Shown here: positions 1 through 64,000 of the stretch, one piece after another
Layout of the letters: each line of letters begins with the position of its first letter
How positions within the stretch are numbered: position 1 is the first letter of the stretch
NCBI GenBank assembly: GCA_031266805.1
Contig: JAISAH010000015.1
Location: 1 to 64,000 of the forward strand
DNA length: 64,000 bases
Direction: 5' to 3'
DNA from: Gracilibacteraceae bacterium
GTDB taxonomy: Bacteria; Bacillota; Desulfitobacteriia; Desulfitobacteriales; Syntrophobotulaceae
The notes under the pieces: model-generated
Seen by the model: only the letters and a program-made list of their open reading frames with translations
Databases searched by the model: none
What the model was told of the DNA's origin: nothing
Position numbers and translations under genes: made by a program

Positions 1-542
1 AGGACAACAAGCAGAAGCAGAACGCCCGCTGCCATTATCCCTACGATCACGTCGCCGACATAATCAAATTCCGTTTGGAAAGGCGTGACCGTTTCGGGAC
101 GGTAATACGCAATCAGACAGCAGGAAACATACAGCAAAAACTCAAAGACGAGCGCGGCGATTCTTTCCCTGTTTTCAAGCATAATCGCCGTGAAAATAAG
201 GGCGAACACGAAAAAGCAGGGCATACCGCTAAGGTAGCCGCCCGCCGTAAAAAACATAAAGGTGAAGAAAAGCACAAACACCCCGGCGACGATAATCCAA
301 GAACTCACCCGGTAGCTTAACTTTTTCCACTTCCCGGTGAAGCGCAGCAGGATAAACGCCAGTACGGAAGCCGCGAGATTAAGAACGATGTTGACCGCGC
401 CGGCATTCGTCCATACGCAGCTCAGCGCGACGACGACGCCCGCCGCCATGCCGGCCAAGGCCAGGAGGTTGAACGACTGGACGCGGAGGTCAAGATTTTC
501 GTGGAAATATTTGTTTTTAAGGTATGAGTACAATCTTTTCAT
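1..542 (-). CDS. Membrane sensor protein, N-terminal part (runs off left edge)
   Basis: Reading the minus strand from the ATG at 542 gives an open frame of about 180 codons that leaves the window at base 1, so only the N-terminus is visible. It starts MKRLYSYLKNKYFHENLDLR and then shows about six hydrophobic segments with short loops and no obvious signal peptide. Membrane N-termini of this kind occur in multi-domain sensor histidine kinases of anaerobic Bacillota, which is my best guess, but no kinase or other output domain is visible. A promoter and a weak ribosome site (GAGG about 11 bases upstream) precede the start. It is divergent from the marR gene. Confidence 0.55.
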   Translation of the reverse strand, partial: MKRLYSYLKNKYFHENLDLRVQSFNLLALAGMAAGVVVALSCVWTNAGAVNIVLNLAASVLAFILLRFTGKWKKLSYRVSSWIIVAGVFVLFFTFMFFTAGGYLSGMPCFFVFALIFTAIMLENRERIAALVFEFLLYVSCCLIAYYRPETVTPFQTEFDYVGDVIVGIMAAGVLLLLVV

Positions 543-565
543 ATAAGCGCCGCCTCTTTTTATAC

Positions 566-594
566 ATAACACCTATTCCGCGGTATGTGGTCAA
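566..594 (-). promoter_or_regulatory. Promoter of the membrane sensor gene
   Basis: On the minus strand a TTGACC -35 box (589-594) is followed after 17 bases by TGTTAT (566-571), about 24 bases before the ATG at 542. Spacing and sequence fit sigma-A; the -10 is imperfect. Confidence 0.5.
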
Positions 595-647
595 CCCACG
601 GAGCAAGGCGCGAAACCTTCTTGTCAGCGATTATATCATGACGAGCC

Positions 648-668
648 GCAAAAATCACCGATTTTTGC
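648..668. promoter_or_regulatory. Inverted repeat just upstream of the marR -35 box
   Basis: Arms GCAAAAATC (648-656) and GATTTTTGC (660-668) are perfectly complementary around a 3-base centre and end one base before the -35 hexamer. Position and symmetry suit an operator, possibly for the MarR protein encoded just downstream. It could also act as a hairpin terminator, but no gene is seen that would need one here. Confidence 0.4.
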
Positions 669-669
669 C

Positions 670-698
670 TTGACAAAATGATAAGGTAGCTTTATAAT
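670..698 (+). promoter_or_regulatory. Consensus sigma-A promoter of the marR operon
   Basis: TTGACA (670-675) and TATAAT (693-698) are both perfect matches to the sigma-A consensus with a 17-base spacer, 42 bases upstream of the marR start. Confidence 0.8.
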
Positions 699-739
699 CG
701 AATTGTGAAGCTGCCTTGGTATTAAAAGGAGTTATGGAA

Positions 740-1225
740 ATGGGTGAAAAAAAGAGTGATCTGTTAGAGCAGTTTATGCAGATCCATTGCTTGCTAATGC
801 GAAATCACCATCATAATCATATGATTTTTGGCCTGATGGGGAATCCGCATAGAGGGCAGGGGCGCGTATTGAAGCTGCTGAAATTAAAACCGGAAACCAC
901 GCAAAAGGAGCTTTCGGATTTATTGGCTATGCGCCCCCAATCACTGGGAGACTTGCTGAAGAAATTGGAACAAAAAGGATATGTCACCCGCACACCGTCA
1001 GAAAATGACAAGCGGGCTATGATTATCCGGTTGACCGAAAAAGGCGCGAATGAAGAAATTGGGAACGAAAAACAACTCGGCTTTGACTCGCTGTTCAACT
1101 GTCTCTCCGAAGAAGAACAGGCCCGTCTGAGCGAATATCTCCAACGCGTTATTGATGATTGGCGCGTTGATACGGGGCGTGATTTCAGATTCGGGCTTCA
1201 CGATTTTTACCATCGACATATGTAA
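740..1225 (+). CDS. MarR-family transcriptional regulator
   Basis: A protein of about 161 residues with a winged-helix core: the sequence around TTQKELSDLLAMRPQSLGDL is the helix-turn-helix and NDKRAMIIRLTEKG the beta-wing typical of MarR. An N-terminal stretch MRNHHHNHM is His-rich and may bind metal. The start at 740 is preferred because GGAG at 728-731 lies eight bases upstream; the ATG at 734 is too close. It has a perfect sigma-A promoter and an adjoining inverted repeat, so autoregulation is plausible. The next gene is a DtxR-type regulator, so this small operon may sense metal, probably iron or manganese (inference). Confidence 0.85.
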   Translation: MGEKKSDLLEQFMQIHCLLMRNHHHNHMIFGLMGNPHRGQGRVLKLLKLKPETTQKELSDLLAMRPQSLGDLLKKLEQKGYVTRTPSENDKRAMIIRLTEKGANEEIGNEKQLGFDSLFNCLSEEEQARLSEYLQRVIDDWRVDTGRDFRFGLHDFYHRHM

Positions 1226-1238
1226 AGGGGGCGGCGCT

Positions 1239-1610
1239 ATGGAGGATAAAAAAGTGATAACCGCTTCGCTGGAGGATTACTTAAAGGCGGTTTATTTCTT
1301 GCACAAAACAGATGCTTCCGTCCGGCTGACCGACATATCTGAAAGAATGTCCGTATCGAAACCGAGCGCGTTTAATGCGGTTTCACAGTTGGCGGATATG
1401 GGACTTGCAGAACATATAAAATTTGGCCCCGTGTATTTGACGGCGCAGGGAATAGAAACGGCTCAAAATTTGGTCGCCAAACACGAAATAATCAAGCGGT
1501 TTTTAATGCGCGTACTGAACATCGGCGAAACTCTGGCTAGTTCTGAGGCCTGCGCCATTGAGCATACGATCCGTGACGCAACATTGGCTAAAATGGCGTC
1601 GCTGATATGA
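1239..1610 (+). CDS. DtxR/MntR-family metal-dependent regulator
   Basis: A protein of 123 residues. The N-terminal winged helix (SLEDYLKAVYFL, then LTDISERMSVSKPSAFNAVSQL) and the following helical dimer and metal domain (KHEIIKRFL, then CAIEHTIRDA) match the DtxR/MntR family. The Asp of EDY, the His of KHE and the Glu-His pair of IEH, which are metal ligands in MntR, are present. The C-terminus stops early, without an SH3-like domain, as in manganese-type members. A ribosome site AAAGGGGG precedes the ATG at 1239, 13 bases after marR ends. Any metal-transport target lies outside the window. Confidence 0.82.
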   Translation: MEDKKVITASLEDYLKAVYFLHKTDASVRLTDISERMSVSKPSAFNAVSQLADMGLAEHIKFGPVYLTAQGIETAQNLVAKHEIIKRFLMRVLNIGETLASSEACAIEHTIRDATLAKMASLI

Positions 1611-1626
1611 ATAGGGGGTATGCCGT

Positions 1627-1836
1627 ATGCCGGCTTTAGTTATTGCGCTGATAATGTTTCTTTGGTGCAAAAAGAAAAAGAAAAGAGTCTCGCCCGTAAA
1701 CGGCAGGGCATTGCGGCAAATCCTTCAATCAAAGCTTTGCGATAAATGCCCGCGAAATTGCAAGCTCTCCGCCCCGAAGTGCGGGCGCGGAAAAAGACAG
1801 GCCAAAATTGTAATAGGGAATTATACAAAGCGATAA
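1627..1836 (+). CDS. Small Cys-rich single-pass membrane protein
   Basis: A peptide of 69 residues with a hydrophobic N-terminus (ALVIALIMFLW), a strongly basic stretch (KKKKKR), then a cluster CDKCPRNCKLSAPKCGRGK with four cysteines that could bind a metal. GGGGG eight bases before the ATG is a good ribosome site, and it follows the DtxR-type gene by 16 bases. Its shape recalls the short Cys-rich membrane proteins found beside ferrous-iron transporters (feoB), but no feoA or feoB is present here. I do not recognise a precise family. The low-complexity lysine run leaves some doubt that it is translated. Confidence 0.5.
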   Translation: MPALVIALIMFLWCKKKKKRVSPVNGRALRQILQSKLCDKCPRNCKLSAPKCGRGKRQAKIVIGNYTKR

Positions 1837-1865
1837 ACGAGGTGGGCGGCGACCGAAAAAATAAT

Positions 1866-1879
1866 TGGAAAATTTTCCA
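1866..1879. promoter_or_regulatory. Perfect 14-bp palindrome upstream of comEA
   Basis: TGGAAAATTTTCCA reads the same on both strands and lies in the AT-rich gap between the Cys-rich peptide and comEA. It may be an operator or part of a promoter region for the competence genes. Nothing in the sequence identifies the binding protein. Confidence 0.3.
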
Positions 1880-1948
1880 TAAAAAAGAAGGAATTGCATA
1901 AAAAGTAAAGAATAATAAAATTGAATAACGGACGCGGAGGTGGCCCCT

Positions 1949-2539
1949 GTGAGCAAAGCGCGCAAATATTTGTGGTATGGCGTGTTAGCTGTGCTGGTAC
2001 TGGCGGCGGGAGTGAAATATTTCCTGCCGGTGCGGGAGGCGCCGCCGCCGCTGGAACAGGAGCTGGCGGTACGGGAAATAGTCGTTTATATCACAGGCGC
2101 GGTCGCGGAGCAGGCGCTGCTGCATCTGGAACCGGACGCCAGATTGCATGACGCGCTGGAGCAGGCGGAACTGCTGCCGGAAGCGGATATTTCCTTGCTT
2201 AATCCGGCCCAGCCCTTGAAGGACGGGCAGAAAATAGTCGTTCCTTTTCTGCCGCCTCCCGCGGCGGAGAGCGAAGACGAGAGCGGCGCGTCTCCGGCGC
2301 CGGCGGCGCCCTCGCCTTCGCCTTCGCGCCCGGCCGCAGACGGTCTGATCAACATAAATACCGCCACCGCCGAGGAATTGACCGCCTTGCCCGGCGTCGG
2401 CCCGGCAATCGCCGGGCGGATAGTGCAGTACCGAGAAGAAAACGGGGGATTCGGCCTGCCGGAAGATCTGATGAATGTTTCCGGTATCGGGCCGAAAACT
2501 TTCGCCAAATTTGAATCCCGCGTCACGGCTGGCTGGTAA
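1949..2539 (+). CDS. comEA: Competence protein ComEA, DNA receptor
   Basis: About 196 residues. An N-terminal membrane anchor (YGVLAVLVLAAGV) is followed by an SLBB-type domain (VVYITGAVAEQALLHLEPDA, about residues 45-105), a Pro/Ser/Glu-rich linker, and a C-terminal double helix-hairpin-helix DNA-binding domain (ININTATAEELTALPGVGPA and MNVSGIGPKTFAKF). ComEA binds double-stranded DNA at the cell surface during transformation or DNA uptake. The GTG at 1949 is chosen because GGAGG at 1936-1940 is eight bases upstream. The stop codon overlaps the comEC start by one base, so the two are translationally coupled. Confidence 0.93.
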   Translation: MSKARKYLWYGVLAVLVLAAGVKYFLPVREAPPPLEQELAVREIVVYITGAVAEQALLHLEPDARLHDALEQAELLPEADISLLNPAQPLKDGQKIVVPFLPPPAAESEDESGASPAPAAPSPSPSRPAADGLININTATAEELTALPGVGPAIAGRIVQYREENGGFGLPEDLMNVSGIGPKTFAKFESRVTAGW

Positions 2540-4974
2540 TGGCGGACAAGTGGATCAAGTTCTGTCTGGCGATCATTATAGGCGGAGCGGTCAGCGTTTG
2601 GGGCGGCCGATCCGTTTTTCTGCCGGGCCTGGCGCTGGGTATCTGGCTGCTGACAGGCGTTTTGCTTTGGCGGCCGCGGGGATTTTGGGCGTGCGAGCGG
2701 CGGCCGCTTGTCATATTTCTGGTGCTGGGACTGTTAGCCGGTTTTTTGTGCGGCGCGACCGGGGAGCGCCATTTGGCGCCGCCGCTCGCGCTGGAGCAGG
2801 TACGGATAGAAGGCCGGCTTCTGGATTGGTGGATCGAAGCGGAGAGCGCGCAGGGAGTTATACGCCTGAGCGGGAGCGGCGGCGACGGCGTGGTTCCGGG
2901 TCTCGGCTCGCTGTCCGGGCAAAAATATGTCCTGCGCGTGTGGGGAGACGCGGATCAATTGACCGAAGCGGGATGGGCGGACCTGAATCCGGGGGATACC
3001 ATAGGTTTCACCGGGGATATCATCCAGCCGGAGCCCCCGCTTGGCGGGGGTGATTTTGACGCTCCTCTTTATTACGCGACACGGGGACTGAGCGGCAAAA
3101 TCACAGCCAGGTCGGAGGCGGCCGTGGTCCGAGACGGCCGGCCGCCTCCGGCCTGGCTGCTCCGGCTGGGGGTCAGACACTGGGTGGAAAAGCATTGGCC
3201 GGGGAGAGAAGGGGTCATAGAAGGCATATTGTTCGGGCAGACTTCCCGTCTGGCGGAGGAAGACGCCGAACTTTACAAAGTCACGGGAGTCTATCATGTA
3301 TTCGCGGCTTCCGGCTCCAATGTCGCTTTTGTTATCGCCCTTGCCTGGACTTGCTGTTTCTTCCTGCCCCGGCGGGCCAGGATTTTGGCGGTGTGGGCGG
3401 CCGTGGTCTTTTACGCCCTGCTTTGCAGCGGCAACCCGCCGATTTTGCGCGCCTCGCTTCTGGGCAGCGCCGTTTTGCTGGGCCGGCTGGGGCAAGGCCG
3501 GGTTTCCGGCCTGCGCTGGCTGGCCCTCACCGCGGTGGGCCTTTTTGCCCTGAACCCGCTTTACCTGAAAGATATTTCCTTCTTGCTCTCTTACGGCGCC
3601 ACCTGGGGCATCCTCATCGTCACGCCGGCCCTCGCCCGGCGCTCCTGGCCGCGCCGCTGGCCGGCTGTCCTGCGCTCGGCTCTTTTGGTTTCGCTGGGGG
3701 CGCAGATCGCCATCACCCCTCTTTTGCTCACGGCGTTCCAGCGTCTCTCTTTGATCGGTCTGGCGGCAAATATTGCCGTACTCTTTCTCTTAGGAGCGGT
3801 ATTGGAACTGGGGCTCTTAGGGATGCTCACTTTGTGGCTGCCGCCGGCGGCTTACGCGTTTTTTCAGGCGGGAGTCTGGCTTGCCGCCGGAGCGGACGCC
3901 TTGCTGGCGCTGTTGGCGCGGACGCCGGGCGCCTATGTTTGGGTCGTGCATCCGGGACTTTGGTTTTACCTGCTTTGGTATATAAGCCTGTTTTTTTGGG
4001 TGTCGGACAGGGAAATGCTGATATTCAGAGCGCGGGCCCTGCTCCGCCGTCTGGCCGGTCACTGCGGCTGGCGGCCGCGGCTGGGAGCGTCCGGGCCGGG
4101 AAACGGGAGATGGGGAGAGCGTTTTCGCCGTCTCGCCCCGCTCGTTGTACTGGCGCTTTTGCTTTTAAATCCCGGCAGTCCGCGGGAAGGAGTGGAAATA
4201 TCTTTTCTGTCCGTAGGGCAGGGCGATTGCATCCTCGTGCGCACCGCGCGGGAAACCATGCTCATCGACACCGGCCCCCGCGACGACCGGCGGGACGCGG
4301 GGGAGGATGTGATCATGCCCTATTTGCTCAGGCAGGGGATCCGCCGTTTGGATTTTGTTTTTCTTTCGCATGAGGACGCCGACCATACGGGCGGCCTGCC
4401 TTTTCTGCTAAATAACATGCCTGTGTCAACTCTGATTTTGCCGGATACGGGGGACAGACTCAATGCGCGGCGCTGGGGGAGCGTTCTGTCTCAGGCGGAG
4501 GCGGCCGGGCTGGGGCCAGCATTGTATTTCAAGGCCGGAGACGAATTGACTTTTGCTTCCGGCCTGCGGGTGAGCGTGGCCGGACCGGCGGAGATCCTGG
4601 ACAGCGAAGGGGAGGGCAATGAACATTCGCTCGTTTTTTATATGACTTATGCCGGATATACCATTTTCTTCACCGGCGATATGGGACTGGAGGAAATGGA
4701 GACCCTGCGGGCGCGGGGCTATATGCGGCCCGCCGATTTTATCAAAATACCGCACCACGGCAGCAAAAATTCGATGGACGCCGACTGGTGGGACCGTTTC
4801 GCCCCCAAGGCCGTTTTTGTTCAGGCCGGCGCGAAAAATCTTTTCGGGCACCCGGCGCCGGAAGTGACGGATTATTGGGCGCGCCGCGCCGTACCGCTTT
4901 ACCGCTGCGATACGCAGGGGACGATCCGCCTGACGCTGAAAAACGGGCGCTGGCATGTCGAAAGCGGGGTGTAA
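2539..4974 (+). CDS. comEC: DNA internalization channel ComEC/Rec2
   Basis: 811 residues, the usual length for full ComEC. The N-terminal part is membrane-bound with an extracytoplasmic OB-like section. A central Competence domain (YHVFAASGSNVAFVIALAW onward) has many membrane helices. From about residue 552 there is a metallo-beta-lactamase domain with VGQGDC, LIDTG and HEDADHTGG, the metal-binding motif that in this family is linked to degradation of the non-transported strand, and later IPHHGS. It forms the channel through which single-stranded DNA enters the cytoplasm. The ATG overlaps the comEA stop. Confidence 0.95.
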   Translation: MADKWIKFCLAIIIGGAVSVWGGRSVFLPGLALGIWLLTGVLLWRPRGFWACERRPLVIFLVLGLLAGFLCGATGERHLAPPLALEQVRIEGRLLDWWIEAESAQGVIRLSGSGGDGVVPGLGSLSGQKYVLRVWGDADQLTEAGWADLNPGDTIGFTGDIIQPEPPLGGGDFDAPLYYATRGLSGKITARSEAAVVRDGRPPPAWLLRLGVRHWVEKHWPGREGVIEGILFGQTSRLAEEDAELYKVTGVYHVFAASGSNVAFVIALAWTCCFFLPRRARILAVWAAVVFYALLCSGNPPILRASLLGSAVLLGRLGQGRVSGLRWLALTAVGLFALNPLYLKDISFLLSYGATWGILIVTPALARRSWPRRWPAVLRSALLVSLGAQIAITPLLLTAFQRLSLIGLAANIAVLFLLGAVLELGLLGMLTLWLPPAAYAFFQAGVWLAAGADALLALLARTPGAYVWVVHPGLWFYLLWYISLFFWVSDREMLIFRARALLRRLAGHCGWRPRLGASGPGNGRWGERFRRLAPLVVLALLLLNPGSPREGVEISFLSVGQGDCILVRTARETMLIDTGPRDDRRDAGEDVIMPYLLRQGIRRLDFVFLSHEDADHTGGLPFLLNNMPVSTLILPDTGDRLNARRWGSVLSQAEAAGLGPALYFKAGDELTFASGLRVSVAGPAEILDSEGEGNEHSLVFYMTYAGYTIFFTGDMGLEEMETLRARGYMRPADFIKIPHHGSKNSMDADWWDRFAPKAVFVQAGAKNLFGHPAPEVTDYWARRAVPLYRCDTQGTIRLTLKNGRWHVESGV

Positions 4975-5013
4975 AGCGAGGAACGAAGCGGTGAAATTTT
5001 TTGGCCGGACAGC

Positions 5014-5042
5014 TTGACCTTGATGTAAATATATGGTATAAT
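5014..5042 (+). promoter_or_regulatory. Sigma-A promoter of dprA
   Basis: TTGACC (5014-5019), 17-base spacer, TATAAT (5037-5042), 34 bases before the dprA start. dprA can therefore be transcribed independently of comEA-comEC. Confidence 0.75.
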
Positions 5043-5076
5043 ATCCATAAAACACCTGTGAAAGGAGCTGCCGCCG

Positions 5077-6204
5077 ATGTCTGTCTCCGCGGACGCGATC
5101 TTTGATCATGAAAAAGAAAAACTGCTGCGCGCTTGTTTTTTAACTCTGCCGCAGATCGGCAGCGGCCATCTGCGCCAAATCCTTGGTATTTGGGGCGGGG
5201 CCGCCGCCGCTTATCAGCAGGCGCCGCGCGCCGCCGGTAAACTGTCCGGGTGGTTAAGTGATTTCGCCCGGCAATGCGGCGCGGCCGATCCGGTTCGGAT
5301 GGCCGAAACTCTGGCCCGCGAGGGGATCGGCGTCGTCGTGCCGGAGGAAAGGGAATATCCCTGTTTGCTGAAAGAATGTCCGGACGCGCCGCCGCTTCTG
5401 TTTTACAAGGGGCAATTGAGCGGCGGACAGGAAGGGATCGCCATAGTCGGCGCCCGCAAAGCCACTCATTACGGTAAAGCGGCAGCGGGGCGTCTGGCCG
5501 GGGAAATTGCCGGGGCGGGCTTTGTGATCGTCAGCGGTCTGGCCCGCGGCATAGACGGGGCGGCGCACGAAGGAGCGCTGCGGGCCGGCGGGATTACCTG
5601 GGCTTTTATGGCCGGCGGTCTGGAACGGGTTTATCCCGGGGAACACCGCGCTTTGGCCGTGAGGATTGCCGCCGGCGGCGGCGCGCTGCTCAGCGAGTTT
5701 CCTCCGGGCGCTTCCTGGCTGCCGCAGCGTTTTCCGATGCGCAATCGCCTGATCAGCGGCGTGTCGCGGGGCGTAGTGGTCGTGGAGGCGGGAGAGAGGA
5801 GCGGGAGCCTGATAACCGCGGATTTCGCCCTGGAACAGGGACGGGACGTCTTCGCCGTGCCGGGGCCGATTTTCAGCGAGGTCAGTCTCGGCGCCCACCA
5901 TCTCCTGCGGTCCGGCGCTCTGCTCGCGGCGAGCGGCGCGGATGTCCTCGGCGAATATGAAAAACCGGCGGGAGAGAAACAAGCTGTCTCGCCGCCGGTT
6001 CCCGCGGCAGGGACGCGCGTTTCCGCCGCTCACCGGGAAATACTCGCTTGTTTGAGCGATGTGCCGCTCCATGTCGATGAATTGCGGCGTCAATGCCGGC
6101 AAACCGCTCCGGAAACAGCGCTCAGCCTTCTGGAGTTGGAACTGAGCGGACGGATCCGCTCTTTGCCCGGACAGCATTTTGTCTTGAGCCGCGACTCCGC
6201 GTAA
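5077..6204 (+). CDS. dprA: DNA processing protein DprA
   Basis: 375 residues. An N-terminal helical (SAM-like) region (LPQIGSGHLRQILGIWGG) is followed by the extended Rossmann fold that binds single-stranded DNA: IAIVGARKATHYGK, VIVSGLARGIDGAAHEGAL, RFPMRNRLISG and EAGERSGSLITADFALEQGR are conserved. A C-terminal winged-helix domain occupies about residues 310-375. DprA loads RecA on incoming single-stranded DNA in transformation. AGGAG lies nine bases before the ATG. Together with comEA and comEC just upstream it suggests a working DNA uptake route, although the rest of the machinery is outside the window. Confidence 0.95.
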   Translation: MSVSADAIFDHEKEKLLRACFLTLPQIGSGHLRQILGIWGGAAAAYQQAPRAAGKLSGWLSDFARQCGAADPVRMAETLAREGIGVVVPEEREYPCLLKECPDAPPLLFYKGQLSGGQEGIAIVGARKATHYGKAAAGRLAGEIAGAGFVIVSGLARGIDGAAHEGALRAGGITWAFMAGGLERVYPGEHRALAVRIAAGGGALLSEFPPGASWLPQRFPMRNRLISGVSRGVVVVEAGERSGSLITADFALEQGRDVFAVPGPIFSEVSLGAHHLLRSGALLAASGADVLGEYEKPAGEKQAVSPPVPAAGTRVSAAHREILACLSDVPLHVDELRRQCRQTAPETALSLLELELSGRIRSLPGQHFVLSRDSA

Positions 6205-6216
6205 CGCGAAATTTTA

Positions 6217-7029
6217 TCACCCGAACGGGTAGATATAGCCTGGCGCTTCTTGGGCGGCGGTAATCCCGGTCACGATGATCTGCGGTTCCGGCCAGCCGTC
6301 ATACTCTCCGGCCTGGATGGTCCCTTCCACCGTGACCCAGCTGTCGGGCGCCAAGGCGGGCGCTCCGCTGAATTGGCAAATCAGGCCATAGGGAACGAGG
6401 TCGGCGGCGCAGCAGGTCATCCCGAGACGCGCCGTCATGAACTCGTTTTCCAGAAAAACTTCCGGGTCTTTGAAAACAAAGCCGGTGAGATAAATCTGCC
6501 AGCCCGCGTATTTATCCATATTGCTGTACAGTTCGTTCAGCCACGGGTAAAAATTGTCGTTATCGACGACGATAGAATGATCCGCCTCGTCGGCGCCCGG
6601 GGGCGCGGCGGGCAGATCCGCCGGCGTATATGTTTCCTCACCGGAGACGGCGTCCAGAGCCAGACCGGCGGTCGATGAAACCGGCGAAACAGGCGAGGGC
6701 GCGGAAAGCAGAGCGCCGCCGCCCGCGTAACTCCAGGAAATATCGGTTGAGGCGATGGGCGCGTGCGGCAAAAGAAACAGCAAGATCGGGACGGCCAGGA
6801 CGGCGCAATGACCGAGACGCGGGCGGCGCTGCGGGCGGCGCAGGCGGGTGGCGCCGGCGGCGGCCCAGATCAGCGTCACCGCGGCTGTGAAGTACAGATA
6901 CGGCTGCAGACGGGGCGTCACATAGTTCAAATAATCGCCGCTGCGGAGCAGATAGAGGAGCAGCAGGCCGAAAGCGGCGCTGGACAGGGTCTCCAGAAAA
7001 ACCTGCTGGTTGAGATTTCCGGCGCGCAT
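6217..7029 (-). CDS. TIGR03943/DUF1980-family membrane protein, partner of permease
   Basis: 270 residues. Three or so N-terminal membrane segments (AAFGLLLLYLLRSGDYLNYV, YLYFTAAVTLIWAAAG, CAVLAVPILLFLLPHAPIA) are followed by an outer soluble part with repeats such as YAGWQIYLTGFVFKDPE and WVTVEGTIQAGEYDGWP. This fits the TIGR03943 family, whose genes nearly always follow a PF03773 permease, as here (the ATG overlaps the permease stop at 7029). The substrate of these pairs is not established. The link to CobW-type GTPases here suggests metal traffic (inference). Confidence 0.75.
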   Translation of the reverse strand: MRAGNLNQQVFLETLSSAAFGLLLLYLLRSGDYLNYVTPRLQPYLYFTAAVTLIWAAAGATRLRRPQRRPRLGHCAVLAVPILLFLLPHAPIASTDISWSYAGGGALLSAPSPVSPVSSTAGLALDAVSGEETYTPADLPAAPPGADEADHSIVVDNDNFYPWLNELYSNMDKYAGWQIYLTGFVFKDPEVFLENEFMTARLGMTCCAADLVPYGLICQFSGAPALAPDSWVTVEGTIQAGEYDGWPEPQIIVTGITAAQEAPGYIYPFG

Positions 7030-8603
7030 CAGTATATACCTCCGGCGTTAGCATAGAGAAAAACAAGGATGAAACAGGCGGCGAACGCCGTAAGCGCCAG
7101 CCGGGTGATGAAACGGCCGCTGAAGACGGACGAGAGCAGCAGAGCGTTTTTTATATCCATCATCGGGCCGAAAACCATGAACCCCATCAGTGCGCCCGGC
7201 GGGAACTGGCCGACAAAACTGCGGGCGATGACGGCGTCGGAGGAGGAGCAAAGGGAGAGAAGGAACCCCATGGCCATCATGATGAACAGGGAAAGGAGCA
7301 GTCCGCCGCCGCTGCCGGACGCGGCCAGCGTTTTGGGGGCGACCGTCTGGAGCACCGCCGAGATGAAGGAGCCTAGCGCCAGATATTTCCCCATATGGAA
7401 AAACTCGGATTGAGCGTGCCGGAGCAGCAAGCTGATCTTCCCGGAAAGATCCGCCGCGCCGCCGTCCATGTCCTCGCAGCCGCAGCCGCATAGCGGGCGG
7501 CTCAGGGCCCCGCCGCCCAGAATGTTCTTTTTGGGGGGGAACAGGATAAAAGTCGCGCCGATAGCCAAGGCGGCCGCGAGGCCGAGAAAAACCCGCAGAA
7601 TGACTATGCGCATATTGCCGTTAAAAGCGTAATAGGTTGAAAGCATGACCACCGGGTTGATGACGGGCGCGGCGGTCATAAAAGTCACGGCCGCCGGCAA
7701 AGGGACTCCTTTGCGCACCAGACCGTAAAAAACCGGGATCGAGGCGCAATCGCAGACGGGCAGACAAAAACCGGCCATGACGGCGGTCGCCATTCCCCCC
7801 AGATTCGTTTTGGGGAAACGGCTCTCTATCGCCGCCCGGCTGACAAAAATTTCCACAATGCCGGAGATGAGGACGCCGACGAGCAAAAACGGCGCCGCCT
7901 GCAGAATGATCCCCAGGAAAATGTTGACTATTCTGTTGACAGGGACCCCAAGCAGCGTCAGACGTCCCGCCGCTATGAGGTAAACGGCGCTGAGGGCCGC
8001 GGCGGCGGCGATGAATATGGGCAGCGGCGGCCATGTTTTGCGCAGCAGCTGTCGGTGATAATCGTCATATGAGTTTATGCCGTAGGCGCGGACGCCCGGG
8101 TTGACCGCGCGCAGCAACCGGCGGATCTTAGCCGCGCCGCCGGCGTCTTCATTGCGCAATAGCACGAAATCGCTGCTGACGATTTGCTCGGGCAGGGCTT
8201 TTCCCGTGCGGCCCAGCAGTTTTTCCAGCTCCGCTCCGTCGGCGATATGGACGACGCGCCGGATCCGGCACCGGTTGTGCAGCAAGGGATGGAGCAGCAG
8301 GGCGTGTAAGGCGGAAAACGGGGCGATCCCGTTCCATTCGATCCATACCTCGTCATAATCGGCTTCGCGCAATTGGCGGCGGATCCGGCGGGCCACGTCT
8401 TCCGGCCGCTGTTCTAATTCCCTGAGCGGGAAAAGCAGGTTCTGGTGGGAATCGCCCGGCCCGGACAATTCCGTCTCGCCGTTTTCGAATTGGACGACCA
8501 AAATCCTGATATTGCGCCAGTCTTCACGGTCGAGCAGACCGTTGAGAAACGAGGTTTTCCCGGCGGACAGGAATCCGGTCAGCACGTAGACGGGAGCGAT
8601 CAT
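7029..8603 (-). CDS. Fusion of CobW-like P-loop domain and PF03773 permease
   Basis: 524 residues. Residues about 5-190 resemble a COG0523/CobW P-loop domain: VYVLTGFLSAGKTSFLNGL carries the Walker A motif, and DEVWIEWNG and FVLLRNED sit where switch and base-recognition elements are expected. The CxCC metal motif of COG0523 proteins is absent. From about residue 197 there are eight or more membrane helices of the PF03773 permease family with a conserved CDC motif (FCLPVCDCASIPV, about residue 281), a Cys-rich cytoplasmic loop (PLCGCGCED) and a second half starting LLSLFIMMAMGFL. The ATG at 8603 overlaps the stop of the upstream GTPase gene, so expression is coupled. Confidence 0.78.
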   Translation of the reverse strand: MIAPVYVLTGFLSAGKTSFLNGLLDREDWRNIRILVVQFENGETELSGPGDSHQNLLFPLRELEQRPEDVARRIRRQLREADYDEVWIEWNGIAPFSALHALLLHPLLHNRCRIRRVVHIADGAELEKLLGRTGKALPEQIVSSDFVLLRNEDAGGAAKIRRLLRAVNPGVRAYGINSYDDYHRQLLRKTWPPLPIFIAAAAALSAVYLIAAGRLTLLGVPVNRIVNIFLGIILQAAPFLLVGVLISGIVEIFVSRAAIESRFPKTNLGGMATAVMAGFCLPVCDCASIPVFYGLVRKGVPLPAAVTFMTAAPVINPVVMLSTYYAFNGNMRIVILRVFLGLAAALAIGATFILFPPKKNILGGGALSRPLCGCGCEDMDGGAADLSGKISLLLRHAQSEFFHMGKYLALGSFISAVLQTVAPKTLAASGSGGGLLLSLFIMMAMGFLLSLCSSSDAVIARSFVGQFPPGALMGFMVFGPMMDIKNALLLSSVFSGRFITRLALTAFAACFILVFLYANAGGIY

Positions 8604-9562
8604 GCGCTTTCTCCGCCCAATAAGCCGATCAGCTCGTCGCGGTTCAGATCGCGGCCGACAAAGGAGAGCGTTCCGCCTGCCGCTTCGCAGGGTTCTATTT
8701 GCCAGTCGCCGGGCAGATATTGCAGATTCCAGTGCCCGGCCGGGCCGCGCACCACGCCCTTAGCGCGCAGAACGGTCCCGGCCGCGCGGGGCAGAGCGGC
8801 GGCTAAAGTCTGTAATTCCAAGCGGGTGAAAGAGCGGTCCGTGCGGATATCGACCGCCTCAAAAACATCGCCGGCTGCGTGGCTGTGAGCGTGGTTTTCG
8901 TCGTGGACGTGGTTTTCGCCATGGGCGTGGCTGTGCCCGCATTCGCATCCCTCGGGATGGGCGGGCCGCTCCGGCGGGTCAAAACGAAGCAGATCGGCGG
9001 CGTTGATTTGGGTCCAGGGCTGGGTCAGGATCTCGGCGCGCGCGTTAAGAGAGCGGGCGAGATCCGCCGCGGTTTCCGCCATTTCCGGATAGGTTTCGGC
9101 GCGGGACATCAGGATAGTGTCAGCGCTTTCGATCTGATCCGTGAAAAACTCGCCGAAATTATCGTAATACATACGGCAGCGTTTGACATCCACGACCGTT
9201 ATTTTTCCGCGCAGCTCGGCGAGAGGCGTGACGGAGGGGTCGGCGCAAGCCGCGGCCACATCCGAAAGTTTGCTGACGCCGGAGGGCTCTACCAGCACCG
9301 CCTCCGGGTTAAAGCGCTTCAGGAGTTCGCGCAGGGATTTGACAAAGTCTCCGGTGATACTGCAGCATATGCAGCCGGAGTTCAGTTCGGCTACTTCGAC
9401 CCCGCTTGATTTAAGCAGGGCGGCGTCAATACCGGCTTCGCCGAAGTCGTTTTCCACCAAAACGGTTTTTACCCCGGCCAGCGCCTCCCGCAGCAGTTTC
9501 TGGATCAGAGTGGTTTTCCCCGCGCCCAGAAAACCGGAAATTATATATATTTTCGCCGTCAT
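8600..9562 (-). CDS. COG0523/CobW-family GTPase (metal insertion or trafficking)
   Basis: About 320 residues. The Walker A motif ISGFLGAGKTTLIQKL is near the start, the metal-binding CxCC motif appears in ELNSGCICCS, and EPSGVS follows the usual switch region. A His-rich stretch near residue 220 (CECGHSHAHGENH onward) resembles zinc or nickel-binding tails, and a C-terminal CobW_C domain ends the protein. The family moves metals such as Zn or Co to targets using GTP. The ATG at 9562 is chosen because GGAGGT lies seven bases upstream; longer frames lack a ribosome site. It heads a three-gene minus-strand operon with the fusion permease and TIGR03943 protein. Confidence 0.88.
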   Translation of the reverse strand: MTAKIYIISGFLGAGKTTLIQKLLREALAGVKTVLVENDFGEAGIDAALLKSSGVEVAELNSGCICCSITGDFVKSLRELLKRFNPEAVLVEPSGVSKLSDVAAACADPSVTPLAELRGKITVVDVKRCRMYYDNFGEFFTDQIESADTILMSRAETYPEMAETAADLARSLNARAEILTQPWTQINAADLLRFDPPERPAHPEGCECGHSHAHGENHVHDENHAHSHAAGDVFEAVDIRTDRSFTRLELQTLAAALPRAAGTVLRAKGVVRGPAGHWNLQYLPGDWQIEPCEAAGGTLSFVGRDLNRDELIGLLGGESA

Positions 9563-9660
9563 CGGCCGCACCTCCATATTGGGTTTCCATGGTATTTTAA
9601 CACGGCCCGCCCGACCCGTCAATTGAGGAAAATCTAAAATCGAAAAACCGGCGGGAGGGC

Positions 9661-9689
9661 TTGCGGACGGCTAAAATATATGTTATGAT
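9661..9689 (+). promoter_or_regulatory. Promoter of tRNA-Gly
   Basis: TTGCGG (9661-9666), 17-base spacer, TATGAT (9684-9689), about 18 bases before the tRNA 5' end. Confidence 0.55.
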
Positions 9690-9707
9690 GTGGGGCGAAG
9701 CTGATAA

Positions 9708-9782
9708 GCGGGCGTAGCTCAGTGGTAGAGCACTGGCTTCCCAAGCCAGGTGTCGCGGGTTCGAATCCCGTTGCCCGCTCCA
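9708..9782 (+). tRNA. tRNA-Gly (anticodon CCC)
   Basis: A complete cloverleaf can be drawn. The acceptor arms GCGGGCG and TGCCCGC pair with one G-T, the anticodon arm CTGGC/GCCAG encloses loop TTCCCAA (anticodon CCC), the T-arm contains GGTTCGAATCC, the discriminator base is T, and CCA is encoded. It reads GGG glycine codons. Confidence 0.93.
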
Positions 9783-9863
9783 GTCGGACGACGGAAATTC
9801 GGATGGAAATAAGCGGGCGATTGATGCCGGAACGGTAAGCCAAACGGATAGGGGGTGAGAGAA

Positions 9864-10043
9864 TTGGGCGTGCATCAGAACAGGCAGTCGAAGGCGCGTG
9901 TCCGCCGGCGCCGGGCGATGGATAAAGTGTTTGCGCCGCATCTTGTGGTGTGTTCGCAATGCCGCAATCTGCGGCTGCAGCATCAGCTCTGTCCGCACTG
10001 TGGTTTTTATAAAGGTAAACAGATCATCAAAGTGGGCGAATAA
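9864..10043 (+). CDS. rpmF: Ribosomal protein L32
   Basis: 59 residues starting at TTG (9864) with GGGGGTGAG just upstream. The start is set by homology: the product then begins LGVHQNRQSKARVRRRRAMD, close to the usual L32 N-terminus. The C-terminal zinc ribbon CSQCRNLRLQHQLCPHCG retains four cysteines, so this is the zinc-binding form. The following gene is plsX, an arrangement common in bacteria (rpmF-plsX). Confidence 0.92.
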   Translation: MGVHQNRQSKARVRRRRAMDKVFAPHLVVCSQCRNLRLQHQLCPHCGFYKGKQIIKVGE

Positions 10044-10114
10044 GGAATGGAAGCTGTTGGGTGGCCCCGGCAGCTTTTTTCTTGAAAGCGCCTGACGGCA
10101 AAGGAGTGAGTTAT

Positions 10115-11089
10115 TTGCGTATTGCATTGGACGCGATGGGCGGCGATCACGCGCCGCGGGAGATCGTGCTCGGCGGTTTGGCGGCGGCGGCGGCTTATCC
10201 GGACACGACGGTAATCCTTGTGGGCCGGGAAGAAGAGATTCTGGCTGCCATGCCCGCTTCTCCGCCCGCGAACGTCGCGGTCACGGCGGCAAGTGAGATG
10301 ATCGGCATGGACGAGCATCCAGCTAATGCCGTCAGAAGCAAGAAGGATTCTTCTGTCGTGGTGGCGACGCGTCTGGTAAAAGAAGGCCGGGCCGACGCCG
10401 TCGTTTCCGCCGGCAGCACGGGCGCGCAGATGGCGGCGGCGCTTCTCGGTTTCGGCCGCGTCAAAGGAGTGGAGCGCCCCGGTATCGGCTCGGTCGTCCC
10501 CGGCCCGGTCAAAGGCCGTTTTATCGTGGATATCGGCGCTAACGTCGACGCTTCCCCCGCCCAGCTTTTGCAGTACGGCCTCATGGGCAGTATTTATTCC
10601 GAAGCAGTGCTGGGTTTTGCCCGCCCGCGCGTGGCGCTCCTGAATATCGGTTCGGAGGAAGGAAAAGGCAACGCGCTTTCGGTCGCCGCTTATGAATTGT
10701 TAAAAAATTCCAATTTGAATTTTATCGGCAACATAGAGGGGCGGGATTTGTTCAGCGGTCAGGCGGAGGTCGTGGTTTGCGAGGCTTTTGCCGGCAATAT
10801 CGCCATCAAGACCATGGAAGGCGTGGCGGCGATGATGATGGGTTTTTTAGGCGAAAAACTGGCGCGGCGGCCCGACGCCGAATTGGACGCGGTGCTGGCT
10901 GAACTGAGGGCGGCGACGGATTATGCCGAATACGGCGGCGCGCCGCTGCTGGGCGTGAGCGGCCTCAGTATAGTCTGCCACGGCAGTTCCAAGGCGCTGG
11001 CCGTGAAAAACGGCGTCCGCGTGGCCCGGGAGTGCGTGAAAGCGGATATAGTTGGTATAATCAGCCGCCGACTGGCGGGCGGGGCATGA
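10115..11089 (+). CDS. plsX: Phosphate acyltransferase PlsX
   Basis: About 324 residues. It starts LRIALDAMGGDHAPREIVLG, the typical PlsX N-terminus, and contains GSTGAQMAAALLGFGR and NIGSEEGKGN. PlsX makes acyl-phosphate from acyl-ACP for phospholipid synthesis at the membrane. The TTG at 10115 is chosen from AAGGAG at 10101-10106 and from the family N-terminus. The fabD-fabG-acpP genes that often lie between plsX and rnc are missing here; plsX overlaps rnc directly (ATGA). Confidence 0.93.
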   Translation: MRIALDAMGGDHAPREIVLGGLAAAAAYPDTTVILVGREEEILAAMPASPPANVAVTAASEMIGMDEHPANAVRSKKDSSVVVATRLVKEGRADAVVSAGSTGAQMAAALLGFGRVKGVERPGIGSVVPGPVKGRFIVDIGANVDASPAQLLQYGLMGSIYSEAVLGFARPRVALLNIGSEEGKGNALSVAAYELLKNSNLNFIGNIEGRDLFSGQAEVVVCEAFAGNIAIKTMEGVAAMMMGFLGEKLARRPDAELDAVLAELRAATDYAEYGGAPLLGVSGLSIVCHGSSKALAVKNGVRVARECVKADIVGIISRRLAGGA

Positions 11090-11805
11090 CGCAGGAGCGG
11101 AGCGGCGAGGAAACCGGAGCGGTGAAAGCGCTGGCGGGCCGCGTCGGCGAACTGCTCGGCAAGCCGGCGGTCGATACCGCGTGGCTTGACGTTCCGCTCA
11201 CGCATCCTTCTTACATGTTTGAGGCGGATGCCGGTGAAAACAATCAGCGGTTGGAGTTTCTCGGCGACGCCGTGCTGGATTTTCTGACGGGAGAGTACCT
11301 GTATCTGAGTTATCCCGCCAGTCCGGAAGGGGATCTGACCAAGATGCGCGCCGCCGTGGTCAATGAAGCGACGCTGGCGCGCGTGGCCCGGCGCCTGAAC
11401 CTGGGAGCCGCTCTGAGGCTGGGCCGCGGCGAACTGCATTCCGGCGGCCGGGACCGGGATTCCAATCTGGCCGACGCGCTGGAAGCTTTGATTGGCGCTT
11501 TATACTTGCGCTTCGGCCTGGACGGCGCGCGCGCTTTTGTGCGCGCCCTGTTTGTGCCGGAAATCGAGACTTTGCCCGACACTTTCGGCGACAACAAGAC
11601 CCGCTTGCAGGAAACAGCGCAAATGCTGGGCCGGCGGGTCAGCTACCGCGTGGTGGCGGAACACGGTCCCGATCACTGTAAGGTTTTTTCCGTCGAGGCG
11701 CTGGTTGACGGCCGGCAGGCCGGCGCCGGCAGCGGGCGCACGAAAAAAGAAGCGGAGCAGCAGGCCGCGGGCGCGGCCTTGCTGCATTGGGATCATCAGG
11801 CATGA
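11086..11805 (+). CDS. rnc: Ribonuclease III
   Basis: 239 residues. The catalytic signature NQRLEFLGDAVLDFL is intact, a second acidic patch lies in DALEALIGALYL, and the C-terminal double-stranded RNA-binding domain begins at TRLQETAQMLGRR and ends TKKEAEQQAAGAALL. It processes rRNA precursors and structured mRNAs. The ATG overlaps the plsX stop and its own stop overlaps smc, indicating a tightly coupled plsX-rnc-smc-ftsY operon. Confidence 0.95.
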   Translation: MTQERSGEETGAVKALAGRVGELLGKPAVDTAWLDVPLTHPSYMFEADAGENNQRLEFLGDAVLDFLTGEYLYLSYPASPEGDLTKMRAAVVNEATLARVARRLNLGAALRLGRGELHSGGRDRDSNLADALEALIGALYLRFGLDGARAFVRALFVPEIETLPDTFGDNKTRLQETAQMLGRRVSYRVVAEHGPDHCKVFSVEALVDGRQAGAGSGRTKKEAEQQAAGAALLHWDHQA

Positions 11806-14800
11806 CCGTCGCTTTTTTAAAATCCATCACCATTCAGGGTTTTAAATCTTTTGCCGACCGGCTGCGCATAAACCTGGAAGACGGGATGAGCGTGGTGGTG
11901 GGGCCGAACGGCTGCGGCAAGAGCAATATTGCCGACGCCATTCGCTGGGTGCTGGGGGAACAAAGCGCGAAAAATCTGCGCGGCGGCAGGATGGACGACG
12001 TGATTTTTGCCGGAAGCCGCACGCGGCGGCCGGTGGGCATGGCCGAGGTCTCGCTGCATTTTGACAACGCGGCCGGCTACTTTTCGCTGCCTTATGAAGA
12101 GGTGAGCGTGACGCGCCGCGTTTTTCGCGACGGCGACAGCGAATTTTTTATCAATCGGACGGCCTGCCGCCTGAGAGATATTCAGGAATTGTTCCTCGAC
12201 ACCGGCGCGGGGCGGGAAGGGTTTTCCGTTATCGGGCAGGGGCAGGTGGAGCAAATCTTGAATATGAAGGCGGAGGAACGCCGTTTTCTGATCGAGGAAG
12301 CCGCCGGCATCAGTAAGTTTCGTCTGCGAAAAAAAGAAGCGCTGAAGAAGCTGGAGGAGACGGAGCTTAATCTGAGCCGCGTCAACGATATCATCGGCGA
12401 AGTGGCGGCGCGGCTGGAACCGCTGTCCAGACAGGCGGAGGCGGCCGCGGCCTTTCAGGTCGCGGAGCGGGAACTGCGGGAGCTGGAGATCGGCCGGCTG
12501 GCGCGGGCGGGGCGCGAGGCGGAAGAAAAGTCAGCGGCGGCGGCGGCGCGGCAAGAGGAGCGGGAGCTCAAACGGGCGGCGGCCGCGGCGGCGGCGGCAG
12601 CCGGCGAGACGGCCCGCCTGACGGCTGGACTGGCGCTGACGGCGGCGGAAGATGGTTTGAAAGCGCGCCGGGAGGCGATCCATGGGGCGGAAACGGAGTG
12701 CCAGTCCCAAGAACACGCCTTAGCCCTGGGAGCGGAGCGCGGCCGTCATTTGTCCGGCGAACGGGAACGGCTGGCCGGAGAGGCGGACGTCAAACGGGAG
12801 CGCAGGGCGGCCCGCCAGGATAAACTGGCAGCTGAACGCGGCCGGGCGGCGGATATTCAGAGAATACTCGCCGCCGGCCGCGTTCAGCAGTCGGCCTGGG
12901 AGGCCGACTGGGCCGCCCTGCGGGGAGCGGGGGTCGAACGGGGTGAGAGCCTGAAAGCCGAGATGTTCGGCGCCCAGAGTCAGCAGAGCGCGGCGCTCAG
13001 TGCGTGCGCCGACGCCGAACACCGGCTGGCGGCTCTGGAAAAAGAGAAAGCGCTGCGGCTGGAGGAACAGGAGCGCCGTGAAGCGGAGTTGGAGCGTAAC
13101 GGGGCGGAGCTGAGGGCTCTGGCGGCGACAGCGGCTGAGTTGACCGCGGCGGCGGCGGCCCTGACCGAACAGGACAGCGCGGCGGCCCGGCAGGCGCGGG
13201 AGGAGGAGACCGCCGCCGCGGATCTGACGGCGGCGGAACGCGAAAACAGCCGCCGCCTAGAGCAGACGCTGGCGCGAGGCAGCGCCTTGCGCCAGCTGGA
13301 GGAAAACCGCGAGGGCTACCGGCGCGGGGCGCGCAGTATCCTAAGCGCCCTGCGCCGGGGTGAACTGAATGAGGACGGTTTTCTGGGGACGGTGGCCGAT
13401 AACCTCAGCGTCGAACCCGCGTATGAAGTCGCCGTCAGCACGGCTTTGGGCGGCGCGCTGCAGGATATTATCGTGACGACGGCGGCGCGGGGGCAGGAAT
13501 ATATTGACTGGCTGCGGGAAAAACAGCGCGGGCGGGCGACGTTTTTGCCGCTGGACACTTTGCGGCTGGGCGAAAGCCCGGATGTGGCCCTGTTTAGATC
13601 CATCCGGGGATTTATCGGGCTGGCGGCTGATTTGACCGCTTACCCGCCGGCGGCGGACAGAGCAGTGCGTTTTTTGCTGGGGCGGATACTGGTCGCCGAG
13701 GATATGGATGCCGCTCTGGCCGTCGCTCGCCGCGCTTCCTTTCGTTTTCGGGTGGTGACGGCGGCCGGCGATCAGGTGAACGTCGGCGGTTCGCTGACCG
13801 GCGGCCGGGAAGGGACAGGCGGCGGAGAAGCGCACAACCTTCTGCGCCGCCGGCGTGAAATCGAGGAACTCGGCGCGGCGGCGGCGGATTTGCGAGCGGA
13901 GGCGGCGGAACTGGCCGCCCGCCGCTCGGAGCTGACCGCGGCCGCCGGGCGCCGGGCGGCGGAACGGGACGCGCTTGCCGCCCGGCGGCGGGAAGCGGAA
14001 AAAAAGAAGGAATTACTGGCGGTCGAGCAGAAACATCATGAGGAACGCCGCGATTTTCTGCGCGAAAGGCTGAAGCTGATCGGTCTGGAATGTCAGGAGG
14101 GGCGGGAACAGCGGCTTGAGGCGGAAACTTCGCTTGCCGCCTGCCGCTTGGCTTTGGAAGATTTGCGTTTGCGGCTTCTGGCGCTGCAGGCGGAACAGAC
14201 CGCTGCGGAGGCAACCGCGCGGGAAGCGGCGGAGCGCTCAGAGACGCTGAACGCGCAAATAACGGCGGCCAAAGTGGAAGAAGCCCGGCAGGAAGAAGAA
14301 TTGCGTCAGCTGGAAACCGGGATCACGGAGGCGGAGGGGAAAAACAGGCGCGACGACCAGGAAATGCTGACCCTCGAGCGGCGCATAAAAGATTTAGGGC
14401 GGGAGGAAGGCGAGTTGACGGCCGCAGCCAGCCAGACTGAGGAAAAAATTGACATAATAAGGAAAAATTTGGATGAATGGCGGCTGGCGCTGACGGAGCA
14501 AAGCGCCGAGCGGGAACGGCTCAGCGCCGCGCTGGTCGAAAGCGAGGAACAGACCCGGCTGGCGCAGGCGGCTCTGCGGTCACTGGAGCAGGAAGCGCAT
14601 CAGGAAGAACTGGCGATCACCCGCGCGCGGACCGAAGCGGAGATGATTTGGGAGACGCTGCAAAATGATTTCGAACTCGGCCGAGAGTCGGCGGCGCTGA
14701 TCGAACTGCCGCCGATGAGCCGCGAACAGGCGCGCCGGCGCGTGGAGGCGCTGAAAGAGCAGATCGCCGTTCTGGGTCCGGTCAACCTGAGCGCTTTAAC

Positions 14801-15380
14801 GGAGTATCCCGCCGCCAAAGAGAGACACGCTTTTTTAGAGGCGCAATGCGCGGATCTGACGGCGGCCGGCAATGCTTTGCGCGAATTGGTCGCCCGCTTG
14901 GATGCTGATATGACGGTGCGCTTTGACGCCGCTTTTCAGGCGGTCAACGCTTCTTTTGCCCAAGTGTTTCAGGAACTGTTCGAAGGAGGCGAGGCGGAAC
15001 TCGTGCTGGAAGACCCGGATTGTCTCCTGGAAACCGGCATCCATATCGTGGCGCAGCCGCCGGGCAAAAGGGCGCGGATCCTCTCTCTCCTGTCCGGCGG
15101 CGAGAGAGCTTTCACGGCGATCGCCCTGCTGCTGGCCCTGCTGCGCGTAAAACCGGCGCCTTTTTGTTTGCTGGACGAGATCGAATCGGCGCTGGACGAG
15201 GCCAATGTCAAACGTTTTGCCAGCTATATCCGCAAACTTTCGGCGGGAACGCAGTTTATCATTATTTCACACCGCCGCGGCACGATGGAGGCGGCCGACA
15301 GGCTCTACGGCGTCACAATGGAGGAATCGGGCGTATCTAAACTGCTCACGGTAAATATCGGAAACGGGGACGTAAGTTAA
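11802..15380 (+). CDS. smc: Chromosome segregation protein SMC
   Basis: 1192 residues, full length. The N-terminal ATPase half has Walker A GPNGCGKSN, followed by a long, very Ala/Glu/Arg-rich coiled coil, a hinge domain near residues 500-650 (GFLGTVADNLSVEPAYEVAV to NVGGSLTGG), a second coiled coil, and the C-terminal half with signature LLSGGERAFTAIALLLAL and Walker B CLLDEIESALDE. With ScpA and ScpB it organises and separates chromosomes. The start codon overlaps the rnc stop. Confidence 0.96.
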   Translation: MTVAFLKSITIQGFKSFADRLRINLEDGMSVVVGPNGCGKSNIADAIRWVLGEQSAKNLRGGRMDDVIFAGSRTRRPVGMAEVSLHFDNAAGYFSLPYEEVSVTRRVFRDGDSEFFINRTACRLRDIQELFLDTGAGREGFSVIGQGQVEQILNMKAEERRFLIEEAAGISKFRLRKKEALKKLEETELNLSRVNDIIGEVAARLEPLSRQAEAAAAFQVAERELRELEIGRLARAGREAEEKSAAAAARQEERELKRAAAAAAAAAGETARLTAGLALTAAEDGLKARREAIHGAETECQSQEHALALGAERGRHLSGERERLAGEADVKRERRAARQDKLAAERGRAADIQRILAAGRVQQSAWEADWAALRGAGVERGESLKAEMFGAQSQQSAALSACADAEHRLAALEKEKALRLEEQERREAELERNGAELRALAATAAELTAAAAALTEQDSAAARQAREEETAAADLTAAERENSRRLEQTLARGSALRQLEENREGYRRGARSILSALRRGELNEDGFLGTVADNLSVEPAYEVAVSTALGGALQDIIVTTAARGQEYIDWLREKQRGRATFLPLDTLRLGESPDVALFRSIRGFIGLAADLTAYPPAADRAVRFLLGRILVAEDMDAALAVARRASFRFRVVTAAGDQVNVGGSLTGGREGTGGGEAHNLLRRRREIEELGAAAADLRAEAAELAARRSELTAAAGRRAAERDALAARRREAEKKKELLAVEQKHHEERRDFLRERLKLIGLECQEGREQRLEAETSLAACRLALEDLRLRLLALQAEQTAAEATAREAAERSETLNAQITAAKVEEARQEEELRQLETGITEAEGKNRRDDQEMLTLERRIKDLGREEGELTAAASQTEEKIDIIRKNLDEWRLALTEQSAERERLSAALVESEEQTRLAQAALRSLEQEAHQEELAITRARTEAEMIWETLQNDFELGRESAALIELPPMSREQARRRVEALKEQIAVLGPVNLSALTEYPAAKERHAFLEAQCADLTAAGNALRELVARLDADMTVRFDAAFQAVNASFAQVFQELFEGGEAELVLEDPDCLLETGIHIVAQPPGKRARILSLLSGGERAFTAIALLLALLRVKPAPFCLLDEIESALDEANVKRFASYIRKLSAGTQFIIISHRRGTMEAADRLYGVTMEESGVSKLLTVNIGNGDVS

Positions 15381-16289
15381 ATGGCGGGATTTTTTAACAG
15401 GCTGAAAGAAGGTCTGAGCAAGACAAAACAGGGTTTGGTCGGTCAGATCGAGCGTGTGTTTCTCGGCGCGGCCAAAGTGGACGACGCGCTGTATGAGGAA
15501 TTGGAAGACGCGTTGTTGGGCGCGGATGTCGGGGTTGAAGCGGCGCGGGATCTGGTGGAAAATTTATGTCTGGTCGTGAAAGAAAAGCGCTTGAGCGATC
15601 CGGCCGCCCTGAAAGAGGAATTGACGGCTTTGATCGCCGCCCGCCTGGGACGGACGGCGCCGCTGCACGAGGCGGAAGGATTGGCGGTATATCTGATCGT
15701 CGGGGTCAACGGGGTCGGCAAGACGACGACGGTGGGAAAGCTGGCCGTTTTGCTGAAAAACGAGGGGCGCAAGGTCGTTCTGGCGGCCGCGGACACTTTT
15801 CGGGCCGCCGCCGCCGACCAACTGGAGATATGGAGCAAGCGAAGCGGGAGCGATATTATCCGGCAAGCGGAGGGCGCGGATCCGGCGGCCGTCGTTTTTG
15901 ACGCCATTCGGGCGGCGCAGGCCCGTAAGGCTGACGTTTTGCTCGTGGACACGGCCGGACGCCTGCACAATAAAGTGAATTTGATGAATGAACTGAGCAA
16001 AATACGGCGGGTCATAGAGCGGGAGGCGCCGGGCGGCCCGCATGAAGTATTGCTGGTGCTGGACGCGACGACCGGGCAGAACGCTTTGCAGCAGATCAAA
16101 GTTTTTCGTGAGGCGACGGCGGTCACGGGCATTGTGCTGACGAAGATAGACGGAACGGCCAAGGGCGGGGTGGTGATCGGCATCCAAAGCGAGGCGGCGG
16201 CGCCGGTCAAATTTATCGGCGTAGGCGAGAGCATTGAAGATTTGCAGCCCTTCGACCCGGAAGAATTTGCCAGAGCATTGTTCGCCTGA
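15381..16289 (+). CDS. ftsY: Signal recognition particle receptor FtsY
   Basis: 302 residues. A four-helix N domain leads into the GTPase G domain: GVNGVGKTTTVGKLA (G1), DTFRAAAADQLE, DTAGRLHNKVNLMNEL (G3), TKIDGTAKGG (G4) and the closing FIGVGE. It docks the SRP-ribosome complex at the membrane. The acidic A domain is nearly absent, as in many Gram-positive forms. It starts directly after the smc stop. Confidence 0.95.
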   Translation: MAGFFNRLKEGLSKTKQGLVGQIERVFLGAAKVDDALYEELEDALLGADVGVEAARDLVENLCLVVKEKRLSDPAALKEELTALIAARLGRTAPLHEAEGLAVYLIVGVNGVGKTTTVGKLAVLLKNEGRKVVLAAADTFRAAAADQLEIWSKRSGSDIIRQAEGADPAAVVFDAIRAAQARKADVLLVDTAGRLHNKVNLMNELSKIRRVIEREAPGGPHEVLLVLDATTGQNALQQIKVFREATAVTGIVLTKIDGTAKGGVVIGIQSEAAAPVKFIGVGESIEDLQPFDPEEFARALFA

Positions 16290-16318
16290 TGATGGAAAAT
16301 CACGGAGAAAGGGAGAAT

Positions 16319-17377
16319 ATGCTGAAAACACTGTATTGGGAAAACGGGGCGTTGATGATCCTGGATCAAACGGCGCTGCCGCTGCGGGAACATTACATCA
16401 GAGCCGAATCCTGCGCGCGGGTGGCCGAGGCGATAAAAAACATGGAAGTGCGCGGGGCGCCGGCTATCGGTCTGGCGGCCGCGTACGGCGTGGCGCTTGG
16501 AGCGCTGGCTTTTGCCGGAGCGCCGTCCGGTTGGGACGAACATATGAAAACAGCGGCCCGCGCGCTGGGAGAGACGCGTCCCACCGCCATCAACCTTTTT
16601 TGGGCCTTGCGGCGCATGGAAAACAAACGGCGCTCCCTTTACGCCGAATATGACGTGACTGAGCCGCCGCCGGAGACACAAGCGGCGTTCGCCGCCGCCT
16701 TGCTGGCAGAAGCGGAGCTGATGGCGGCGGAGGATGAGCGCGACAACCGTTTGCTGGGAGCGGCCGGAGAGGCGCTCGTGCCGGAAAACGCCGCCATCCT
16801 CACCCATTGCAACGCGGGAGCGCTGGCTACGGGGGCTTATGGCACAGCGCTCGGCGTGGTGCGGGCGGCGCGGGACGCCGGCAAAAACCCGCGGGTTTTC
16901 GCCGATGAGACCAGACCCTGTTTGCAGGGCGCCCGGCTGACGGCCTGGGAACTTCAGCGGGACGGCATCCCGGTCACGCTGATCACGGACGGCATGGCGG
17001 GCTATTTGATGCAGCAGGGCAAAATCGATATCGTGCTGGTCGGCGCCGATCGCGTCGCGGCCAACGGCGATATAGCGAATAAAATAGGCACATACGCGCT
17101 GGCTGTTCTGGCTCAGGCGCACGATATCCCGTTTTACGCGGCCGCGCCGACTTCGACGATCGACTTGCGCACGGGCGGCGGCGGCGATATTCCGGTGGAA
17201 GAACGGGACGGAGATGAGGTGCGCCGTCTGGGCGGCGTCCAAATAGCGCCGCCGGAGGTGAGCGTGTATAACCCGTCATTTGATATAACGCCGGCGAAAT
17301 ACATCACAGGGCTCGTCACGGAAAAAGGAGTGCTTTCCCCGCCGAACGCGGCGTCTTTGCTGAAGCTGATTTCATAA
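16319..17377 (+). CDS. mtnA: S-methyl-5-thioribose-1-phosphate isomerase
   Basis: 352 residues of the eIF2B-related isomerase family. Conserved elements are VRGAPAIGLAAAYG, ILTHCNAGALAT (catalytic Cys) and VGADRVAANGDIANKIGTY (catalytic Asp), with PSFDITPAKYITGLVTEKG at the end. It converts methylthioribose-1-phosphate to methylthioribulose-1-phosphate in methionine salvage, or acts on the related 5-deoxyribose phosphate. The ATG at 16319 has AGGGAG four bases upstream; the ATG at 16289 overlapping ftsY has no clear site. No other methionine-salvage gene is visible. Confidence 0.9.
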   Translation: MLKTLYWENGALMILDQTALPLREHYIRAESCARVAEAIKNMEVRGAPAIGLAAAYGVALGALAFAGAPSGWDEHMKTAARALGETRPTAINLFWALRRMENKRRSLYAEYDVTEPPPETQAAFAAALLAEAELMAAEDERDNRLLGAAGEALVPENAAILTHCNAGALATGAYGTALGVVRAARDAGKNPRVFADETRPCLQGARLTAWELQRDGIPVTLITDGMAGYLMQQGKIDIVLVGADRVAANGDIANKIGTYALAVLAQAHDIPFYAAAPTSTIDLRTGGGGDIPVEERDGDEVRRLGGVQIAPPEVSVYNPSFDITPAKYITGLVTEKGVLSPPNAASLLKLIS

Positions 17378-17383
17378 AAAGAA

Positions 17384-18094
17384 CTAAATTTCGGTTTCCG
17401 CCAGAACGCGCTTATATTCCGCGGCGGTAATTTGTCCTGTTCGCAGCAGATAATCCCCGTAATCCTCGGCCGTGGCCATCCCGGCGGCCGTGATATCGGC
17501 GCGGGTGAAAATTTTGCGTAAAGTGCGCCAGATAATGCGCAGATCGCCGGCAAAAGTGACGCGCTCGATATAGCGCAGATCCCAGGCGAATTTATCTTCC
17601 CAGGAGATATTGTTGCGCCCGTTGATCTGAGCCAGCCCGGTCAGCCCCGGCGGCGCGCTTTGCCGCCGCATGGTACGCTCGTCAAAAAAAGCCATATCGC
17701 GGATGAGCTGCGGACGCGGCCCGACCAGCGACATATCGCCGCGCAGCACGTTCCACAGTTCCGGCAGCTCATCCAGCGACGTGGAGCGCAGGGCGGCGCC
17801 AAACGCGGTGAGACGGCGGTCGTCCGGCAGCAGAGCGCCGTTTTCGTCACGGGCGTCCGTCATGGAGCGGAATTTATAAAGCGGAAAAAGCCTGCCGTTC
17901 AGGCCCGGCCGCCGTTGGCAAAAAATGACCGGCGCGCCGAGTTTGCTTCGGACCAGCAAAGCCAGAACCAGATAAAGCGGCGAAAGAAGAATAAGAGCGC
18001 CGCCCGACAACAGGATATCCAAGCCGCGTTTGCCATACTTCCTGTATAATGAGCGCGGCCCGCCGGCGCGCGCTGATTCCCGCTTCTGCGGCAT
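17384..18094 (-). CDS. Undecaprenyl-phosphate sugar phosphotransferase (WcaJ/PglC type)
   Basis: 236 residues. One N-terminal membrane helix (DILLSGGALILLSPLYLVLALL) is followed by the bacterial sugar-transferase core: RPGLNGRLFPLYKFRSM, STSLDELPELWNVLRGDMSLVGPRP, LTGLAQINGRN. It moves a sugar-1-phosphate to a polyprenyl lipid carrier as the first step of a surface polysaccharide or glycoprotein. No other glycan gene is next to it, so its pathway is unknown. It is convergent with mtnA (6-base gap) and divergent from hypC. Confidence 0.88.
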   Translation of the reverse strand: MPQKRESARAGGPRSLYRKYGKRGLDILLSGGALILLSPLYLVLALLVRSKLGAPVIFCQRRPGLNGRLFPLYKFRSMTDARDENGALLPDDRRLTAFGAALRSTSLDELPELWNVLRGDMSLVGPRPQLIRDMAFFDERTMRRQSAPPGLTGLAQINGRNNISWEDKFAWDLRYIERVTFAGDLRIIWRTLRKIFTRADITAAGMATAEDYGDYLLRTGQITAAEYKRVLAETEI

Positions 18095-18135
18095 AAAGTC
18101 ACCACCCGCTCCGATTATACCTGAAAGACGCGGTG

Positions 18136-18164
18136 TTGTAAACTCCCGCCGCCTGTGGTATACT
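18136..18164 (+). promoter_or_regulatory. Promoter of the hypCDE operon
   Basis: TTGTAA (18136-18141), 17-base spacer, TATACT (18159-18164), 35 bases before the hypC start. Confidence 0.65.
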
Positions 18165-18199
18165 TGCGGGAGAAAAGATCAGCAACCCGGAGGATTATC

Positions 18200-18421
18200 A
18201 TGTGTGTGGCTTTGCCCGGCAAGGTAATTTCAATTGAGGATAATTTCGGCCAGGTGGATTTCGGCGGCGGCCTGCTTTCCGTGAATCTGGGCCTTGTGCG
18301 GGCGGAAGTCGGCGACTATGTCCTGGTCCACGCCGGCTGCGCCTTGGAAGTCATGCAAAAAGATCTTGCGGAAGATGTGATCGCCTTGTTCGCGGACGCG
18401 GAGAATTCTTATTATGCCTGA
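18200..18421 (+). CDS. hypC: Hydrogenase maturation chaperone HypC
   Basis: 73 residues starting MCVALPGKVISI. The N-terminal Cys after Met is the essential residue of HypC/HupF proteins. With HypD it carries the Fe(CN)2CO group to the [NiFe]-hydrogenase large subunit. A GGAGG-type ribosome site precedes the ATG at 18200. The 3' end overlaps hypD by eight bases. Confidence 0.93.
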   Translation: MCVALPGKVISIEDNFGQVDFGGGLLSVNLGLVRAEVGDYVLVHAGCALEVMQKDLAEDVIALFADAENSYYA

Positions 18422-19505
18422 ACCGGGCGTTTTGGAGGCTTTGCGCGGTTACGGCGGGCCGGAACTGCGTTTTATGGAAGTATGCGGCACACATACGGCC
18501 GCTGTTTTTCGTCACGGCATCAGAAGCATGATCTCGCCGTCGCTGCGTCTGATTTCCGGGCCGGGCTGCCCCGTGTGCGTGACCCCAGCCGCCTATATTG
18601 ACCGGGCCGTGGAATTGGCCTTGACGCCGGGGGTGACGCTGGCCACGTTTGGCGATATGATAAAAGTGCCCGGCAGCCGCGTGTCACTGGACGAGGCCAA
18701 AGGCGAAGGCGCGCGCGTAATGCTCATGTACGCGCCCGGCGAGGTGCTGGCGCAGGCCAGGGCGCACCCGGAGCGTCAGTATGTCGTCGCCGCCGTGGGC
18801 TTTGAGACGACGGCGCCGGTGTACGCGCTGACCTTGGAGCAAATACGCCGCGAGGGTCTCCGCAACGTGCGCCTGCTTACGGCGCTGCGCCGCGTTATCC
18901 CTGTGCTGCGCTACGTCTGCGATACGGATGGCGGGATCCACGGTTTTTTGGCGCCGGGGCATGTGAGTACGGTGATCGGCGCGGACGCTTTTCGCCCTCT
19001 GGCGCGGCGGTACGGACGCCCCTTCGTCGTCGCGGGCTTCGGCGGCGAAGATATCCTGCGCGCGCTTTACGCGCTTCTGCGCCTGGCGCGGGATGGCCGG
19101 GCCGAAGTTTTGAACGCCTATCCCGCCGCTGTCCGACCGGAAGGGAACCCGGCGGCCCGCGGCTGCGTGGAAAAATATTTTGCCTCCGGAGCGGCGGCGT
19201 GGCGCGGTATGGGGGAAATTCCCGACTCCGGTTATTATCTGCGGGAGGAGTACCGGGAGTATGACGCCGGAGGGCCTTGGTGGGCTGGGGCGGGCGATTT
19301 CCAAGCAGAGGACAGCGAACCGGCCGGCTGCAAATGCGGCGAGGTCATTCTGGGCCGGATCACGCCGCCGGAATGTCCGCTTTTTCGCGGCGCCTGCACA
19401 CCACTACGCGCGCGGGGGCCATGCATGGTATCGGCGGAAGGGACCTGCGGCATATGGTATCGGTATGCCGCGCCGCGGACGGCGGCGGGCGGAGGCGCGG
19501 GATGA
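18414..19505 (+). CDS. hypD: Hydrogenase maturation scaffold HypD
   Basis: 363 residues. Family motifs are intact: FMEVCGTHTAAVFRHGIRS, GPGCPVCVTP, and FAPGHVS-like LAPGHVS. C-terminal cysteines (GCKCGEVI, CPLFRGACTP) hold the [4Fe-4S] cluster. HypD is the scaffold on which the Fe(CN)2CO unit is built. It overlaps hypC at the start and hypE at the end, giving a tight hypCDE unit. Confidence 0.95.
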   Translation: MPEPGVLEALRGYGGPELRFMEVCGTHTAAVFRHGIRSMISPSLRLISGPGCPVCVTPAAYIDRAVELALTPGVTLATFGDMIKVPGSRVSLDEAKGEGARVMLMYAPGEVLAQARAHPERQYVVAAVGFETTAPVYALTLEQIRREGLRNVRLLTALRRVIPVLRYVCDTDGGIHGFLAPGHVSTVIGADAFRPLARRYGRPFVVAGFGGEDILRALYALLRLARDGRAEVLNAYPAAVRPEGNPAARGCVEKYFASGAAAWRGMGEIPDSGYYLREEYREYDAGGPWWAGAGDFQAEDSEPAGCKCGEVILGRITPPECPLFRGACTPLRARGPCMVSAEGTCGIWYRYAAPRTAAGGGAG

Positions 19506-20530
19506 GGATAACTATGGCGCATGGCGGCGGCGGGCAGGAAACGCGGGAACTGGTGACGGATCTGTTTCAGCGCCGCTTGAACAATGAATTTCTGGCCCGC
19601 ATGGAGGACGCCGCGGTTTTGCCGCGACCGGAGCATCCCATTGCTATGACTACCGACACTTTCGTCGTGACGCCGCCGGAATTTCCGGGCGGGGACATCG
19701 GTAAACTCGCTGTTTGCGGTACGGTAAACGATCTGTGGATGAGCGGCGCGCGGCCGCTGTATCTCTCCGCCGGTTTTGTTTTGCAGACGGGGCTGGAATC
19801 GTCGCTGCTGGAGCGCGTCGTGGATTCCATGGCTGAGGCGGCGCGGGCGGCGGGCGTCAAAATCGTGGCTGGCGACACGAAAGTCGTCGAAAACATGGGG
19901 GACGATCCGGCGGGACTTTTCATCAACACGGCCGGCATCGGCTGCCGGCGATGGGCGATCACGCCCGGAGCGGCCAACGTGCGGGCGGGCGACGCCGTCG
20001 TTCTGAGCGGGCCGCTGGGGAATCATCAGGCCGCCGTCCTTTCGCGCCGGCTGGGCCTGGTGAACGCAATCACGAGCGATTGCGCCGACCTCGGCCCGCC
20101 GGCGGAGGCGCTCTTGTCCGGCGGCGTGCGTTTGCGGGCGCTGCGTGACGTGACGCGCGGAGGGCTGGCGACCGTGCTGAATGAAATAGCGGCCGCGGCG
20201 GGGCTGCGGATCGAGGCGGAAGAAAAAGAGATCCCCGTGGATGAGGAAGTGGAGAAACTTTGCGGGCTGCTGGGCCTTGATCCGCTTTATATGGCCAACG
20301 AAGGCAAGTTCGTTTGTGTCGTCGCGGCGGCGGACACGGAAAAAACTCTGGCCTTGCTTCGCGCTTTTCCTCTGAGCGCCCGGGCGGCGCGCGTCGGCTG
20401 GGTCCAGGCGCCGCCGGCCGCGGACGCGGATCTGCCGGGCGCGGACCCGCCGGTGATTCTGCGCACGGCGCTGGGGGGGCGGCGGATCCTGGACGCGCTC
20501 TATGGAGAAGGATTGCCGCGGATTTGCTAA
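19502..20530 (+). CDS. hypE: Hydrogenase maturation protein HypE (thiocarbamate dehydratase)
   Basis: 342 residues. It begins with [20 protein letters not shown] and ends PRIC, the C-terminal Cys being the residue that is carbamoylated by HypF and dehydrated to thiocyanate. The central PurM-like ATP-binding fold is seen in [24 protein letters not shown] and [11 protein letters not shown]. The ATG overlaps the hypD stop; upstream in-frame ATGs fall inside hypD. hypF, hypA, hypB and any [NiFe]-hydrogenase structural gene are outside the window. Confidence 0.95.
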
Positions 20531-20579
20531 AACAGCTGCCCGACTCGGCTTTTGGGCGGCGACTAAGGGAGGGGAACAG

Positions 20580-21998
20580 GTGATTCGGCTTTATAACACG
20601 ATGACCCGCCGGAAAGAGGAGTTTGTGCCGCGGGAGGCCGGCAAGGCGGCTATATACGCTTGCGGCCCCACGGTTTACAATTATTTCCATTTGGGGAACG
20701 CGAGAATGCTGGTCGTTTTTGATATGATCCGGCGATACCTTACCTGGCGGGGGTTTGAGGTCAATTATGTCCAAAATTTTACGGATATTGACGATAAGAT
20801 AATCGCCCGCGCGCGGGAAGAAGGATGCGCAACGGAGGCGCTGGCCGCGAAATACATCGAGGCTTATTTTGCCGACGCCGCCGCGCTGCGCGTGCAAAAA
20901 GCCGCGGCGCACCCCAAGGCGACGGAAAATATAGCGGAGATGCTGGATATCATCCGCGTACTTATGGAAAAAGGGCTGGCCTACGCGGCGGAGGGAGACG
21001 TTTATTACGCCGTTGACCGTTTCGCCGGTTACGGCAAACTTTCTGGGCGAACGCCGGACGATATGACCGCCGGGGCCCGGGTCGACCCAAATCCCCGCAA
21101 GCGCGGCCCGATGGATTTTGCCCTGTGGAAAAAAGCGAAAGCAGGGGAGCCGCTTTGGCCGAGTCCCTGGGGCGAGGGCCGTCCGGGCTGGCATATCGAA
21201 TGTTCCGCTATGGCGCTCAAATATCTGGGCCCGTCGTTTGATATCCACGGCGGCGGCGGCGACCTTATTTTTCCTCATCATGAAAACGAAATAGCGCAGA
21301 CGGAAGGCTATCTGGACGGGAAAGCCATGGCTCGTTACTGGATGCATAACGCTTTTATCACAGTCGATCAGGAGAAAATGTCCAAGTCGGAAGGGAATTT
21401 TTTCCTGGTGCGGGATCTGCTGAAAAAATGGAGCGGCGACGTCGTGCGGTTTTATTTGCTGGGGACCCATTATCGCAGTCCGCTCGATTTTGACGAGGAA
21501 AAACTGGTCATGGCGGCCAAGGGGCTGGAACGCCTGAAAACAGCTTGGCGGCTGGCTGAGGAAGCCGCCGGCCGGCCGGGGGAGACGAAGATGGATCTGA
21601 GCGAGACGGCAGCGGCGGCGCGGCGGGCGTTTACCGAGGCGATGGACGATGATTTTAACTCGGCCCAGGCCTATGCCGCGCTGTTTGATTTGGCGCGCGA
21701 TATCAACACGGCGGTGGCGGCGGGAGACGCTCACCCGGCGGCGCTGCGGGAAGCGGCGGACACGCTGCGCGAGCTGGCGGCGGTTTTAGGTCTGGTCATA
21801 GCGCCGGAGGAGGCGGAGACGGCGGGGGCGGAAGGCGAAAAATTCGCCGCTCTCATGGCGCTGATCATCGATATCCGCGCCGCGGCCCGGGCCCAAAAAG
21901 ATTGGCTGACGGCGGATCTGATCCGGGATCGTTTGAAGGAGGCCGGACTGGTGATCGAGGACACGCCTCAGGGCGCGCGCTGGTATCTGGCGCCGTGA
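20580..21998 (+). CDS. cysS: Cysteinyl-tRNA synthetase
   Basis: 472 residues. The N-terminal zinc Cys is in [18 protein letters not shown], where HLGN is the HIGH-type signature. Other zinc ligands sit in WHIECSAM and FPHHENE, and the loop is KMSKSEGNF. It charges tRNA-Cys in the cytoplasm. The GTG at 20580 is chosen: GGGAGGGG is just upstream, and the product then starts [15 protein letters not shown] as in the family. Followed by mrnC, thyX and rlmB, as in many Clostridia. Confidence 0.95.
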
Positions 21999-22378
21999 AT
22001 GAGGATAGCGCCGGCTGGCGCGGCTACAATGTTTTGGCTCTGGCCTGGCTGGGCGACGCCGTTTTTGAGTTATGGGTGCGCGAACGCTTGCTGACAAGCG
22101 GCGCCGCGGCCAAAGCCGACGAACTGCATACGCGGGCGGTGGCGCTTGTCCAGGCCAAAAATCAGGCGGAGCTGATCCTGCGCCTGCAGCCGCTTTTGAC
22201 GGAAGAAGAAACTTATGTATGCCGGCTCGGACGCAACGCCGGCGGCCGGCGCCCGCAGGGCGCGGATCTTCTCACTTACCGGCGCGCGACGGCGCTGGAG
22301 GTTTTGGTCGGCTATTGGCATGTCACCGGGCAGAAGACCCGGTTGGCGGAAATGTTGGAGAATATGGCATGGAAGTAA
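21995..22378 (+). CDS. mrnC: Mini-ribonuclease III
   Basis: 127 residues: only the RNase III catalytic domain, without a dsRNA-binding domain. [20 protein letters not shown] carries the catalytic Asp, and [16 protein letters not shown] is the second conserved helix. It matures the ends of 23S rRNA in Gram-positive bacteria. The GTG start overlaps the cysS stop. The lack of the second domain is normal for this family. Confidence 0.92.
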
Positions 22379-23040
22379 ATCTGATTTCATATACGCCGGA
22401 ACCGGAAAAGGTCGTAGCCGCCGCCGCCCGGCTCTGTTATTCCGCCGCGGCCGTGCCGGAACTCTTGGAGGGGCTGGGCCCGGATGAAACCGTCCGGCTG
22501 GTAAAAAAACTGTATGAGATGGGGCACTTGTCCACATTTGAGCATGTCAGTTTTCAGTTTTCCGTGGACGGGGTTTCCCGCGCGTTATCGCATCAGCTGG
22601 TGCGGCACCGTATTGCCAGCTATTCCCAAAGATCGCAGCGCTATGTGCGGGAAACAGGGTTTCGCTATGTGGCGCCGCCTTCCGTGCGGGAAAATCCGGA
22701 AGCGCTCAGGAGATTTCAGGCGGCGATGGAGTATTTGCAGGCGGGTTACGCGGCGCTGCTGGCGGAAGTGCCGGCGGAGGACGCGCGCTATATTCTGCCT
22801 AACGCCTGTGTGACTTCTTTGCTGGTTACCATGAACGCGCGGGCGCTGCTCCATTTCTTTGAGCTGCGCACCTGCACCCGGGCGCAGTGGGAGATCCGGG
22901 AAATGGCCTGCCAAATGCTGGAGATGGCGCGCGAGGTCGCTCCGGCGCTGTTTCACTTGGCCGGTCCCGCCTGCGAATCGAAGGGATTTTGTCCGGAAGG
23001 CGAGTTGAGCTGTAAAAAAAATGGCGCAAAACACCGATAA
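22369..23040 (+). CDS. thyX: Flavin-dependent thymidylate synthase ThyX
   Basis: 223 residues. The ThyX signature RHRIASYSQRSQRY is present, and ARYILPNACVTSLLVTMNAR and LRTCTRAQWEIREMA follow. It makes dTMP from dUMP using methylene-tetrahydrofolate and FAD. The ATG at 22369 overlaps the end of mrnC. A Cys-containing tail (ACESKGFCPEGELSC) is common in clostridial members. Confidence 0.95.
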   Translation: MEVNLISYTPEPEKVVAAAARLCYSAAAVPELLEGLGPDETVRLVKKLYEMGHLSTFEHVSFQFSVDGVSRALSHQLVRHRIASYSQRSQRYVRETGFRYVAPPSVRENPEALRRFQAAMEYLQAGYAALLAEVPAEDARYILPNACVTSLLVTMNARALLHFFELRTCTRAQWEIREMACQMLEMAREVAPALFHLAGPACESKGFCPEGELSCKKNGAKHR

Positions 23041-23782
23041 AGATATACTGTGCGGACGCAACGCGGTGCTGGAACTCCTGCGTTCCGGGCGGGAGATCCA
23101 TAAACTGTGGCTGAAAAGCGGAAGCGGGCGGAACAATGATATTCGCCGGGCGGCGGCGGAGCGGGGCATTCCTGTGCAAAACGCGGATGAGGCGGCTCTG
23201 TCCCGGCTGACCGGCGCCGCCCGTCATCAAGGGGTGGCGGCTTGGACCGCCGCCGTGGAATACGCGGATGTGGACGATATTTTAGCCGCCGCGGCCGCCG
23301 GGGGAGAAGAGGCGTTTATCGTCGCTCTGGATGAGGTGGAAGACCCGCAGAATCTGGGAGCGATTTTGCGCAGCGCCGAAGGGATGGGAGTACACGGCGT
23401 ACTCATTCCTAAACGCCGCAGCGCGGGTCTGACGGCGGCTGTGGCCCGGGCCGCCGCCGGAGCGATGGAATATGTACCGGTGGCGCGGGTGGGCAATATG
23501 GCGCGGACTTTAGCGCTTTTGAAGGAACAGGGCTTATGGATCACCGGCGCGGAACAGGACGGCGCGCCGATCGCCGGCGCCGATCTGACCGGCCCCCGCG
23601 CGCTGGTGCTGGGCGGGGAGGATAAAGGTCTGGGGCATACGGTCCGCGCCGCCTGTGACGAAATAGTGGCGCTGCCGCTGCTGGGGCGCGTATCGTCTTA
23701 TAATGTCAGCGCCGCCGCCGCTATTTTCATGTATGAGACCCGCAGGCAAAGAACGGCCGCCGCGAAGCGGGATGGATCCTGA
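23021..23782 (+). CDS. rlmB: 23S rRNA (guanosine-2'-O-)-methyltransferase RlmB (TrmH family)
   Basis: 253 residues. The N-terminal substrate-binding domain (CGRNAVLELLRSGREIHKLW) leads to the SPOUT knot: ALDEVEDPQNLGAILRSAEG, LVLGGEDKGLG and LPLLGRVSSYNVSAAAAIFMYE. It methylates a guanosine in 23S rRNA. It overlaps thyX by 20 bases and is the last gene of the cysS operon. yacP-sigH usually follow in Clostridia; here the dehalogenase locus follows instead. Confidence 0.93.
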   Translation: MAQNTDKDILCGRNAVLELLRSGREIHKLWLKSGSGRNNDIRRAAAERGIPVQNADEAALSRLTGAARHQGVAAWTAAVEYADVDDILAAAAAGGEEAFIVALDEVEDPQNLGAILRSAEGMGVHGVLIPKRRSAGLTAAVARAAAGAMEYVPVARVGNMARTLALLKEQGLWITGAEQDGAPIAGADLTGPRALVLGGEDKGLGHTVRAACDEIVALPLLGRVSSYNVSAAAAIFMYETRRQRTAAAKRDGS

Positions 23783-23819
23783 TTTAAATTCCTTAGATTT
23801 TTGAAAAAATTCGGTTTTC

Positions 23820-23833
23820 TTACCATGCGCTAA
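23820..23833. promoter_or_regulatory. Dehalobox-like operator upstream of rdhB
   Basis: TTACCATGCGCTAA: half-sites TTACC and GCTAA around four bases, one mismatch from the perfect TTAGC-N4-GCTAA site at 26503-26516. A -10 box TATGAT (23857-23862) follows 23 bases downstream, which places the centre near -41.5 from the expected transcription start, the usual class II CRP/FNR activator position. CprK sites in Desulfitobacterium have the same geometry but the sequence TTAAT-N4-ATTAA. Confidence 0.6.
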
Positions 23834-23900
23834 GTGTTTTTGTCTCTCGCCTTTGTTATGATAAAGCGGTAATCAGCCAAATCATGCGGGAGGTGAAGCA

Positions 23901-24218
23901 ATGGGCGTGTTTCTGATGTTTATCGCCGGGATGATCTTCCTGGCCGGTGTTCTCTTCGTTCGCCCCAAGGTCAAGACCAAGACTGCCGCGCAAAACGCCG
24001 CCGTCTGGATCCTGTATGTCTTGTGGTACGGCATAACGCTCATCGGAGTTTCTTTCGTCTACATCAACGCCGGCGTCGGCCATGTAAAAGCGACGAGTAC
24101 GGCCATTTTCCTCTTTCTGGGCCTATCCATCGTTCTGGCCGTTATTCTGGCCCGAGTCCTGGGCTTGCTCGGCGTCAGGAAAACCCCGGGCTCCGGTTCC
24201 GCCGCTCAGGAATCGTAA
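23901..24218 (+). CDS. rdhB: Reductive dehalogenase membrane anchor RdhB
   Basis: 105 residues with three membrane helices ([41 protein letters not shown] and [24 protein letters not shown]). Size, topology and position directly before rdhA match RdhB proteins, which are thought to hold the catalytic subunit on the outer face of the membrane. GGAGG lies a few bases before the ATG. Sequence identity in this family is low, so the call rests partly on context. Confidence 0.85.
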
Positions 24219-24253
24219 CTTATCACGACGAGGGGAAAAGGAGAGGATTTTTT

Positions 24254-25606
24254 ATGCCACCTGAGAAGAACATTGCCGCTCGGCAGGAGAAACAGCCTTC
24301 CGCCATGAGCCGGCGCAATTTCCTGAAAGCCGGCGCGGCGGCGGCTATGTCCGCCGGACTGGCGGGAACTCTGGGCGCCAAACCGCTGGCGGCGGCGCAG
24401 ACAACCTCCGGCGCCGGTTATGTAAAATCCAAGCTGCATTCGAGGATTGATTACGGCGGCGCCACCGTCCGCTATGTGGAACACAATGACCAGTGGCTCG
24501 GCACCAGTCAGATCCTCGGCGCGGTGAAACAATACCACGAAGCGGATCAGGGTTTCTATATGGCTAATCGGGGCAAGTACACCCAAGAAGCGCAGGATTG
24601 TTTTTACCACTATCATTTTGTCATGAAGCACCCCTTCAACAACGCCATCGCCACCTTTGCCATGTCGCTGATGCCGGATCAGATGGTCAGCGGCACGCCG
24701 GCGGCGGAAAAAATTCCCATTCCGGATCCGGAGCAGATGACACAGCATATCAAGGACTGCGCTTATTTTCTCCGCGCCGACGAGGTCGGGGTCGGCAGGA
24801 TGCCGGAGTATGGCTACTACAGCCATAAAGCGCCCAGCCAAGACGATCTGCTGAGAGACGACCTTTCGAATTCCGTTCCGGTCACGGAAAGACTGCCTTA
24901 TGTCGTCGTCGTCATGGTCGACCAGCATCTGGAGACCATGCTGGCTTCCACCGGCTATGACGGCATCAGCGCCGCCCAGTCCATGCGTTCCTACCATACG
25001 ACCGGCGTTATTTCCGTAATCCTGGCGGATTATATCCGTAAATTGGGCTACAACGCCCGGGCCCATCACTTCACGAACTATGCGGCGGTCATGCCTCCTC
25101 TGACTATAGCCGCCGGTCTGGGCGAACTGTCCCGCACCGGCGACTGCACGGTGCATCCGCGCTTGGGTTTCCGGCATAAAGTCGCGGCCGTGACGACTGA
25201 TATGCCGTTGGTTCCGGATAAGCCCATCGACTTCGGACTGCTGGATTTTTGCCGCGTCTGCGCCAAATGCGCGGAGAACTGTCCCTCAGAGGCTATCACT
25301 TTTGACCGGGACATGGTGGAGTATAACGGCTATCTGCGCTGGAACAGCGACTTCCGGAAATGTACTGAATTTCGTGTTACCAACTCGGAAGGCTCATCCT
25401 GCGGCCGCTGCATGAAAGTATGTCCCTGGAACTCCAAGGAAGACTCTTGGTTCCACACGGCCGGCACCTGGATCGGCAGCAAGGGCGAGGCTTCGGCCTC
25501 ACTCCTGAAAAACATCGACGATATCTTCGGCTACGGCGACGAACAGATCGAAAAGTACCACTGGTGGCTGGACTGGCCGGAACGGTACGGCCCGCCGCAG
25601 CACTAA
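24254..25606 (+). CDS. rdhA: Corrinoid/iron-sulfur reductive dehalogenase RdhA
   Basis: 450 residues. A twin-arginine signal SRRNFLK (residues 19-25) with a hydrophobic Ala-rich stretch and an AAAQ-like cleavage site directs export. The core shows [29 protein letters not shown] and [14 protein letters not shown], typical of the cobamide-binding fold. Two ferredoxin motifs follow: [12 protein letters not shown] and, after KC at the start of the second set, [10 protein letters not shown]. RdhA proteins remove halogens reductively using a base-off corrinoid and two [4Fe-4S] clusters. The halogenated substrate cannot be told from the sequence. It follows rdhB and is the last gene before a hairpin. 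Confidence 0.95.
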
Positions 25607-25650
25607 ACCTATAATAAACAAGGCGCAGGGCAATAATTCTGCTCAATGCT

Positions 25651-25687
25651 CAATAACCCTCGGGACAAAATGTCTCAAGGGTTATTG
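25651..25687 (+). terminator. Long hairpin after rdhA, probable terminator or processing site
   Basis: Arms CAATAACCCT (25651-25660) and AGGGTTATTG (25678-25687) pair perfectly, and six more pairs (one wobble) form inside, closing a 3-base loop. There is no T-run after it, so intrinsic termination may be weak; it could limit read-through or protect the 3' end of rdhBA mRNA. The distal arm overlaps the -35 box of the regulator gene. Confidence 0.55.
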
Positions 25688-25713
25688 TCGCAGAGCAGCC
25701 ATTCCGCTATAAT
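25685..25713 (+). promoter_or_regulatory. Promoter of the rdhK regulator gene
   Basis: TTGTCG (25685-25690), 17-base spacer, TATAAT (25708-25713), 84 bases before the ATG at 25797. A single GCTAA half-site lies downstream of it, but no full operator was found, so basal expression is likely. Confidence 0.6.
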
Positions 25714-25796
25714 ATATACATTGCTGGCAAGTCAGGAACCGGTCTTCAGCTAACTAAGCCTCATTCTGATCGAAGCGTTAACTGGAGGAGATTCAC

Positions 25797-26495
25797 ATGG
25801 GAGACGACGCCGCAAGGATCATTCCGGAAATACTCATCCCCGAGTCATTTTATTCCGTCGAGGGTCTGGAAAAATACCTGCACCTGGGGCAGACGCGGGA
25901 ATTCCGCAAGGGCGAGGTCATACTGGCTCAGGGCGTCCCCAACAACTCCATGCTGTATGTGCAGTCTGGCTGTCTTTCGGTGAACATGTGCAACGAGGAC
26001 GGCGACAATAAATTCATGTTCCTTATCTGTGAACGTTCCATCGGCATGTCAGTATTTCTCAGTGAACTGCACGAACTATTGATTACGGCGACTGAGGCCG
26101 CGCGTCTTTGTTTCTTCACGATGGAACAGGCGCTGGAGATTTTCCGGCAGGACGAGCAGATCATGCTGGACGTGCTGCAGAATATCCTGAGCAAAGTCTA
26201 TTATTTCATGGCCCAATCCCGGGATCTGAACTTTTCCCGGCCCTCGACCCGAATCTTCCGGCTGCTGTACAATCTGGCCCTGACCGAAGGGCGCTTGGAA
26301 AACGGCGTTCAGGTCGTCAGGACACGCCTGACCCAAAAAGCAATCGGAGAAATAACCGGCGCCCATTATGTCACGGTCAGCAAATTGTTCAATTATCTGG
26401 AAAAGCATGAGATCCTGACGAAGCACAAGGACAGGATCTGTATTTACGACATGGTCCGCCTGAAAAGTTTGATCAATGAAGTGATTGAATATTAA
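25797..26495 (+). CDS. rdhK: CRP/FNR-family regulator, CprK/RdhK-like
   Basis: 232 residues. An N-terminal cyclic-nucleotide-type beta-barrel (EFRKGEVILAQGVPNNSMLYV) and long dimer helix lead to a winged helix: TQKAIGEITGAHYVTVSKLF. From memory this helix is very like the CprK one, which has His-His-Val-Thr-Val-Ser-Arg where this protein has His-Tyr-Val-Thr-Val-Ser-Lys. CprK proteins bind halogenated aromatic compounds and then activate rdh genes. No Cys cluster for an FNR-type [4Fe-4S] is present, so it is not an FNR oxygen sensor. It lies between rdhA and rdhC, next to the matching operators, and is probably their regulator (inference). Confidence 0.9.
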   Translation: MGDDAARIIPEILIPESFYSVEGLEKYLHLGQTREFRKGEVILAQGVPNNSMLYVQSGCLSVNMCNEDGDNKFMFLICERSIGMSVFLSELHELLITATEAARLCFFTMEQALEIFRQDEQIMLDVLQNILSKVYYFMAQSRDLNFSRPSTRIFRLLYNLALTEGRLENGVQVVRTRLTQKAIGEITGAHYVTVSKLFNYLEKHEILTKHKDRICIYDMVRLKSLINEVIEY

Positions 26496-26500
26496 ACCCC

Positions 26501-26518
26501 CTTTAGCACATGCTAAAG
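26501..26518. promoter_or_regulatory. Palindromic operator upstream of rdhC
   Basis: CTTTAGCA and TGCTAAAG are perfect inverted arms around CA, beginning five bases after the rdhK stop; the 14-bp core is TTAGC-ACAT-GCTAA. A TATAAA -10 box at 26539-26544 puts the centre close to -41.5. No T-run follows, so a terminator is unlikely. A second possible -10, TATAAT at 26552-26557, would put the centre near -54. Confidence 0.7.
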
Positions 26519-26576
26519 ACAAACGTGCCGAATCGTGATATAAATAGTTGATATAATCCGTCGGGAGAGAGCTGCC

Positions 26577-27854
26577 GTGAAAAAAGTTCTGCCCTTTGTC
26601 GCTGTCATTGCGCTTATCGCTGCGCTTGTCTATGCTCAAACCGTCCATAAGATGGATCAGGAAACGGTGCTGGGCTATTACCGGGAACTGCTGCCGGAAG
26701 CCGTGAGTTTCGAGCCGTTAAGCGATCGGGTCGCGGCGGCTTGGGACTCATCCGGTTCCGTCGCCGCCTATGTCGGCGTCAGCTCCTATGTGGGCTACGG
26801 CGGTCCGCTGCTCGTGGGCGCCGTCGTGCGTCCGGACGGCTTGCTGGAAAAACCTGTAATATTAGAGAGCAAAGAAACGCCGTCTTATTTGACCAAGATC
26901 GAGCGGGAAGGATTTTACCGGCAGTTTGCTGTACTTAGGGCCGACGCGGCGCTGACGCCGGGGTTTGACGTGGACACGGTGAGCGGCGCGACACTTTCGA
27001 CCCGCGCCATAGTTCTCAGCGTCGCTGACGTGGCGCATACAGCCGCGATTCAAGGACTGGGCCTCACGCCGCAAAAAGCCGATATGCCCTGGCAGATCGG
27101 CGCCGCGGAGTTTGCCGCCGCCGCTTTGTTCGCTCTGAGCCTTCTCGCTTCAAAAATAAAGGCGCTGGCGAAACAGCGCCTTGTCCTGCTGGGCCTGAGC
27201 ATCGTCGTCCTGGGTTTTTGGCTGAACCGCTCTCTGAGCCTCGCGCAGTTTCAGGCGGCTCTCCTAGGATTTTTCCCGAATATCGCCCAAAACCTCCTCT
27301 GGTACATCGTGCTGCTCGGGGTCCTTTTCCCTGCCGCTGCCTTGGGTAAAAACCTTTATTGTCAGTACGCCTGCCCCTTTTGCGGCTTGCAGGAACTGGC
27401 CCACAAACTCAGCCGCCTTGATCTGCCGGTGGGGCGGCTGATGAGGCTGGTTCGCCCGGGGCGCAGCGTCTTGCTTTTCGCGGCGCTTTTCCTCGGCTTT
27501 CTTTCCCTCAATCCCTCCAGCGCCAGCTTTGAACCTTTTGGCACGATCTTTGGCTTGAACGGCGAGAGCTTCAACTGGTATCTCCTGTTTGTCATGCTGG
27601 TGGCCGGCTTCTTTTTCCGGCGCTTCTGGTGTCATGTTTTCTGCCCGGCCGGCGCTTTCCTGGATATTCTGGCCTCTTGGCGCCGGCGGCTCGGCCGTAA
27701 ACTGGCGGGCAAGCCGGCTCAGACCGCGGCAAAACCGGCTCAGGCCGCGCCGGATCGCAGACTTACAAAAGCGCAGTTTTTCTTTATCGGTGTGTACCTC
27801 ATCGGTCTTGGCGTCGTAGTCTGGACGGTGTGGGCGACTATCAACGCAGTTTGA
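26577..27854 (+). CDS. rdhC: NosR/RdhC-type membrane flavo-iron-sulfur protein
   Basis: 425 residues, GTG start. An N-terminal signal-anchor helix is followed by a periplasmic FMN-binding domain with the covalent-flavin motif VDTVSGATLSTRAI. Five or more membrane helices follow, with two CX3CP motifs (CQYACPFCG and CHVFCPAGAF) that bind Fe-S clusters on the cytoplasmic side. CprC/PceC-like proteins of this type were first taken as regulators and are now suspected to carry electrons to RdhA. The operator and a -10 box lie upstream, so it heads the second half of the locus. Confidence 0.9.
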   Translation: MKKVLPFVAVIALIAALVYAQTVHKMDQETVLGYYRELLPEAVSFEPLSDRVAAAWDSSGSVAAYVGVSSYVGYGGPLLVGAVVRPDGLLEKPVILESKETPSYLTKIEREGFYRQFAVLRADAALTPGFDVDTVSGATLSTRAIVLSVADVAHTAAIQGLGLTPQKADMPWQIGAAEFAAAALFALSLLASKIKALAKQRLVLLGLSIVVLGFWLNRSLSLAQFQAALLGFFPNIAQNLLWYIVLLGVLFPAAALGKNLYCQYACPFCGLQELAHKLSRLDLPVGRLMRLVRPGRSVLLFAALFLGFLSLNPSSASFEPFGTIFGLNGESFNWYLLFVMLVAGFFFRRFWCHVFCPAGAFLDILASWRRRLGRKLAGKPAQTAAKPAQAAPDRRLTKAQFFFIGVYLIGLGVVVWTVWATINAV

Positions 27855-27871
27855 TTTGGGAGGGAACCGGC

Positions 27872-28282
27872 ATGCCGCTGACTATTTTCCGGGAGATAAT
27901 ACTGAAACAGATCGTCACCGAGAGCTCTATCGAAACCGCGCGCGGCCAGATCCTCGCGCAGCTGGAAGATTTAAACCGGGAGCAGGAAGCCTTCAAAGCG
28001 CATAAAGACAAGACGCTGACGGAGATCACGCTGAAAGGCGCCGAGGCGCAGCAATTGACGCTGGCCCGGGAGAAATTCGACGTCCAGATCACCCAGTTCA
28101 ATCTGCAGCGGGATGAACTCAGGCGCAATATGATGACGCTGGGTGAACTCAAGGTCGGGGAAGAACGAGTCGTCGGCTCCGTGGAAGGTCCTTGCGAGGT
28201 CAAGGTAGGCGACCGCCTGGATCAGGCTACCCAGGCCGAGATCATCCTTAAAGACGGCGTGATCGTCGAGATCAGGCCTTGA
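27872..28282 (+). CDS. YlqD-family protein inside the rdh locus
   Basis: 136 residues. A long central coiled coil (about residues 20-90, rich in Glu, Gln and Lys) lies between short flanks, ending with KVGDRLDQATQAEIILKDGV and EIRP. The N- and C-terminal ends resemble Bacillus YlqD, whose function is unknown. GGGAGGG precedes the ATG at 27872. Its stop overlaps the start of a GroEL-like gene, so they are co-expressed. Rdh loci often hold a trigger factor-like gene; this may be a stand-in chaperone or assembly factor (inference). Confidence 0.7.
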   Translation: MPLTIFREIILKQIVTESSIETARGQILAQLEDLNREQEAFKAHKDKTLTEITLKGAEAQQLTLAREKFDVQITQFNLQRDELRRNMMTLGELKVGEERVVGSVEGPCEVKVGDRLDQATQAEIILKDGVIVEIRP

Positions 28283-29895
28283 CGCGGGGCGCCGGGACGA
28301 CGACCCGCCGCGAGACCCAGGCCAGACGAGCGCTGCTGCGCGGCGTAGAACAGGTGGAGGTGCTTGTAGGCGCGACTATGGGGCCCCGGGGCCGCAATAT
28401 CGTCCTCGGTCAGTTGATCGGTCCGCCGGTGGTCACTCAGGACGGGCTGACCGTGGCAAAAGCCATCAAACTGCCTGACGCCGCCGAGGATATGGGAGCG
28501 CGCTTTTGCCGCGAGATCGCGGAGCGGACGAACGCCGATTGCGGCGACGGGACCAGTTCGACTATAGTGCTGGCCCGGGCGATATTGCGAGGCGGTCTGA
28601 CGTTGATCGAAGCCGGCGCCGATCCCCTGCGGCTGAAGCGCGGGATCCAGACAGCCGTCCGGGCAGTCGGGGACTATATCCGGGGACAGAGCAAAGCAGC
28701 CGCGCCGCGGCATTTGCTCCAGGTCGCTTCCGGCGCCGCAAAAAGCGCGGATCTTGGCGCTCTGATCGCCGAGGCTTTTCAGGCTGCGAGCGGCGGCGGT
28801 TTCGTCAGCGTGGAGGAGGCTATTGAACGCCGCTCTTTTGTTCGCGGCGCGGCGGGTCTGTCCATCCCCTCCGGATACATATCGCCTTATTTCCTCGACG
28901 ACCGGCATGGGGCGGAGATCGAACTCATCGCTCCTTATATCCTGATGACTGACAGAGTGATTTCTACTCTGCAGCCCCTGCGTCGCGTCCTTGCTCAATG
29001 CGTTTGGGAAAAACGCCCTCTGCTCATTCTGGCGCCCCATGTGCGCAGCGAGGCGCTGGAAGATATGCTCCGGCTTCGGAGTGAGGGCGGAGGCAAAATC
29101 GTCGCTGTCCGGACGCCGGGCGACCCGGAGCAAAGTCTGGAGGTTTTGGAAGATCTCGCCGCCGCCGCGGGCGGAGTCGCGCTCATCGCTATGCTGGGAC
29201 GGGAACTGGACGAGGCTGCTCCGGCTCATCTCGGTCAGGCGGAGAGGATCGCCGTGACCCGCGATCGCACGGTCGTGAGCGGCGGCAAAGGCCGGACTGA
29301 GACGAAGAACAGCCAGGTGAGGCGGCTGCGCGCTCTGCTGGAACAAACCCGGGAGGAAAAGGCGCGGGCGCGCTTGCAAGACCGGATTGCCGCCCTGTCC
29401 GGCGGAGTGACGGTTGTATGCGTCGGCGGGGATACAAAAACAGAGTTGCAAGAGCGGAAAGCGCGGGCCATTGACGCCGTTCAGGCCGCCAAAGCCGCCG
29501 CCGAGGGCGGCGTAGTGCCCGGAGGCGGCACAGCTCTGCTCCGCGCCGGCGCGGCGCTGGAGCGTCTCACGGCCGCTTCCCCCGACGAACAAGCCGGGAT
29601 CAGGCTCGCAGGGCAGTCGCTGAGCGCGCCTCTGCGCCGGATCGTGCAAAACGCCGGCGGCAGCGGCGACAGGGTCATGGCGGAGCTTGGGGAACGAGAG
29701 TTTGCCATCGGCTATGACGCCGTAAGCAGGCGTTATGTCAATATGTGGGAGGCCGGTGTCATTGATCCGGCCAAGGTAGTGACGACAGCGCTGGACAGCG
29801 CCGCCAGTCTCTCCGCTTTGCTCCTGACTGCCGAAGTCCTGCTGGAGAAATATCAGGGGGAAACGACGCTGCTGGAACTTTCCGGCTCGCACTAA
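28279..29895 (+). CDS. GroEL-like chaperonin of the rdh locus (CprD/CprE type), copy 1
   Basis: 538 residues with the whole 60-kDa chaperonin fold: ARRALLRGVEQVEVLVGATM, GDGTSSTIVLARAIL (equatorial ATP site), apical domain, and AIDAVQAAKAAAEGGVVPGGG with the catalytic Asp. The C-terminal GGM tail of housekeeping GroEL is missing and the loop that is normally GDGTTT is changed to GDGTSS. The TTG start overlaps the ylqD-like stop, without a good ribosome site, so it relies on coupling. Desulfitobacterium cprD and cprE encode similar proteins thought to fold dehalogenases. No groES is near. Confidence 0.88.
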   Translation: MTRGAGTTTRRETQARRALLRGVEQVEVLVGATMGPRGRNIVLGQLIGPPVVTQDGLTVAKAIKLPDAAEDMGARFCREIAERTNADCGDGTSSTIVLARAILRGGLTLIEAGADPLRLKRGIQTAVRAVGDYIRGQSKAAAPRHLLQVASGAAKSADLGALIAEAFQAASGGGFVSVEEAIERRSFVRGAAGLSIPSGYISPYFLDDRHGAEIELIAPYILMTDRVISTLQPLRRVLAQCVWEKRPLLILAPHVRSEALEDMLRLRSEGGGKIVAVRTPGDPEQSLEVLEDLAAAAGGVALIAMLGRELDEAAPAHLGQAERIAVTRDRTVVSGGKGRTETKNSQVRRLRALLEQTREEKARARLQDRIAALSGGVTVVCVGGDTKTELQERKARAIDAVQAAKAAAEGGVVPGGGTALLRAGAALERLTAASPDEQAGIRLAGQSLSAPLRRIVQNAGGSGDRVMAELGEREFAIGYDAVSRRYVNMWEAGVIDPAKVVTTALDSAASLSALLLTAEVLLEKYQGETTLLELSGSH

Positions 29896-29908
29896 AGGGG
29901 AGACGTTC

Positions 29909-31510
29909 ATGGAATCGCTCATTTTGACCGGGGCGGCGGCGCGCCGCGCCTTAGCGGCCGGCGTTGATCTCGTCGCCGGCTGTGTGCGGCCGACGCTGGG
30001 GCCGCTGGGCCGCAACGTTGCGCTGGCCCCCTTGCGCGGCCGGCCGAAGATCACCAACGACGGCGTCAGCATCGCGGCAATTATTGAAACGGCGGATAAT
30101 TTCCAAAATTTGGGCTGTAGACTCGCTCAGGCGGTGTCCGCCCGTACCGGCGATCAGGCGGGCGACGGCACGACCACCGCCCTGATTTTGGCTCAGGCCA
30201 TGTTGAGCGAGGCAATGGCGCATCTGGCCGCGGGCCTGAATCCCGTCCCGCTGGCCGAAGGGCTGGAGCAAGGCGCGGAAACAGCCGTCCGGTTTTTGAC
30301 CCGGAGAGCGGAGCCCGTGCGTGATACGGGCGATATCAGAAAGATTGCGGCTGTCGCTTCCGGCGATGAGGAATTAGCGGGCCTGGTCGCTGTTGCCGTC
30401 GAAAAAGTCGGTTTTTCCGGCATAATCAACGTCGAAGAAGGGCGAGGGGTCAGATCTGAGTTGGAAATCGTCGAGGGCCTGCGTTTTGACAAAGGCTGTT
30501 TCACGCCGAAAATCGTTAAATCATGGGAACGCTTGGACGAAACTTTGGAAGACGCGTATGTACTCGTCGTCGACGGAAAAGTAAGCGGCGCCGGCGAGAT
30601 ATTTCCGGTGCTGGAGATTTTGCTCAGACGGCAAAAACCTCTGCTGCTGATTGCCGAGGATATCGCCGTTGACCTGCTGGCTCTGCTGCTCGCAAATAAG
30701 AAAAAAGGCACGATGAACGCCGTCGCGGTCATGTCTCCGGGCAGCGGCGAGCGGCGCGGCGAGTATCTGGCGGATATTGCCTGTATAACCGGCGCCGGCG
30801 TGATCAAAACCAGAGACGGCATGTCACTGGAAGCCATATCTGAGGCGGATCTGGGACGCGCCGCCCACGTCCGGGCGACCCACGAGTCGACGACCATTAT
30901 CGGCGGCCGAGGCGACAAAGAAATCATTGCCCGCCGCGCGGATGAAGTGCGGCGGCTCTGGGAGTCCCGCCCGGCCGGTTGGACCAAGGACAAACTGGCC
31001 CGGCGGCTGAGTTGGCTCCAGGGCGGCGTCGCCGTTATCCGCGTCGGCGCGCCGACCCGCTTGGAACTCTTGGAGAAGAAGGATCGGGCCGACGACGCGG
31101 TACATGCCGTGCGGGCGGCGATCACCGGCGGTTTCATTCCCGGTGGCGGCGCGGAACTGCTGCGGGCCGGCAGGGAATTGCTCTCCGTGCAGGCGGCGGA
31201 CGATGAGATCGGGCTCGGTTTGCGTATAGCGGCCCGCGCCTTGGAGGAGCCGCTCCGGCAGATTGCCGTTAACGCGGGACGATCGCCGGATATCATCGCC
31301 GACAAGGTAGCGGCTTTGCCTTCAGGTTACGGCTATGACGCCGTCGGCGATACATTTCGCGACCTGACGCAGGCCGGCGTTATCGACCCGGCCCTGGTGA
31401 CATGCGCCGCCTTGCGCAGCGCCGCGTCCATCGCCGCGCTGGTCGTCCGCGCCGAGGGCATTGTTTTGAACAAGGCGCCCGGTTTCCTGCGCGCCATGGG
31501 AATAGCCTGA
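29909..31510 (+). CDS. GroEL-like chaperonin of the rdh locus, copy 2
   Basis: 533 residues, starting 13 bases after copy 1 with its own AGGGGAG ribosome site. Conserved parts are VRPTLGPLGRNVAL, GDQAGDGTTTALILAQAML (canonical GDGTTT, unlike copy 1) and DDAVHAVRAAITGGFIPGGGAELL. It too lacks the GGM tail. The two copies differ widely, so this is not a recent duplication. They may form mixed rings or serve different clients of the dehalogenase system (inference). Confidence 0.88.
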   Translation: MESLILTGAAARRALAAGVDLVAGCVRPTLGPLGRNVALAPLRGRPKITNDGVSIAAIIETADNFQNLGCRLAQAVSARTGDQAGDGTTTALILAQAMLSEAMAHLAAGLNPVPLAEGLEQGAETAVRFLTRRAEPVRDTGDIRKIAAVASGDEELAGLVAVAVEKVGFSGIINVEEGRGVRSELEIVEGLRFDKGCFTPKIVKSWERLDETLEDAYVLVVDGKVSGAGEIFPVLEILLRRQKPLLLIAEDIAVDLLALLLANKKKGTMNAVAVMSPGSGERRGEYLADIACITGAGVIKTRDGMSLEAISEADLGRAAHVRATHESTTIIGGRGDKEIIARRADEVRRLWESRPAGWTKDKLARRLSWLQGGVAVIRVGAPTRLELLEKKDRADDAVHAVRAAITGGFIPGGGAELLRAGRELLSVQAADDEIGLGLRIAARALEEPLRQIAVNAGRSPDIIADKVAALPSGYGYDAVGDTFRDLTQAGVIDPALVTCAALRSAASIAALVVRAEGIVLNKAPGFLRAMGIA

Positions 31511-31520
31511 CTGCGGAGCG

Positions 31521-32354
31521 TCAAATAATACTGGTGTCCAAATCCACTTCCAGGCGAATATCGGCTTTGCTGCGCGGCATCTCCAAGGCGCTGCTTTCCG
31601 CTTCAATTTGCACCGTGCCGCTGCATCTGCCGGATCCGACGTCCAGCCGCAAGGCGCCGCCCGGTATAAGGCGGCGTCCCTGGGCTTCCGGCGCCACCAG
31701 CCATTCTTCGCCCATCTTGAACCAGAGCTGCTTCAAAGCGCCGCGCAAGTTTTTCCCGTCCGCCAAGCTTTCGTAGCGAAAAGTCTTAGTCGTCAGTTCC
31801 AGCGCCGCTTCGCCGTCAGCGCCGATGATGAGACGGGCGGGGTTGCGGAACCCCTGATCGCCCATGGAAACGCCTGCGCCGCCTTTTTTATATACAGTGA
31901 AACTCGCCGGAAATATACCGAATTTGCCGCGCAGGATATTCGCGTTAAAAGTGTCGGCGCCGAGAGCGCGGAGCGCGGTAAAAGCGCGCAGGAAGGTCAC
32001 GCCCTTGGCGATATAAGCGGCTTTTTCATTCGGAAGCGCGTGAATGATCTGAAAAGCGTCCAGCCAGGCCTCGGCCGGCGGCGAACCAAAAGCCGCCTCA
32101 AACGCTATGCCAATTTCTTCCAAATAGCCGCGCTGATCGCGGATGACTTCCAATCCCTTGAGCGTCAGGCTTACTTTGCTGTCGTCTTTCTCCAAATACC
32201 CGTTATCGCTCAACTGGGCGAATACTTTGCGGGCGCTTTGCCGGCTGACGCCGAAAAAAGAAGCCGCAGCTGATACCGTCCTGTTATCGCCTCTGTGCAG
32301 ATAATAGTACAGCAGATGTCTCAGCCGGTGATAAGTGAGTTTTGTTTCATCCAT
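31521..32354 (-). CDS. Winged-helix DNA-binding protein of unknown function
   Basis: 277 residues. The N-terminus shows a helix-turn-helix (VSAAASFFGVSRQSARKVFAQL) and wing (GYLEKDDSKVSLTLKGLEV), much like DtxR/MarR folds. The remaining 200 residues form a domain I do not recognise, with few Cys or His and no enzyme motif; it may sense a ligand. It converges on the second chaperonin gene with a gap of only 10 bases and no terminator between. Role in control of the rdh genes is possible by position alone. Confidence 0.6.
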   Translation of the reverse strand: MDETKLTYHRLRHLLYYYLHRGDNRTVSAAASFFGVSRQSARKVFAQLSDNGYLEKDDSKVSLTLKGLEVIRDQRGYLEEIGIAFEAAFGSPPAEAWLDAFQIIHALPNEKAAYIAKGVTFLRAFTALRALGADTFNANILRGKFGIFPASFTVYKKGGAGVSMGDQGFRNPARLIIGADGEAALELTTKTFRYESLADGKNLRGALKQLWFKMGEEWLVAPEAQGRRLIPGGALRLDVGSGRCSGTVQIEAESSALEMPRSKADIRLEVDLDTSII

Positions 32355-32379
32355 GATCCGCGCGGTCCTGTTCTTTACT

Positions 32380-33423
32380 TTATTTCAGCAGCAGTATTTC
32401 CAGCAAAGTCTGCGGGTCGCCGCCGCTTGATTTCAGCGCCGTTTCCGTGCGCAGGCAGTTTTCCATCATGCCGGCAAGGCGCGTCGCCGTGAAACGGCTG
32501 CTCTGGCGAAAAATTTTACCGGCTTCATAAGGAGTTCTCACGCCGGCGGCAGCCATAAAATCCTTGACGTCGCCGCGGCGGGCGCGCACCAGCGCGGCGG
32601 CGAGCAAAAGCCGGATATGGCGGACTATCATGGTGAACACCTGCAGATAATAGTCCTGCCCCAATACTTCATCCAGTTTGCGCAAAGCAGGGCCGGTCCG
32701 CCCGGCGGCCCAATCGTCCAGCATAGCGAATACCGTGGTTTCCGGGCGCGGGACGCAGACGGCCCGGATATCCTCCGCCCTGATCTCCGCTCCCTCGCTG
32801 TAAAGAGCCAGTTTATCCAGCTCGCCGGCTAAAAGTCCCGTGCCATGTCCCGACCAGTCCAGAAAGAATTTCGCCGCGGCCGCGCTCATGTTTTTGCCCC
32901 GCGCCGCCGCTTCTCTCACGCACCAAGCTGTCCAGGCCTCGCCCTGCGGTAAGGCGAACTCGACGATTTTGCCGTTTTTGAGGATCTCCTTATAAAGCCG
33001 CCGGCCCCGGTTTACGTCGGCGGCGATGAAAAGCAGGCAATTATCCGGGTTGGGAGCCTGGCAATAATCAAGGAAAGCATCATCGGCTGCCGCGTTCTTG
33101 CTTTTACTCTTGCTCTTGCTTTTACTCTCGCTTTTGCCCTTGCCCGCGGCATCTTTTTCCGGTTTGAAATAAGTAAAATCGTCAGCGACGATGAGCCGCC
33201 CGGAAAAAAAAGCGGCTGTGCGGGCCGCCGCCACCACGTCTTCCGCCAAATAACTTTTGCCGCCAAACAATTCCACATTGCTGCCGGAAGGGTCGTCCGC
33301 CAGAAAACGCGCGCGCAAAAGAGCAACCGCCTCAAGTATCGTGTGGCGATCCTCACCGTGCCAGAGGTAAACGGCCGGCAGAGCGGCGGCGGCCAAATCC
33401 CGCCGGATGACGTCGAGACTCAA
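32380..33423 (-). CDS. holA: DNA polymerase III subunit delta
   Basis: 347 residues. The pattern VIRRDLAAAALPAVYLWHGEDRHTILEAVALLRARF and later FFLDWSGHGTGLLAGELDKL and VFAMLDDWAAGR match HolA, part of the clamp loader. TTG at 33423 is chosen because AGGAGGT lies about nine bases upstream and the frame before it does not look like HolA. An unusual lysine-serine repeat (SESKSKSKSKSK) lies at about residues 90-105 and has no equivalent that I know in other HolA proteins. Confidence 0.88.
   Translation of the reverse strand: MSLDVIRRDLAAAALPAVYLWHGEDRHTILEAVALLRARFLADDPSGSNVELFGGKSYLAEDVVAAARTAAFFSGRLIVADDFTYFKPEKDAAGKGKSESKSKSKSKSKNAAADDAFLDYCQAPNPDNCLLFIAADVNRGRRLYKEILKNGKIVEFALPQGEAWTAWCVREAAARGKNMSAAAAKFFLDWSGHGTGLLAGELDKLALYSEGAEIRAEDIRAVCVPRPETTVFAMLDDWAAGRTGPALRKLDEVLGQDYYLQVFTMIVRHIRLLLAAALVRARRGDVKDFMAAAGVRTPYEAGKIFRQSSRFTATRLAGMMENCLRTETALKSSGGDPQTLLEILLLK
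33096..33146 (-). repeat. Lys-Ser coding hexanucleotide repeat within holA
   Basis: On the coding strand AA(A/G)AG(C/T) is repeated about six times, giving alternating Lys and Ser. Codons vary between AAA and AAG and between AGC and AGT, so the tract is not a perfect microsatellite. Confidence 0.8.
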
Positions 33424-33437
33424 TTTCCACCCACCTC

Positions 33438-34688
33438 CTACACGATCTGCCCGTCGCCGTAAACCACATATTTTATAGTCGTCAGTTCCGCCAGACCCAT
33501 CGGCCCGCGGGTGTGCAGCTTTTGCGTGCTGATGCCGATCTCCGCGCCAAAACCGAATCGGCCGCCGTCGGTGAAGCGTGTTGAGGCGTTGTGGTATACG
33601 GCCGCCGCGTCCGTTTCCCGCAGAAAACGCCGCGCCGCCGCGCAATCCTCCGTCAGAATGGTCTCCGAGTGTTTGGTGCCGTAGCGGTAGATATGATCGA
33701 GGGCTTCATCTAGGTCGGCGACCACCCGGATGCTGAGGATGAAGTCGTTGTATTCCGTACTCCAGTCGTCTTCCGTCGCCGCCAGCGCGTCCGGGATCAA
33801 AACCCGCGTTTCCGGGCAGCCCCGCATTTCTACGCCGGCCCGCCGCAGCTCCGCCGCCAGCCGCGGCAGATAATCCGCCGCCGCCGCCCGGTGGACGAGC
33901 AAGGTTTCCAGCGCGTTGCAAACGCCGGGTTTATTCGTCTTGGCGTTAAAAACAACGCGCACGGCTTTGGCCATATCCGCCGCCGCATCCACAAAGGCGT
34001 GGCAGACGCCGGTTCCCGTCTCAATGACCGGCACGGTGGAGTTTTGCACGACGTTTTGGATCAGAGCCGCGCCGCCGCGCGGGATCAGCACGTCCACATA
34101 ACGGTTAAGGCGCATGAGCTGTTCCACATAAGCCCGGTCGCTGCCGGGCAAAGTCTGGACGCAGGCGGCCGGCAGGCCCGCGTTTTCTGCCGCCGCGCTG
34201 ATAAGACGACTGAGGACGAGATTGCTCCTGAGCGCCTCGGCCCCGCCGCGCAGGATGCAGGCGTTGCCGGATTTCAGGCAGAGGGCCGCCGCGTCCGCTG
34301 TCACGTTAGGCCGCGCTTCGTAGATGATAGCGACGACACCCAGAGGAACGCGCGTTTTTTCGATTTTCAAACCGTTCGGCCGCGTCCAGAACTCACCGCC
34401 GCCGACCGGGTCGGGCAGAGCGGCCACCGCTTCCACCGCCTCGGCGATATCCCGGATCCCCTCCGGCGTGAGAGTCAGGCGATTGAGCAAACTGGCCGCC
34501 AGACCCTGGGCGGCGGCGGCGCTCACATCCTGCTCGTTGGCCGCCAGGATCTCCGCTTCGCCCTGCCGTAAAGCCGCGGCTATCGCGCTGAGGGCCAGAT
34601 CTTTCACGTCCGTGTCCGTGAAAGCCAGCCGCCGCGCCGCCGCCCGGGCCCGTTCGCCTAATTCCAATAATTCCGGTGAGAATTCCAT
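33438..34688 (-). CDS. proA: Gamma-glutamyl phosphate reductase
   Basis: 416 residues of the aldehyde-dehydrogenase fold. VPLGVVAIIYEARPNVTADAA, CLKSGNACILRGG, and the catalytic-Cys segment ETGTGVCHAFVDAAADM are intact. It reduces gamma-glutamyl phosphate with NADPH in proline synthesis. The ATG at 34688 is preferred since GGGG lies about eight bases upstream; the ATG at 34697 directly touches that run. The usual partner proB is not next to it. It ends 14 bases before holA and is probably co-transcribed. Confidence 0.93.
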   Translation of the reverse strand: MEFSPELLELGERARAAARRLAFTDTDVKDLALSAIAAALRQGEAEILAANEQDVSAAAAQGLAASLLNRLTLTPEGIRDIAEAVEAVAALPDPVGGGEFWTRPNGLKIEKTRVPLGVVAIIYEARPNVTADAAALCLKSGNACILRGGAEALRSNLVLSRLISAAAENAGLPAACVQTLPGSDRAYVEQLMRLNRYVDVLIPRGGAALIQNVVQNSTVPVIETGTGVCHAFVDAAADMAKAVRVVFNAKTNKPGVCNALETLLVHRAAAADYLPRLAAELRRAGVEMRGCPETRVLIPDALAATEDDWSTEYNDFILSIRVVADLDEALDHIYRYGTKHSETILTEDCAAARRFLRETDAAAVYHNASTRFTDGGRFGFGAEIGISTQKLHTRGPMGLAELTTIKYVVYGDGQIV

Positions 34689-34800
34689 GAATTGCATCCC
34701 CGCGTTTCAAAAAGATTACAAACCGCCGTGACAGCGCTCCTGTCGCGCCCAATCATGTAAACAAAGTATAGCATATCCCGCGCGGAATTTCTATATATAA

Positions 34801-36297
34801 TCAACGCAGGAAAAAGACAAAAGTGTCGATGATGAACAGGGGAATGAGACAGCAGAGCGACCAGCCCATATACCCGAAGAAGCTGGGCATCTTGACGGCG
34901 TTTTCTTCCGCGATGGAGCGCACCATGAAATTCGGCGCGTTGCCGATATAAGTGTTAGCGCCCATAAACACCGCTCCGGCGGAAACGGCGAGCAAAATCT
35001 GTTCCGCGATGACCCCGACGCTGGTGGCCAGCCCTTCCACCGCGCCGAGGGAACCGGCGGTCGTCATAAACACGAGATAAGTCGGCGCGTTATCCAGGAA
35101 GCTGGAGAGCGCCCCCGCCGCCCAGAAAAACTGCCACGGATTCACCAGACCCAGTTCGCCGCCGCGAGCGTTGAGGATGGCCAGCGCCGGGATCATCGTG
35201 ATGAAGATGCCGATGAACAGGCAGCCCACTTCCAGGATCGGCCCCCAGGTGAAATGATTCATCTCCCGGAGGTCTTTCTTCGTCGTAGCGACCGAAAGTC
35301 CGCCGGCCAATAAAATGAGCAGTATTTGTAAAATGCTGTTAAAAGGCAGGATTATCCCGGCGTAAATCGGTATGCCGTGCAGTTCGCCGGTCGCCTGATC
35401 GGAGAAAAAGGGCAAGGGCGTCACTATGCCGTTCAGGATAACGGCGAAAACGATCAGTCCGAGAAAGAGCAGGTTGTGCAGACCTTTCACGCGCAGAGGC
35501 TCTTTGGCCTCCGTGGTCTCCGGCCCGCGGCCCGCGGCCAGCTCTTTTTTGTAGAAAAACGTATCCATGATGAAGAAAGCGGCGAGCAGAAGCACGACGT
35601 TGAAAAGAAGCACCGGCACGAGTTTCATCGTCCAGAAGAAAGGCACTCCGCGCAGGAAGCCGAGGAAAAGCGGCGGATCGCCGACCGGCGTCAGACATCC
35701 GCCAATATTTGAGACGAGGAAGATGAAAAACACGACGACATGGGCTTTTTTCTCCCGCCATTTGTTCGCCCGGAGAACCGGCCGGATGAGCAGCATACTG
35801 GCGCCGGTCGTGCCCACCCAGCTGGCGAGGGCCGTGCCGATCAGGAGCAGGACGATATTGACCCGCGGCGACCCAGCCAGCGTGCCGGTCAAAGCGATGC
35901 CGCCGGCCACGGCGAACAGGCCCCAGAGCAAAACGATGAACGGTAAGTAATCTAAAAGTACGATTTCCAGGAGTTCAAAGGCCGCTTCGCCGACGCCGAA
36001 ACCGAAAGCGAACGGGACCAGGAAAACAGCGGACCAAAAAAGGGCGACATGAAGCAGATGTTTTTCCCACCAATGCGGACGCGCCAGCGGAAAAATCGCG
36101 ATCGAAAGAAGCATGCCTACGAAGGGGATAACGCTCCAGACGGGTAATTCCAGACCGAGAACACTGTGCGCGCTTTCTTCGCCTCCCGCGCCGAGGACGC
36201 CGCCCGCGCCGTCTTCCGCCCCCAACAGGGGCAAAACCGGCAGAATCAGCAGGCACAACAGGCAAAGCAGGAAAACGAATGGCTTGCGACGATTCAT
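34801..36297 (-). CDS. NhaD/CitMHS-type sodium:proton antiporter or anion transporter
   Basis: 498 residues with about 12 membrane helices and an N-terminal signal-like segment (FVFLLCLLCLLILPVLPLL). Motifs include WVGTTGASMLLIRPVLRAN, SNIGGCLTPVGDPPLFLGFL and DNAPTYLVFM, which fit the ion-transporter superfamily group of NhaD-like proteins. The substrate (Na+/H+ or a carboxylate) cannot be separated by sequence alone. A TATAAT-type -10 box lies on the minus strand at 36352-36357. It appears to be a single-gene unit. Confidence 0.75.
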   Translation of the reverse strand: MNRRKPFVFLLCLLCLLILPVLPLLGAEDGAGGVLGAGGEESAHSVLGLELPVWSVIPFVGMLLSIAIFPLARPHWWEKHLLHVALFWSAVFLVPFAFGFGVGEAAFELLEIVLLDYLPFIVLLWGLFAVAGGIALTGTLAGSPRVNIVLLLIGTALASWVGTTGASMLLIRPVLRANKWREKKAHVVVFFIFLVSNIGGCLTPVGDPPLFLGFLRGVPFFWTMKLVPVLLFNVVLLLAAFFIMDTFFYKKELAAGRGPETTEAKEPLRVKGLHNLLFLGLIVFAVILNGIVTPLPFFSDQATGELHGIPIYAGIILPFNSILQILLILLAGGLSVATTKKDLREMNHFTWGPILEVGCLFIGIFITMIPALAILNARGGELGLVNPWQFFWAAGALSSFLDNAPTYLVFMTTAGSLGAVEGLATSVGVIAEQILLAVSAGAVFMGANTYIGNAPNFMVRSIAEENAVKMPSFFGYMGWSLCCLIPLFIIDTFVFFLR

Positions 36298-36435
36298 GAG
36301 TTCAGTCTCCCTTCAAATGAAAAAATTGGCGACCGTATACGATCTTGTTTTATTATAGCGAAAAAGGTCGAAAAATGGAAGTAGCAAATAGAAAATTTCT
36401 TGCGCATCAACCGTCGAACGGCGATCTCTGTTCCC

Positions 36436-37200
36436 CTACAGCGGTTTCTTTTTGGGGCGTCCGGGCGCTCGCGGGTACAAATCCGGCGTTTCCCGCGTTT
36501 TGACGACGACGACCAAAAAACGGGGGCTGCCATTCGCCGGCGCGCAATCTGCTATCTCCCGCACCTCCCCGCCGCAGAGCGCGAGGGCCCGACCGGCCTG
36601 GGCCGCTTCCTCCCGGGCGGCCGGCCCTTTGGCCGCCAAGAGGACCCCGCCCGGACGAAGCAGCGGCAGAGCATACTCGGTCAATACAGGCAGCGGCGCC
36701 ACCGCGCGGGCAGTCACACAGGCAAAGCGCCCGCGCCAGAGAACGCCGCGCCCCCAGTCCTCGGCCCGGCCCGCCAAAGTTCGCGCTCCGCTCAGGCCAA
36801 GGGCGCGGATGACGGCCTCTATAAAAATAAGGCGTTTCCCCAAGGAATCGCCTAAAACCCATTCCGACTCCGGCCAGGCCAGCTTGAGCGGCAGACCGGG
36901 GAAGCCGGCGCCGGCGCCCAGATCCAGCAGCGGACCGGCGGACGGTGTGGTCGCGGCCTGGGCGTAGGGCAGCAACGCCAGCGAATCCAGAAAATGTTTG
37001 CGCGCGATTTCCGCCGGCTCGGTGATGGCCGTCAGGTTCATCTTCCGGTTCCAGGCCAGCAGCATATCGCCGAAAAGGCCGAATTGCGCCAGCTGCCTGT
37101 CTGTCAGCGTGAGATCCCAGCGCGCCGCCGCTTCTCGGCGCAGCAGATCAGCTTCCGCCGCGCCGAACCGCGGATTTGATTTTTCCGCCGGATTTTTCAA
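36436..37200 (-). CDS. rsmG: 16S rRNA (guanine527-N7)-methyltransferase RsmG
   Basis: 254 residues. MNLTAITEPAEIARKHFLDSLALLP, LLDLGAGAGFPGLPLKLAWP (SAM-binding loop) and FACVTARAVAPLPVLTEYALPLL match RsmG/GidB. It methylates G527 of 16S rRNA. Its ATG overlaps the stop of the ABC permease gene before it (ATGA), an unusual partner, since rsmG usually lies next to mnmG or parA. Confidence 0.93.
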   Translation of the reverse strand: MKNPAEKSNPRFGAAEADLLRREAAARWDLTLTDRQLAQFGLFGDMLLAWNRKMNLTAITEPAEIARKHFLDSLALLPYAQAATTPSAGPLLDLGAGAGFPGLPLKLAWPESEWVLGDSLGKRLIFIEAVIRALGLSGARTLAGRAEDWGRGVLWRGRFACVTARAVAPLPVLTEYALPLLRPGGVLLAAKGPAAREEAAQAGRALALCGGEVREIADCAPANGSPRFLVVVVKTRETPDLYPRAPGRPKKKPL

Positions 37201-38024
37201 ACCTCATGCCGCAGCTTGGGATCCAGGTAGTCCCTGACCCCGTCGCCGATGAAATTTGCGCCCATCGACATCGTCAGGATGCCTATCCCCGGAAAAGTGG
37301 CGATCCACCAGTCATTCAGGTAATCGGCCCCGTCGGAGACCATCGCCCCCCATTCCGGCGTGGGCGGCGGCGAGCCGAGGCCGAGAAAACTGAGACCGGA
37401 AAAAAGCAAAATCGCGTTGCCAAAATCGACCGTAGCCAGCACGACGATGGAACCGATGCTGTTCGGCAGGATTTCATGGAAAAAAATACGCAAATCAGAG
37501 GAGCCCAGCGATTTGGCCGCTTCAACATACTCGTTGGAGCGCACCTGGATGACCATGCTGCGCATGACGCGAGCGTAATTGGGCCACCAGATGACGACCA
37601 TCGCCAATAAGGTGTGAAAGAGACTGGGGCCGAGGGCGGCGGAAATGACCATAGCGAGGATTATCGTCGGAAAAGCCTGCACGAGTTCCGCCCCGCGCAT
37701 CATGATCTCGTCGACCGCGCCGCCCAGATAGCCGGCGATCCCGCCGTAAACGACTCCGACCACGGAAGACAGCAGAATTGTCAGGAAGCCGGCGCCGATG
37801 GAAATGCGGCTGCCCGCGAGTACCCGGCTCAAAATATCGCGACCCAGGCTATCCGTGCCGCAAATGTGGGCGAGACTGGGTTTTTGGAACCGGGCGGTCA
37901 TATCCTGCCCCAGCGGGTCATAAGGCGAGATCAGCGGCGCCAAGAGGGCGATCATGATCCAGAAGGCGCACAAGGCTAAACCGATGGTGAACAGGCGGTT
38001 GCGGCGCAAGAGCGATCTGATCAT
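37197..38024 (-). CDS. Oligopeptide/nickel-type ABC transporter permease (DppC family)
   Basis: 275 residues. An N-terminal helix and TARFQKPSLAHICGTDSLGRDILSRVLAGSR, the DppC hallmark, are followed by the inner-membrane BPD_transp_1 domain with EAAKSLGSSDLRIFFHEILP (EAA loop). It pairs with the DppB-type gene it overlaps by four bases. No substrate-binding protein or ATPase gene is adjacent, so these must be encoded elsewhere. Confidence 0.88.
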   Translation of the reverse strand: MIRSLLRRNRLFTIGLALCAFWIMIALLAPLISPYDPLGQDMTARFQKPSLAHICGTDSLGRDILSRVLAGSRISIGAGFLTILLSSVVGVVYGGIAGYLGGAVDEIMMRGAELVQAFPTIILAMVISAALGPSLFHTLLAMVVIWWPNYARVMRSMVIQVRSNEYVEAAKSLGSSDLRIFFHEILPNSIGSIVVLATVDFGNAILLFSGLSFLGLGSPPPTPEWGAMVSDGADYLNDWWIATFPGIGILTMSMGANFIGDGVRDYLDPKLRHEV

Positions 38025-39037
38025 CGATCGTACCTCACGCGCGGGTCAAGCAGACCGTAGAGGATATCCACCGTGAGATTGATCAGAACGTAATTGACGG
38101 CGATGAGTAGCGATACGCCGACAATAGCGGGAAAATCAAGGTTTTTTGCCGACTGATAGGCGTATTGCCCGATGCCGGGCCAGGCAAAAATGGTTTCGAC
38201 GAACACCATGCCGGAGAGGAGATTGCCAAACCCGACGCCGACGACGGTAACGACGGGAATCAGGGCGTTACCGAGGGCGTGTTTGCGGATGACGTTTTTT
38301 TCCGCCAAACCCTTGGCCCGCGCCGTGCGGATAAAATCCAGCGAGAGGACTTCCAGCAAACTGGAACGGGTGGTGCGGGTAATGAGGCCCATGGTGAACA
38401 TACCGAGACAAATGCCCGGCAGCACCAGATGGCTGAGCGCGTCGCCCAGAAGCGCCCAGTCTCCCATGCGCAGGGCGTCCAACGTATAAAGGCCCGACCA
38501 GGTCTCGGGCGGAGAGACGCGCGGGGAAATGCGCCCCGGACCGGGCGCGACGCCAAACCCGAGGTAAAAAATGAACAGCATGATGAGTGCCAGCCAGAAC
38601 GAAGGGACGGAAACGCCGAACACAGAGACGCCGCGCAGGAAATGATCGGCGAAGGTGTTGCGGCGGATGGCGGAAATGACGCCGAACAGCACGCCGAACA
38701 AAGTGGCGAACAGGATACCGAACGCGGCCAGTTCGATAGTCGCGGGGAAATAACGGGCCAGATCGGCGGCGACGGGCCGCTGCGTCCTGATCGAAAGCCC
38801 GAGGTCCCCCTGGACAAGATTTGACATATATGTAAAATACTGGCGGTAAAGCGGCTGATCCAAGCCCCATTTAGCGCGAAAAGCCGCCACCATCTCCGCG
38901 TCGCCCAGATTGCGCTGGCTGAGATTGGCGACTACCGGGTCGCTGGGCACGGCGTGAGAGAGCAAAAAAACCACAATAGTCACGCCGACCATGAGAAAAA
39001 TCAAAAAGATCAAACGCCGTAAAATGTAACGAAACAT
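38021..39037 (-). CDS. Oligopeptide/nickel-type ABC transporter permease (DppB family)
   Basis: 338 residues. The start MFRYILRRLIFLIFLMVGVT and QRNLGDAEMVAAFRAKWGLD are typical of DppB-type subunits. The transport domain contains RTARAKGLAEKNVIRKHALGNAL, the EAA loop that contacts the ATPase. GGAGG precedes the ATG at 39037 and a good promoter lies upstream. It forms an operon with the DppC-type gene and rsmG. Confidence 0.9.
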   Translation of the reverse strand: MFRYILRRLIFLIFLMVGVTIVVFLLSHAVPSDPVVANLSQRNLGDAEMVAAFRAKWGLDQPLYRQYFTYMSNLVQGDLGLSIRTQRPVAADLARYFPATIELAAFGILFATLFGVLFGVISAIRRNTFADHFLRGVSVFGVSVPSFWLALIMLFIFYLGFGVAPGPGRISPRVSPPETWSGLYTLDALRMGDWALLGDALSHLVLPGICLGMFTMGLITRTTRSSLLEVLSLDFIRTARAKGLAEKNVIRKHALGNALIPVVTVVGVGFGNLLSGMVFVETIFAWPGIGQYAYQSAKNLDFPAIVGVSLLIAVNYVLINLTVDILYGLLDPRVRYDR

Positions 39038-39059
39038 ATTTTCCTCCGTATAAGACAAT

Positions 39060-39088
39060 ATAATACGGATTCTCCGCCTGTTTGTCAA
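39060..39088 (-). promoter_or_regulatory. Promoter of the DppB/DppC/rsmG operon
   Basis: On the minus strand TTGACA (39083-39088), 17-base spacer, TATTAT (39060-39065), 23 bases before the ATG at 39037. Confidence 0.75.
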
Positions 39089-39128
39089 GGAAACTATCTC
39101 CAAGGCGAAAAATCATCCCAAAAAAAGC

Positions 39129-39157
39129 TTGACAGGAGTAAAACTGATGTGCATAAT
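39129..39157 (+). promoter_or_regulatory. Promoter of the amino-acid ABC transporter operon
   Basis: TTGACA (39129-39134), 17-base spacer, CATAAT (39152-39157), about 94 bases before the start codon. The leader contains an inverted repeat. Confidence 0.7.
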
Positions 39158-39168
39158 AAAGAGAGTTT

Positions 39169-39203
39169 CATAGAAAACATATATGTTTAATATATTTTCT
39201 ATG
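39169..39203 (+). promoter_or_regulatory. Leader inverted repeat
   Basis: Arms CATAGAAAA (39169-39177) and TTTTCTATG (39195-39203) enclose an AT-rich 17-base loop holding CATATATG. It begins 12 bases after the -10 box, around or just past the transcription start, so it could be a repressor site or an RNA hairpin. Confidence 0.4.
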
Positions 39204-39250
39204 ACGCTTCCCGCCAGGGAGAAAAAATTTTTATTCGGGAGGAATGTATC

Positions 39251-40177
39251 ATGCTACAGAGAAAACCGGGCCACCTGTATCTTTTCACGCTCATCATCGC
39301 GGCGCTTTTGGTTCTCAGCGCTTGCGGCGGCTCAGTCAGCGGCGGCGCGGCTCCCGCAGGCACCGAGAACACTCCCCAGCAAAACTCCGCTCAAGGCGGC
39401 GAAGCGACGGCGCCGGAAAAAATCCTCGTCGGCACCTCCGGACTCGTTTATCCGGTCACTTTTTACGATGAAGACAATAATCTGACCGGGGTTGACGTCA
39501 GATTGACGGAGGAAATATTCAAACGTCTGCCGGAATACGAATACGAGTGGTATGTGGCTGATCTGGTGACGCTGTTCATCGCCGTGGACACGAATAAGAT
39601 CCAGATGATCGCTCATAACATCGGCAAGAATCCGGAACGCCTAGCCAAATACCTCTACGGGGACAAACCGCATAACCGGAGCCTGCCGGTCATCGCTTTC
39701 CAGAAAGGCCGCACGGACATCCAGACTATGGACGATCTGAAGGGTAAAACCATGCCGTTTGTCGGCGACGGCGCTTTGGCGGAGCTCTATTTTGAAAAAT
39801 ACAACGAGACCGAGGCCGCGGATAACCCGGTGAACATGCAGTACGGCATCGATATAAACTCGGCGCTGCTCGGCGCCAGCAACGGCCGATATGACGCGGC
39901 GGACAGCAGCGTCGTCGGGTTGGATAATTTTTACAAAACCTATGGCATTGAGCTGGATTATTTCCCGATCCCCAACGGCCACGAACTGAACGCCGGCGAC
40001 GGCGCCTATCTGGTCTATCATCCCGACCAGACGGAACTCAAGGAAAAAATCGACGCCGTTTTGCAGGAACTGAAAGACGACGGCACGCTGCTCGGCATAT
40101 TTAAGGAATTCTACGGCGATCACGCGCAGGAGATCATGGATCAGGTCAACTCGTCCATACCCGTTCAATTCGATTAA
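39251..40177 (+). CDS. Polar amino-acid ABC transporter substrate-binding lipoprotein
   Basis: 308 residues. A lipoprotein signal ends at LSACGG, followed by a Gln/Ala-rich linker and then a family-3 solute-binding domain: LTGVDVRLTEEIFKRLPEYEYEW, VDTNKIQMIAHNIGKNPERLAKY, TMDDLKGKTMPFVGDGALAEL. It probably captures an amino acid or close relative outside the membrane. GGGAGG precedes the ATG. Genes for its permease and ATPase follow. Confidence 0.9.
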   Translation: MLQRKPGHLYLFTLIIAALLVLSACGGSVSGGAAPAGTENTPQQNSAQGGEATAPEKILVGTSGLVYPVTFYDEDNNLTGVDVRLTEEIFKRLPEYEYEWYVADLVTLFIAVDTNKIQMIAHNIGKNPERLAKYLYGDKPHNRSLPVIAFQKGRTDIQTMDDLKGKTMPFVGDGALAELYFEKYNETEAADNPVNMQYGIDINSALLGASNGRYDAADSSVVGLDNFYKTYGIELDYFPIPNGHELNAGDGAYLVYHPDQTELKEKIDAVLQELKDDGTLLGIFKEFYGDHAQEIMDQVNSSIPVQFD

Positions 40178-40198
40178 ACCGGACAAGAGGGGACCGTC

Positions 40199-40966
40199 GT
40201 GGGCAAATTATTTGATTTCGACTTTATGGTGGACGCGTTTCCGAGAATACTGCGCTATCTGCCGGTGACACTGGAAATAACTTTCATCGCCATGATCATC
40301 GGGCTGGTGCTGGGACTGGCCATCGCCCTCTCGGAGATCCATAACATCCCGGTCCTCAAGCAGCTCGGCCAGGGTTACGTCGCTTTTATCAGGGGGACGC
40401 CGCTCATGGTGCTGATATATCTCACTTATTTTGGCATCCCCCTCATGTTGGAGGGCCTGAACCGGCAATTCGGCACGGCTTTCAACACTAATTCCATCCC
40501 CCCGCTCGTCTACGCTTTTGTGGCTCTCGGCCTGAATGACGCGGCTTTCAACTCCGTGGCCATCCGTTCCGCCATTGAGGCGGTGGACAAACGGGAAATC
40601 GAAGCGGCCCACTCCATAGGCATGACCGCGCTGCAAACATTTAAGCGCGTTATCGCTCCGCAGGCCCTGATCATCGCCGTTCCCAATCTCGGCAATCAGA
40701 TCATCGGCCTGATCAAAGGAACTTCGCTCGCTTTTACGGTTTCCGTCATCGACATCATGGCGTCGGCCCGGATCCAGGGTTCCCGCGGCATGCGCTTTAT
40801 CGAGGTCTATATCGACGTGGCGGTGATCTATTGGGTCGTATGTTTTTTCACGGGCAAACTCGCCCTGCTGATCGAACGCCGGCTCCGGCGCAGCGAGCTG
40901 ACCACGCCGGAGGAAGATGAGGATCCGGACGACAATATAATGAAGATGTACGAGCGCAATATTTAG
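40199..40966 (+). CDS. Polar amino-acid ABC transporter permease
   Basis: 255 residues, GTG start. Membrane helices carry the HisM/GlnP pattern (TLEITFIAMIIGLVLGLAIAL, YVAFIRGTPLMVLIYLTYF) and the EAA loop REIEAAHSIGMTALQTFKRVIAPQA. It lies 21 bases after the binding-protein gene. A C-terminal acidic tail (EEDEDPDDN) extends beyond the last helix. Confidence 0.92.
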   Translation: MGKLFDFDFMVDAFPRILRYLPVTLEITFIAMIIGLVLGLAIALSEIHNIPVLKQLGQGYVAFIRGTPLMVLIYLTYFGIPLMLEGLNRQFGTAFNTNSIPPLVYAFVALGLNDAAFNSVAIRSAIEAVDKREIEAAHSIGMTALQTFKRVIAPQALIIAVPNLGNQIIGLIKGTSLAFTVSVIDIMASARIQGSRGMRFIEVYIDVAVIYWVVCFFTGKLALLIERRLRRSELTTPEEDEDPDDNIMKMYERNI

Positions 40967-41011
40967 CAGTTTCGAACTGTGACGCAGTTTTGTGAGACGA
41001 GGTGAACCGAT

Positions 41012-42313
41012 ATGCGAACGCTGATTCGTCACGCCGATTTTTTTGACGGCAAAAACAAGCGGCTGCGGGAGCAAGCCGGCATAGTGATCGAAGACGGCCT
41101 TATCCGAGAGATCATTTACAGCGGTGTTTCTGACGTTTCCTTGGAAAATTTTGACAATATTTATGACGCGCAGGGCTACACAGTTATTCCCGGTCTGGTG
41201 GACGCGCATGTCCATTTGTCCTGGCATTCGACTGATTTGGACCGGATGCGGCTGGACGAGGTGGCGGTCCGCGCCGCCAAAGCGGCGGAAATCATGCTGC
41301 TCAAAGGTTTTACCACCGTGCGCGACGCGGGCGGCGTAACTTACGGCGTCAAAAAATGTATTGATAACGGCGTCGTCCCCGGGCCGCGCGTTTTTCCCTC
41401 CAACGGCTATATCTCCCAAACCTGCGGACACGGAGACGGACGCGGCAGCCGCGCCCAAAGCGTGGACATGTCGCCCCGCATACGTTCCGGCGCCTGCGTT
41501 ATCGCCGACGGCGCGGCGGAAATGCTGAAAGCGGTACGGGAACAGCTATTCCTCGGCGCCTCGCAGATCAAATTGATGGCGGGCGGCGGTTTTTCCTCGC
41601 GCTACGACCCGATCCGCACTTTGCAATTCACTTTGGAGGAAATGCGGGCTGCGGTGGACGCCGCCGCGGATTTCGGCACTTATGTCATGGCGCATATTTA
41701 CACGCCGGCCGCCATGCGGCGCGCGGCCCGGGCCGGGGTCAGGAGTTTTGAGCACGCCACTTTCATGGATGAGGAAACCGCCCGCGTCATACAGGCCCAG
41801 GGCATCTGGGTCTGCCCCTGCCCGCAGTTTGACGGCGAAGCGCCGAAAGGCGGCCCGGAACCGCCGCCCGCGCCTAAACCGCCTAATCCTTTTGACGATG
41901 AATATATCGCCATGTCGCGCGACCCGGTCCAAGCGACGGAATTGATCAATCGCTTCAATTTGCCGATCGTCTTCGGCACGGACGTCGGTTTCAGCCTGGA
42001 ATTCATCGCCGCCGGGCAGCTGCGTGATTTTCGCGCTTATAAAAAACGCTTCGGCAGTCACAACGGTCTGGTGAGCGCCACCGGCGGCGCCTATGAACTG
42101 CTGAAATTATCCACGAGCCAAAATCCGTACCCGCGGGGAAAAATCGGCGTGCTGGAAGCAGGTTCTTTCGCCGATCTGCTGTTTGTGCGCGGCAATCCGG
42201 CCGAAGATCTGGAGATACTGGTCGAACGCGATAATATCGCCCTCATAATGAAAGACGGCGTGGTTTACAAGAACACTCTCCCTGGCGGCGGGGAAGGAGG
42301 GACGCTCTCTTGA
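41012..42313 (+). CDS. Amidohydrolase, imidazolonepropionase/prolidase-like
   Basis: 433 residues of the metal-dependent amidohydrolase fold. The HxH motif is VDAHVHLSW; further ligands are in AHIYTPAAM, FEHATFMDEE and FGTDVGFS. N- and C-terminal strands form the usual small beta-sandwich (YDAQGYTVIPGL, EAGSFADLLFVRGNPAEDL). Such enzymes hydrolyse cyclic or acylated amino acids and some dipeptides. It sits between the permease and ATPase genes of an amino-acid transporter, so its substrate is probably what is imported (inference). Its stop overlaps the ATPase start. Confidence 0.85.
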   Translation: MRTLIRHADFFDGKNKRLREQAGIVIEDGLIREIIYSGVSDVSLENFDNIYDAQGYTVIPGLVDAHVHLSWHSTDLDRMRLDEVAVRAAKAAEIMLLKGFTTVRDAGGVTYGVKKCIDNGVVPGPRVFPSNGYISQTCGHGDGRGSRAQSVDMSPRIRSGACVIADGAAEMLKAVREQLFLGASQIKLMAGGGFSSRYDPIRTLQFTLEEMRAAVDAAADFGTYVMAHIYTPAAMRRAARAGVRSFEHATFMDEETARVIQAQGIWVCPCPQFDGEAPKGGPEPPPAPKPPNPFDDEYIAMSRDPVQATELINRFNLPIVFGTDVGFSLEFIAAGQLRDFRAYKKRFGSHNGLVSATGGAYELLKLSTSQNPYPRGKIGVLEAGSFADLLFVRGNPAEDLEILVERDNIALIMKDGVVYKNTLPGGGEGGTLS

Positions 42314-43062
42314 TGCAGGTGACCGCTCTGAAAAAGAGTTTTGGCAAAACCGTCGTTCTGCGCGGCATCGACCTGACCGTACCCGACGGCAAGGTGATCG
42401 CCGTCATCGGGCCTTCCGGCTCCGGAAAATCCACGTTCCTGCGCTGCCTCGATTATCTGGAAAAACCCGACAGCGGGACTATCGCCCTGGACGAATTGGT
42501 GATCCGGGCCGATCAAGCGCATAAAAAAGACGTCCTGGCCCTGCGGCGCGGTACGGCGATGGTGTTTCAGCAGTTTAACCTATTTCGCGGCCGCACAGCC
42601 AAGGAAAACGTCATGGAAGGGCTCGTGCAGGTCAAACGGCTGAGCGAAAAAGAAGCCGGCGAAGCGGCCGAGCATTACCTGAACGAAGTCGGTCTGGCCA
42701 ACCGCATGAACTATTACCCCCGGCAGCTTTCCGGCGGCCAGCAGCAGCGCGTAGGCATCGCGCGGGCTCTGGCCCTGGAGCCCAAGGTGATCTTGCTGGA
42801 TGAACCGACGTCCGCTCTGGATCCGGAGATGATCGGCGAAGTGCTGGTGGTCGTCGGCAAGCAGGCCAAACAGGGCAAAACCATGCTCATAGTTTCGCAT
42901 GAAATGGATTTTGTGCGGGAAATCGCGGACGAAGTGGTCTTTCTTGACAATGGGCTGGTTTTGGAGCAGGGGCCGCCGCGCGATCTGTTTATCAATCCGG
43001 CGCATGAACGGACCAGACAATTTCTGGCCAGAGTTTTTCAGAGCTTCGACTATGTGATTTAG
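42313..43062 (+). CDS. Polar amino-acid ABC transporter ATP-binding protein
   Basis: 249 residues. Walker A GPSGSGKST, Q-loop MVFQQFNLF, signature LSGGQQQRVGIARAL, Walker B VILLDEPTSALDPE and the switch His in IVSHEMDFV are all intact, fitting the GlnQ/HisP family. The ATG at 42313 overlaps the amidohydrolase stop. It completes the transporter with the two genes at the front of the operon. Confidence 0.93.
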   Translation: MQVTALKKSFGKTVVLRGIDLTVPDGKVIAVIGPSGSGKSTFLRCLDYLEKPDSGTIALDELVIRADQAHKKDVLALRRGTAMVFQQFNLFRGRTAKENVMEGLVQVKRLSEKEAGEAAEHYLNEVGLANRMNYYPRQLSGGQQQRVGIARALALEPKVILLDEPTSALDPEMIGEVLVVVGKQAKQGKTMLIVSHEMDFVREIADEVVFLDNGLVLEQGPPRDLFINPAHERTRQFLARVFQSFDYVI

Positions 43063-43071
43063 AGGCGCTCT

Positions 43072-43995
43072 TTAGATATCGGCCGCGATCTCCTCTATGC
43101 GGCGCAGCCGGTGATTGACGCCGGATTTGCCCACCGGGGGATTCAGCATTTCGCCTAATTCTTTCAGGGTGTAATCCGGGCGGGCCAGGCGCAGTTCGGC
43201 TATTTCCCGCAAACCGGCCGGCAAACTGCTGAGACCGCCACGGGCGGCGATGCGGCGGATATTTTCCGCCTGACGCACCGCCGCGCTCACCGTTTTGTCC
43301 AGATTGGCCGTCTCGCAGTTGGTCAGGCGGTTGACCTGATTGCGCATCCCTTTGAGGATCCGCGCGTCCTCAAAGGCGAAAAGCGCCTGATGCGCGCCCA
43401 CCAGAGCCAGAAACTCAAAGATATGTTCGCTTTCCTTAACATATACCACATAATTGTTTTTGCGGGCGCTGATCTTCGCTTTTAGGCGAAACCCGCGCAA
43501 TATGGATTGCAGATCTTTTGCCAGAGGCAAGTTGTTTACAGTTATTTCCAAATGATAATCCCGCTCGGGGTTATTGACGGAGCCGCCGGCCAGAAAAGCG
43601 CCGCGCAAATAGGCCTTGCGATCGCAACGGGTCTTGATGAGGTCGCGGCTGACGCCGGTCTGCCAATCCCCCCGCCCGTCCAGAATGCCGAGCCGCTCCA
43701 AATCGCTTCGGTCACGGGGGTAAACGCGCACCAGATAGGACATGTTTTTACGCAGCCGCATTTTGCGCCGGATCGTGATGTCGGCTGGCCGCTCCAGCTC
43801 CGTGCGGGCCAGACTGAATAATTTGCGCGCTACGGCGGCGTTTTCGGTCACGACCTGGATCGCCCAGTTTTCCCGGCCGCCGAACTGCAAAACCCCGTCC
43901 ATCCGGATGAGCGCCGCGATCTCCGCCAGCCGGCAGCAGGGTTTCTCATCCCTGAGCCGCGCCAGCTCGTCTTTGGCCGTCCCGCTGAAAGACAC
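43072..43995 (-). CDS. whiA: DNA-binding protein WhiA
   Basis: 307 residues. The N-terminal part has a degenerate LAGLIDADG fold (AYLRGAFLAGGSVNNPERDYHLEI), and the C-terminal helix-turn-helix is in YTLKELGEMLNPPVGKSGVNHRLRRIEEIA. It affects cell division and, in spore formers, sporulation. The GTG at 43995 is preferred: GGGGGTGAG is just upstream and the product begins VSFSGTAKDELARL as in the family. It follows rapZ by four bases, without the yvcK gene usually lying between. Confidence 0.92.
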   Translation of the reverse strand: MSFSGTAKDELARLRDEKPCCRLAEIAALIRMDGVLQFGGRENWAIQVVTENAAVARKLFSLARTELERPADITIRRKMRLRKNMSYLVRVYPRDRSDLERLGILDGRGDWQTGVSRDLIKTRCDRKAYLRGAFLAGGSVNNPERDYHLEITVNNLPLAKDLQSILRGFRLKAKISARKNNYVVYVKESEHIFEFLALVGAHQALFAFEDARILKGMRNQVNRLTNCETANLDKTVSAAVRQAENIRRIAARGGLSSLPAGLREIAELRLARPDYTLKELGEMLNPPVGKSGVNHRLRRIEEIAADI

Positions 43996-43999
43996 GCTC

Positions 44000-44902
44000 T
44001 CACCCCCTTTGTCCAGAATCACCAGCATCCAAGCGCTTCCGCGCGCGGATATCCCGATGTTTGACCGTGACGAAACAGCCCAGTCCGCGCAGATCAGCGC
44101 CGATATGTTCCGTCAGGGCCACGGAGCGGTGCTGACCGCCCGTGCAGCCGACAGCCAGCGCCAGATGCTGCTTGCCCTCCAGACGGTAATGCGGCAGCAA
44201 AAAATGCAGCAATTCCAGATAGCGGGCCAGAAATTCATCAGTCAGCGGATTGGTGAGGACAAAATCCCGCACTGGCTCTTCCAGACCGGTCAGCGGTTTC
44301 AGTTCCGGGATGTAGAAAGGATTGGGTAAAAAGCGCACGTCCGCCACCATATCCACGTCCGGCGGCATGCCGTATTTGAAACCGAAGGAAGTGACGGAGA
44401 CGCTCATCTGCGTGTCCGCGCCGTCCTGTCCGTACAAGGTCTTTATCTCCTCCCGCATATCGGCGAGCGAAAAATCGGAGCTGTCAATGATCCGGTCGGC
44501 TTTGCCGCGCAATTCCGCCAGCAGACCGCGTTCCAGTTTGATGCCGTCCAGCACACTGCCGCGCGGCGCCAGCGGGTGGCGGCGGCGCGTTTCCTTGTAG
44601 CGGTGGATCATCACCTCGTCCGACGCTTCGAGGAACAGGAGTTCCAGCCGCAGGTCCATGCGGCGCAGCTCGTCCACAGTCTCGCTCATTGAGGCGAAAA
44701 ACTCTCCGCCTCGGAGATCGCAGACTACGGCGGCCCGGCGGATCTTTTTTTCCGCCTGACGGCAAAGCTCGATAAATTTAACTAGCAGGCCCGGCGGCAG
44801 ATTATCGATGCAATAATAGCCGATATCCTCAAAATTCTGCAAAGCGCGCGATTTGCCGGCGCCGGACAGCCCGGTCAGCAGGATCAACGTGAACTGTTCC
44901 AT
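44000..44902 (-). CDS. rapZ: RNase adapter protein RapZ / YvcJ, nucleotide-binding
   Basis: 300 residues. Walker A LLTGLSGAGKSRALQNFEDIGYYCIDNLPP begins the family-specific N-terminus; GFKYGMPPDVDMVADVRFLPNP and AVGCTGGQHRSVALTEHI are diagnostic of YvcJ/RapZ. It binds nucleotides and is linked to cell-wall precursor control in some bacteria. It has a good promoter and is followed by whiA. Confidence 0.94.
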   Translation of the reverse strand: MEQFTLILLTGLSGAGKSRALQNFEDIGYYCIDNLPPGLLVKFIELCRQAEKKIRRAAVVCDLRGGEFFASMSETVDELRRMDLRLELLFLEASDEVMIHRYKETRRRHPLAPRGSVLDGIKLERGLLAELRGKADRIIDSSDFSLADMREEIKTLYGQDGADTQMSVSVTSFGFKYGMPPDVDMVADVRFLPNPFYIPELKPLTGLEEPVRDFVLTNPLTDEFLARYLELLHFLLPHYRLEGKQHLALAVGCTGGQHRSVALTEHIGADLRGLGCFVTVKHRDIRARKRLDAGDSGQRG

Positions 44903-44984
44903 TTATTTCTTCCTTGGTCGTGCCGAAGTGCCGGCCCGGCAAAATGTTATGATTTGCCGGAGCCTGATCAGTGTTTCCTCGACC

Positions 44985-45013
44985 AATATACCATATAAAC
45001 AGTCCCAAATCAA
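44985..45013 (-). promoter_or_regulatory. Promoter of rapZ-whiA
   Basis: On the minus strand TTGATT (45008-45013), 17-base spacer, TATATT (44985-44990), about 83 bases before the rapZ ATG. Confidence 0.65.
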
Positions 45014-45369
45014 TGTGTTTTTGCCGCCTCACATCCGCTCTTACTGTGTTTCTTTGAATTTGCGGCTAAACCGGAAAAACAGCAGGGCGGTTTGTGAATA
45101 TTTGCGCAAATAGCTGAACTCGTCGAATATTGCTGAATGATGTCGCGGGAATAATGTCGAAATCGCCGGGGGAATGTATATTTACTCGCCACATGCGGCG
45201 GGGAAACATCTTAAAAACCGTCGCGTCCGGCATGTCGAATGAAAAAACTTACATACAAGTCAGTGCTTTCAATATTTTTCGACACAGAAAAAATAACTTT
45301 ATCGGAGAAATTGCTTTTTTGCCGGGTTCTGTGTTACAATTAGATCAGCAATTTCATGGAGGTATCAGT
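45014..45369. other. Intergenic region before the hydrogenase operon
   Basis: About 350 bases between the divergent rapZ promoter and hydrogenase start. It holds a perfect 14-bp palindrome TATTTGCGCAAATA (45099-45112), several GTCGAA/GTCGAAT motifs, and a promoter (TTGCTT 45311-45316, 18-base spacer, TACAAT 45335-45340). I see no convincing gene. The frame open from 45130 into the hydrogenase gene lacks a ribosome site and does not look like protein. Confidence 0.55.
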
Positions 45370-46998
45370 ATGGCAAGTAAAGACGGGCTCGCTCATAAAT
45401 TGAACCGGCGCTCTTTCCTGAAACTGGTTGGAGGCGCGGGCGCTCTGGGAGCGACGCTGGGAATGGCCGGATGCGGTGAAACAGTTTCCTCCGACCGGGC
45501 TGCCGGGGCGGGGGGCTGGATGCCGAGTCAGTACAACGTGCCGGCCGGCTGGCCGGTGCAGGTGCGCGGCCGCGTGGCTATCGCGCCGGATAACCCGTCC
45601 ATCACCCGGGATAATGAAAAATGCATACTTTGCGGACAGTGCGTTGAAGTTTGCAAGAATGTCCAAAGCGTGTTCGACAATTATGAACTGCCGTTCAAAG
45701 AGGAGATCATATGTATCCATTGCGGGCAATGTACGCACTGGTGCCCGTCCGGGGCCATCACGGAAGTGGATGAGACGGAAAAAGTGCTCAGAGCTATAAG
45801 CGACCCGGATAAATTTGTCGTCGTCCAGATGGCGCCGTCCACCCGCGTCGGCCTTGGCGAAGAATTCGGCTTTCCCGTCGGCCTGAACGTGGAGAGACTG
45901 CAATACGCCGCTTTGTATAAATTGGGCTTTGACGCCGTATTTGACACGAATTTTTCCGCTGACCTCACGATCATGGAGGAAGGTTCGGAGCTTGTGCGCC
46001 GCGTGCTGGGCGAGAACGAGCATGACGGGCATGAAAACAATACGCTGCCGCAGTTCACGTCCTGCTGCCCGGGCTGGGTGAAATTTGTGGAGTATTACTA
46101 TCCGGATCTGATCGAGCATCTTTCTTCGGCTAAATCTCCCCAGCAGATGACGGGACCGCTTTATAAAACTTACTATGCCGAAATCAACGGGATCGATCCG
46201 CGGAAGATTTTTTCCGTTTCGATAATGCCTTGCACGGCGAAAAAATTTGAGGCGGCGCGGCCGGAGATGAACTCGGCCAGCCGGCTAAAAGGCGACCCCG
46301 ATATTTCGCCCGACGTGGACGTCGTGCTGACGGTGCGCGAACTGGCGCGCCTGATCAAAAGCCGGGGCATAAATTTCAATGAGCTGACTGAAGTCGATTG
46401 CGATAAAATCATGGGGGAATACACGGGCGCCGGCGCCATATTCGGCGCGACGGGCGGCGTGATGGAGGCGGCCGTGCGTTCCGCTTATTATTTGGTCACC
46501 GGGGAGCAACCGCCGCCCGGCTTATGGGAACTTACGGCCGTGCGCGGGCTTGACGGCGTCAAGGAAGCGGCGGTCAATATTCCCGGCGCCGGGGAAATAA
46601 GAGTCTGCGTCGTGTCCGGCTTGGCCAACGCCCGGGCGGTGATGGACAAAGTGCGGGCCGGCGACCGCTCATATGCTTTTATCGAGGTCATGGCCTGCCC
46701 GAGCGGCTGCCAGTACGGCGGCGGCCAGCCCCGCTCTTCCTCGCCGCCCAGTGATGAAGTGCGGACCGGGCGCACGGCGGCGCTGTATCAGATCGACCGG
46801 GAAGCCAAGTTGCGCAACAGCCACGACAACCCGGCCATCATCGCCCTGTACGATAATTATCTGGAGAGACCGGGCAGTGAGCTGGCGGAGTTTTTGCTGC
46901 ATACGTCGTATACTTCCCGGGCGGATAAATTGACTGCGAAAAGAATACAGGAACCTACTTTGATTGTGCAAAGAACACAGGAACCTACTTTGATTTAA
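45370..46998 (+). CDS. Exported [FeFe]-hydrogenase catalytic subunit
   Basis: 542 residues. A twin-arginine signal (LNRRSFLKLVGG) runs into a lipobox-like GMAGC, so it is probably exported folded and may be lipid-anchored. Two [4Fe-4S] motifs (CILCGQCVEVCK and CIHCGQCTHWCP) precede the H-cluster domain: TSCCPGW, MPCTAKKFEAAR and EVMACPSGCQYGGGQP are the three signature loops. It oxidises or makes hydrogen on the outer face. GGAGGT lies six bases before the ATG at 45370. The C-terminus carries a tandem repeat. Maturases HydEFG are not in the window. Confidence 0.93.
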   Translation: MASKDGLAHKLNRRSFLKLVGGAGALGATLGMAGCGETVSSDRAAGAGGWMPSQYNVPAGWPVQVRGRVAIAPDNPSITRDNEKCILCGQCVEVCKNVQSVFDNYELPFKEEIICIHCGQCTHWCPSGAITEVDETEKVLRAISDPDKFVVVQMAPSTRVGLGEEFGFPVGLNVERLQYAALYKLGFDAVFDTNFSADLTIMEEGSELVRRVLGENEHDGHENNTLPQFTSCCPGWVKFVEYYYPDLIEHLSSAKSPQQMTGPLYKTYYAEINGIDPRKIFSVSIMPCTAKKFEAARPEMNSASRLKGDPDISPDVDVVLTVRELARLIKSRGINFNELTEVDCDKIMGEYTGAGAIFGATGGVMEAAVRSAYYLVTGEQPPPGLWELTAVRGLDGVKEAAVNIPGAGEIRVCVVSGLANARAVMDKVRAGDRSYAFIEVMACPSGCQYGGGQPRSSSPPSDEVRTGRTAALYQIDREAKLRNSHDNPAIIALYDNYLERPGSELAEFLLHTSYTSRADKLTAKRIQEPTLIVQRTQEPTLI

Positions 46999-47000
46999 GG
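46941..47000 (+). repeat. Tandem 30-bp repeat at the 3' end of the hydrogenase gene
   Basis: Bases 46941-46970 and 46971-47000 are near-identical: both contain ACAGGAACCTACTTTGATT. The protein therefore ends with two copies of QEPTLI (RIQEPTLI, then RTQEPTLI), and the second copy contains the stop codon. Confidence 0.85.
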
Positions 47001-47012
47001 AGGCGCCAAAAT

Positions 47013-47813
47013 ATGGCAAATGAACTGACCGCGGGCAAAACATTCGGCGCGCTCGTGGATATACCGCGCTGTATCGGCTGCGAAAGCTGCAGCGTAGCCT
47101 GTAAGTTGTACAACGGTCTCGACTGGGAGGCCGAACGCAAACAGCTGACGCCGGCAGACAGGGCGGCTGAGGCGAATAAGGGCCTCTGGCCGGAAGACTG
47201 GACGTCCATCACGCAATATAACCCGGAAAAAGACGGGGAGCGCACCCTCCGGTTTGTCAAAAACCAATGTTTTCATTGCGACGACCCGGCCTGCGTCTCA
47301 GCCTGTTTTTCCAAGGCTTTCCAAAAAATGCCGGAAGGGCCCGTGATTTACGATCAGAGCCTTTGCGTCGGCTGCCGTTATTGTATGCTGGCCTGTCCGT
47401 TTGACATCATCAAATATGAATGGGGCAAAGCTATCCCCGGCTGCCGCAAATGTCAGATGTGCGCGCCCCGTGTCGCTCAGGGCGAAGCGCCGGCCTGCGT
47501 TTCCGTCTGTCCGACAGGCGCTCTGTTTTACGGGGAGAAAGATCAGGTGCTTGAGGAGGCGAAAAGACGGATCGCCGAGAACGGGTATATCGACCATGTG
47601 TTCGGCGAACGGGAAGCCGGCGGTACAAGCTGGTTTTATATATCCGACGTTCCGTTTGCGGCGATGCGTTTCCGCACGGACGTGACGACGAGAGCACTGC
47701 CTTCTTACACGAAATCGTATATGGCCGCGACTCCCGTCGTGGGGATCGGTTGGGCCGCCGTGCTGGCCGGCCTTTATATTTACAATAATAAAGGGAAAGA
47801 CCATCTTGATTAA
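47013..47813 (+). CDS. HybA/DmsB-like polyferredoxin subunit of hydrogenase
   Basis: 266 residues. Four Cys motifs are visible: CIGCESCSVACK, CFHCDDPACVSAC, CVGCRYCMLACPF and CRKCQMCAPRVAQGEAPACVSVCP, which together bind four [4Fe-4S] clusters. A C-terminal membrane helix (VVGIGWAAVLAGLYIYNN) resembles HybA. It probably carries electrons between the hydrogenase and the membrane subunit that follows. No signal peptide of its own is visible, so it may be exported with the catalytic subunit. AAGGAGG precedes the ATG. Confidence 0.9.
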   Translation: MANELTAGKTFGALVDIPRCIGCESCSVACKLYNGLDWEAERKQLTPADRAAEANKGLWPEDWTSITQYNPEKDGERTLRFVKNQCFHCDDPACVSACFSKAFQKMPEGPVIYDQSLCVGCRYCMLACPFDIIKYEWGKAIPGCRKCQMCAPRVAQGEAPACVSVCPTGALFYGEKDQVLEEAKRRIAENGYIDHVFGEREAGGTSWFYISDVPFAAMRFRTDVTTRALPSYTKSYMAATPVVGIGWAAVLAGLYIYNNKGKDHLD

Positions 47814-47838
47814 ACAGTAAAAAGGAGGGATGTTTTTT

Positions 47839-49011
47839 ATGGAGACCGTTCGCAAAAGATGGACTTTCAAAATGACGCCGGTACGCGGGATATTCATCCT
47901 CGTCGCCCTGTGCGCTCTTGCCATCATAGTTGTACGCCTCATACTCGGATTGGGCGCGACTACGAACCTGAATGACCAATGGCCGTGGGGCTTCTGGATC
48001 TCGTTCGACGTGCTGATCGGCGTGGCCCTGGCCGGCGGCGGCTACGGGGTGGCGCTCATTGTTTATGTATTGCGCCGCGACAAGTTTTACCCGATCGCGC
48101 GCAGCGCCATGCTCACCTCGCTGCTGGGCTACGTCATCGTCGTCCTGGGCCTCCTGATAGAAGTGGGACAGTGGTTCAATTTTTATGAGCCGTTTATTTC
48201 CTGGGGGCATCACAGCGTGCTTTTCGAGGTTTTTTGGTGCATATCCATGTACACGCTGATCCAAGTGCTGGAATTCGGCGAGATCGCGACGGAAAAAGTT
48301 TTCAAAGGCGCGCATAAACTGCTCAAGCGGATAATGCCGGTGTTGCTCGTCGTCGGCATCACCTTGCCGACCTTGCACCAGTCGTCGCTGGGCGGGCTGT
48401 ACTACGAGATGATCGGCAAACTGGATCCGCTCTGGTGGTCGCCCTTGCTGCCGCCGTTCTTTCTCGTCTCGTCTTTCTTTGTCGGGCCGGCGATGATCGT
48501 GCTGGAAACGGCGCTGGCGCAAAAAGCGACGAATCATGTGGTCCCCGTCCCCATACTCAAAGGTCTCGTCAAAATTTCCGCCGTCGCGATGCTGATATAT
48601 TTCATCGCCAAGATCGGCGATCTGTTCGTGGCGGGAGAGATCGGCAATGCTTTTGCCGGCACGTTCGCCAGCAATATGTTTTTGCTGGAGCTCGGCATAG
48701 GCTGCGCCGTGCCGCTCCTGCTGTTTTTCGCCGGCGCCTGCGCCAAACGCGGCGGGCTGATATTATACGGACTCTGCGCGGTGGCCGGCGTGGTCATGAA
48801 CCGCTTCAACGTGGTGCTGACCGGCATGGGCGAATATCTGAACCGGGCGGGCGGGCAGTATTTCCCCTCCTGGATGGAATTCGTCGTCAGCGCCGGGCTC
48901 GTCAGCATCGCCTGTCTGATCTACCTTTTTGCGGTGGAAAATTTCAATATCACCGGCGGCCCTAAACATGAAGAAAACGCGCCGCAGAGTGGGAAATTCG
49001 CAGCGGAATGA
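47839..49011 (+). CDS. HybB/NrfD-like quinone-reactive membrane subunit
   Basis: 390 residues with nine or ten membrane helices. The pattern NDQWPWGFWISFDVLIGVALAGGGY and later HQSSLGGLYYEMIGKLDPLWWSP fits the NrfD/PsrC/HybB family, which exchanges electrons with menaquinone without heme. With the two genes before it, it forms a three-subunit membrane hydrogenase. The ATG at 47839 has GGAGG at ten bases. Its stop overlaps the next ATPase start. Confidence 0.9.
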   Translation: METVRKRWTFKMTPVRGIFILVALCALAIIVVRLILGLGATTNLNDQWPWGFWISFDVLIGVALAGGGYGVALIVYVLRRDKFYPIARSAMLTSLLGYVIVVLGLLIEVGQWFNFYEPFISWGHHSVLFEVFWCISMYTLIQVLEFGEIATEKVFKGAHKLLKRIMPVLLVVGITLPTLHQSSLGGLYYEMIGKLDPLWWSPLLPPFFLVSSFFVGPAMIVLETALAQKATNHVVPVPILKGLVKISAVAMLIYFIAKIGDLFVAGEIGNAFAGTFASNMFLLELGIGCAVPLLLFFAGACAKRGGLILYGLCAVAGVVMNRFNVVLTGMGEYLNRAGGQYFPSWMEFVVSAGLVSIACLIYLFAVENFNITGGPKHEENAPQSGKFAAE

Positions 49012-49769
49012 TACTGCAAGCGGAAAATCTGGAAAAACACTACGGCGGCAAGAACAATCTGACCAAAGCCTTGAACGGCGTCAGTTTTCGTGTGGCGGCC
49101 GGCGAATTTCTCGGGGTGATGGGCGCTTCCGGCAGCGGAAAAACGACGCTGCTCAATTGCGTATCCACCATTGATTCCGTCACGTCCGGGCGGATCTTGA
49201 TCGGCGGCCGTGACGTCACGGCGATGAGCGGTAAGACCCTGGCGCGTTTCCGCCGGGAAACGCTGGGGTTCATTTTCCAGGATTTTAATCTGCTCGACAC
49301 GCTGACCGGTTTTGAAAATATAGCGCTGGCTCTGACGATTCTGCGGCGGCCGGCTCAAGCCATCAAGGGGCAGGTTCGGGATGTGGCCGCTGTTTTAGGC
49401 ATTACGGACGTACTGCCCAAGTTTCCATACCAGATGTCCGGCGGGCAAAGGCAGCGGGTGGCCGCCGCCAGAGCCATCGTGACCAAACCGGCGCTGGTTT
49501 TGGCGGACGAACCAACGGGCGCCTTGGATTCCCAAGCGGCGCGGGCGCTGCTGGAGAGTTTTCAGGAGTTGGTGCGGACGCGCGGCGCCACCATTCTGAT
49601 GGTGACGCACGACGCCTTTTCTGCCAGTTATTGCCATCGAATCCTCTTTATCCGGGACGGTCGCGTCTTTCGGGAACTGGCGCGCGGAAACGAGAGCCGC
49701 AAGGTTTTTTTTGACCAAATCATCGAAGTGGTGAGTTTGCTGGGAGGAGACGGACATGACCTCCGCTGA
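49008..49769 (+). CDS. BceA-type ABC transporter ATP-binding protein
   Basis: 253 residues. Walker A GASGSGKTTLLN, signature MSGGQRQRVAAARAIV, Walker B LVLADEPTGALDSQ and switch His in MVTHDAFSA are intact. The short extra C-terminal part (FFDQIIEVVSLLGGDGHDL) is typical of peptide-antibiotic exporters of the BceAB/LolD group. The ATG overlaps the hydrogenase membrane-subunit stop by four bases. It is followed, with overlap, by its permease. Confidence 0.9.
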   Translation: MILQAENLEKHYGGKNNLTKALNGVSFRVAAGEFLGVMGASGSGKTTLLNCVSTIDSVTSGRILIGGRDVTAMSGKTLARFRRETLGFIFQDFNLLDTLTGFENIALALTILRRPAQAIKGQVRDVAAVLGITDVLPKFPYQMSGGQRQRVAAARAIVTKPALVLADEPTGALDSQAARALLESFQELVRTRGATILMVTHDAFSASYCHRILFIRDGRVFRELARGNESRKVFFDQIIEVVSLLGGDGHDLR

Positions 49770-51762
49770 TCTGGCGCTGCGCAACGTCCGCAAAAGCGCG
49801 CGTGATTATGCCGTTTATTTTATGACGCTGACTTTCGGCATCTGTATCTTCTATGTTTTTAATTCGCTCGGCAGTCAGCAGGCCGTCATGGACCTTAGTT
49901 CCGCCCAAAGCATGACCATGCGGATGCTGAACAGCGTGGTCGGCAGTTTTTCCTTGTTTATCTCCGTCGTCCTCTGTTTCCTCATTATCTACGCCAACGG
50001 ATTTCTCATCAAAAGGCGCAAAAAAGAGTTCGGCGTTTACCTGACGCTGGGGATGGAGCGGGAGCGGGTCTCCCGTATCCTGATCTGGGAAACGGTATTC
50101 ATGAGCCTGGCCTCTCTTGTCGCGGGCCTGCTGCTGGGGATCGCGCTGGCGCAGGGGATGGCCTTTGTGACCGCTTCGCTTCTGGGCGTGAAGATCAGCG
50201 GGTTTCACTTTATATTTTCCGCCGCCGCCATCGGCAAGACCGTCGTCTATTTTGGCCTGGCCTTTGTCCTGAATTTGTTTTTCAACGTGCGGCAGATCGG
50301 CAAACAGCAATTGATCGATCTGATTTACGCCGGGCGGCAAAACGAAACCAGCCGCGCTCCCCGGCCGCTGCTCGCCGTCTTGTTTTTTCTGCTGGCTCTC
50401 ATCCTTCTGGGGATCACTTATGTCATGGCGGCCGCCAGACTGTTTGACAGCGCCTTGCTGCTGAATTTCATGCTGCTGGTCGGCGCCGCGGGCACTTTTT
50501 TATTTTTTTTCTCGCTCTCCGGTTTCTTGCTCGCGGCGGTCCAGCGGAGCAAACCGTATCTGCGCGGCCTGAACATGTTTGTTTTGCGCCAGTTGAGCAG
50601 CAAGATCAATACGACTTTCGTCTCCATGACCATAGTTTGCCTGATGCTCTTTGTCTCCATCTGCGCTCTTTCCTCCGGTCTCGGCATGGCGCGGGGCATC
50701 GCCGCCGAATTGCGCGGCAGCGCGCCTTATGACGCCACGCTGATCCTGCGGGCTGAGACCGAAGATGGGAATGAGCGCCCGGTTTTCGCGCCCGGCGCGC
50801 TTGATCCGGCGCTGACGAGAAGCGGGGGAGCGGACTTGACGGCTTTTGCCGCGGCCAGCCGGACGGCGGTTTTTTACGACGCCTCTGATACCGGCGTGGT
50901 TATTGAGGGGCCGGGCGGCGAAAAACCCGCGTTATATCTGCTCGGTCTCACGGATTATAACGCCGCGCTGGCCATGCAGGGCGCCGCCCCTCTCGTCCTC
51001 GGCCCGGATGAATACGGCGTCAATTTCGGCTCCGGCAGCGCCGGCTGGGACAGGGCGCTGACTAAATATTGCGCGGGCGGCGGTTCTTTGACGCTGGGCG
51101 GGCGCGATCTGCGCACGCGGGAATCTTTGCTGCGCCGCCAGGCGCTGGAAGTGAGCACCCGCCGCAATCCCGATCTGGTCCTGGTCGTACCGGACGAATT
51201 ACTGGCGGGACGGCAGGCGAAGAAAGAAATACTGTTCATCAACTATTCCGGGAGCAGTCTGGAATACGAGCGGCTGTGCCTGGCCGCTCTCAGCGAGATA
51301 AAAACAGCGAGCGCGGACGGCGTGGAACTCAGCGGCCTGATCGAAACGAAGATCCAGGTAAATGATTACCTCGGCAACACTACCGTCACGATCGCCTATC
51401 TGGCTATATACGTGGGCGTGGTATTTTTGGTCGCCTCAGCCACGGTCCTCGCCATAGGCCAGCTGTCGGAGGCGAGTGACAACACCCATCGTTACCGCTT
51501 GCTCAACAAAATAGGGGCTGACGAGCGGATGTTAAGCCGCGCCTTGTTCACCCAGAACCTCATCTGTTTCGGCGCTCCGCTTCTGCTTGCCCTCGCGCAC
51601 TCCGCGGTCGGGATCGCCGTCGCCGGACAAATAACGCGAAAAATAGCCGGAATCGATATTTCCGGGACCAGCGCCGCCGCCGCTTTGGTCATGACGCTGA
51701 TTTACGGCGGGTATTTTCTCGCGACGTATTGGAGCAGCCGGAATATGGTCGTCAGAGGTTAG
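49756..51762 (+). CDS. BceB-type ABC transporter permease (FtsX family)
   Basis: 668 residues with about ten membrane helices and a large extracellular domain (about residues 320-530) between helices 7 and 8, the BceB hallmark. The N-terminus (LALRNVRKSARDYAVYFMTL) and FLIKRRKKEFGVYLTLGMER are typical. Such systems detect or remove cell-wall-active peptides. No BceRS two-component pair is next to it, which is unusual; the hydrogenase operon lies just upstream instead. Confidence 0.88.
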   Translation: MTSADLALRNVRKSARDYAVYFMTLTFGICIFYVFNSLGSQQAVMDLSSAQSMTMRMLNSVVGSFSLFISVVLCFLIIYANGFLIKRRKKEFGVYLTLGMERERVSRILIWETVFMSLASLVAGLLLGIALAQGMAFVTASLLGVKISGFHFIFSAAAIGKTVVYFGLAFVLNLFFNVRQIGKQQLIDLIYAGRQNETSRAPRPLLAVLFFLLALILLGITYVMAAARLFDSALLLNFMLLVGAAGTFLFFFSLSGFLLAAVQRSKPYLRGLNMFVLRQLSSKINTTFVSMTIVCLMLFVSICALSSGLGMARGIAAELRGSAPYDATLILRAETEDGNERPVFAPGALDPALTRSGGADLTAFAAASRTAVFYDASDTGVVIEGPGGEKPALYLLGLTDYNAALAMQGAAPLVLGPDEYGVNFGSGSAGWDRALTKYCAGGGSLTLGGRDLRTRESLLRRQALEVSTRRNPDLVLVVPDELLAGRQAKKEILFINYSGSSLEYERLCLAALSEIKTASADGVELSGLIETKIQVNDYLGNTTVTIAYLAIYVGVVFLVASATVLAIGQLSEASDNTHRYRLLNKIGADERMLSRALFTQNLICFGAPLLLALAHSAVGIAVAGQITRKIAGIDISGTSAAAALVMTLIYGGYFLATYWSSRNMVVRG

Positions 51763-51775
51763 TGGGGTAGGGGGG

Positions 51776-52915
51776 TCAGGAGTGTTTCGCCAGTTCCACC
51801 ACCGCCTCCAGACAGCGGTCGATTTCCGCCGCCGTCGTAAAACAGCCGGGGCTGACTCGCACCGTGCCGCCAGCCTCCAGCGTGCCGAGCGCGGCGTGAG
51901 CGCCGGGGGCGCAGTGCAAGCCGGCCCGCACGGCTATGTCAAAACTGTCGTCCAGAATGAAAGCCGCTTCCGCCGGGTCATAACCGGCCAAAGTGAAAGA
52001 AACCACGCCGGCGCGCGAGGGGCCCGGCGGCGGGCCGTAAAGCCTGACGCCCGGAATATCGGCCAAACCGTGTAAAAGGCGGTTCGCCCATTCCGCTTCC
52101 CGCGCCTGGATACGCGCGACCCCTGTTTCCATGATATAGCGGATGCCGGCGGTCAGGCCGGCCAATCCCGCCGTATTGGCCGTACCGCTTTCATAGCGGT
52201 CGGGCAGTCGCCGCGGCTGTTGGGCCGACTCAGAAAAACTGCCCGTTCCTCCTTGTTTCAGCGGCCGGAGCCGCGCGGCGGCGCCCACGTATAAACCGCC
52301 CGTGCCCTGCGGTCCCAGCAGTCCTTTATGTCCGGGAAAGGCCAAGAGGTCTATGTTCATGGCCTCGACGTCTATAGGCGCGAGGCCGGCGGACTGAGCC
52401 GCGTCCACCAGAAACAGGGTCCCGCAGGCGCGGCACAGCGCTCCGATCTCGCGCACGGGGTTCTCCGTCCCCGTCACATTGGAAATATGCGTCATGACCA
52501 CCAAGGCGGTATTCGGCCGCCAGAGCGAGGCCAGACCGTCTAAGTCAACTCCGCGTTCTGGGTCGCCCGGCGCCCGGCCCACCTCGACTCCGGTCAGGGC
52601 GGCCAAAGGACGGGCGACAGAGTTGTGGGTCAGCGCGTCGGTGATAACATGCGCCCCCGGCGCGAGCAGCCCGTGCAAGGCGAGATTTAAGGCTTCCGTC
52701 GCGTTAGCGGTAAAAACGACCCGCTCCGGCGCGCTCACGCCAAACAGGCGCGCCGCCCATAAGCGCGCTTCCTCGACTACGCGGCCGGCGGCCAGCGACA
52801 GCTTATGGCCGGAGCGGCCGGGATTGCCGCTTTGCTCGCGCAAAGCTTTGTCCGCCGCCGCGTAAACAGTTTCGGGCTTGGGCCAGGAGGTCGCCGCGTT
52901 GTCCAGGTAAATCAC
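51776..52915 (-). CDS. Cysteine desulfurase-family aminotransferase (EGC type)
   Basis: 379 residues of the class V PLP fold. The start IYLDNAATSWPKPETVYAAADKAL, the PLP lysine in LLAFPGHKGLLGPQGTGGL, and the C-terminal RAGLHCAPGAHAALGT with the probable persulfide Cys match TIGR01977-type cysteine desulfurase-like proteins. It likely mobilises sulfur from cysteine. No iscU or suf partner is adjacent. It faces the BceB gene end to end, 13 bases apart. Confidence 0.87.
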   Translation of the reverse strand: MIYLDNAATSWPKPETVYAAADKALREQSGNPGRSGHKLSLAAGRVVEEARLWAARLFGVSAPERVVFTANATEALNLALHGLLAPGAHVITDALTHNSVARPLAALTGVEVGRAPGDPERGVDLDGLASLWRPNTALVVMTHISNVTGTENPVREIGALCRACGTLFLVDAAQSAGLAPIDVEAMNIDLLAFPGHKGLLGPQGTGGLYVGAAARLRPLKQGGTGSFSESAQQPRRLPDRYESGTANTAGLAGLTAGIRYIMETGVARIQAREAEWANRLLHGLADIPGVRLYGPPPGPSRAGVVSFTLAGYDPAEAAFILDDSFDIAVRAGLHCAPGAHAALGTLEAGGTVRVSPGCFTTAAEIDRCLEAVVELAKHS

Positions 52916-52920
52916 AGTTT

Positions 52921-53322
52921 TTATTTTCCTTCCGCCTGTTCCGTCACGCCTTTTCTGGCCAGCGCCGCCGCTAATATGGATTTTTTGACGGCCTCCCTCA
53001 ATTCATAACATAATCGCTGGGAGTCGTCGTCGGCGCCCGATTCTTTGATCATTTCCAGAGCTATTTTTCTGGATTCGTTGGAATCGTAATTATTTGTCAA
53101 ATATTCCCACACCTCGGCCCCGGTCATACATCTCAGCTTTATGCGGAAACTGCTCTTGGTATCAAAATAATTTATCTGAAATTTCTGACCTTCGGCCGTT
53201 AATCCTTCAACTTTTCCGGTTTTATAGTCCACTTTATTTATAGTCGCCTCGGTTCCCGCCGTTATTTCATACATGTCATTTATAAAAACGATATTTGTAC
53301 CGATTTCGATTTGACTGAGCAT
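52921..53322 (-). CDS. Hypothetical small protein
   Basis: 133 residues from the ATG at 53322 (AAGG nine bases upstream); a longer frame starts at 53361. Basic and acidic residues are mixed, with beta-rich N-terminal half (IEIGTNIVFINDMYEITAG) and a helical C-terminal half. No signal peptide, membrane helix or metal motif. I do not recognise it. A promoter with TATAAT lies upstream. It ends six bases before the cysteine desulfurase-like gene and is likely transcribed with it. Confidence 0.6.
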   Translation of the reverse strand: MLSQIEIGTNIVFINDMYEITAGTEATINKVDYKTGKVEGLTAEGQKFQINYFDTKSSFRIKLRCMTGAEVWEYLTNNYDSNESRKIALEMIKESGADDDSQRLCYELREAVKKSILAAALARKGVTEQAEGK

Positions 53323-53360
53323 ATCAGGCAGCCTTCTTTCCCGCCGGGAATTCGCGGTCA

Positions 53361-53378
53361 AATTTATATATATAAATT
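53361..53378. repeat. AT-rich perfect 18-bp palindrome
   Basis: AATTTATATATATAAATT is self-complementary. It lies just downstream of the -10 box (53376-53381) of the small hypothetical gene on the minus strand, so it may be a repressor site, or simply AT-rich DNA. Confidence 0.35.
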
Positions 53379-53403
53379 ATAACATGACCTTGGATTAGCG
53401 CAA
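53376..53403 (-). promoter_or_regulatory. Promoter of the hypothetical gene and cysteine desulfurase
   Basis: On the minus strand TTGCGC (53398-53403), 16-base spacer, TATAAT (53376-53381). Confidence 0.5.
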
Positions 53404-53422
53404 GACCTATTACTGTCAGATG

Positions 53423-53932
53423 TCAGTGCCCGCGCAGGCGGTCCAGTATCACGGACGCGGCTGAACGAACTGACAGGTGGTTATACTGACCAGGGCCCAG
53501 AAGCGGTGGCAAAATGAAATCCGCTTCCTCCGCCGTTTGCCGCGGCAGGCCCCATCCCGTGCCAAAAAGCAGGAGATAAGCGTCGTCTGTTTCCGACTCC
53601 AGACGAGAGCGCAGATCGGCATAAGACGTCAGAGCCGCGCTTCCCTCCGTCCGGGCGGCGGTGGCGACGGTGTAAACGCGCCTTCCTTTTTCCAAAATAT
53701 GGATATCGCTCAACGCCTGTTCGACGGTATCCGCGAGCCGCACGCGGGTCAGAGCCTCAAATCTGTGCGGGTTGTATGCCGCCCCCGCGCCCTCCAGCCA
53801 AAAACTCATGACCCGCCGCACTATGTCCTGCTGGGCCGGCGCCGGGTGGATGATGAAATAACGTTCCACGCCGTAGGTGGCGGAAGCGCGGGCGATATCG
53901 TGAATGTCAAGATTTGTAACCGAAGTGGCCAC
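53423..53932 (-). CDS. PF09936-type RNA methyltransferase (SPOUT-like), start uncertain
   Basis: 169 residues from the first ordinary start, the GTG at 53932. Recognisable parts are ATSVTNLDIHDIARASATYGVERYF and GTGWGLPRQTAEEADFILPPLLG, and PGQYNHLSVRSAASVILDRL at the end, matching the SAM-dependent RNA methyltransferase family often found next to trmD. The coding frame clearly continues upstream of 53932: up to about 53983 it reads LYLALIHAPVYNKNRELVAT, the normal N-terminus of this family. A stop codon in frame at 53999-54001 leaves no ATG, GTG or TTG before it. So the gene either uses a rare start codon or has a small frameshift. Confidence 0.72.
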   Translation of the reverse strand: MATSVTNLDIHDIARASATYGVERYFIIHPAPAQQDIVRRVMSFWLEGAGAAYNPHRFEALTRVRLADTVEQALSDIHILEKGRRVYTVATAARTEGSAALTSYADLRSRLESETDDAYLLLFGTGWGLPRQTAEEADFILPPLLGPGQYNHLSVRSAASVILDRLRGH

Positions 53933-54114
53933 CAGTTCCCGGTTTTTGTTATAAACCGGCGCGTGTATCAGCGCCAGGTAAAGATTAGCCGTTTCCGCTC
54001 ACAGCCTTTCGCTTTCGGAACGCCGTTTCCGCGGCGCTTGGGGCGTATGACGCCATAATTATAGCATAGATCGGGCGTCCCGCGCTATATCGAAATTTCA
54101 GCCCCGGGTCATTA

Positions 54115-54143
54115 TTGACTTTCAACTTCCGCTATCGTATACT
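54115..54143 (+). promoter_or_regulatory. Promoter of tRNA-Ser
   Basis: TTGACT (54115-54120), 17-base spacer, TATACT (54138-54143), 29 bases before the tRNA. Confidence 0.65.
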
Positions 54144-54172
54144 AAAAGCGATTACCGAATAGGACATCTTTT

Positions 54173-54259
54173 GGAGAGGTGGCCGAGTGGCTTAAGGCGG
54201 TGGTCTTGAAAACCATTTGGGGATTCCCCACGCAGGTTCGACTCCTGTCCTCTCCGCCA
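54173..54259 (+). tRNA. tRNA-Ser (anticodon TGA)
   Basis: Acceptor arms GGAGAGG and CCTCTCC pair fully; a long variable arm (TGGGG/CCCCA), the anticodon loop with TGA, and the T-arm CAGGTTCGACTCCTG are present. The variable arm is a class II feature, as expected for serine. CCA is encoded. It reads UCA codons. Confidence 0.93.
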
Positions 54260-54266
54260 AAATTCC

Positions 54267-54301
54267 CGCTGTCAGCCCGCAAGCCGACAGCTTTCTTTTT
54301 G
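54267..54301 (+). terminator. Intrinsic terminator of tRNA-Ser
   Basis: GCTGTC (54268-54273) and GACAGC (54286-54291) form a six-base stem, followed by a T-rich run (TTTCTTTTTG). Confidence 0.75.
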
Positions 54302-54360
54302 TTCCGCCGTATCCGCCGGCGTCATTTCATTGTAACCGTTTCACAAAGCGTTAAATAATA

Positions 54361-54401
54361 AAACGCCCGGTGTTTCAAAACGAAACGCCGGGCGTTTTTT
54401 T
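54361..54401. terminator. Strong, probably bidirectional terminator
   Basis: A stem of about 14 base pairs with one mismatch (arms AACGCCCGG and CCGGGCGTT plus inner GTTTC/GAAAC) closes a short loop, then seven T residues follow. The other strand also has a T-rich run, so it can end transcription both ways. No gene lies between this and the tRNA terminator. Confidence 0.8.
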
Positions 54402-54644
54402 GCGCGGGCGCGATCTGACGGCGACAGCCGTTACAAGATTGATCCGCGCTTCTTTTAGGGATGGCGGCGAATGATTTTAGGGCGGTGCCGGAGCTGGCAC
54501 GAAAATTGCTGTATAGAATAGGACAGCCCGGATACCGGAATAAAAAACACACGGAAAGGAGGGCAGCGTCCATCCGCGATTCGCGAAACTGAATATGGTA
54601 GTTTAGTTTTACACGGTTCCCAAGTAAAAGGGAGGCAAAAAATC
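54402..54644 (+). other. Leader region of the corrinoid methyltransferase operon
   Basis: About 240 bases between the terminator and the transporter start, with no convincing gene. Short hairpins can be drawn (GTGCC 54485-54489 with GGCAC 54496-54500; CGCG-ATT-CGCG nearer the start codon). I found no match to the cobalamin, SAM or glycine riboswitch motifs I know. A promoter must lie here, but no clear -35/-10 pair was seen. It may hold an RNA regulatory element. Confidence 0.35.
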
Positions 54645-55931
54645 ATGAGCAATGAGAACCAACAGACTGCTATTCCGTCGCCGCCGATCCCCAAAAACAT
54701 TCTTGAGTATGTGCGCAACATAGGTCCGGGTTTTATCTTTCTGCTTTCCATTCTCGGCGTAGGCGATCTGACCGGCGCTTCGGTCAACGGCTCCAAATTC
54801 GGCTACGCCATCATCTGGACTTTGCTTTTAGCGGTAATCGCCCGGTTTATGGTGGTTGAGGCCATCGGCCGCTTCGGGCTGTGTAACCCGGAAAAACTCT
54901 CGCCGATTCAGGCGCTCGTGAAGTTATACGGCAAATGGTTCCGGGTTCTGATCGCGATTTTTGTCGTCTGTTTCTTCTTCACGAACATGTCGGCTTATGT
55001 CAAAGGCTGCGCGGAGATCCTCAACGCGATGTTTCCTTTCATGCCGGTTTCCGCTTGGGGACTCGTGACTATCGCTTTCGGTATTTTTTGTGTTTATTCG
55101 CCTACCTACAAGTTTATTGAAAAAATGTTCAAGGGCCTGATGGTCGTGGTGTTCCTCACCATCGTGGCCGCGGCCGTCATCGTGCAGCCGGATTGGGGCG
55201 CCTTCTTCAAAGGCATGTTCATCCCCAGCATCCCGCCCGGCGTGCCAGATCTGCGCGCCACGATGTTTGTGGTGGTCGGGGCGATCGGTACGGTCATCGG
55301 CGGCGTCGGCCAGCTGATGTATCCCTACTTCATTAAGCAAAAAGGCTGGAACGCTCCGTCCTATATTAAGATGGTCCGTTTCGATCTGGCTTTCACCGTT
55401 CTCTTTTTGTTCCTGATCGACAGTCTGCTCTACATCCCGGCCGTGACTCTGATCCATGAGCAAGAAGGCGCGGTCATCCAGACCGCGATGGATATTTTCA
55501 ACATGATGCATATGGCTATCGGCGCGGCGGCGACTTTTGTATTCATGATCGGGATCTTCGGCGCGGCGATAACCTCCGTCGTCGGTATGCCCTACGGCGT
55601 TTTGCATGTTTTTCAGGAAGCCGTCATCGGCCGCGTCGATCAGAAACACTTGACATGGAAAATCGGCGCCACCGTCGGCTGGATCCCGCCCGCAATCGCC
55701 GTGTTCACGAACATCCCTTTTACGACTATTTCTCTGCTCGGCGGCAATATCAACCTGTTTTTCAGCCTGTTCGTCGGCACCGGTATTCTGATCATCGGCA
55801 ACAAGAAATCTATGATCGGCGAGAAATACCGAAATCCCTGGTGGTCCAATCTGGGTTTGGGGGTGGCCTTTGCCTGCCTCTGGTATCTGATGGGCATGCG
55901 GCTCATTGAACTGGTTCAGTCCTTCCTCTAG
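54645..55931 (+). CDS. NRAMP-family-like transporter with altered metal-binding motifs
   Basis: 428 residues with about 11 membrane helices. The overall NRAMP plan is visible, starting IGPGFIFLLSILGVGDLTGA. The first-helix DPGN metal motif of NRAMP transporters is replaced by GVGDLTGA, and the MPH of helix 6 by MYPYFIKQ within VGAIGTVIGGVGQLMYPYF. Both changes remove the Mn/Fe ligands, so it probably does not carry the usual metals. NRAMP shares the LeuT/APC fold, so transport of an organic substrate for the genes downstream is possible (inference). GGGAGG precedes the ATG. Confidence 0.8.
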   Translation: MSNENQQTAIPSPPIPKNILEYVRNIGPGFIFLLSILGVGDLTGASVNGSKFGYAIIWTLLLAVIARFMVVEAIGRFGLCNPEKLSPIQALVKLYGKWFRVLIAIFVVCFFFTNMSAYVKGCAEILNAMFPFMPVSAWGLVTIAFGIFCVYSPTYKFIEKMFKGLMVVVFLTIVAAAVIVQPDWGAFFKGMFIPSIPPGVPDLRATMFVVVGAIGTVIGGVGQLMYPYFIKQKGWNAPSYIKMVRFDLAFTVLFLFLIDSLLYIPAVTLIHEQEGAVIQTAMDIFNMMHMAIGAAATFVFMIGIFGAAITSVVGMPYGVLHVFQEAVIGRVDQKHLTWKIGATVGWIPPAIAVFTNIPFTTISLLGGNINLFFSLFVGTGILIIGNKKSMIGEKYRNPWWSNLGLGVAFACLWYLMGMRLIELVQSFL

Positions 55932-55963
55932 TTTCCCGGGAACCCTTATTGACAGGACGTCAG

Positions 55964-57127
55964 ATGGATTTTTTCGGTAAATATTTGGCCGCGGCGGCGG
56001 GTTTGCCCCGGACCGCGGCCGGCGAGACAATTGAAATAACGGTCGATCTTATGCTGGCGCACGACGGGTCCGGGGCCGCGCTGCTTGAAGCCTGGGAGAA
56101 CCGGAGGGCGAAAATGTATGATCCGCGGCGTCTGCTGATCACCGTGGATCACGCCTTTCCGGCGCCGACCCCGGAGGAGCGCCGTATTCATCGCGGTCTG
56201 GCCGATTTTGCCCAAAGGTACGGCTGCGCGCTGTATAACCACGGCGAGGGAGTCTTGCATCAGGTGGCGGAGGAAAAGGCCGCCCTGCGGCCGGGGATGA
56301 TCATCGCGGGCGCGGACGGTCATGTGGCCACTGCCGGCGCGCGGGGCGCGCTGGCTTTTTCTCTGACGCCGGCAGAATTCGCCTTGGTGCTGCAAACCGG
56401 CAGACTAAAACTGACCGTGCCGGAGGTGCTGACGATTGAGCTGACCGGCGCTTTTCGGCCTGATGTGTCAGTCCGGGACGCCGCGCTGGTGGTGATGCGG
56501 GATTTGGCCGGTGTCATAGCGGGCAAGGCGGCGGCGTTCACCGGGTCTCTGGCGGCGGCTATGTCTCTGTCCGACCGGATGGCGTTATGCAATATCATAC
56601 CGGAGAGCGGCGCGGCGACGGCTTTCGTTGTGCCGGCGGATGAGGACGCCGGCCGGAGCCATTATGTTATTGATGTCGGCGGGATTGAGGCGATGCTGGC
56701 CGCACCGCCGGCGCCGACCAATATCCGCCCGGTGCGCGAACTGAGAGGAACCCCGGTCAGCGTGGCCGTGGCCGGCGGCTGTTCGGCCGGACGGCTCAGC
56801 GATATGGAAATAATTGCCAATATTTTGCGGGTACACCCCGTACACCGGGATGTGACTTTTATTATCGCGCCGGCTTCCCGGACCGTCGCCAACGGTATGG
56901 ACGCCAAAGGCTGGAGCTCTCTGCTGCGAGCAAGAGGAGCGCTGGTTTTACCGCCGGGCTGTGGCCCCTGTCCGGGTAAACATTCGGGTTTGCTGGCGCC
57001 GGGCGACAGCGCGGTCACGACCACGGTCAGGAACACTCCCGGCCGCATGGGCGCGGCGGACGCCGATATTTATCTGGCTTCCCCTTACACCGTAGCGAAA
57101 GCCGCGGTCAAGGGGTTCATAGGCTAA
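55964..57127 (+). CDS. Aconitase/3-isopropylmalate dehydratase large-subunit-like protein
   Basis: 387 residues. The three Fe-S cysteines are there: VAGGCSAGRLSDM and LPPGCGPCPGKHSG. MIIAGADGHVATAGARGALAF replaces the usual G-D-S-H motif with D-G-H. The end NTPGRMGAADADIYLASPYTVAKAAVKGFIG is typical of LeuC-type proteins. It should dehydrate or isomerise a hydroxy acid. The matching small subunit (LeuD type) is not in the window. The ATG at 55964 has AGGA six bases upstream; a TTG at 55949 is a less likely start. Confidence 0.82.
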   Translation: MDFFGKYLAAAAGLPRTAAGETIEITVDLMLAHDGSGAALLEAWENRRAKMYDPRRLLITVDHAFPAPTPEERRIHRGLADFAQRYGCALYNHGEGVLHQVAEEKAALRPGMIIAGADGHVATAGARGALAFSLTPAEFALVLQTGRLKLTVPEVLTIELTGAFRPDVSVRDAALVVMRDLAGVIAGKAAAFTGSLAAAMSLSDRMALCNIIPESGAATAFVVPADEDAGRSHYVIDVGGIEAMLAAPPAPTNIRPVRELRGTPVSVAVAGGCSAGRLSDMEIIANILRVHPVHRDVTFIIAPASRTVANGMDAKGWSSLLRARGALVLPPGCGPCPGKHSGLLAPGDSAVTTTVRNTPGRMGAADADIYLASPYTVAKAAVKGFIG

Positions 57128-57148
57128 TGACAAAAGGAGAGTTTGAGC

Positions 57149-57775
57149 ATGAGCATTCAGACAGTATACGACGCTGTACTCGAGTTTAATAACAGCAGTA
57201 TCGTGGCGGAAATCAAACGGGCCATGGCTGAGGGGGCGGACGCGGGCGCGGTTTTGGCCGACGGCCTGATTAAAGCTATGGACGAGGTAGGTCAGCGCTA
57301 TGCCCGCGGCGAGTTTTTCGTGCCGGAAATGCTGTCGGCGGCCCGCACGATGAAAACCGGGCTGGATTATCTGAAGCCGCATCTGGCCGAAGCCCAATCG
57401 GAAAAAGAAGGCACGATTGTTATCGGCACGGTCAAAGGCGATTTGCATGATATCGGGAAAAATCTGGTGGCGATCATGCTGGAAGGAGGCGGATTTGAGG
57501 TCGTCGATATCGGCGTGGACGCCGAAACGGCAAAATTCGTGACGGCCATTCAGGAACAAAATGCCGACATCGTCTGTTTATCCGCGCTGCTGACCACTAC
57601 GATGGGGGCGATGCAAAAATCCGTGCAGGAGATCAAAACCCAGTGCCCGCGGGTCTGGGTCATGGTGGGCGGCGCGCCGGTCACTCAGGAGTTTGCCGAT
57701 AAAATAGGGGCCAACGGCTACAGCGGAGACGCCGCCGGAGCGGTGGTGAAAGCCCGTGAATTGCTGGCCGGATAA
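57149..57775 (+). CDS. Corrinoid protein of a methyltransferase system (MttC/MtbC-like)
   Basis: 208 residues. An N-terminal helical cap (AKRAMAEGADAGAVLADGLIKAMDEVG-like) is followed by the B12-binding Rossmann domain with the cobalt-ligand motif GTVKGDLHDIGKNLVAIML, then LSALLTTTM and MVGGAPVTQEFADKIGANGYS. It carries the methyl group on its corrinoid between two methyltransferases. The ATG at 57149 is chosen by AAAGGAG about nine bases upstream. It lies directly before its methyl acceptor-transfer partner. Confidence 0.93.
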   Translation: MSIQTVYDAVLEFNNSSIVAEIKRAMAEGADAGAVLADGLIKAMDEVGQRYARGEFFVPEMLSAARTMKTGLDYLKPHLAEAQSEKEGTIVIGTVKGDLHDIGKNLVAIMLEGGGFEVVDIGVDAETAKFVTAIQEQNADIVCLSALLTTTMGAMQKSVQEIKTQCPRVWVMVGGAPVTQEFADKIGANGYSGDAAGAVVKARELLAG

Positions 57776-57808
57776 ATCGCGGCGCGCAGCCGGAAGGAGG
57801 ACGACGTT

Positions 57809-58612
57809 TTGATAATCGTCGGCGAGTTGATCAACGCCAGCCGCAAACCAATCGCGGAGGCTATCCGCAATCAGGACAGCGAATACGTTAAAAAAATTGC
57901 CCGGGAGGAAAGCGAGGCCGGCGCCGGTTATATCGACGTTAACGCCGGCATTTTTGTCGGTCAGGAAACAGAGTACGTGAAATGGCTGATCACGAATATC
58001 CAGTCGGTCGTCGACACGCCCTGCTCGATAGACAGTCCGGATCCCCAAGTGATCACGGCGGCGCTGTCCGTCCACCGGGGAACCGCGATGATCAACTCCA
58101 TTTCCCTGGAAAAAGAGCGTTACGACAGGCTCATGCCGGTTATCGCCCATACGGATCTGAAAGTGATCGCTTTATGTATGAGTGACGACGGAATGCCGGA
58201 GACGGCGGACGACAGACTGCGAAACGCGGATAAACTGGTTACCGGTTTGACGAGAAACGGGATACCCGTCGGGAATATTTTCATTGATCCTCTGGTGCAG
58301 CCGGTGGCGACAAATACCACATACGCCGTGGAATTTCTCGACGCCGTCGAAAGGATAATGACCGGCTATCCAGGTATTCACACGATTTGCGGGCTTTCCA
58401 ACGTCTCCTACGGTCTGCCGGTCCGCAAATTCATCAACCATATCTTTGCCGTGCTGGCCATCGGAAAAGGGCTGGACGCGCTGATCGTCAATCCTTTGGA
58501 CGCGATGATGAACGCCAGTCTGACGACCGCCGAGACTTTGACCGGCCGGGATGATTTTTGCGCCGATTACCTCCAAGCCTACCGCAAGGGTAAATTTGAG
58601 TTTTTGAATTAA
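57809..58612 (+). CDS. Methyltetrahydrofolate:corrinoid methyltransferase (MtrH/AcsE-like)
   Basis: 267 residues, TTG start after GGAGG. The pterin-binding barrel shows IIVGELINASRKPI at the start, GAGYIDVNAG, SIDSPDPQVITAAL and GLSNVSYGLP. This family moves a methyl group between a corrinoid protein and tetrahydrofolate. With the corrinoid gene before and the UroD-like gene after, it forms a three-component system. In a catabolic role the methyl would go to tetrahydrofolate for the Wood-Ljungdahl pathway (inference). Confidence 0.92.
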   Translation: MIIVGELINASRKPIAEAIRNQDSEYVKKIAREESEAGAGYIDVNAGIFVGQETEYVKWLITNIQSVVDTPCSIDSPDPQVITAALSVHRGTAMINSISLEKERYDRLMPVIAHTDLKVIALCMSDDGMPETADDRLRNADKLVTGLTRNGIPVGNIFIDPLVQPVATNTTYAVEFLDAVERIMTGYPGIHTICGLSNVSYGLPVRKFINHIFAVLAIGKGLDALIVNPLDAMMNASLTTAETLTGRDDFCADYLQAYRKGKFEFLN

Positions 58613-58623
58613 AGAAAGGATGG

Positions 58624-59769
58624 ATGAAAATCATGAATTCCAGAGAACGTGTTTTAGCGGCTATCGCGCACAAAGAGGCTGACAGGGTGCCTGTCGATTT
58701 CGGCGGCTCTCTGGCGACCAGCCTGCACACGCAAGGCTACGCCAAACTGAAAAAATATCTGAACATGAATCTCGACAAAGAGATCAAAGTAGCTCGCGGC
58801 CGTGCCCAATTGGCGGCGATCGACTATGACTTGCAGGACACGTTGGGCGTGGATTGCCGGATGCTGCTGGTCAAAGCGCCGGACGGCTGGATCAATTCCG
58901 ACGACCACAGCGACATCCTTGTCGATGAGTTTGGGATGGAGTGGAAAAAATATGAGGATATTGGCAGCTATGAAACTGTCAGCTCGCCTTTATTTGGCCC
59001 GGAAGTGACGGTGGAAACCGTTAAAAACATGAAATGGCCCGATCCCGGCGATACGAGTTTTCTGGCGGGCGCCCGGGAGAAAGCGGAACAGATCAGAAAG
59101 AGTACCGATAAAGCCATCATCGCCAATCTGGCCTTGCAGATCAACACCCAGAGCAATAAGCTGCGCGGGTTTGAGGATTATCTGGCTGATATGATCGGCA
59201 ACCCGGCGCTGATCGAATCTATCATGGACAGGGTCACGGAACTGTATATCGAACGGGCCAAAGCCATTCTGAAAGAGGTCGGGGATTTTGTGGACATCGT
59301 CTATGTCGGCGACGATCTGGGCACCCAGATAGGGCCGATGTTTTCCCTGAACACTTACCGCAAACTGTTAAAACCCCGGCAAAAGAAATTGTTCGAAGTG
59401 ATCAAGAGCGCCGCCGACGTGAAAATTTTCTATCATTCCTGCGGGGCCTGCTCTGTTTTTATCGACGATCTGGCGGAAATCGGCATTGACATCCTCAATC
59501 CGGTGCAGGTCTCGGCGGCCGGGATGGATACAAAGGAGCTGAAGAAAAAATACGGCGATAAAGTTTGTTTCTGGGGCGCCGTGGACACGCAGCGGGTGCT
59601 GCCTTTCGGTACGGTGGCCGAAGTGAAAGACGAGGTAAAACGGCGGATCGAAGATCTGGCCCCGGGCGGCGGTTATGTCTGCGCTTCCGTGCATAATCTG
59701 CGCCCGGAAGTGCCGCCGGAAAACATCCTAGCGATGATTGAGGCCGCCAAGGAATACGGGGTATATTGA
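58624..59769 (+). CDS. Uroporphyrinogen-decarboxylase-family methyltransferase (MtaA/CmuA-like)
   Basis: 381 residues. The UroD fold is evident (ERVLAAIAHKEADRVPVDFGG, GDDLGTQIGPMFSLNTYRKLLKP), with the His-x-Cys zinc ligand in FYHSCGACSVFIDDLAEIG and a third candidate Cys in GGGYVCASVHNL. These members act as methyltransferases, taking methyl from an O-, N-, S- or halogen-bound donor or giving it to a thiol, with a corrinoid protein as partner. The donor here is unknown. Haem synthesis is unlikely given the neighbours and the zinc motif. Confidence 0.87.
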   Translation: MKIMNSRERVLAAIAHKEADRVPVDFGGSLATSLHTQGYAKLKKYLNMNLDKEIKVARGRAQLAAIDYDLQDTLGVDCRMLLVKAPDGWINSDDHSDILVDEFGMEWKKYEDIGSYETVSSPLFGPEVTVETVKNMKWPDPGDTSFLAGAREKAEQIRKSTDKAIIANLALQINTQSNKLRGFEDYLADMIGNPALIESIMDRVTELYIERAKAILKEVGDFVDIVYVGDDLGTQIGPMFSLNTYRKLLKPRQKKLFEVIKSAADVKIFYHSCGACSVFIDDLAEIGIDILNPVQVSAAGMDTKELKKKYGDKVCFWGAVDTQRVLPFGTVAEVKDEVKRRIEDLAPGGGYVCASVHNLRPEVPPENILAMIEAAKEYGVY

Positions 59770-59770
59770 A

Positions 59771-60052
59771 ATGGCTTTCAAATCCGTCCCTGTCGTGCCC
59801 GCGGGTGAAGCCGGCGCTCTGGCCGCGGTGGCCGATAACAGAAACCAGCGTCTCCGCCGTCCGGAAATCAGCGATCAGACGCAAATTGATCCGCTGACGC
59901 CGCTGTATTGCCCGGACGGGGCTATAGCGCTGACGGCGGGCCGGTACGCGATCAGCGAGCGTCTGTGCAAAGGCTGCGGCATCTGCGCCCAGGAAAGTCC
60001 GGGTATTCGGATGGTCCCGGAATACACCGGACCGCGGGGAATTTTGAACTAG
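59771..60052 (+). CDS. 2-oxoacid:ferredoxin oxidoreductase delta-like subunit, single-cluster
   Basis: 93 residues from the ATG at 59771, directly after the UroD-like gene. A usual delta subunit has two [4Fe-4S] motifs. Here the first motif retains only its last Cys (LYCPDGAIAL) and the second only its first three (LCKGCGICAQESPG, with Ser where the last Cys would be). In 2[4Fe-4S] ferredoxins these four residues bind the same cluster, so one whole cluster is kept and the other is lost. It is followed by the alpha, beta and gamma genes. Confidence 0.8.
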   Translation: MAFKSVPVVPAGEAGALAAVADNRNQRLRRPEISDQTQIDPLTPLYCPDGAIALTAGRYAISERLCKGCGICAQESPGIRMVPEYTGPRGILN

Positions 60053-60075
60053 TGAAGGAAGTAGAGTAGAAATCC

Positions 60076-61251
60076 ATGAGCAAACTGTTTATCACCGGCA
60101 GTGAAGCAGCCGCGCTGGGGGCAAAATTGGCCCGGATCGAAGTGCTGGCTTATTACCCGATAACGCCGGCCTTCCCCGCCATGGAACGTTTGAGTAAATA
60201 TATAGAGGACGGCGAATTAAACGCCCGTTTTATCCGGGCGGAGTCGGATCACAGCGCTCTGGCCGCCGTTCTGGGGGGCAGTCTGGCCGGCGCCCGCTGT
60301 TATACTGTAACCAATTCGCAGGGATTATTGCTCATGACGGAAGTGGTATATCATACGGCGGGATTGAGACAGCCTGTAGTCATGGGCGTAGCTAATCGGG
60401 CCCTCTCGGCGCCGCACAGCCGTTTTCCCGAACACGGCGACGCCGTCTCGCAGGACGCCAGCGGCTGGATCCAGCTCTTTTGCGAAAACAATCAGGATGT
60501 TCTCGACAACACCATTCAGGCTTTCCGTCTGGCCGAAGAACTTCGTACGCCGGTCATGGTCAACTATGAAGGCTATATACAATCCCATACTTTGGAAGAA
60601 GTGGCCGCGCCGGATCAGGCGGGAGCGGACGCTTTCCTTCCGCTCGTCCGCCGGCCGGCTTTGGACGTCGAGCGGCCGCAAGGAGTCAATACCGTGACCA
60701 GCCCGGAGTTCTACCCCAGCTATAAATACAGTCAGAACGAAGCGGCGCTGAAGGCCCTGACCTTAATCCCCGCTATAGCCGCCGCTTATAACCGCTCTTT
60801 CGCCGCCGCCAGCTGCGGGCTCCTGGAGGCTTACCGGATGGAAGAGGCGGAACACGCCGTGGTGGCGATGGGTTCCGTCGTGGCGACCTCCCGGATCCTT
60901 GTGGATGAGCTGAGAAAACAGGGGAAAAAGATCGGTCTCATCAAGGTCCAAACCTGGCGGCCGTTCCCGGCGGAGGCATTGCTGCGGCTTTTGCAAAATG
61001 TCCGCTATACGACGGTCTTGGATAAAAACATCATCTTCGGTGTCGGCGGCGCTCTGGCCAATGATTTGAAAGCGGCGGCCTACGGCCGTCTGCACACGGT
61101 CATAAACGGAGCGATCCTCGGGTTGGGCGGCAGCCCCTGCGGCGCGCGGGAGATCAAAGAAGCCCTGGAGCAAACGGAAAAGAGCGAAGGCGGCGGGAAC
61201 CGATCCGTCTGGATCGGTTCGGATCCGCCCGCGGGAGGGACGAAGCGATGA
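60076..61251 (+). CDS. 2-oxoacid:ferredoxin oxidoreductase alpha subunit
   Basis: 391 residues of the POR/VOR alpha type. ITGSEAAALGAKLARIEVLAYYPITPAFP is the N-terminal pyrimidine-binding part, followed by RAESDHSALAAVLGGSLAGAR and a C-terminal domain II with EEAEHAVVAMGSVVATSRI. It makes up the catalytic heterodimer with beta. The substrate could be pyruvate, another 2-oxo acid or an unusual one; the sequence does not tell. The stop overlaps the beta start. Confidence 0.92.
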   Translation: MSKLFITGSEAAALGAKLARIEVLAYYPITPAFPAMERLSKYIEDGELNARFIRAESDHSALAAVLGGSLAGARCYTVTNSQGLLLMTEVVYHTAGLRQPVVMGVANRALSAPHSRFPEHGDAVSQDASGWIQLFCENNQDVLDNTIQAFRLAEELRTPVMVNYEGYIQSHTLEEVAAPDQAGADAFLPLVRRPALDVERPQGVNTVTSPEFYPSYKYSQNEAALKALTLIPAIAAAYNRSFAAASCGLLEAYRMEEAEHAVVAMGSVVATSRILVDELRKQGKKIGLIKVQTWRPFPAEALLRLLQNVRYTTVLDKNIIFGVGGALANDLKAAAYGRLHTVINGAILGLGGSPCGAREIKEALEQTEKSEGGGNRSVWIGSDPPAGGTKR

Positions 61252-62111
61252 CGGATTCAGCGAATACGGCGGAGGAACTGTTCGGGCAGGGCCACGCCGG
61301 CTGCAAAGGGTGCGGCGCGGCGATCGCCGGCCGGCAGGCGATGGCGGCTTTGGGCCGGCGCACGATCATTACGGTCCCGGCTTCCTGCATGGCGACTTTA
61401 GGCGGCGGCAACACCCAAACGACTTGGCGGACGCCGTTTTATCATACGCTGTTTGAGTGCGCGCCGGCCGTGGCTTCGGGTATTCGGGCCGCGCTGGATA
61501 TCCAAGGCGTCAAAGATGTCAATGTGGTGTCCTGGGGCGGCGACGCGGGCAGCGCGGATATCGGGTTTCAATCTTTGACCGGCGCGGCCGAGCGGCAGGA
61601 ACATATGATCCATGTGCTCTATGATAATGAGATGTACATGAATACCGGCGGGCAAACCGGCAGCCAGACGCCGCTGTACGCGATCACCACGAACGGCGCT
61701 TTGGGGAAAAAAGTCCGCAAGAAAAATATGCCGGCTATCATGGAAGCCCATGGGATCGATTATGTCGCCAGCGCTAATATTGCTTTTCCGGCGGATCTGA
61801 TAGCGAAATTTCAAAAAGCCGCCGCCAAAGAAGGGTTTTCCTATATCCACATCCTGGCGCCATGCCATCGCGGCTGGGGGATCAAGCCCGACCAGACCGT
61901 GGATATTGCCCGCCGGGCTACGGAATGTGGTCTGTGGGAATTATATGAACTGGATCAGGGGCGGAGGACCCGCACTTATGAGCCGGGGCTGACTCCGGTA
62001 GCCGATTATTTGCGGGCGCAGGGCCGTTTCCGCAATCTCACGGACGCGGAGACCGCCGAGTATCAGGCTTATGTAGACGCACATTACGGCGGATGGGGTG
62101 GAAAAAATTGA
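61248..62111 (+). CDS. 2-oxoacid:ferredoxin oxidoreductase beta subunit
   Basis: 287 residues. The thiamine diphosphate site is VVSWGGDAGSADIGFQSL with DNEMYMNTGGQTG further on. Cluster cysteines begin at HAGCKGCGAAIAG. The C-terminal part (GFSYIHILAPCHRGWGIKPD) is typical of POR beta. With alpha it oxidises a 2-oxo acid to an acyl-CoA and reduces ferredoxin. It overlaps alpha and gamma at both ends. Confidence 0.93.
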   Translation: MTDSANTAEELFGQGHAGCKGCGAAIAGRQAMAALGRRTIITVPASCMATLGGGNTQTTWRTPFYHTLFECAPAVASGIRAALDIQGVKDVNVVSWGGDAGSADIGFQSLTGAAERQEHMIHVLYDNEMYMNTGGQTGSQTPLYAITTNGALGKKVRKKNMPAIMEAHGIDYVASANIAFPADLIAKFQKAAAKEGFSYIHILAPCHRGWGIKPDQTVDIARRATECGLWELYELDQGRRTRTYEPGLTPVADYLRAQGRFRNLTDAETAEYQAYVDAHYGGWGGKN

Positions 62112-62527
62112 CAGAAATAAGATTTTGGGGTCGCTATGGGCAGCCGGTCGGCCAAATCGTCAGGACGCTGGGAGAGGCTCTGCTGGCGGAAGGCCGGCAT
62201 GTCCAAGCATTTGGCAGTTTCGGCGCTTTTCGCAATGACGCTCCCATGTATGCCGTTTTGCGCGTCGCCGCGACGGTCGTCAGAGAACGCTCCGCGCCTG
62301 ACAGTACGTCCGACGCGGCAATGGTGCTGGATAACAGCCTGTTTTCGGTGATGGATGTGACCGGCGGTTTGCGCCGAGGAGGAACAGTGCTGGCTTTGGG
62401 CGTGAAGCAGGATATCCTGGGAGAAAAAGCGAATATGTTTAAGTTCATTCAACTGGAACTGGATCCCCGGCGGCCCGGATGGGAGGGAGATCTGCTCCAA
62501 ACCTTAAAAACTCGGGGAATCATATGA
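62108..62527 (+). CDS. 2-oxoacid:ferredoxin oxidoreductase gamma subunit, short
   Basis: 139 residues from the TTG at 62108, which overlaps the beta stop; a longer frame begins at ATG 62093. It starts LTEIRFWGRYGQPVGQIVRTLGEALLAEG, the usual gamma motif (RxxGQ), but ends at about 140 residues when 180 or so is common. Asp-rich AMVLDNSLFSVMDV and HxD-type features of this small subunit are present. It provides the CoA-binding arm of the enzyme in the known families. Confidence 0.85.
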   Translation: MTEIRFWGRYGQPVGQIVRTLGEALLAEGRHVQAFGSFGAFRNDAPMYAVLRVAATVVRERSAPDSTSDAAMVLDNSLFSVMDVTGGLRRGGTVLALGVKQDILGEKANMFKFIQLELDPRRPGWEGDLLQTLKTRGII

Positions 62528-62530
62528 GGT

Positions 62531-63298
62531 ATGGCAGTGGCGTGGCCTGAGATAATCGCGTTTATATTATTGGGTATGTTTGGGAATTTCATCGGCACCT
62601 TGGCCGGCGGCGGCGGTTTGATCACCCTGCCGGCCATGTTGCTTTTAGGGGTGCCGGTCCATGTCGGCATCGGCGTCAATAAATTCTCCGGCATCATCGC
62701 CGGGTCCTCCAATATTTGGCGGCTGGTGCTGGGACATCGCATCGCTCTGTCCAATTTTATATTTATCGTCGCCGGCGGCATTCTCAGCGGCGCGGCCGGC
62801 GCCGCGATCACCACTAATCTGCCGGCCGCTCTGCTTGATTATCTGGTCATGGTCCTTTTGGTATTCGCCCTGACTGTTTCCGTGATCCCGACTCGGCGCC
62901 CGCCCGCGGATGCCGAGGAAATCACGCAGGAGCGTTTCAGCCGCGGGATGAAAGCGATGTCCTGCGGCGTCGGCGCTTATAACGGCATATTCGGCCCCGG
63001 CGCCGCGACGCTGGCCATCATGATCTTCATGCGCCGGGGTTTTTCCTATGTCGACGCGGTCCACCACGCCCGCCTGCTGGTCATGTCCAGCAGCGCCGGG
63101 GCTTTTGTTTTGTTTTTGCAGCACGGCTTCATAAACTGGGCCTACGCTATCCCGCTGACCATTGGCTCCTGCATCGGCGCTCAGCTGGCCTTTATCGTAC
63201 TGCCGCATATCTCGCAGAAGGCCGCGAAAATAGGGCTCATCATCATCTGCTCGCTGCTGATCATCCAGACGGCCATAGGTCTCATCAACAATCAATAG
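62531..63298 (+). CDS. TauE/SafE-family membrane permease
   Basis: 255 residues with about eight membrane helices in two repeats; GGGGLITLPAMLLLGVPVHVGIGVNKFSG is the family hallmark and FGPGAATLAIMIFMRRG starts the second half. Members move sulfonates, sulfite or other organic anions, mostly outward. The ATG at 62531 is close to GAGG; the GTG at 62537 has better spacing (seven bases) and may be the true start. It is the last gene of the operon and converges on the TRAP permease gene. Confidence 0.88.
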   Translation: MAVAWPEIIAFILLGMFGNFIGTLAGGGGLITLPAMLLLGVPVHVGIGVNKFSGIIAGSSNIWRLVLGHRIALSNFIFIVAGGILSGAAGAAITTNLPAALLDYLVMVLLVFALTVSVIPTRRPPADAEEITQERFSRGMKAMSCGVGAYNGIFGPGAATLAIMIFMRRGFSYVDAVHHARLLVMSSSAGAFVLFLQHGFINWAYAIPLTIGSCIGAQLAFIVLPHISQKAAKIGLIIICSLLIIQTAIGLINNQ

Positions 63299-63304
63299 AA
63301 TAGA

Positions 63305-64000
63305 CTACATGATGTGGCTTGGCAGCCAGGTGATGATTTCCGGCAGCATACAGAGGATGATGATTGCGACGACCTGCAGGAGCAGGAAGGGGATCGAGGC
63401 CATATAGATCTCGCCAATGGGGATGTTTTCCTTGGCCACGCCTTTGACATAGAAAGCGGCGTAGGCAAAGGGCGGCGACAGATAAGACATCTGGATCAGC
63501 ACCGCGAATATGATGGCAAACCACAGCGGGTCAAAACCGAGAGCGTAGACGACCGGCGTGAAGATCGGGATACCGATCAGGAGGACGCCGTAGGAATCAA
63601 TGAACATGCCCATAATGACGACGATCACGCAGATCACGCTGAAGAGCATCCAGCGGTTGACGTCGAGAGACACGAGAAAGTCGTTGATCACCTGATTGCC
63701 GCCCAGACCGAGGAAAACCGCCGTGAACAGCGAAGCGGCCATGATGATCCACATGATCATCGTGTGGGTCAGAAAAGTGTTATACAGTGATTCTTGCAGC
63801 ATTTTCCAGTTGAATTTGCCGTACATCAGGGCGATGGCCGCGGAGCCCACAACGCCTAAGGCGGCGGCTTCCGTAGGCGTGGCGACGCCCAGCATGATGG
63901 AGCCCAGGACGAGGAAGATCAAAATGGCGGTGGGCAGTAAAGACTTGACGACCAGTTTGGCTTTCATCGCGGACGTGTAGACGCTCAGTTCTTCCTGCGT
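63305..64000 (-). CDS. TRAP transporter large permease, C-terminal part (runs off right edge)
   Basis: The frame is open from the window end down to the stop at 63305; about 231 codons are visible. The pieces PTAILIFLVLGSIMLGVATPTEAAALGVVG, HTMIMWIIMAASLF and LIGIPIFTPVVYALGFDPLWFAII match the second half of DctM/YiaN-type subunits. An ATG at 63967 is internal, since coding-like sequence (TQEELSVYTSA) continues upstream of it. TRAP systems import carboxylates or sulfonates with a binding protein. The small permease and binding protein lie outside. Confidence 0.85.
   Translation of the reverse strand, partial: TQEELSVYTSAMKAKLVVKSLLPTAILIFLVLGSIMLGVATPTEAAALGVVGSAAIALMYGKFNWKMLQESLYNTFLTHTMIMWIIMAASLFTAVFLGLGGNQVINDFLVSLDVNRWMLFSVICVIVVIMGMFIDSYGVLLIGIPIFTPVVYALGFDPLWFAIIFAVLIQMSYLSPPFAYAAFYVKGVAKENIPIGEIYMASIPFLLLQVVAIIILCMLPEIITWLPSHIM

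Follow-up and report, generated by a model that had tools for sequence, protein, structure and literature searches.

The joining of a CobW-type P-loop domain and a permease in one polypeptide, encoded directly beside a second, free CobW GTPase, raises the question of what a nucleotide-binding domain could do at a transporter. Such a cassette lies in the first 64,000 nucleotides of contig JAISAH010000015.1 of a Gracilibacteraceae bacterium (GCA_031266805.1), a stretch referred to here as the window. The original prediction considered a GTPase that gates or energises the permease for a metal chaperone partner, a role which we also infer as possible; synteny with znuABC and Fur-family genes strengthened the proposed metal link in our analysis and singled out zinc.

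Organization of the cassette

The genes cobW, the fusion gene and a TIGR03943 gene follow one another on the minus strand (Table 1), and their reading frames overlap in the ORF listing, as the original prediction had described; the overlap is 4 nt (ATGA) between cobW and the fusion gene and 1 nt between the fusion gene and the TIGR03943 gene. The longest ORF of cobW spans 8600-9622 on the minus strand, with a start at 9562, downstream of GGAGG, being preferred; this position is also where the original prediction had placed the end of the region. The sigma70-like promoter before cobW carries little weight on its own, because one match in positions 6000-9800 compares with 0.8 expected. No RNA element was detected before the cassette, the Rfam matches in the window being two tRNAs only.

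Table 1. Features of the cassette and the evidence by which they were assigned.
Feature	Position	Strand	Evidence
cobW, G3E/COG0523 GTPase, 320 aa, CICC and His-rich stretch	8600..9562	-	PF02492, CobW_C
Fusion gene, CxCC-less CobW-like P-loop domain and ArsP_1 permease, 524 aa	7029..8603	-	Pfam, motifs
P-loop half of the fusion, residues 1-190, no CxCC	8034..8603	-	Pfam, motifs, Foldseek YjiA
Walker A GFLSAGKTS, fused domain residues 10-18	within 8034..8603	-	motif reading
EWNG, fused domain residues 89-92	within 8034..8603	-	motif reading
ArsP_1 permease half, residues 223-517, C-D-C at residues 284-286	7053..7937	-	Pfam, motif
TIGR03943 (YcgQ/ScfB-type) gene, 270 aa, DUF1980 membrane part and DUF1980_C	6217..7029	-	Pfam, NCBIfam
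DUF1980_C domain with CCxxD motif (TCCAAD)	6226..6588	-	Pfam, motif
Sigma70-like promoter TTGACG-17-TAAAAT, before cobW	9594..9622	-	10/12 matches

Both Pfam domains of the fusion were recovered: PF02492 covers residues 4-158 (38.9 bits against a cut-off of 20.7, E 8.4e-10), and ArsP_1 PF03773 scores 187.3 bits (E 4.5e-55), above the curated cut-off of 32.3. The free CobW matches PF02492 with E 8.8e-41 (139.9 bits) and CobW_C with E 2.7e-5 (24.4 bits, cut-off 22); the CICC and the His-rich stretch claimed for it were both read, and it unites the G domain, the CxCC motif and CobW_C expected of a COG0523 protein. The TIGR03943 protein reaches 143 bits against an equivalog cut-off of 88.8. By their domain content, the ArsP_1 half and the TIGR03943 protein are assigned to the YcgR/YcgQ (ScfA/ScfB) kind of permease pair, in which the same two families are encoded adjacently. 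ScfAB and YcgRQ are named as homologues in PMC5584981, the accessible text of which describes, in contrast to the window, a permease without a P-loop domain and reports no zinc link.

Conservation of the fusion

Two doubts had been raised together with the original prediction, namely a decayed P-loop half and a frameshift joining two genes; both were checked and neither held. The search for the same fusion in other genomes, which had been proposed as a check, returned 24 intact loci in 22 genomes, with two full copies in Clostridium sp. Marseille-P2415, and this rules out a frameshift or assembly artefact; chance or assembly error is excluded because the same full-length ORF was found in independent genomes. 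The P-loop half shows a dN/dS of 0.07 against a relative with 98% identity and of 0.16-0.17 against relatives at 73-76%, values which resemble those of the permease half and which, together with a Walker A motif in 25/25 fusion-type copies, rule out decay. Broken copies do exist elsewhere: at L065, half a permease follows P-loop residues 1-71, and at L066 the permease is lost. Against these stand the intact ORFs, the low dN/dS values and the invariant motifs, and for the window the reading as misassembly, frameshift or gene decay is refuted, its residual probability being negligible.

In a phylum-wide search with a model built on close relatives, the fusion was found in 3 of 398 genomes, a figure that understates its spread because a broader model turned up more divergent fusions. 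A tblastn search of 72,556 plasmid records for a plasmid-borne fusion matched 33 records, and in none of them did the match reach 80% of the query length; all 20 rows listed start at query residue 218 or later and therefore concern the permease only.

The fused P-loop domain

The fused domain combines a P-loop with the CobW/HypB/UreG nucleotide-binding domain (PF02492) and is, on sequence and fold comparison, a conserved P-loop domain of the G3E/SIMIBI fold at the N-terminus of the permease. As predicted, it keeps Walker A and lacks CxCC: all 25 fusion-type copies carry GxxxxGKT and E-x-N-[GS], whereas CxCC, the metal motif defining COG0523, occurs in none of them. In the tree set, from which the fused loci L009, L059 and L062 were omitted, CxCC is present in 0/41 rows of the CxCC-less clade versus 37/37 CobW rows, and 41/41 CxCC-less domains retain the Lys and Thr of Walker A. 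The CxCC-less domain has E-x-N-G where the CxCC partners have EPSG. Neither NTPase shows a canonical NKxD (LRNED in the window's fused domain, NRxE/NRxD-like in L110-L112, SRAE at the expected position of the free CobW), and guanine specificity is therefore not given by sequence.

The AlphaFold models of the fusion (7 sequences, mean pLDDT 47.1) and of the TIGR03943 protein (5 sequences, mean pLDDT 58.9) are of low confidence. In Foldseek, only the P-loop part of the low-confidence fusion model gave useful matches, with YjiA on top (E 1.2e-5) and with HypB, UreG, SRP GTPases and Get3 among the others; the low-confidence TIGR03943 model had no match below E 0.001. YjiA, for the P-loop half, was also the only relative of the fusion and the TIGR03943 protein found by sequence in the PDB.

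Compared with COG0523 chaperones such as YciC/ZagA, ZigA and the structurally characterised YjiA of E. coli, the free CobW shares the G domain, CxCC, the His-rich stretch and CobW_C. The fused domain shares the fold, as judged from the low-confidence model, and Walker A, but it is without CxCC and CobW_C, carries E-x-N-G and forms one protein with a permease. In the accessible text of Haas et al., CxCC is given for all COG0523 members (PMC2770081), and the outlier Rv0106 is described as being also without Walker A, unlike the CxCC-less clade (PMC2770081).

Zinc gene neighbourhood and regulation

The genomic context of the fusion points to zinc. Among the 24 fusion loci, ZnuA is encoded nearby in 16, znuB immediately precedes the genes in the same orientation in 14 and a Fur-family gene is present at 10, while a CxCC CobW occurs at 20 (no adjacent one at L107, L109, L112 and L113) and a TIGR03943 gene at all 24; the identities of the neighbours in these counts were checked on examples. 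The eight loci without ZnuA in the stretch include all four of the window's genus, and in the window's own genome znuA-znuC-znuB-fur is found on another contig, away from the cassette.

Loci encoding a soluble pair (a P-loop/DUF1980_C fusion and CobW) served as the nearest control for ZnuA linkage. Here, ZnuA was found within six ORFs in 0/15 (L191-L205), and a ZnuA/ZnuB-type gene in the flanks of about 3 kb in 2/20. A further 15 loci served as unfused controls, although some of them hold no ArsP_1 gene; among these 15, L117, L118, L124 and L126 also have ArsP_1/TIGR03943 near znu genes, so that the link to zinc is a property of the permease type and not of the fusion alone. Zinc/Zur linkage is described as typical of the COG0523 family in the accessible part of PMC2770081.

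A palindromic box precedes the whole gene set at the znu-linked relatives L061, L101, L103 and L111-L113, the matches at L111-L113 being circular because the consensus was derived from those loci. The sequence AATGCAAATnATTTGCATT is a candidate target of the Fur-family protein encoded with a znu-linked cassette; no NCBIfam Zur model scored above its cut-off for the linked Fur-family proteins. The check for upstream Zur boxes that had been proposed found no Zur-like box before the cassette: the window gave 0 matches at up to 3 mismatches with our own consensus, which covers that box only. In Bacillus anthracis, Zur binds the region before the BAS1632 operon, an ArsP_1 permease beside a COG0523 gene, in EMSA with the same fragment as for yciC (PMC6336718). 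The accessible text of that report describes BAS1632 as a permease of unknown specificity and mentions no fusion (PMC6336718).

Possible mechanism and alternative explanations

Proteins of the SIMIBI class commonly pair, as in the homodimers of HypB and UreG or the heterodimer of SRP Ffh and FtsY. The fusion seems to belong to a two-GTPase machine for zinc handling that has been little studied, and we give roughly even odds (about 0.5) to the reading that the cassette is a zinc-handling module in which a membrane-bound NTPase partner lets the zinc-carrying CobW dock at the permease. The CxCC-less domain would be the membrane-bound partner of the soluble CobW, both pairing through their nucleotide sites in SIMIBI style; nucleotide binding or hydrolysis could then dock CobW at the permease, which would move zinc, and the CCxxD site of DUF1980_C would act as a putative transfer site. 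Linkage to the ZnuABC importer speaks for a role in acquiring or re-allocating scarce zinc rather than in detoxification, and import is accordingly our tentative assignment for the direction of the permease, made with low certainty. The SRP proteins Ffh/FtsY and Get3 work in a similar way, with a soluble, cargo-carrying SIMIBI NTPase and a related or membrane-bound partner, but they are related to the cassette through the SIMIBI fold only, and the pairing within the cassette is hypothetical.

To our knowledge, the characterised PF03773 proteins are exporters. An unlikely, though still considerable, alternative is a cytosolic sensor, in which the P-loop domain would respond to nucleotide or zinc-loaded CobW and open or shut an ArsP_1-type exporter that removes zinc or another metal, or supplies zinc to envelope enzymes. 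The SO_0444 Cu/Zn efflux model (NF033936) and the SaoE efflux model do match the permease, yet with 71.2 and 56.6 bits they remain below their cut-offs of 300 and 325. Positive control by Zur, as read by the authors from Zur boxes upstream of the -35 region of BAS1632 in the accessible text of PMC6336718, would fit export. However, the position after znuB on the same strand in 14/24 loci and the box before the whole set, where found, predict expression in zinc shortage, in which export makes little sense.

The degenerate NKxD, the loss of CxCC and the change from EPSG to E-x-N-G would agree with a structural adaptor, whose P-loop serves shape or docking of CobW or DUF1980_C without a nucleotide cycle. 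This appears improbable, as Walker A Lys and Thr persist in 25/25 fusion-type copies and 41/41 CxCC-less tree domains, a conservation across very divergent sequences that would be difficult to account for if no nucleotide were bound. We consider it more improbable still that the substrate is another metal, an organo-arsenical or a small metal ligand, with the znu linkage reflecting a shared regulator only. The window copy does lie outside any znu operon, and the accessible text on ScfAB gives fitness phenotypes without a substrate (PMC5584981), but divergent genomes repeatedly show the set linked to znu genes, Fur-family genes and a CxCC, His-rich CobW.

Related architectures of the CxCC-less domain

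The G domain of FeoB is Ras-like (TRAFAC). The fusion has a SIMIBI/G3E fold, and an ArsP_1 permease takes the place of the gate domains found in FeoB; its protein in the window gave no Pfam match to a Feo family up to E 1; FeoB is an analogue and not a relative, and the fusion is not a FeoB member. Both nevertheless work alike in having an N-terminal NTPase domain on a metal-ion permease, and the nucleotide specificity of FeoB is debated as well, according to the accessible text of PMC9164220.

Within the CxCC-less clade, two lineages have ArsP_1 as the fusion partner and a further lineage has DUF1980_C. All 20 lower-scoring DUF1980_C loci sampled in one large family are P-loop/DUF1980_C fusions, 17 of them directly behind a CxCC CobW, and each of the nine genomes tested that have the CxCC-less domain also encodes a CxCC CobW (9/9). 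In a bolder and rather doubtful extension, the cassette would be a FeoB-like zinc system assembled from unrelated parts, with a SIMIBI receptor devoid of the metal motif built into the permease and a CxCC CobW carrier docking by a nucleotide-dependent heterodimer; in most members of a large bacterial family, the same receptor, fused to DUF1980_C, would instead make up a soluble two-NTPase system together with CobW. If true, this would be the first function for DUF1980 and for the CxCC-less CobW-like clade.

Among the papers listed, no title or abstract on a CobW/permease fusion was found, although full texts or domain-architecture databases may mention one, and no literature naming CobW together with ArsP was found. 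A conserved CobW-like/permease fusion in Znu operons offers a direct physical hypothesis for the loading of COG0523 chaperones or their contact with a transporter, and CobW with its CxCC-less partner is a named pair amenable to purification and testing. The context moreover provides a zinc lead for the DUF1980/YcgRQ-type (ScfAB) proteins, for which the literature gives fitness phenotypes and no substrate, and the soluble two-NTPase version is widespread in one large family.

DUF1980_C is itself the domain of the other permease subunit (TIGR03943). At two loci, a domain that shares the hallmarks of the CxCC-less clade is unfused, carries a single membrane helix at its C-terminus and is encoded beside ArsP_1 and TIGR03943 genes.

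Integrity and spread of the fusion

The original prediction of a CobW-type domain joined to a PF03773 permease, within three overlapping genes, was borne out by the open reading frames and by Pfam, and the cassette is flanked by dprA-like and plsX-like genes (names assigned by eye). The closest named records are 'Gracilibacteraceae bacterium' metagenome bins, one being 98% identical across the parts present. The same fusion was sought in other genomes and found, and 24 loci from 22 genomes were studied in detail. An artefact is ruled out by full-length single-ORF fusions in related genomes: they are 73–76% identical within the genus, and 53–55% identical in a different genus of the family and in a different family of the order. 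Within the class, 9 of 82 genomes encode the whole fusion and one more carries it split across two contigs; a phylum-wide search with a narrower model found it in 3 of 398 genomes. It is also present in 13 of 397 genomes from the family that includes Clostridium sp. Marseille-P2415 (presumably the Lachnospiraceae), at 15 places, two of which contain a stop inside the matched stretch, yet ORFs of 530 and 519 aa span both halves there.

Decay of the P-loop half, considered as an alternative, did not hold. Walker A is kept in all 25 copies of the motif sample (24 fusions and one without its permease), and dN/dS was 0.070 against the closest relative and 0.164–0.174 against three others, with 0.038–0.189 for the permease half in the same comparisons (the three distant relatives have dS close to 1, and the permease of the closest one is incomplete). 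By these ratios, purifying selection acts on the P-loop half. Two reduced copies were also observed, L065, whose genome holds two full fusions, and L066 (see table).

Coordinates of the cassette genes and of related features at other loci (L-numbers)
Feature	Locus	Position	Strand	Remark
cobW	window	8600-9562	minus	overlaps neighbouring fusion gene
Fusion gene	window	7029-8603	minus	both domains above Pfam cut-offs
TIGR03943 gene	window	6217-7029	minus	overlaps fusion gene
AT skew 0.211	window	36001-40000		highest among 4-kb steps
Broken third cassette copy	L065	5374-6968		P-loop residues 1-71 joined to half a permease; truncated TIGR03943
P-loop half, 217 aa	L066	7251-7904		permease lost; behind fur and cobW
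Duplicated znuC-znuB-cobW stretch	L064	8850-14621		within one zinc operon; one cobW copy joined to piece of ZnuA
HxCxGxxCxxC small membrane protein	L064	14701-15051		
HxCxGxxCxxC small membrane protein	L103	11986-12309		
HxCxGxxCxxC small membrane protein	L104	11622-11933		
HxCxGxxCxxC small membrane protein	L105	11665-11976		
HxCxGxxCxxC small membrane protein	L106	11276-11587		
HxCxGxxCxxC small membrane protein	L109	10535-10837		
PKD-permease protein, 600 aa	L114	3019-4821		two PKD domains N-terminal to ArsP_1
Soluble P-loop/DUF1980_C fusions	L153, L154, L156-L158, L165, L171, L173-L188, L191-L205, L226-L245			

A CxCC-less clade of P-loop domains

None of the 25 copies contains CxCC, and all carry E-x-N-[GS] at the position of CobW's EPSG. 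Among the 78 P-loop domains of our tree, E-x-N-[GS] is found in 21/21 permease fusions, 16/17 DUF1980_C fusions and 3/3 others, and EPSG, EPTG or EASG in 36 of 37 CxCC CobW rows. Canonical NKxD was found in neither NTPase of the window, so the identity of the bound nucleotide is uncertain. In a low-confidence structure model of the fusion, the P-loop half alternates strands and helices, as expected of the fold, and Foldseek placed YjiA first (E 1.2e-5), followed by HypB, Get3, SRP GTPases, MeaB and UreG.

Earlier papers tie COG0523 chaperones to Zur and zinc (PMC2770081), review NTPase metallochaperones and FeoB (PMC9164220) and report fitness phenotypes, and no substrate, for ScfAB/YcgRQ (PMC5584981). 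Haas et al. describe CxCC in all COG0523 members, the outlier Rv0106 also lacking Walker A (PMC2770081); the present clade lacks CxCC but, unlike Rv0106, retains Walker A. As the literature searched, whose coverage excludes the main COG0523 review, gave no description of a CobW/permease fusion, we take it as a new variation on an already known kind.

Repeated joining to permease and DUF1980_C

A single branch (100/97) separates the 37 CxCC CobW rows from the rest of the tree. The permease-fused domains come in two groups, one of 17 rows, which with the truncated L066 makes 18 (99/94), and one of four, L110-L113 (100/100), placed among DUF1980_C-fused rows (joint clade 96/95). Fusion of this domain to this kind of permease is therefore seen in two lineages, and in a third, given the tree placement, its fusion partner is DUF1980_C, which belongs to the other subunit. 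Such a 'Rosetta stone' pattern argues that P-loop domain, permease and DUF1980_C are in working contact.

A DUF1980_C (PF21537) profile search matched 39 of 398 genomes of the phylum and 358 of the 397 genomes from the Clostridium sp. Marseille-P2415 family. The best-scoring 30 loci of that family comprise 18 CxCC-less P-loop/DUF1980_C fusions and 12 TIGR03943-type proteins; 20 lower-scoring loci, hand-picked from the family list, were all such fusions (CxCC 0/20, E-x-N-G 20/20). In seventeen, a co-directional CxCC CobW gene lies immediately upstream, and two of the other three are on stretches ending at a contig end. This soluble protein of about 310–330 aa, mostly adjoining a CxCC His-rich CobW, has no predicted transmembrane segment in 17/17 and is, as far as seen, uncharacterised; it suggests that DUF1980_C is able to work in the cytosol. 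Two genomes (L189, L190) encode a P-loop protein that is not fused; it is about 210 aa long, has one hydrophobic helix at its C-terminus and adjoins ArsP_1 and TIGR03943 genes, its tree position being unsure (long branch). L190 additionally has genes for ZnuA and a CxCC CobW. The PKD domains of L114 are another N-terminal addition to the ArsP_1 family, probably outside the cell.

Conserved cysteines were found in the permease halves (C-D-C, 24/24) and the DUF1980_C domains (CCxxD, 42/42, a third Cys in register in 31). TIGR03943 proteins mostly have 2–3 predicted helices. In a simple hydropathy scan, a helix at residues 194-212 of the fusion precedes the ArsP_1 part, which fits a cytosolic P-loop half.

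Zinc context and proposed function

Neighbouring genes were called with profiles built for this analysis, identities being verified on examples by Pfam and NCBIfam. TIGR03943 accompanies the fusion at 24/24 loci (one interrupted by a contig end), CxCC CobW at 20, a ZnuA gene within the fetched stretch at 16, znuB upstream on the same strand at 14 and a Fur-family gene at 10. The eight loci lacking ZnuA there are the window, L067, L009 (a 3.5-kb contig), L068, L059 (ZnuB fragment only), L063, L102 and L108. CxCC CobW is encoded in all nine genomes examined, including the ones (G765, G730, G629, G519, G278) where no such gene adjoins the fusion or free P-loop. Since no NCBIfam match of the linked Fur-family proteins reaches its cut-off, 'Zur' is assigned from context.

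Of 24 gene sets tested, 10 are preceded by the palindrome AATGCAAATnATTTGCATT or by a version reached by none of 200 shuffles; they include truncated L066 and the znuA of the window's genome (matches at L111-L113, the source of the consensus, are circular). A search for a Zur box upstream of the cassette had been suggested; the window contains no copy of the palindrome. A 14-of-18 version is present elsewhere in this genome, on a different contig, 5 nt ahead of the znuA ORF. In this species, then, the cassette is separate from the znu operon and is probably served by a promoter of its own.

In the best reading, the membrane-bound CxCC-less NTPase would be the docking partner of the CxCC CobW in a zinc-handling complex. 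Composition, conservation and linkage of the cassette were directly seen; its nucleotide cycle, contact, substrate and direction we infer. PF03773 proteins have a record as exporters, which speaks for transport out of the cell. Positive Zur control, inferred for BAS1632 of B. anthracis (PMC6336718), points the same way, but the linkage to the importer ZnuABC stands against export, and because of it zinc import or re-allocation by the complex is favoured.

Beside znuA, six fusion loci encode a small membrane protein (100–116 aa) with an HxCxGxxCxxC motif; the one checked, from L106, had no Pfam match. One of these loci, L064, also carries a duplicated stretch within its zinc operon.

Follow-up and report, generated by a model that had tools for sequence, protein, structure and literature searches.

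An operon-like run of ten genes joins a corrinoid methyl-transfer triad to an aconitase-like protein and a 2-oxoacid oxidoreductase

For acetogens, methoxylated compounds are an important source of carbon, and to our knowledge the described demethylases leave the remainder of the molecule untouched. Four-subunit oxidoreductases of the PorABCD type work reversibly, and the catalytic base of aconitases is carried by the swivel domain or small subunit. The O-demethylase and Cdm systems have a three-part MTI/CP/MTII layout (PMC13222342). Both S-methyltransferases and haloalkane dehalogenases belong to the UroD superfamily (PMC10418091, PMC13222342); the former have a His-Cys-Cys zinc site (PMC10418091).

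The window considered here, 64 kb in full, carries a plus-strand run of ten consecutive open reading frames at 54645-63298, with intergenic spacing of -19 to +33 nt (Table 1). Pfam and NCBIfam place the ten frames in Nramp, Aconitase, B12-binding, Pterin_bind, URO-D, PorD-, PorA-, PorB- and PorC-like subunits and TauE, which bears out both the run and the families named in the initial annotation. The spacing, together with one sigma-54 promoter ahead of the run, also supports its view of one operon-like unit. For two genes the most likely starts lie inside the listed frames, at ATG 55964 for the aconitase-like protein (ACN) and ATG 59771 for the delta subunit of the oxidoreductase (OR), so that the latter does not overlap the UroD gene. 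The corrinoid protein/MtrH/UroD triad separates ACN from the OR genes, and G+C ranges from 0.53 to 0.64 among the individual genes. The host is an uncultured, acetate-making bacterium, and the joining of triad and OR is known from this one MAG. The TRAP permease that follows (63305-) lies at the end of a different, convergent operon, which is the contig's second demethylase operon.

Table 1. Features of the operon and its promoter.
Feature	Position	Strand	Remarks
Sigma-54 (-24/-12) promoter TGGCACGAAAATTGCT	54495..54510	+	135 nt upstream of first gene (54645)
NRAMP-fold permease without metal-binding motifs	54645..55931	+	Pfam Nramp; probable organic-substrate importer
ACN, orphan aconitase/IPMI large-subunit fold, DGHV/GGC/VRN variant	55964..57127	+	ORF listed from 55949
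Corrinoid protein	57143..57775	+	Pfam B12-binding and B12-binding_2; NCBIfam MtgC/MtbC-like, below cut-offs
MtrH/AcsE-like methyl-H4folate:corrinoid methyltransferase (MT II)	57809..58612	+	NF005719, 328 bits
UroD-superfamily methyltransferase (MT I), putative O-demethylase	58624..59769	+	Pfam URO-D
OR delta (ORD), ferredoxin-like, one [4Fe-4S] cluster lost	59771..60052	+	ORF listed from 59738
OR alpha, PorA-like, invariant Arg116 in substrate loop	60076..61251	+	
OR beta, TPP-binding	61248..62111	+	
OR gamma, short form	62093..62527	+	Start possibly TTG 62108
TauE/SafE-type permease, organic anion transport or export	62531..63298	+	Pfam TauE

OR and ACN form a conserved module shared by Desulfosporosinus, Moorella, Thermanaeromonas, other anaerobes and Desulfitobacteriales-like genomes. 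Its loci there also encode a carboxylate permease, a sigma-54 activator of the PrpR type and often GlcD/GlcF. Conservation of gene order, which had been suggested as a check, thus holds for OR with ACN; in the genomes searched, neither the full ten-gene order nor a triad joined to OR occurs a second time. Here the permease and GlcDF of the module are replaced by the triad and two transporters, and the genome holds no close GlcDF orthologue (best 38%). OR is also present without ACN at two loci (L157 and L166), and ACN is therefore not essential to it. When genome contigs were scanned, an alignment of OR beta was productive, and a single ACN protein used as query gave no matches. We found no functional description in the literature of the gene combination, of methoxyacetate in acetogens, or of the Moorella loci. 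Moth_0033-0035 of Moorella thermoacetica, listed among spore proteins (PMC8745062), are probably the module, an identity that follows from locus order and not from sequence.

The promoter is the sole exact match to TGGCACN5TTGCW within the window, and the same element precedes the OR genes of most other module loci. It was absent from the initial annotation. An activator 60-64% identical to the PrpR-type activator of the module is encoded apart from the operon on contig C31, where its neighbour is an orthologue (58-63%) of the activator that accompanies triads like that of the second operon. Judged from sequence, the operon would be under sigma-54 control, with its cognate activator present in the genome.

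The MtrH/AcsE-like protein scores above the NF005719 cut-off (328 bits versus 259). The methyl transfer that was initially proposed is supported, with the folate pathway as its destination. A candidate RACE-type activating enzyme (L116:12289-14211), 2Fe-2S/RACE-like on reading its sequence, lies on the same contig, as do ACS and CODH genes. The UroD protein is distant from anything solved; its model (pLDDT 93) matches best the fold of MtbA (4ay7), at about 20% identity, and alignment to MtbA gives a His-Cys-His zinc site in which the third ligand has changed from Cys to His. A UroD protein lacking the S-type site would favour O-demethylation. The same zinc-site test weakens a methylthiopropionate-type (S-methyl) substrate, which we also considered. 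Relatives of the UroD protein at 36-42% adjoin sugar-type ABC importers, LacI/ROK regulators and an FGGY kinase, and relatives of MtrH at 65-69% are found beside a nicotinate-type cluster. As for transport, the DPGN and MPH metal-binding motifs of the NRAMP-fold permease are replaced in an alignment to a solved NRAMP (10ky), and its relatives adjoin LacI/FAD-oxidoreductase genes or belong to an MtmB cluster. It is probably an importer of an organic substrate, but which substrates it and the TauE permease carry is a guess; no close relative of the latter turned up in the other loci retrieved. The TauE and TRAP permeases had been read as hints of a methoxy or sulfonated acid. A sulfonate or thioether finds no support here, because the zinc site is not His-Cys-Cys (PMC10418091), the name TauE covers no more than a loose family, and the TRAP permease is part of the second demethylase operon.

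ACN is of the IPMI/homoaconitase large-subunit type by Pfam and NCBIfam. Its structure model fits the large subunit of homoaconitase with a TM of 0.92, and the three [4Fe-4S] cysteines and many catalytic residues are conserved. It carries the motifs DGHV, GGCSA and VRN instead of the standard DSHT, GSCTN and NRN. All 34 module ACNs have DGH and GGC[SAG][AS], and [VI][RK]N wherever the C-terminus is present, whereas all 25 ordinary relatives have DSH and GSC[TS]N, nearly all with NRN. Neither the operon nor the surroundings of any module ACN in the loci examined encode a swivel domain or small subunit, and the five small domains in the genome each have their own large partner. The dehydration step first assigned to ACN thus loses its footing, since the part with the catalytic base is missing and the substrate motifs are changed. 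ACN would be an accessory Fe-S protein of the OR module, with a chemistry that is probably not that of an aconitase.

All four subunits of OR are homologous to PorABCD (E-values down to 1e-112). The best NCBIfam models are those of pyruvate synthase subunits, though below cut-off; the PorA_Arch model, for instance, gives OR alpha 376 bits against a cut-off of 550. The substrate loop reads HSRFPEHG in the module family as opposed to INIWNDH-like in PorA, the INIW-type loop being absent, and the invariant Arg of OR alpha sits where PFOR has Ile123. The same genome encodes a separate NifJ-type PFOR (contig C1, open frame of 1187 aa), which together with this Arg argues that OR is not the ordinary pyruvate enzyme of the cell, the case that the initial annotation had said would count against its view.

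We tentatively read the run as an operon under sigma-54 control that serves the catabolism of an O-methylated carboxylic acid, an explanation that in our estimate falls just short of an even chance. A permease would import the methoxy-acid, UroD would transfer its methyl group to Co(I) of the corrinoid protein, and MtrH would hand it to tetrahydrofolate and so to the Wood-Ljungdahl pathway with CODH/ACS. The demethylated acid would already be a 2-oxoacid, or be converted to one by an unlinked enzyme, and OR would split it into CO2, acyl-CoA and reduced ferredoxin. Elsewhere GlcD/GlcF probably make the 2-oxoacid of the module from a 2-hydroxyacid, so demethylation here would be an alternative entry to the same oxidation; that the genome has no close GlcDF orthologue counts against the reading. 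Of the import, demethylation, dehydration and oxidation first proposed, methyl transfer is retained, dehydration and the sulfonate lack support, and oxidation to an acyl-CoA by OR is plausible.

As no other genome searched joins triad and OR, the case for a link comes from a single MAG, and the arrangement could instead reflect co-regulation of two unrelated substrates. The triad might then demethylate one compound while OR/ACN oxidises another acid, with one promoter for both and the Wood-Ljungdahl pathway as the common outlet for methyl groups, CO2 and ferredoxin; we regard this as possible, if less probable than the single pathway. It would agree with the occurrence of OR/ACN without triads and of triads without OR/ACN, with the rearranged gene order, with the uneven G+C, and with the ACN and OR trees, which position the window sequences differently. 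An AU test rejects grouping of OR with Desulfosporosinus (p 0.0003) and does not reject grouping of ACN with OR's own neighbours (p 0.117), for which reason a mosaic origin of the two is only suggestive. Against it, the position of the triad between ACN and OR, together with the absence of the usual permease and GlcDF, looks like replacement and not mere neighbourhood.

The other alternatives concern single steps. A thioether, sulfonate-linked, amine or halomethyl compound seems an unlikely methyl donor: the breadth of the UroD superfamily, the MtgC/MtbC models that best match the corrinoid protein and the TauE-type permease would suit it, but the third zinc ligand is His and the neighbours of the UroD relatives point to methylated sugars or acids. 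We likewise think it improbable that ACN is an ordinary DmdA/LeuC-type hydro-lyase that borrows a small subunit encoded elsewhere to hydrate or dehydrate the substrate. Its cluster cysteines, catalytic residues and fold, and nearest ordinary relatives that are DmdA-like proteins of nicotinate-type clusters, speak for such an enzyme; against it stand the family-wide motif changes, the lack of a flanking small subunit at any module ACN, and small domains that are all already partnered. Least probable of all, to the point of being quite doubtful, is that OR serves mainly as a biosynthetic synthase making a 2-oxoacid from acyl-CoA, CO2 and reduced ferredoxin. Reversibility of PorABCD-type enzymes and the pyruvate synthase models are consistent with it, but the constant partners of OR (an importer, a sigma-54 activator, often GlcDF) form a catabolic setting, and its substrate loop is unlike that of all PorA-type proteins examined.

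If the O-methylated acid reading is true, methyl removal would be coupled to ferredoxin-reducing oxidation of the remaining acid, and one organism would use both parts of the molecule. The conserved OR/ACN unit, with an aconitase relative stripped of its partner and substrate motifs, defines sharply a pathway that can be tested in cultivable Desulfosporosinus and Moorella. More speculatively, and with considerable doubt, DGH-type ACN may be a repurposed aconitase fold that works without a swivel partner and is the Fe-S protein dedicated to a 2-oxoacid:ferredoxin oxidoreductase of a new class. Together the two would give acetogens and sulfate reducers an acid-oxidising pathway not described so far, joined here to corrinoid demethylation as a route for methoxylated hydroxy- or oxo-acids.

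Among known systems, ACN shares its fold and three cluster cysteines with the large subunits of DmdAB, homoaconitase and IPM isomerase, and is about 40% identical to DmdA-like proteins of nicotinate-type clusters, its nearest ordinary relatives; unlike these enzymes, module ACNs lack a small subunit, and across the whole module family three substrate motifs differ. OR resembles archaeal-type pyruvate synthase PorABCD in its four homologous subunits, yet scores below all curated cut-offs. Its subunits are also homologous to those of Moorella oxalate oxidoreductase, where Phe117 takes the place of the Arg; compared with both enzymes, OR gamma is short and delta is single-cluster in OR's clade. 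The Moorella, Thermanaeromonas and Desulfosporosinus units match the operon in OR subunit order, loop Arg, DGH-type ACN and sigma-54 control, but have a permease, often GlcDF, a linked activator and no methyltransferase triad. Among the genomes searched, only this one has triad and OR/ACN in one operon. Like the acetogen O-demethylase/Cdm systems (Odm, Vdm, Mtv, CdmBCA), the operon has a UroD-family MT I, a small corrinoid protein and a methyl-H4folate MT II, with a RACE-type activator also available on the same contig; the difference is that here the triad shares its operon with OR and ACN.

The operon's ten genes encode an NRAMP-like permease, an aconitase-like protein (ACN), a corrinoid protein, MtrH and UroD methyltransferases, the delta, alpha, beta and gamma subunits of a 2-oxoacid:ferredoxin oxidoreductase (OR) and a TauE protein. 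All lie exactly where the initial annotation placed them, consecutive on the plus strand with intergenic gaps of -19 to +33 nt, and Pfam and NCBIfam confirmed the families named. The sigma-54 site in front of them is perfect and is the sole exact match in 64 kb; tRNA genes, such as the tRNA-Ser gene just upstream, are a common integration site. The contig, C113, belongs to a genome of 3.38 Mb that is 95% complete. Uneven G+C between the genes, together with the trees, suggests a mosaic origin, with the tree test for ACN not significant. The operon is real and unusual, pairing a demethylase of known kind with a conserved oxidation unit of which we found no description in the literature. Elsewhere in the window, a group of ORFs including an iron-hydrogenase-like protein reads as an apparently respiratory-type complex.

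Features of the operon, its setting and related loci
Feature	Location	Strand	Remark
Ten-gene operon	window 54645-63298	+	
ACN, refined start	ATG 55964	+	
OR delta, refined start	ATG 59771	+	
Sigma-54 promoter TGGCACGAAAATTGCT	54495-54510		135 nt 5' of first gene
tRNA-Ser gene	54173-54259		
Gene group with iron-hydrogenase-like protein	window 45130-49011		hydrogenase-like protein with Tat-type leader; 4Fe-4S protein; membrane subunit
Second demethylase operon, MtrH-corrinoid-UroD-DctPQM	window 63305-64000, on into locus L116 (C113 to about 69162)	convergent	own sigma-54 promoter
Two adjacent sigma-54 activators	locus L250 (contig C31, same genome) 160-3843		orthologues of second-triad-type and OR/ACN-unit activators
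NRAMP-like permease cluster	locus L243, 1222-5821		with corrinoid protein and two MtmB-type methyltransferase genes
Cluster with LeuCD-like pair	locus L043 (contig C50, same genome) 25024-36572		with apparent split AcnX-like pair, PrpD-like and PrpF-like genes

When 83 genomes of the family, order and class and 399 genomes spread across the phylum were searched, along with a pattern search of 84,980 species genomes, OR and ACN were found to belong together in other genomes. The usual order is a PrpR-type sigma-54 activator, OR delta-alpha-beta-gamma, a permease (MatC- or GntP-type; in some loci TRAP, MFS or TctA) and ACN, often with GlcD and GlcF. Carriers include Desulfosporosinus, Moorella, Thermanaeromonas, Gracilibacter, Peptococcaceae MAGs and Ca. 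Acetocimmeria; OR without ACN is present in one Nitrospiraceae MAG and a few others. None of the 22 OR-subfamily loci with a readable alpha subunit in the genome-contig set has a methyltransferase triad nearby, and the full ten-gene order, found in no other genome among those searched, is therefore peculiar to this one within that set. In Moorella-family genomes (L146-L150, L169-L172) the unit adjoins NuoE/NuoF- and formate-dehydrogenase-like genes.

All four OR subunits score under every curated pyruvate-synthase cut-off. A separate single-chain PFOR is encoded in the same genome, which answers the refuting condition set in the initial annotation, that OR might prove to be the cell's ordinary pyruvate enzyme. 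All alpha subunits of the subfamily carry H[SCT]RFP[ED] with an invariant Arg116, where pyruvate synthases are INIW-like; its aligned counterparts, Ile123 in PFOR and Phe117 in oxalate oxidoreductase, are residues of known structural role. A second group on the 2-oxoacid substrate, anionic or polar, is thus likely. In the window's clade (59771-60052; L037, L073, L074) the delta subunit has lost precisely the four Cys that would bind one [4Fe-4S] cluster, whereas both clusters are retained in Moorella and Desulfosporosinus.

The most surprising part of the finding is the orphan aconitase family. The ACN model (pLDDT 91) has a three-domain large-subunit fold (TM-score 0.92 against the homoaconitase large subunit) and keeps the cluster cysteines and several catalytic residues. 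In 34 of 34 module ACNs, some C-terminally cut, DGH, GGC[SAG][AS] and [VI][RK]N replace DSHT, GSCTN and NRN, whereas DSH and GSC[TS]N are kept in all 25 ordinary relatives (third motif TRN in one, unreadable in two). No small subunit adjoins any module ACN, and each of the genome's five small domains has its own large partner. In aconitase, the domain that ACN is without provides the catalytic base, Ser642, and two arginines, and ordinary hydro-lyase activity is therefore unlikely. The C50 cluster, by its gene content, may be another, unassigned organic-acid pathway of this genome. Within this taxonomic order, genome G007 and Desulfosporosinus-group genomes carry nicotinate-type fermentation clusters that include DmdAB-like genes (L040, L077-L080); in three of these clusters the last gene is a solitary MtrH-like one that shares 65-69% identity with the window's.

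Downstream on C113 lies the convergent second operon, similar gene sets occurring in L129-L132. The TRAP permease at 63305 falls outside the finding because it is the last gene of this operon. Of 20 module loci, about 18 have an element of the same -24/-12 type some 50-200 nt 5' of their OR genes (farther off in one of the others, absent in the last), against an estimated chance expectation, under uniform base composition, of about 0.0015 per 200 nt on one strand. Despite its promoter, no linked sigma-54 activator was seen at the window operon. On C31, a full-length orthologue (60-64%) of the module activator immediately follows a second activator gene, whose orthologues (58-63%) accompany second-operon-type triads elsewhere, so the two convergent C113 operons match two adjacent activators. 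Beyond the second operon follow a DUF1638 gene, a RACE-like corrinoid activator, CODH and acetyl-CoA synthase, and methyl-folate made here could therefore, from what is known of these families, enter the Wood-Ljungdahl pathway.

The NRAMP-like protein is without DPGN and MPH motifs; its 74% orthologue in another genome has a LacI regulator and an FAD oxidoreductase as neighbours, and a relative at 29% belongs to an MtmB-type cluster. Transport of an organic substrate is its likelier role. The L243 cluster suggests that NRAMP-like carriers of organic substrates form a family. For the TauE protein, none of the fetched loci contained a close relative.

The sequence shows the gene content, the promoter site, the conserved unit, the altered motifs and the presence of ACS, CODH and RACE-like genes. 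We propose that a methoxylated acid would be imported and O-demethylated, its methyl group passing into the Wood-Ljungdahl pathway, and that the remaining 2-oxoacid would be oxidised to an acyl-CoA. No close GlcDF for converting the demethylated product to the 2-oxoacid was found in the genome. The UroD model (pLDDT 93) matches MtbA and UroD in fold, and by alignment it has His-Cys-His at the zinc site where MtbA has His-Cys-Cys; S-methyltransferases are marked by His-Cys-Cys, while O-methyltransferases replace one or both Cys (PMC10418091). UroD relatives (36-42%) adjoin sugar-type ABC importers, LacI/ROK regulators and an FGGY kinase. The triad shares its three-component layout with O-demethylases and the Cdm system (PMC13222342).
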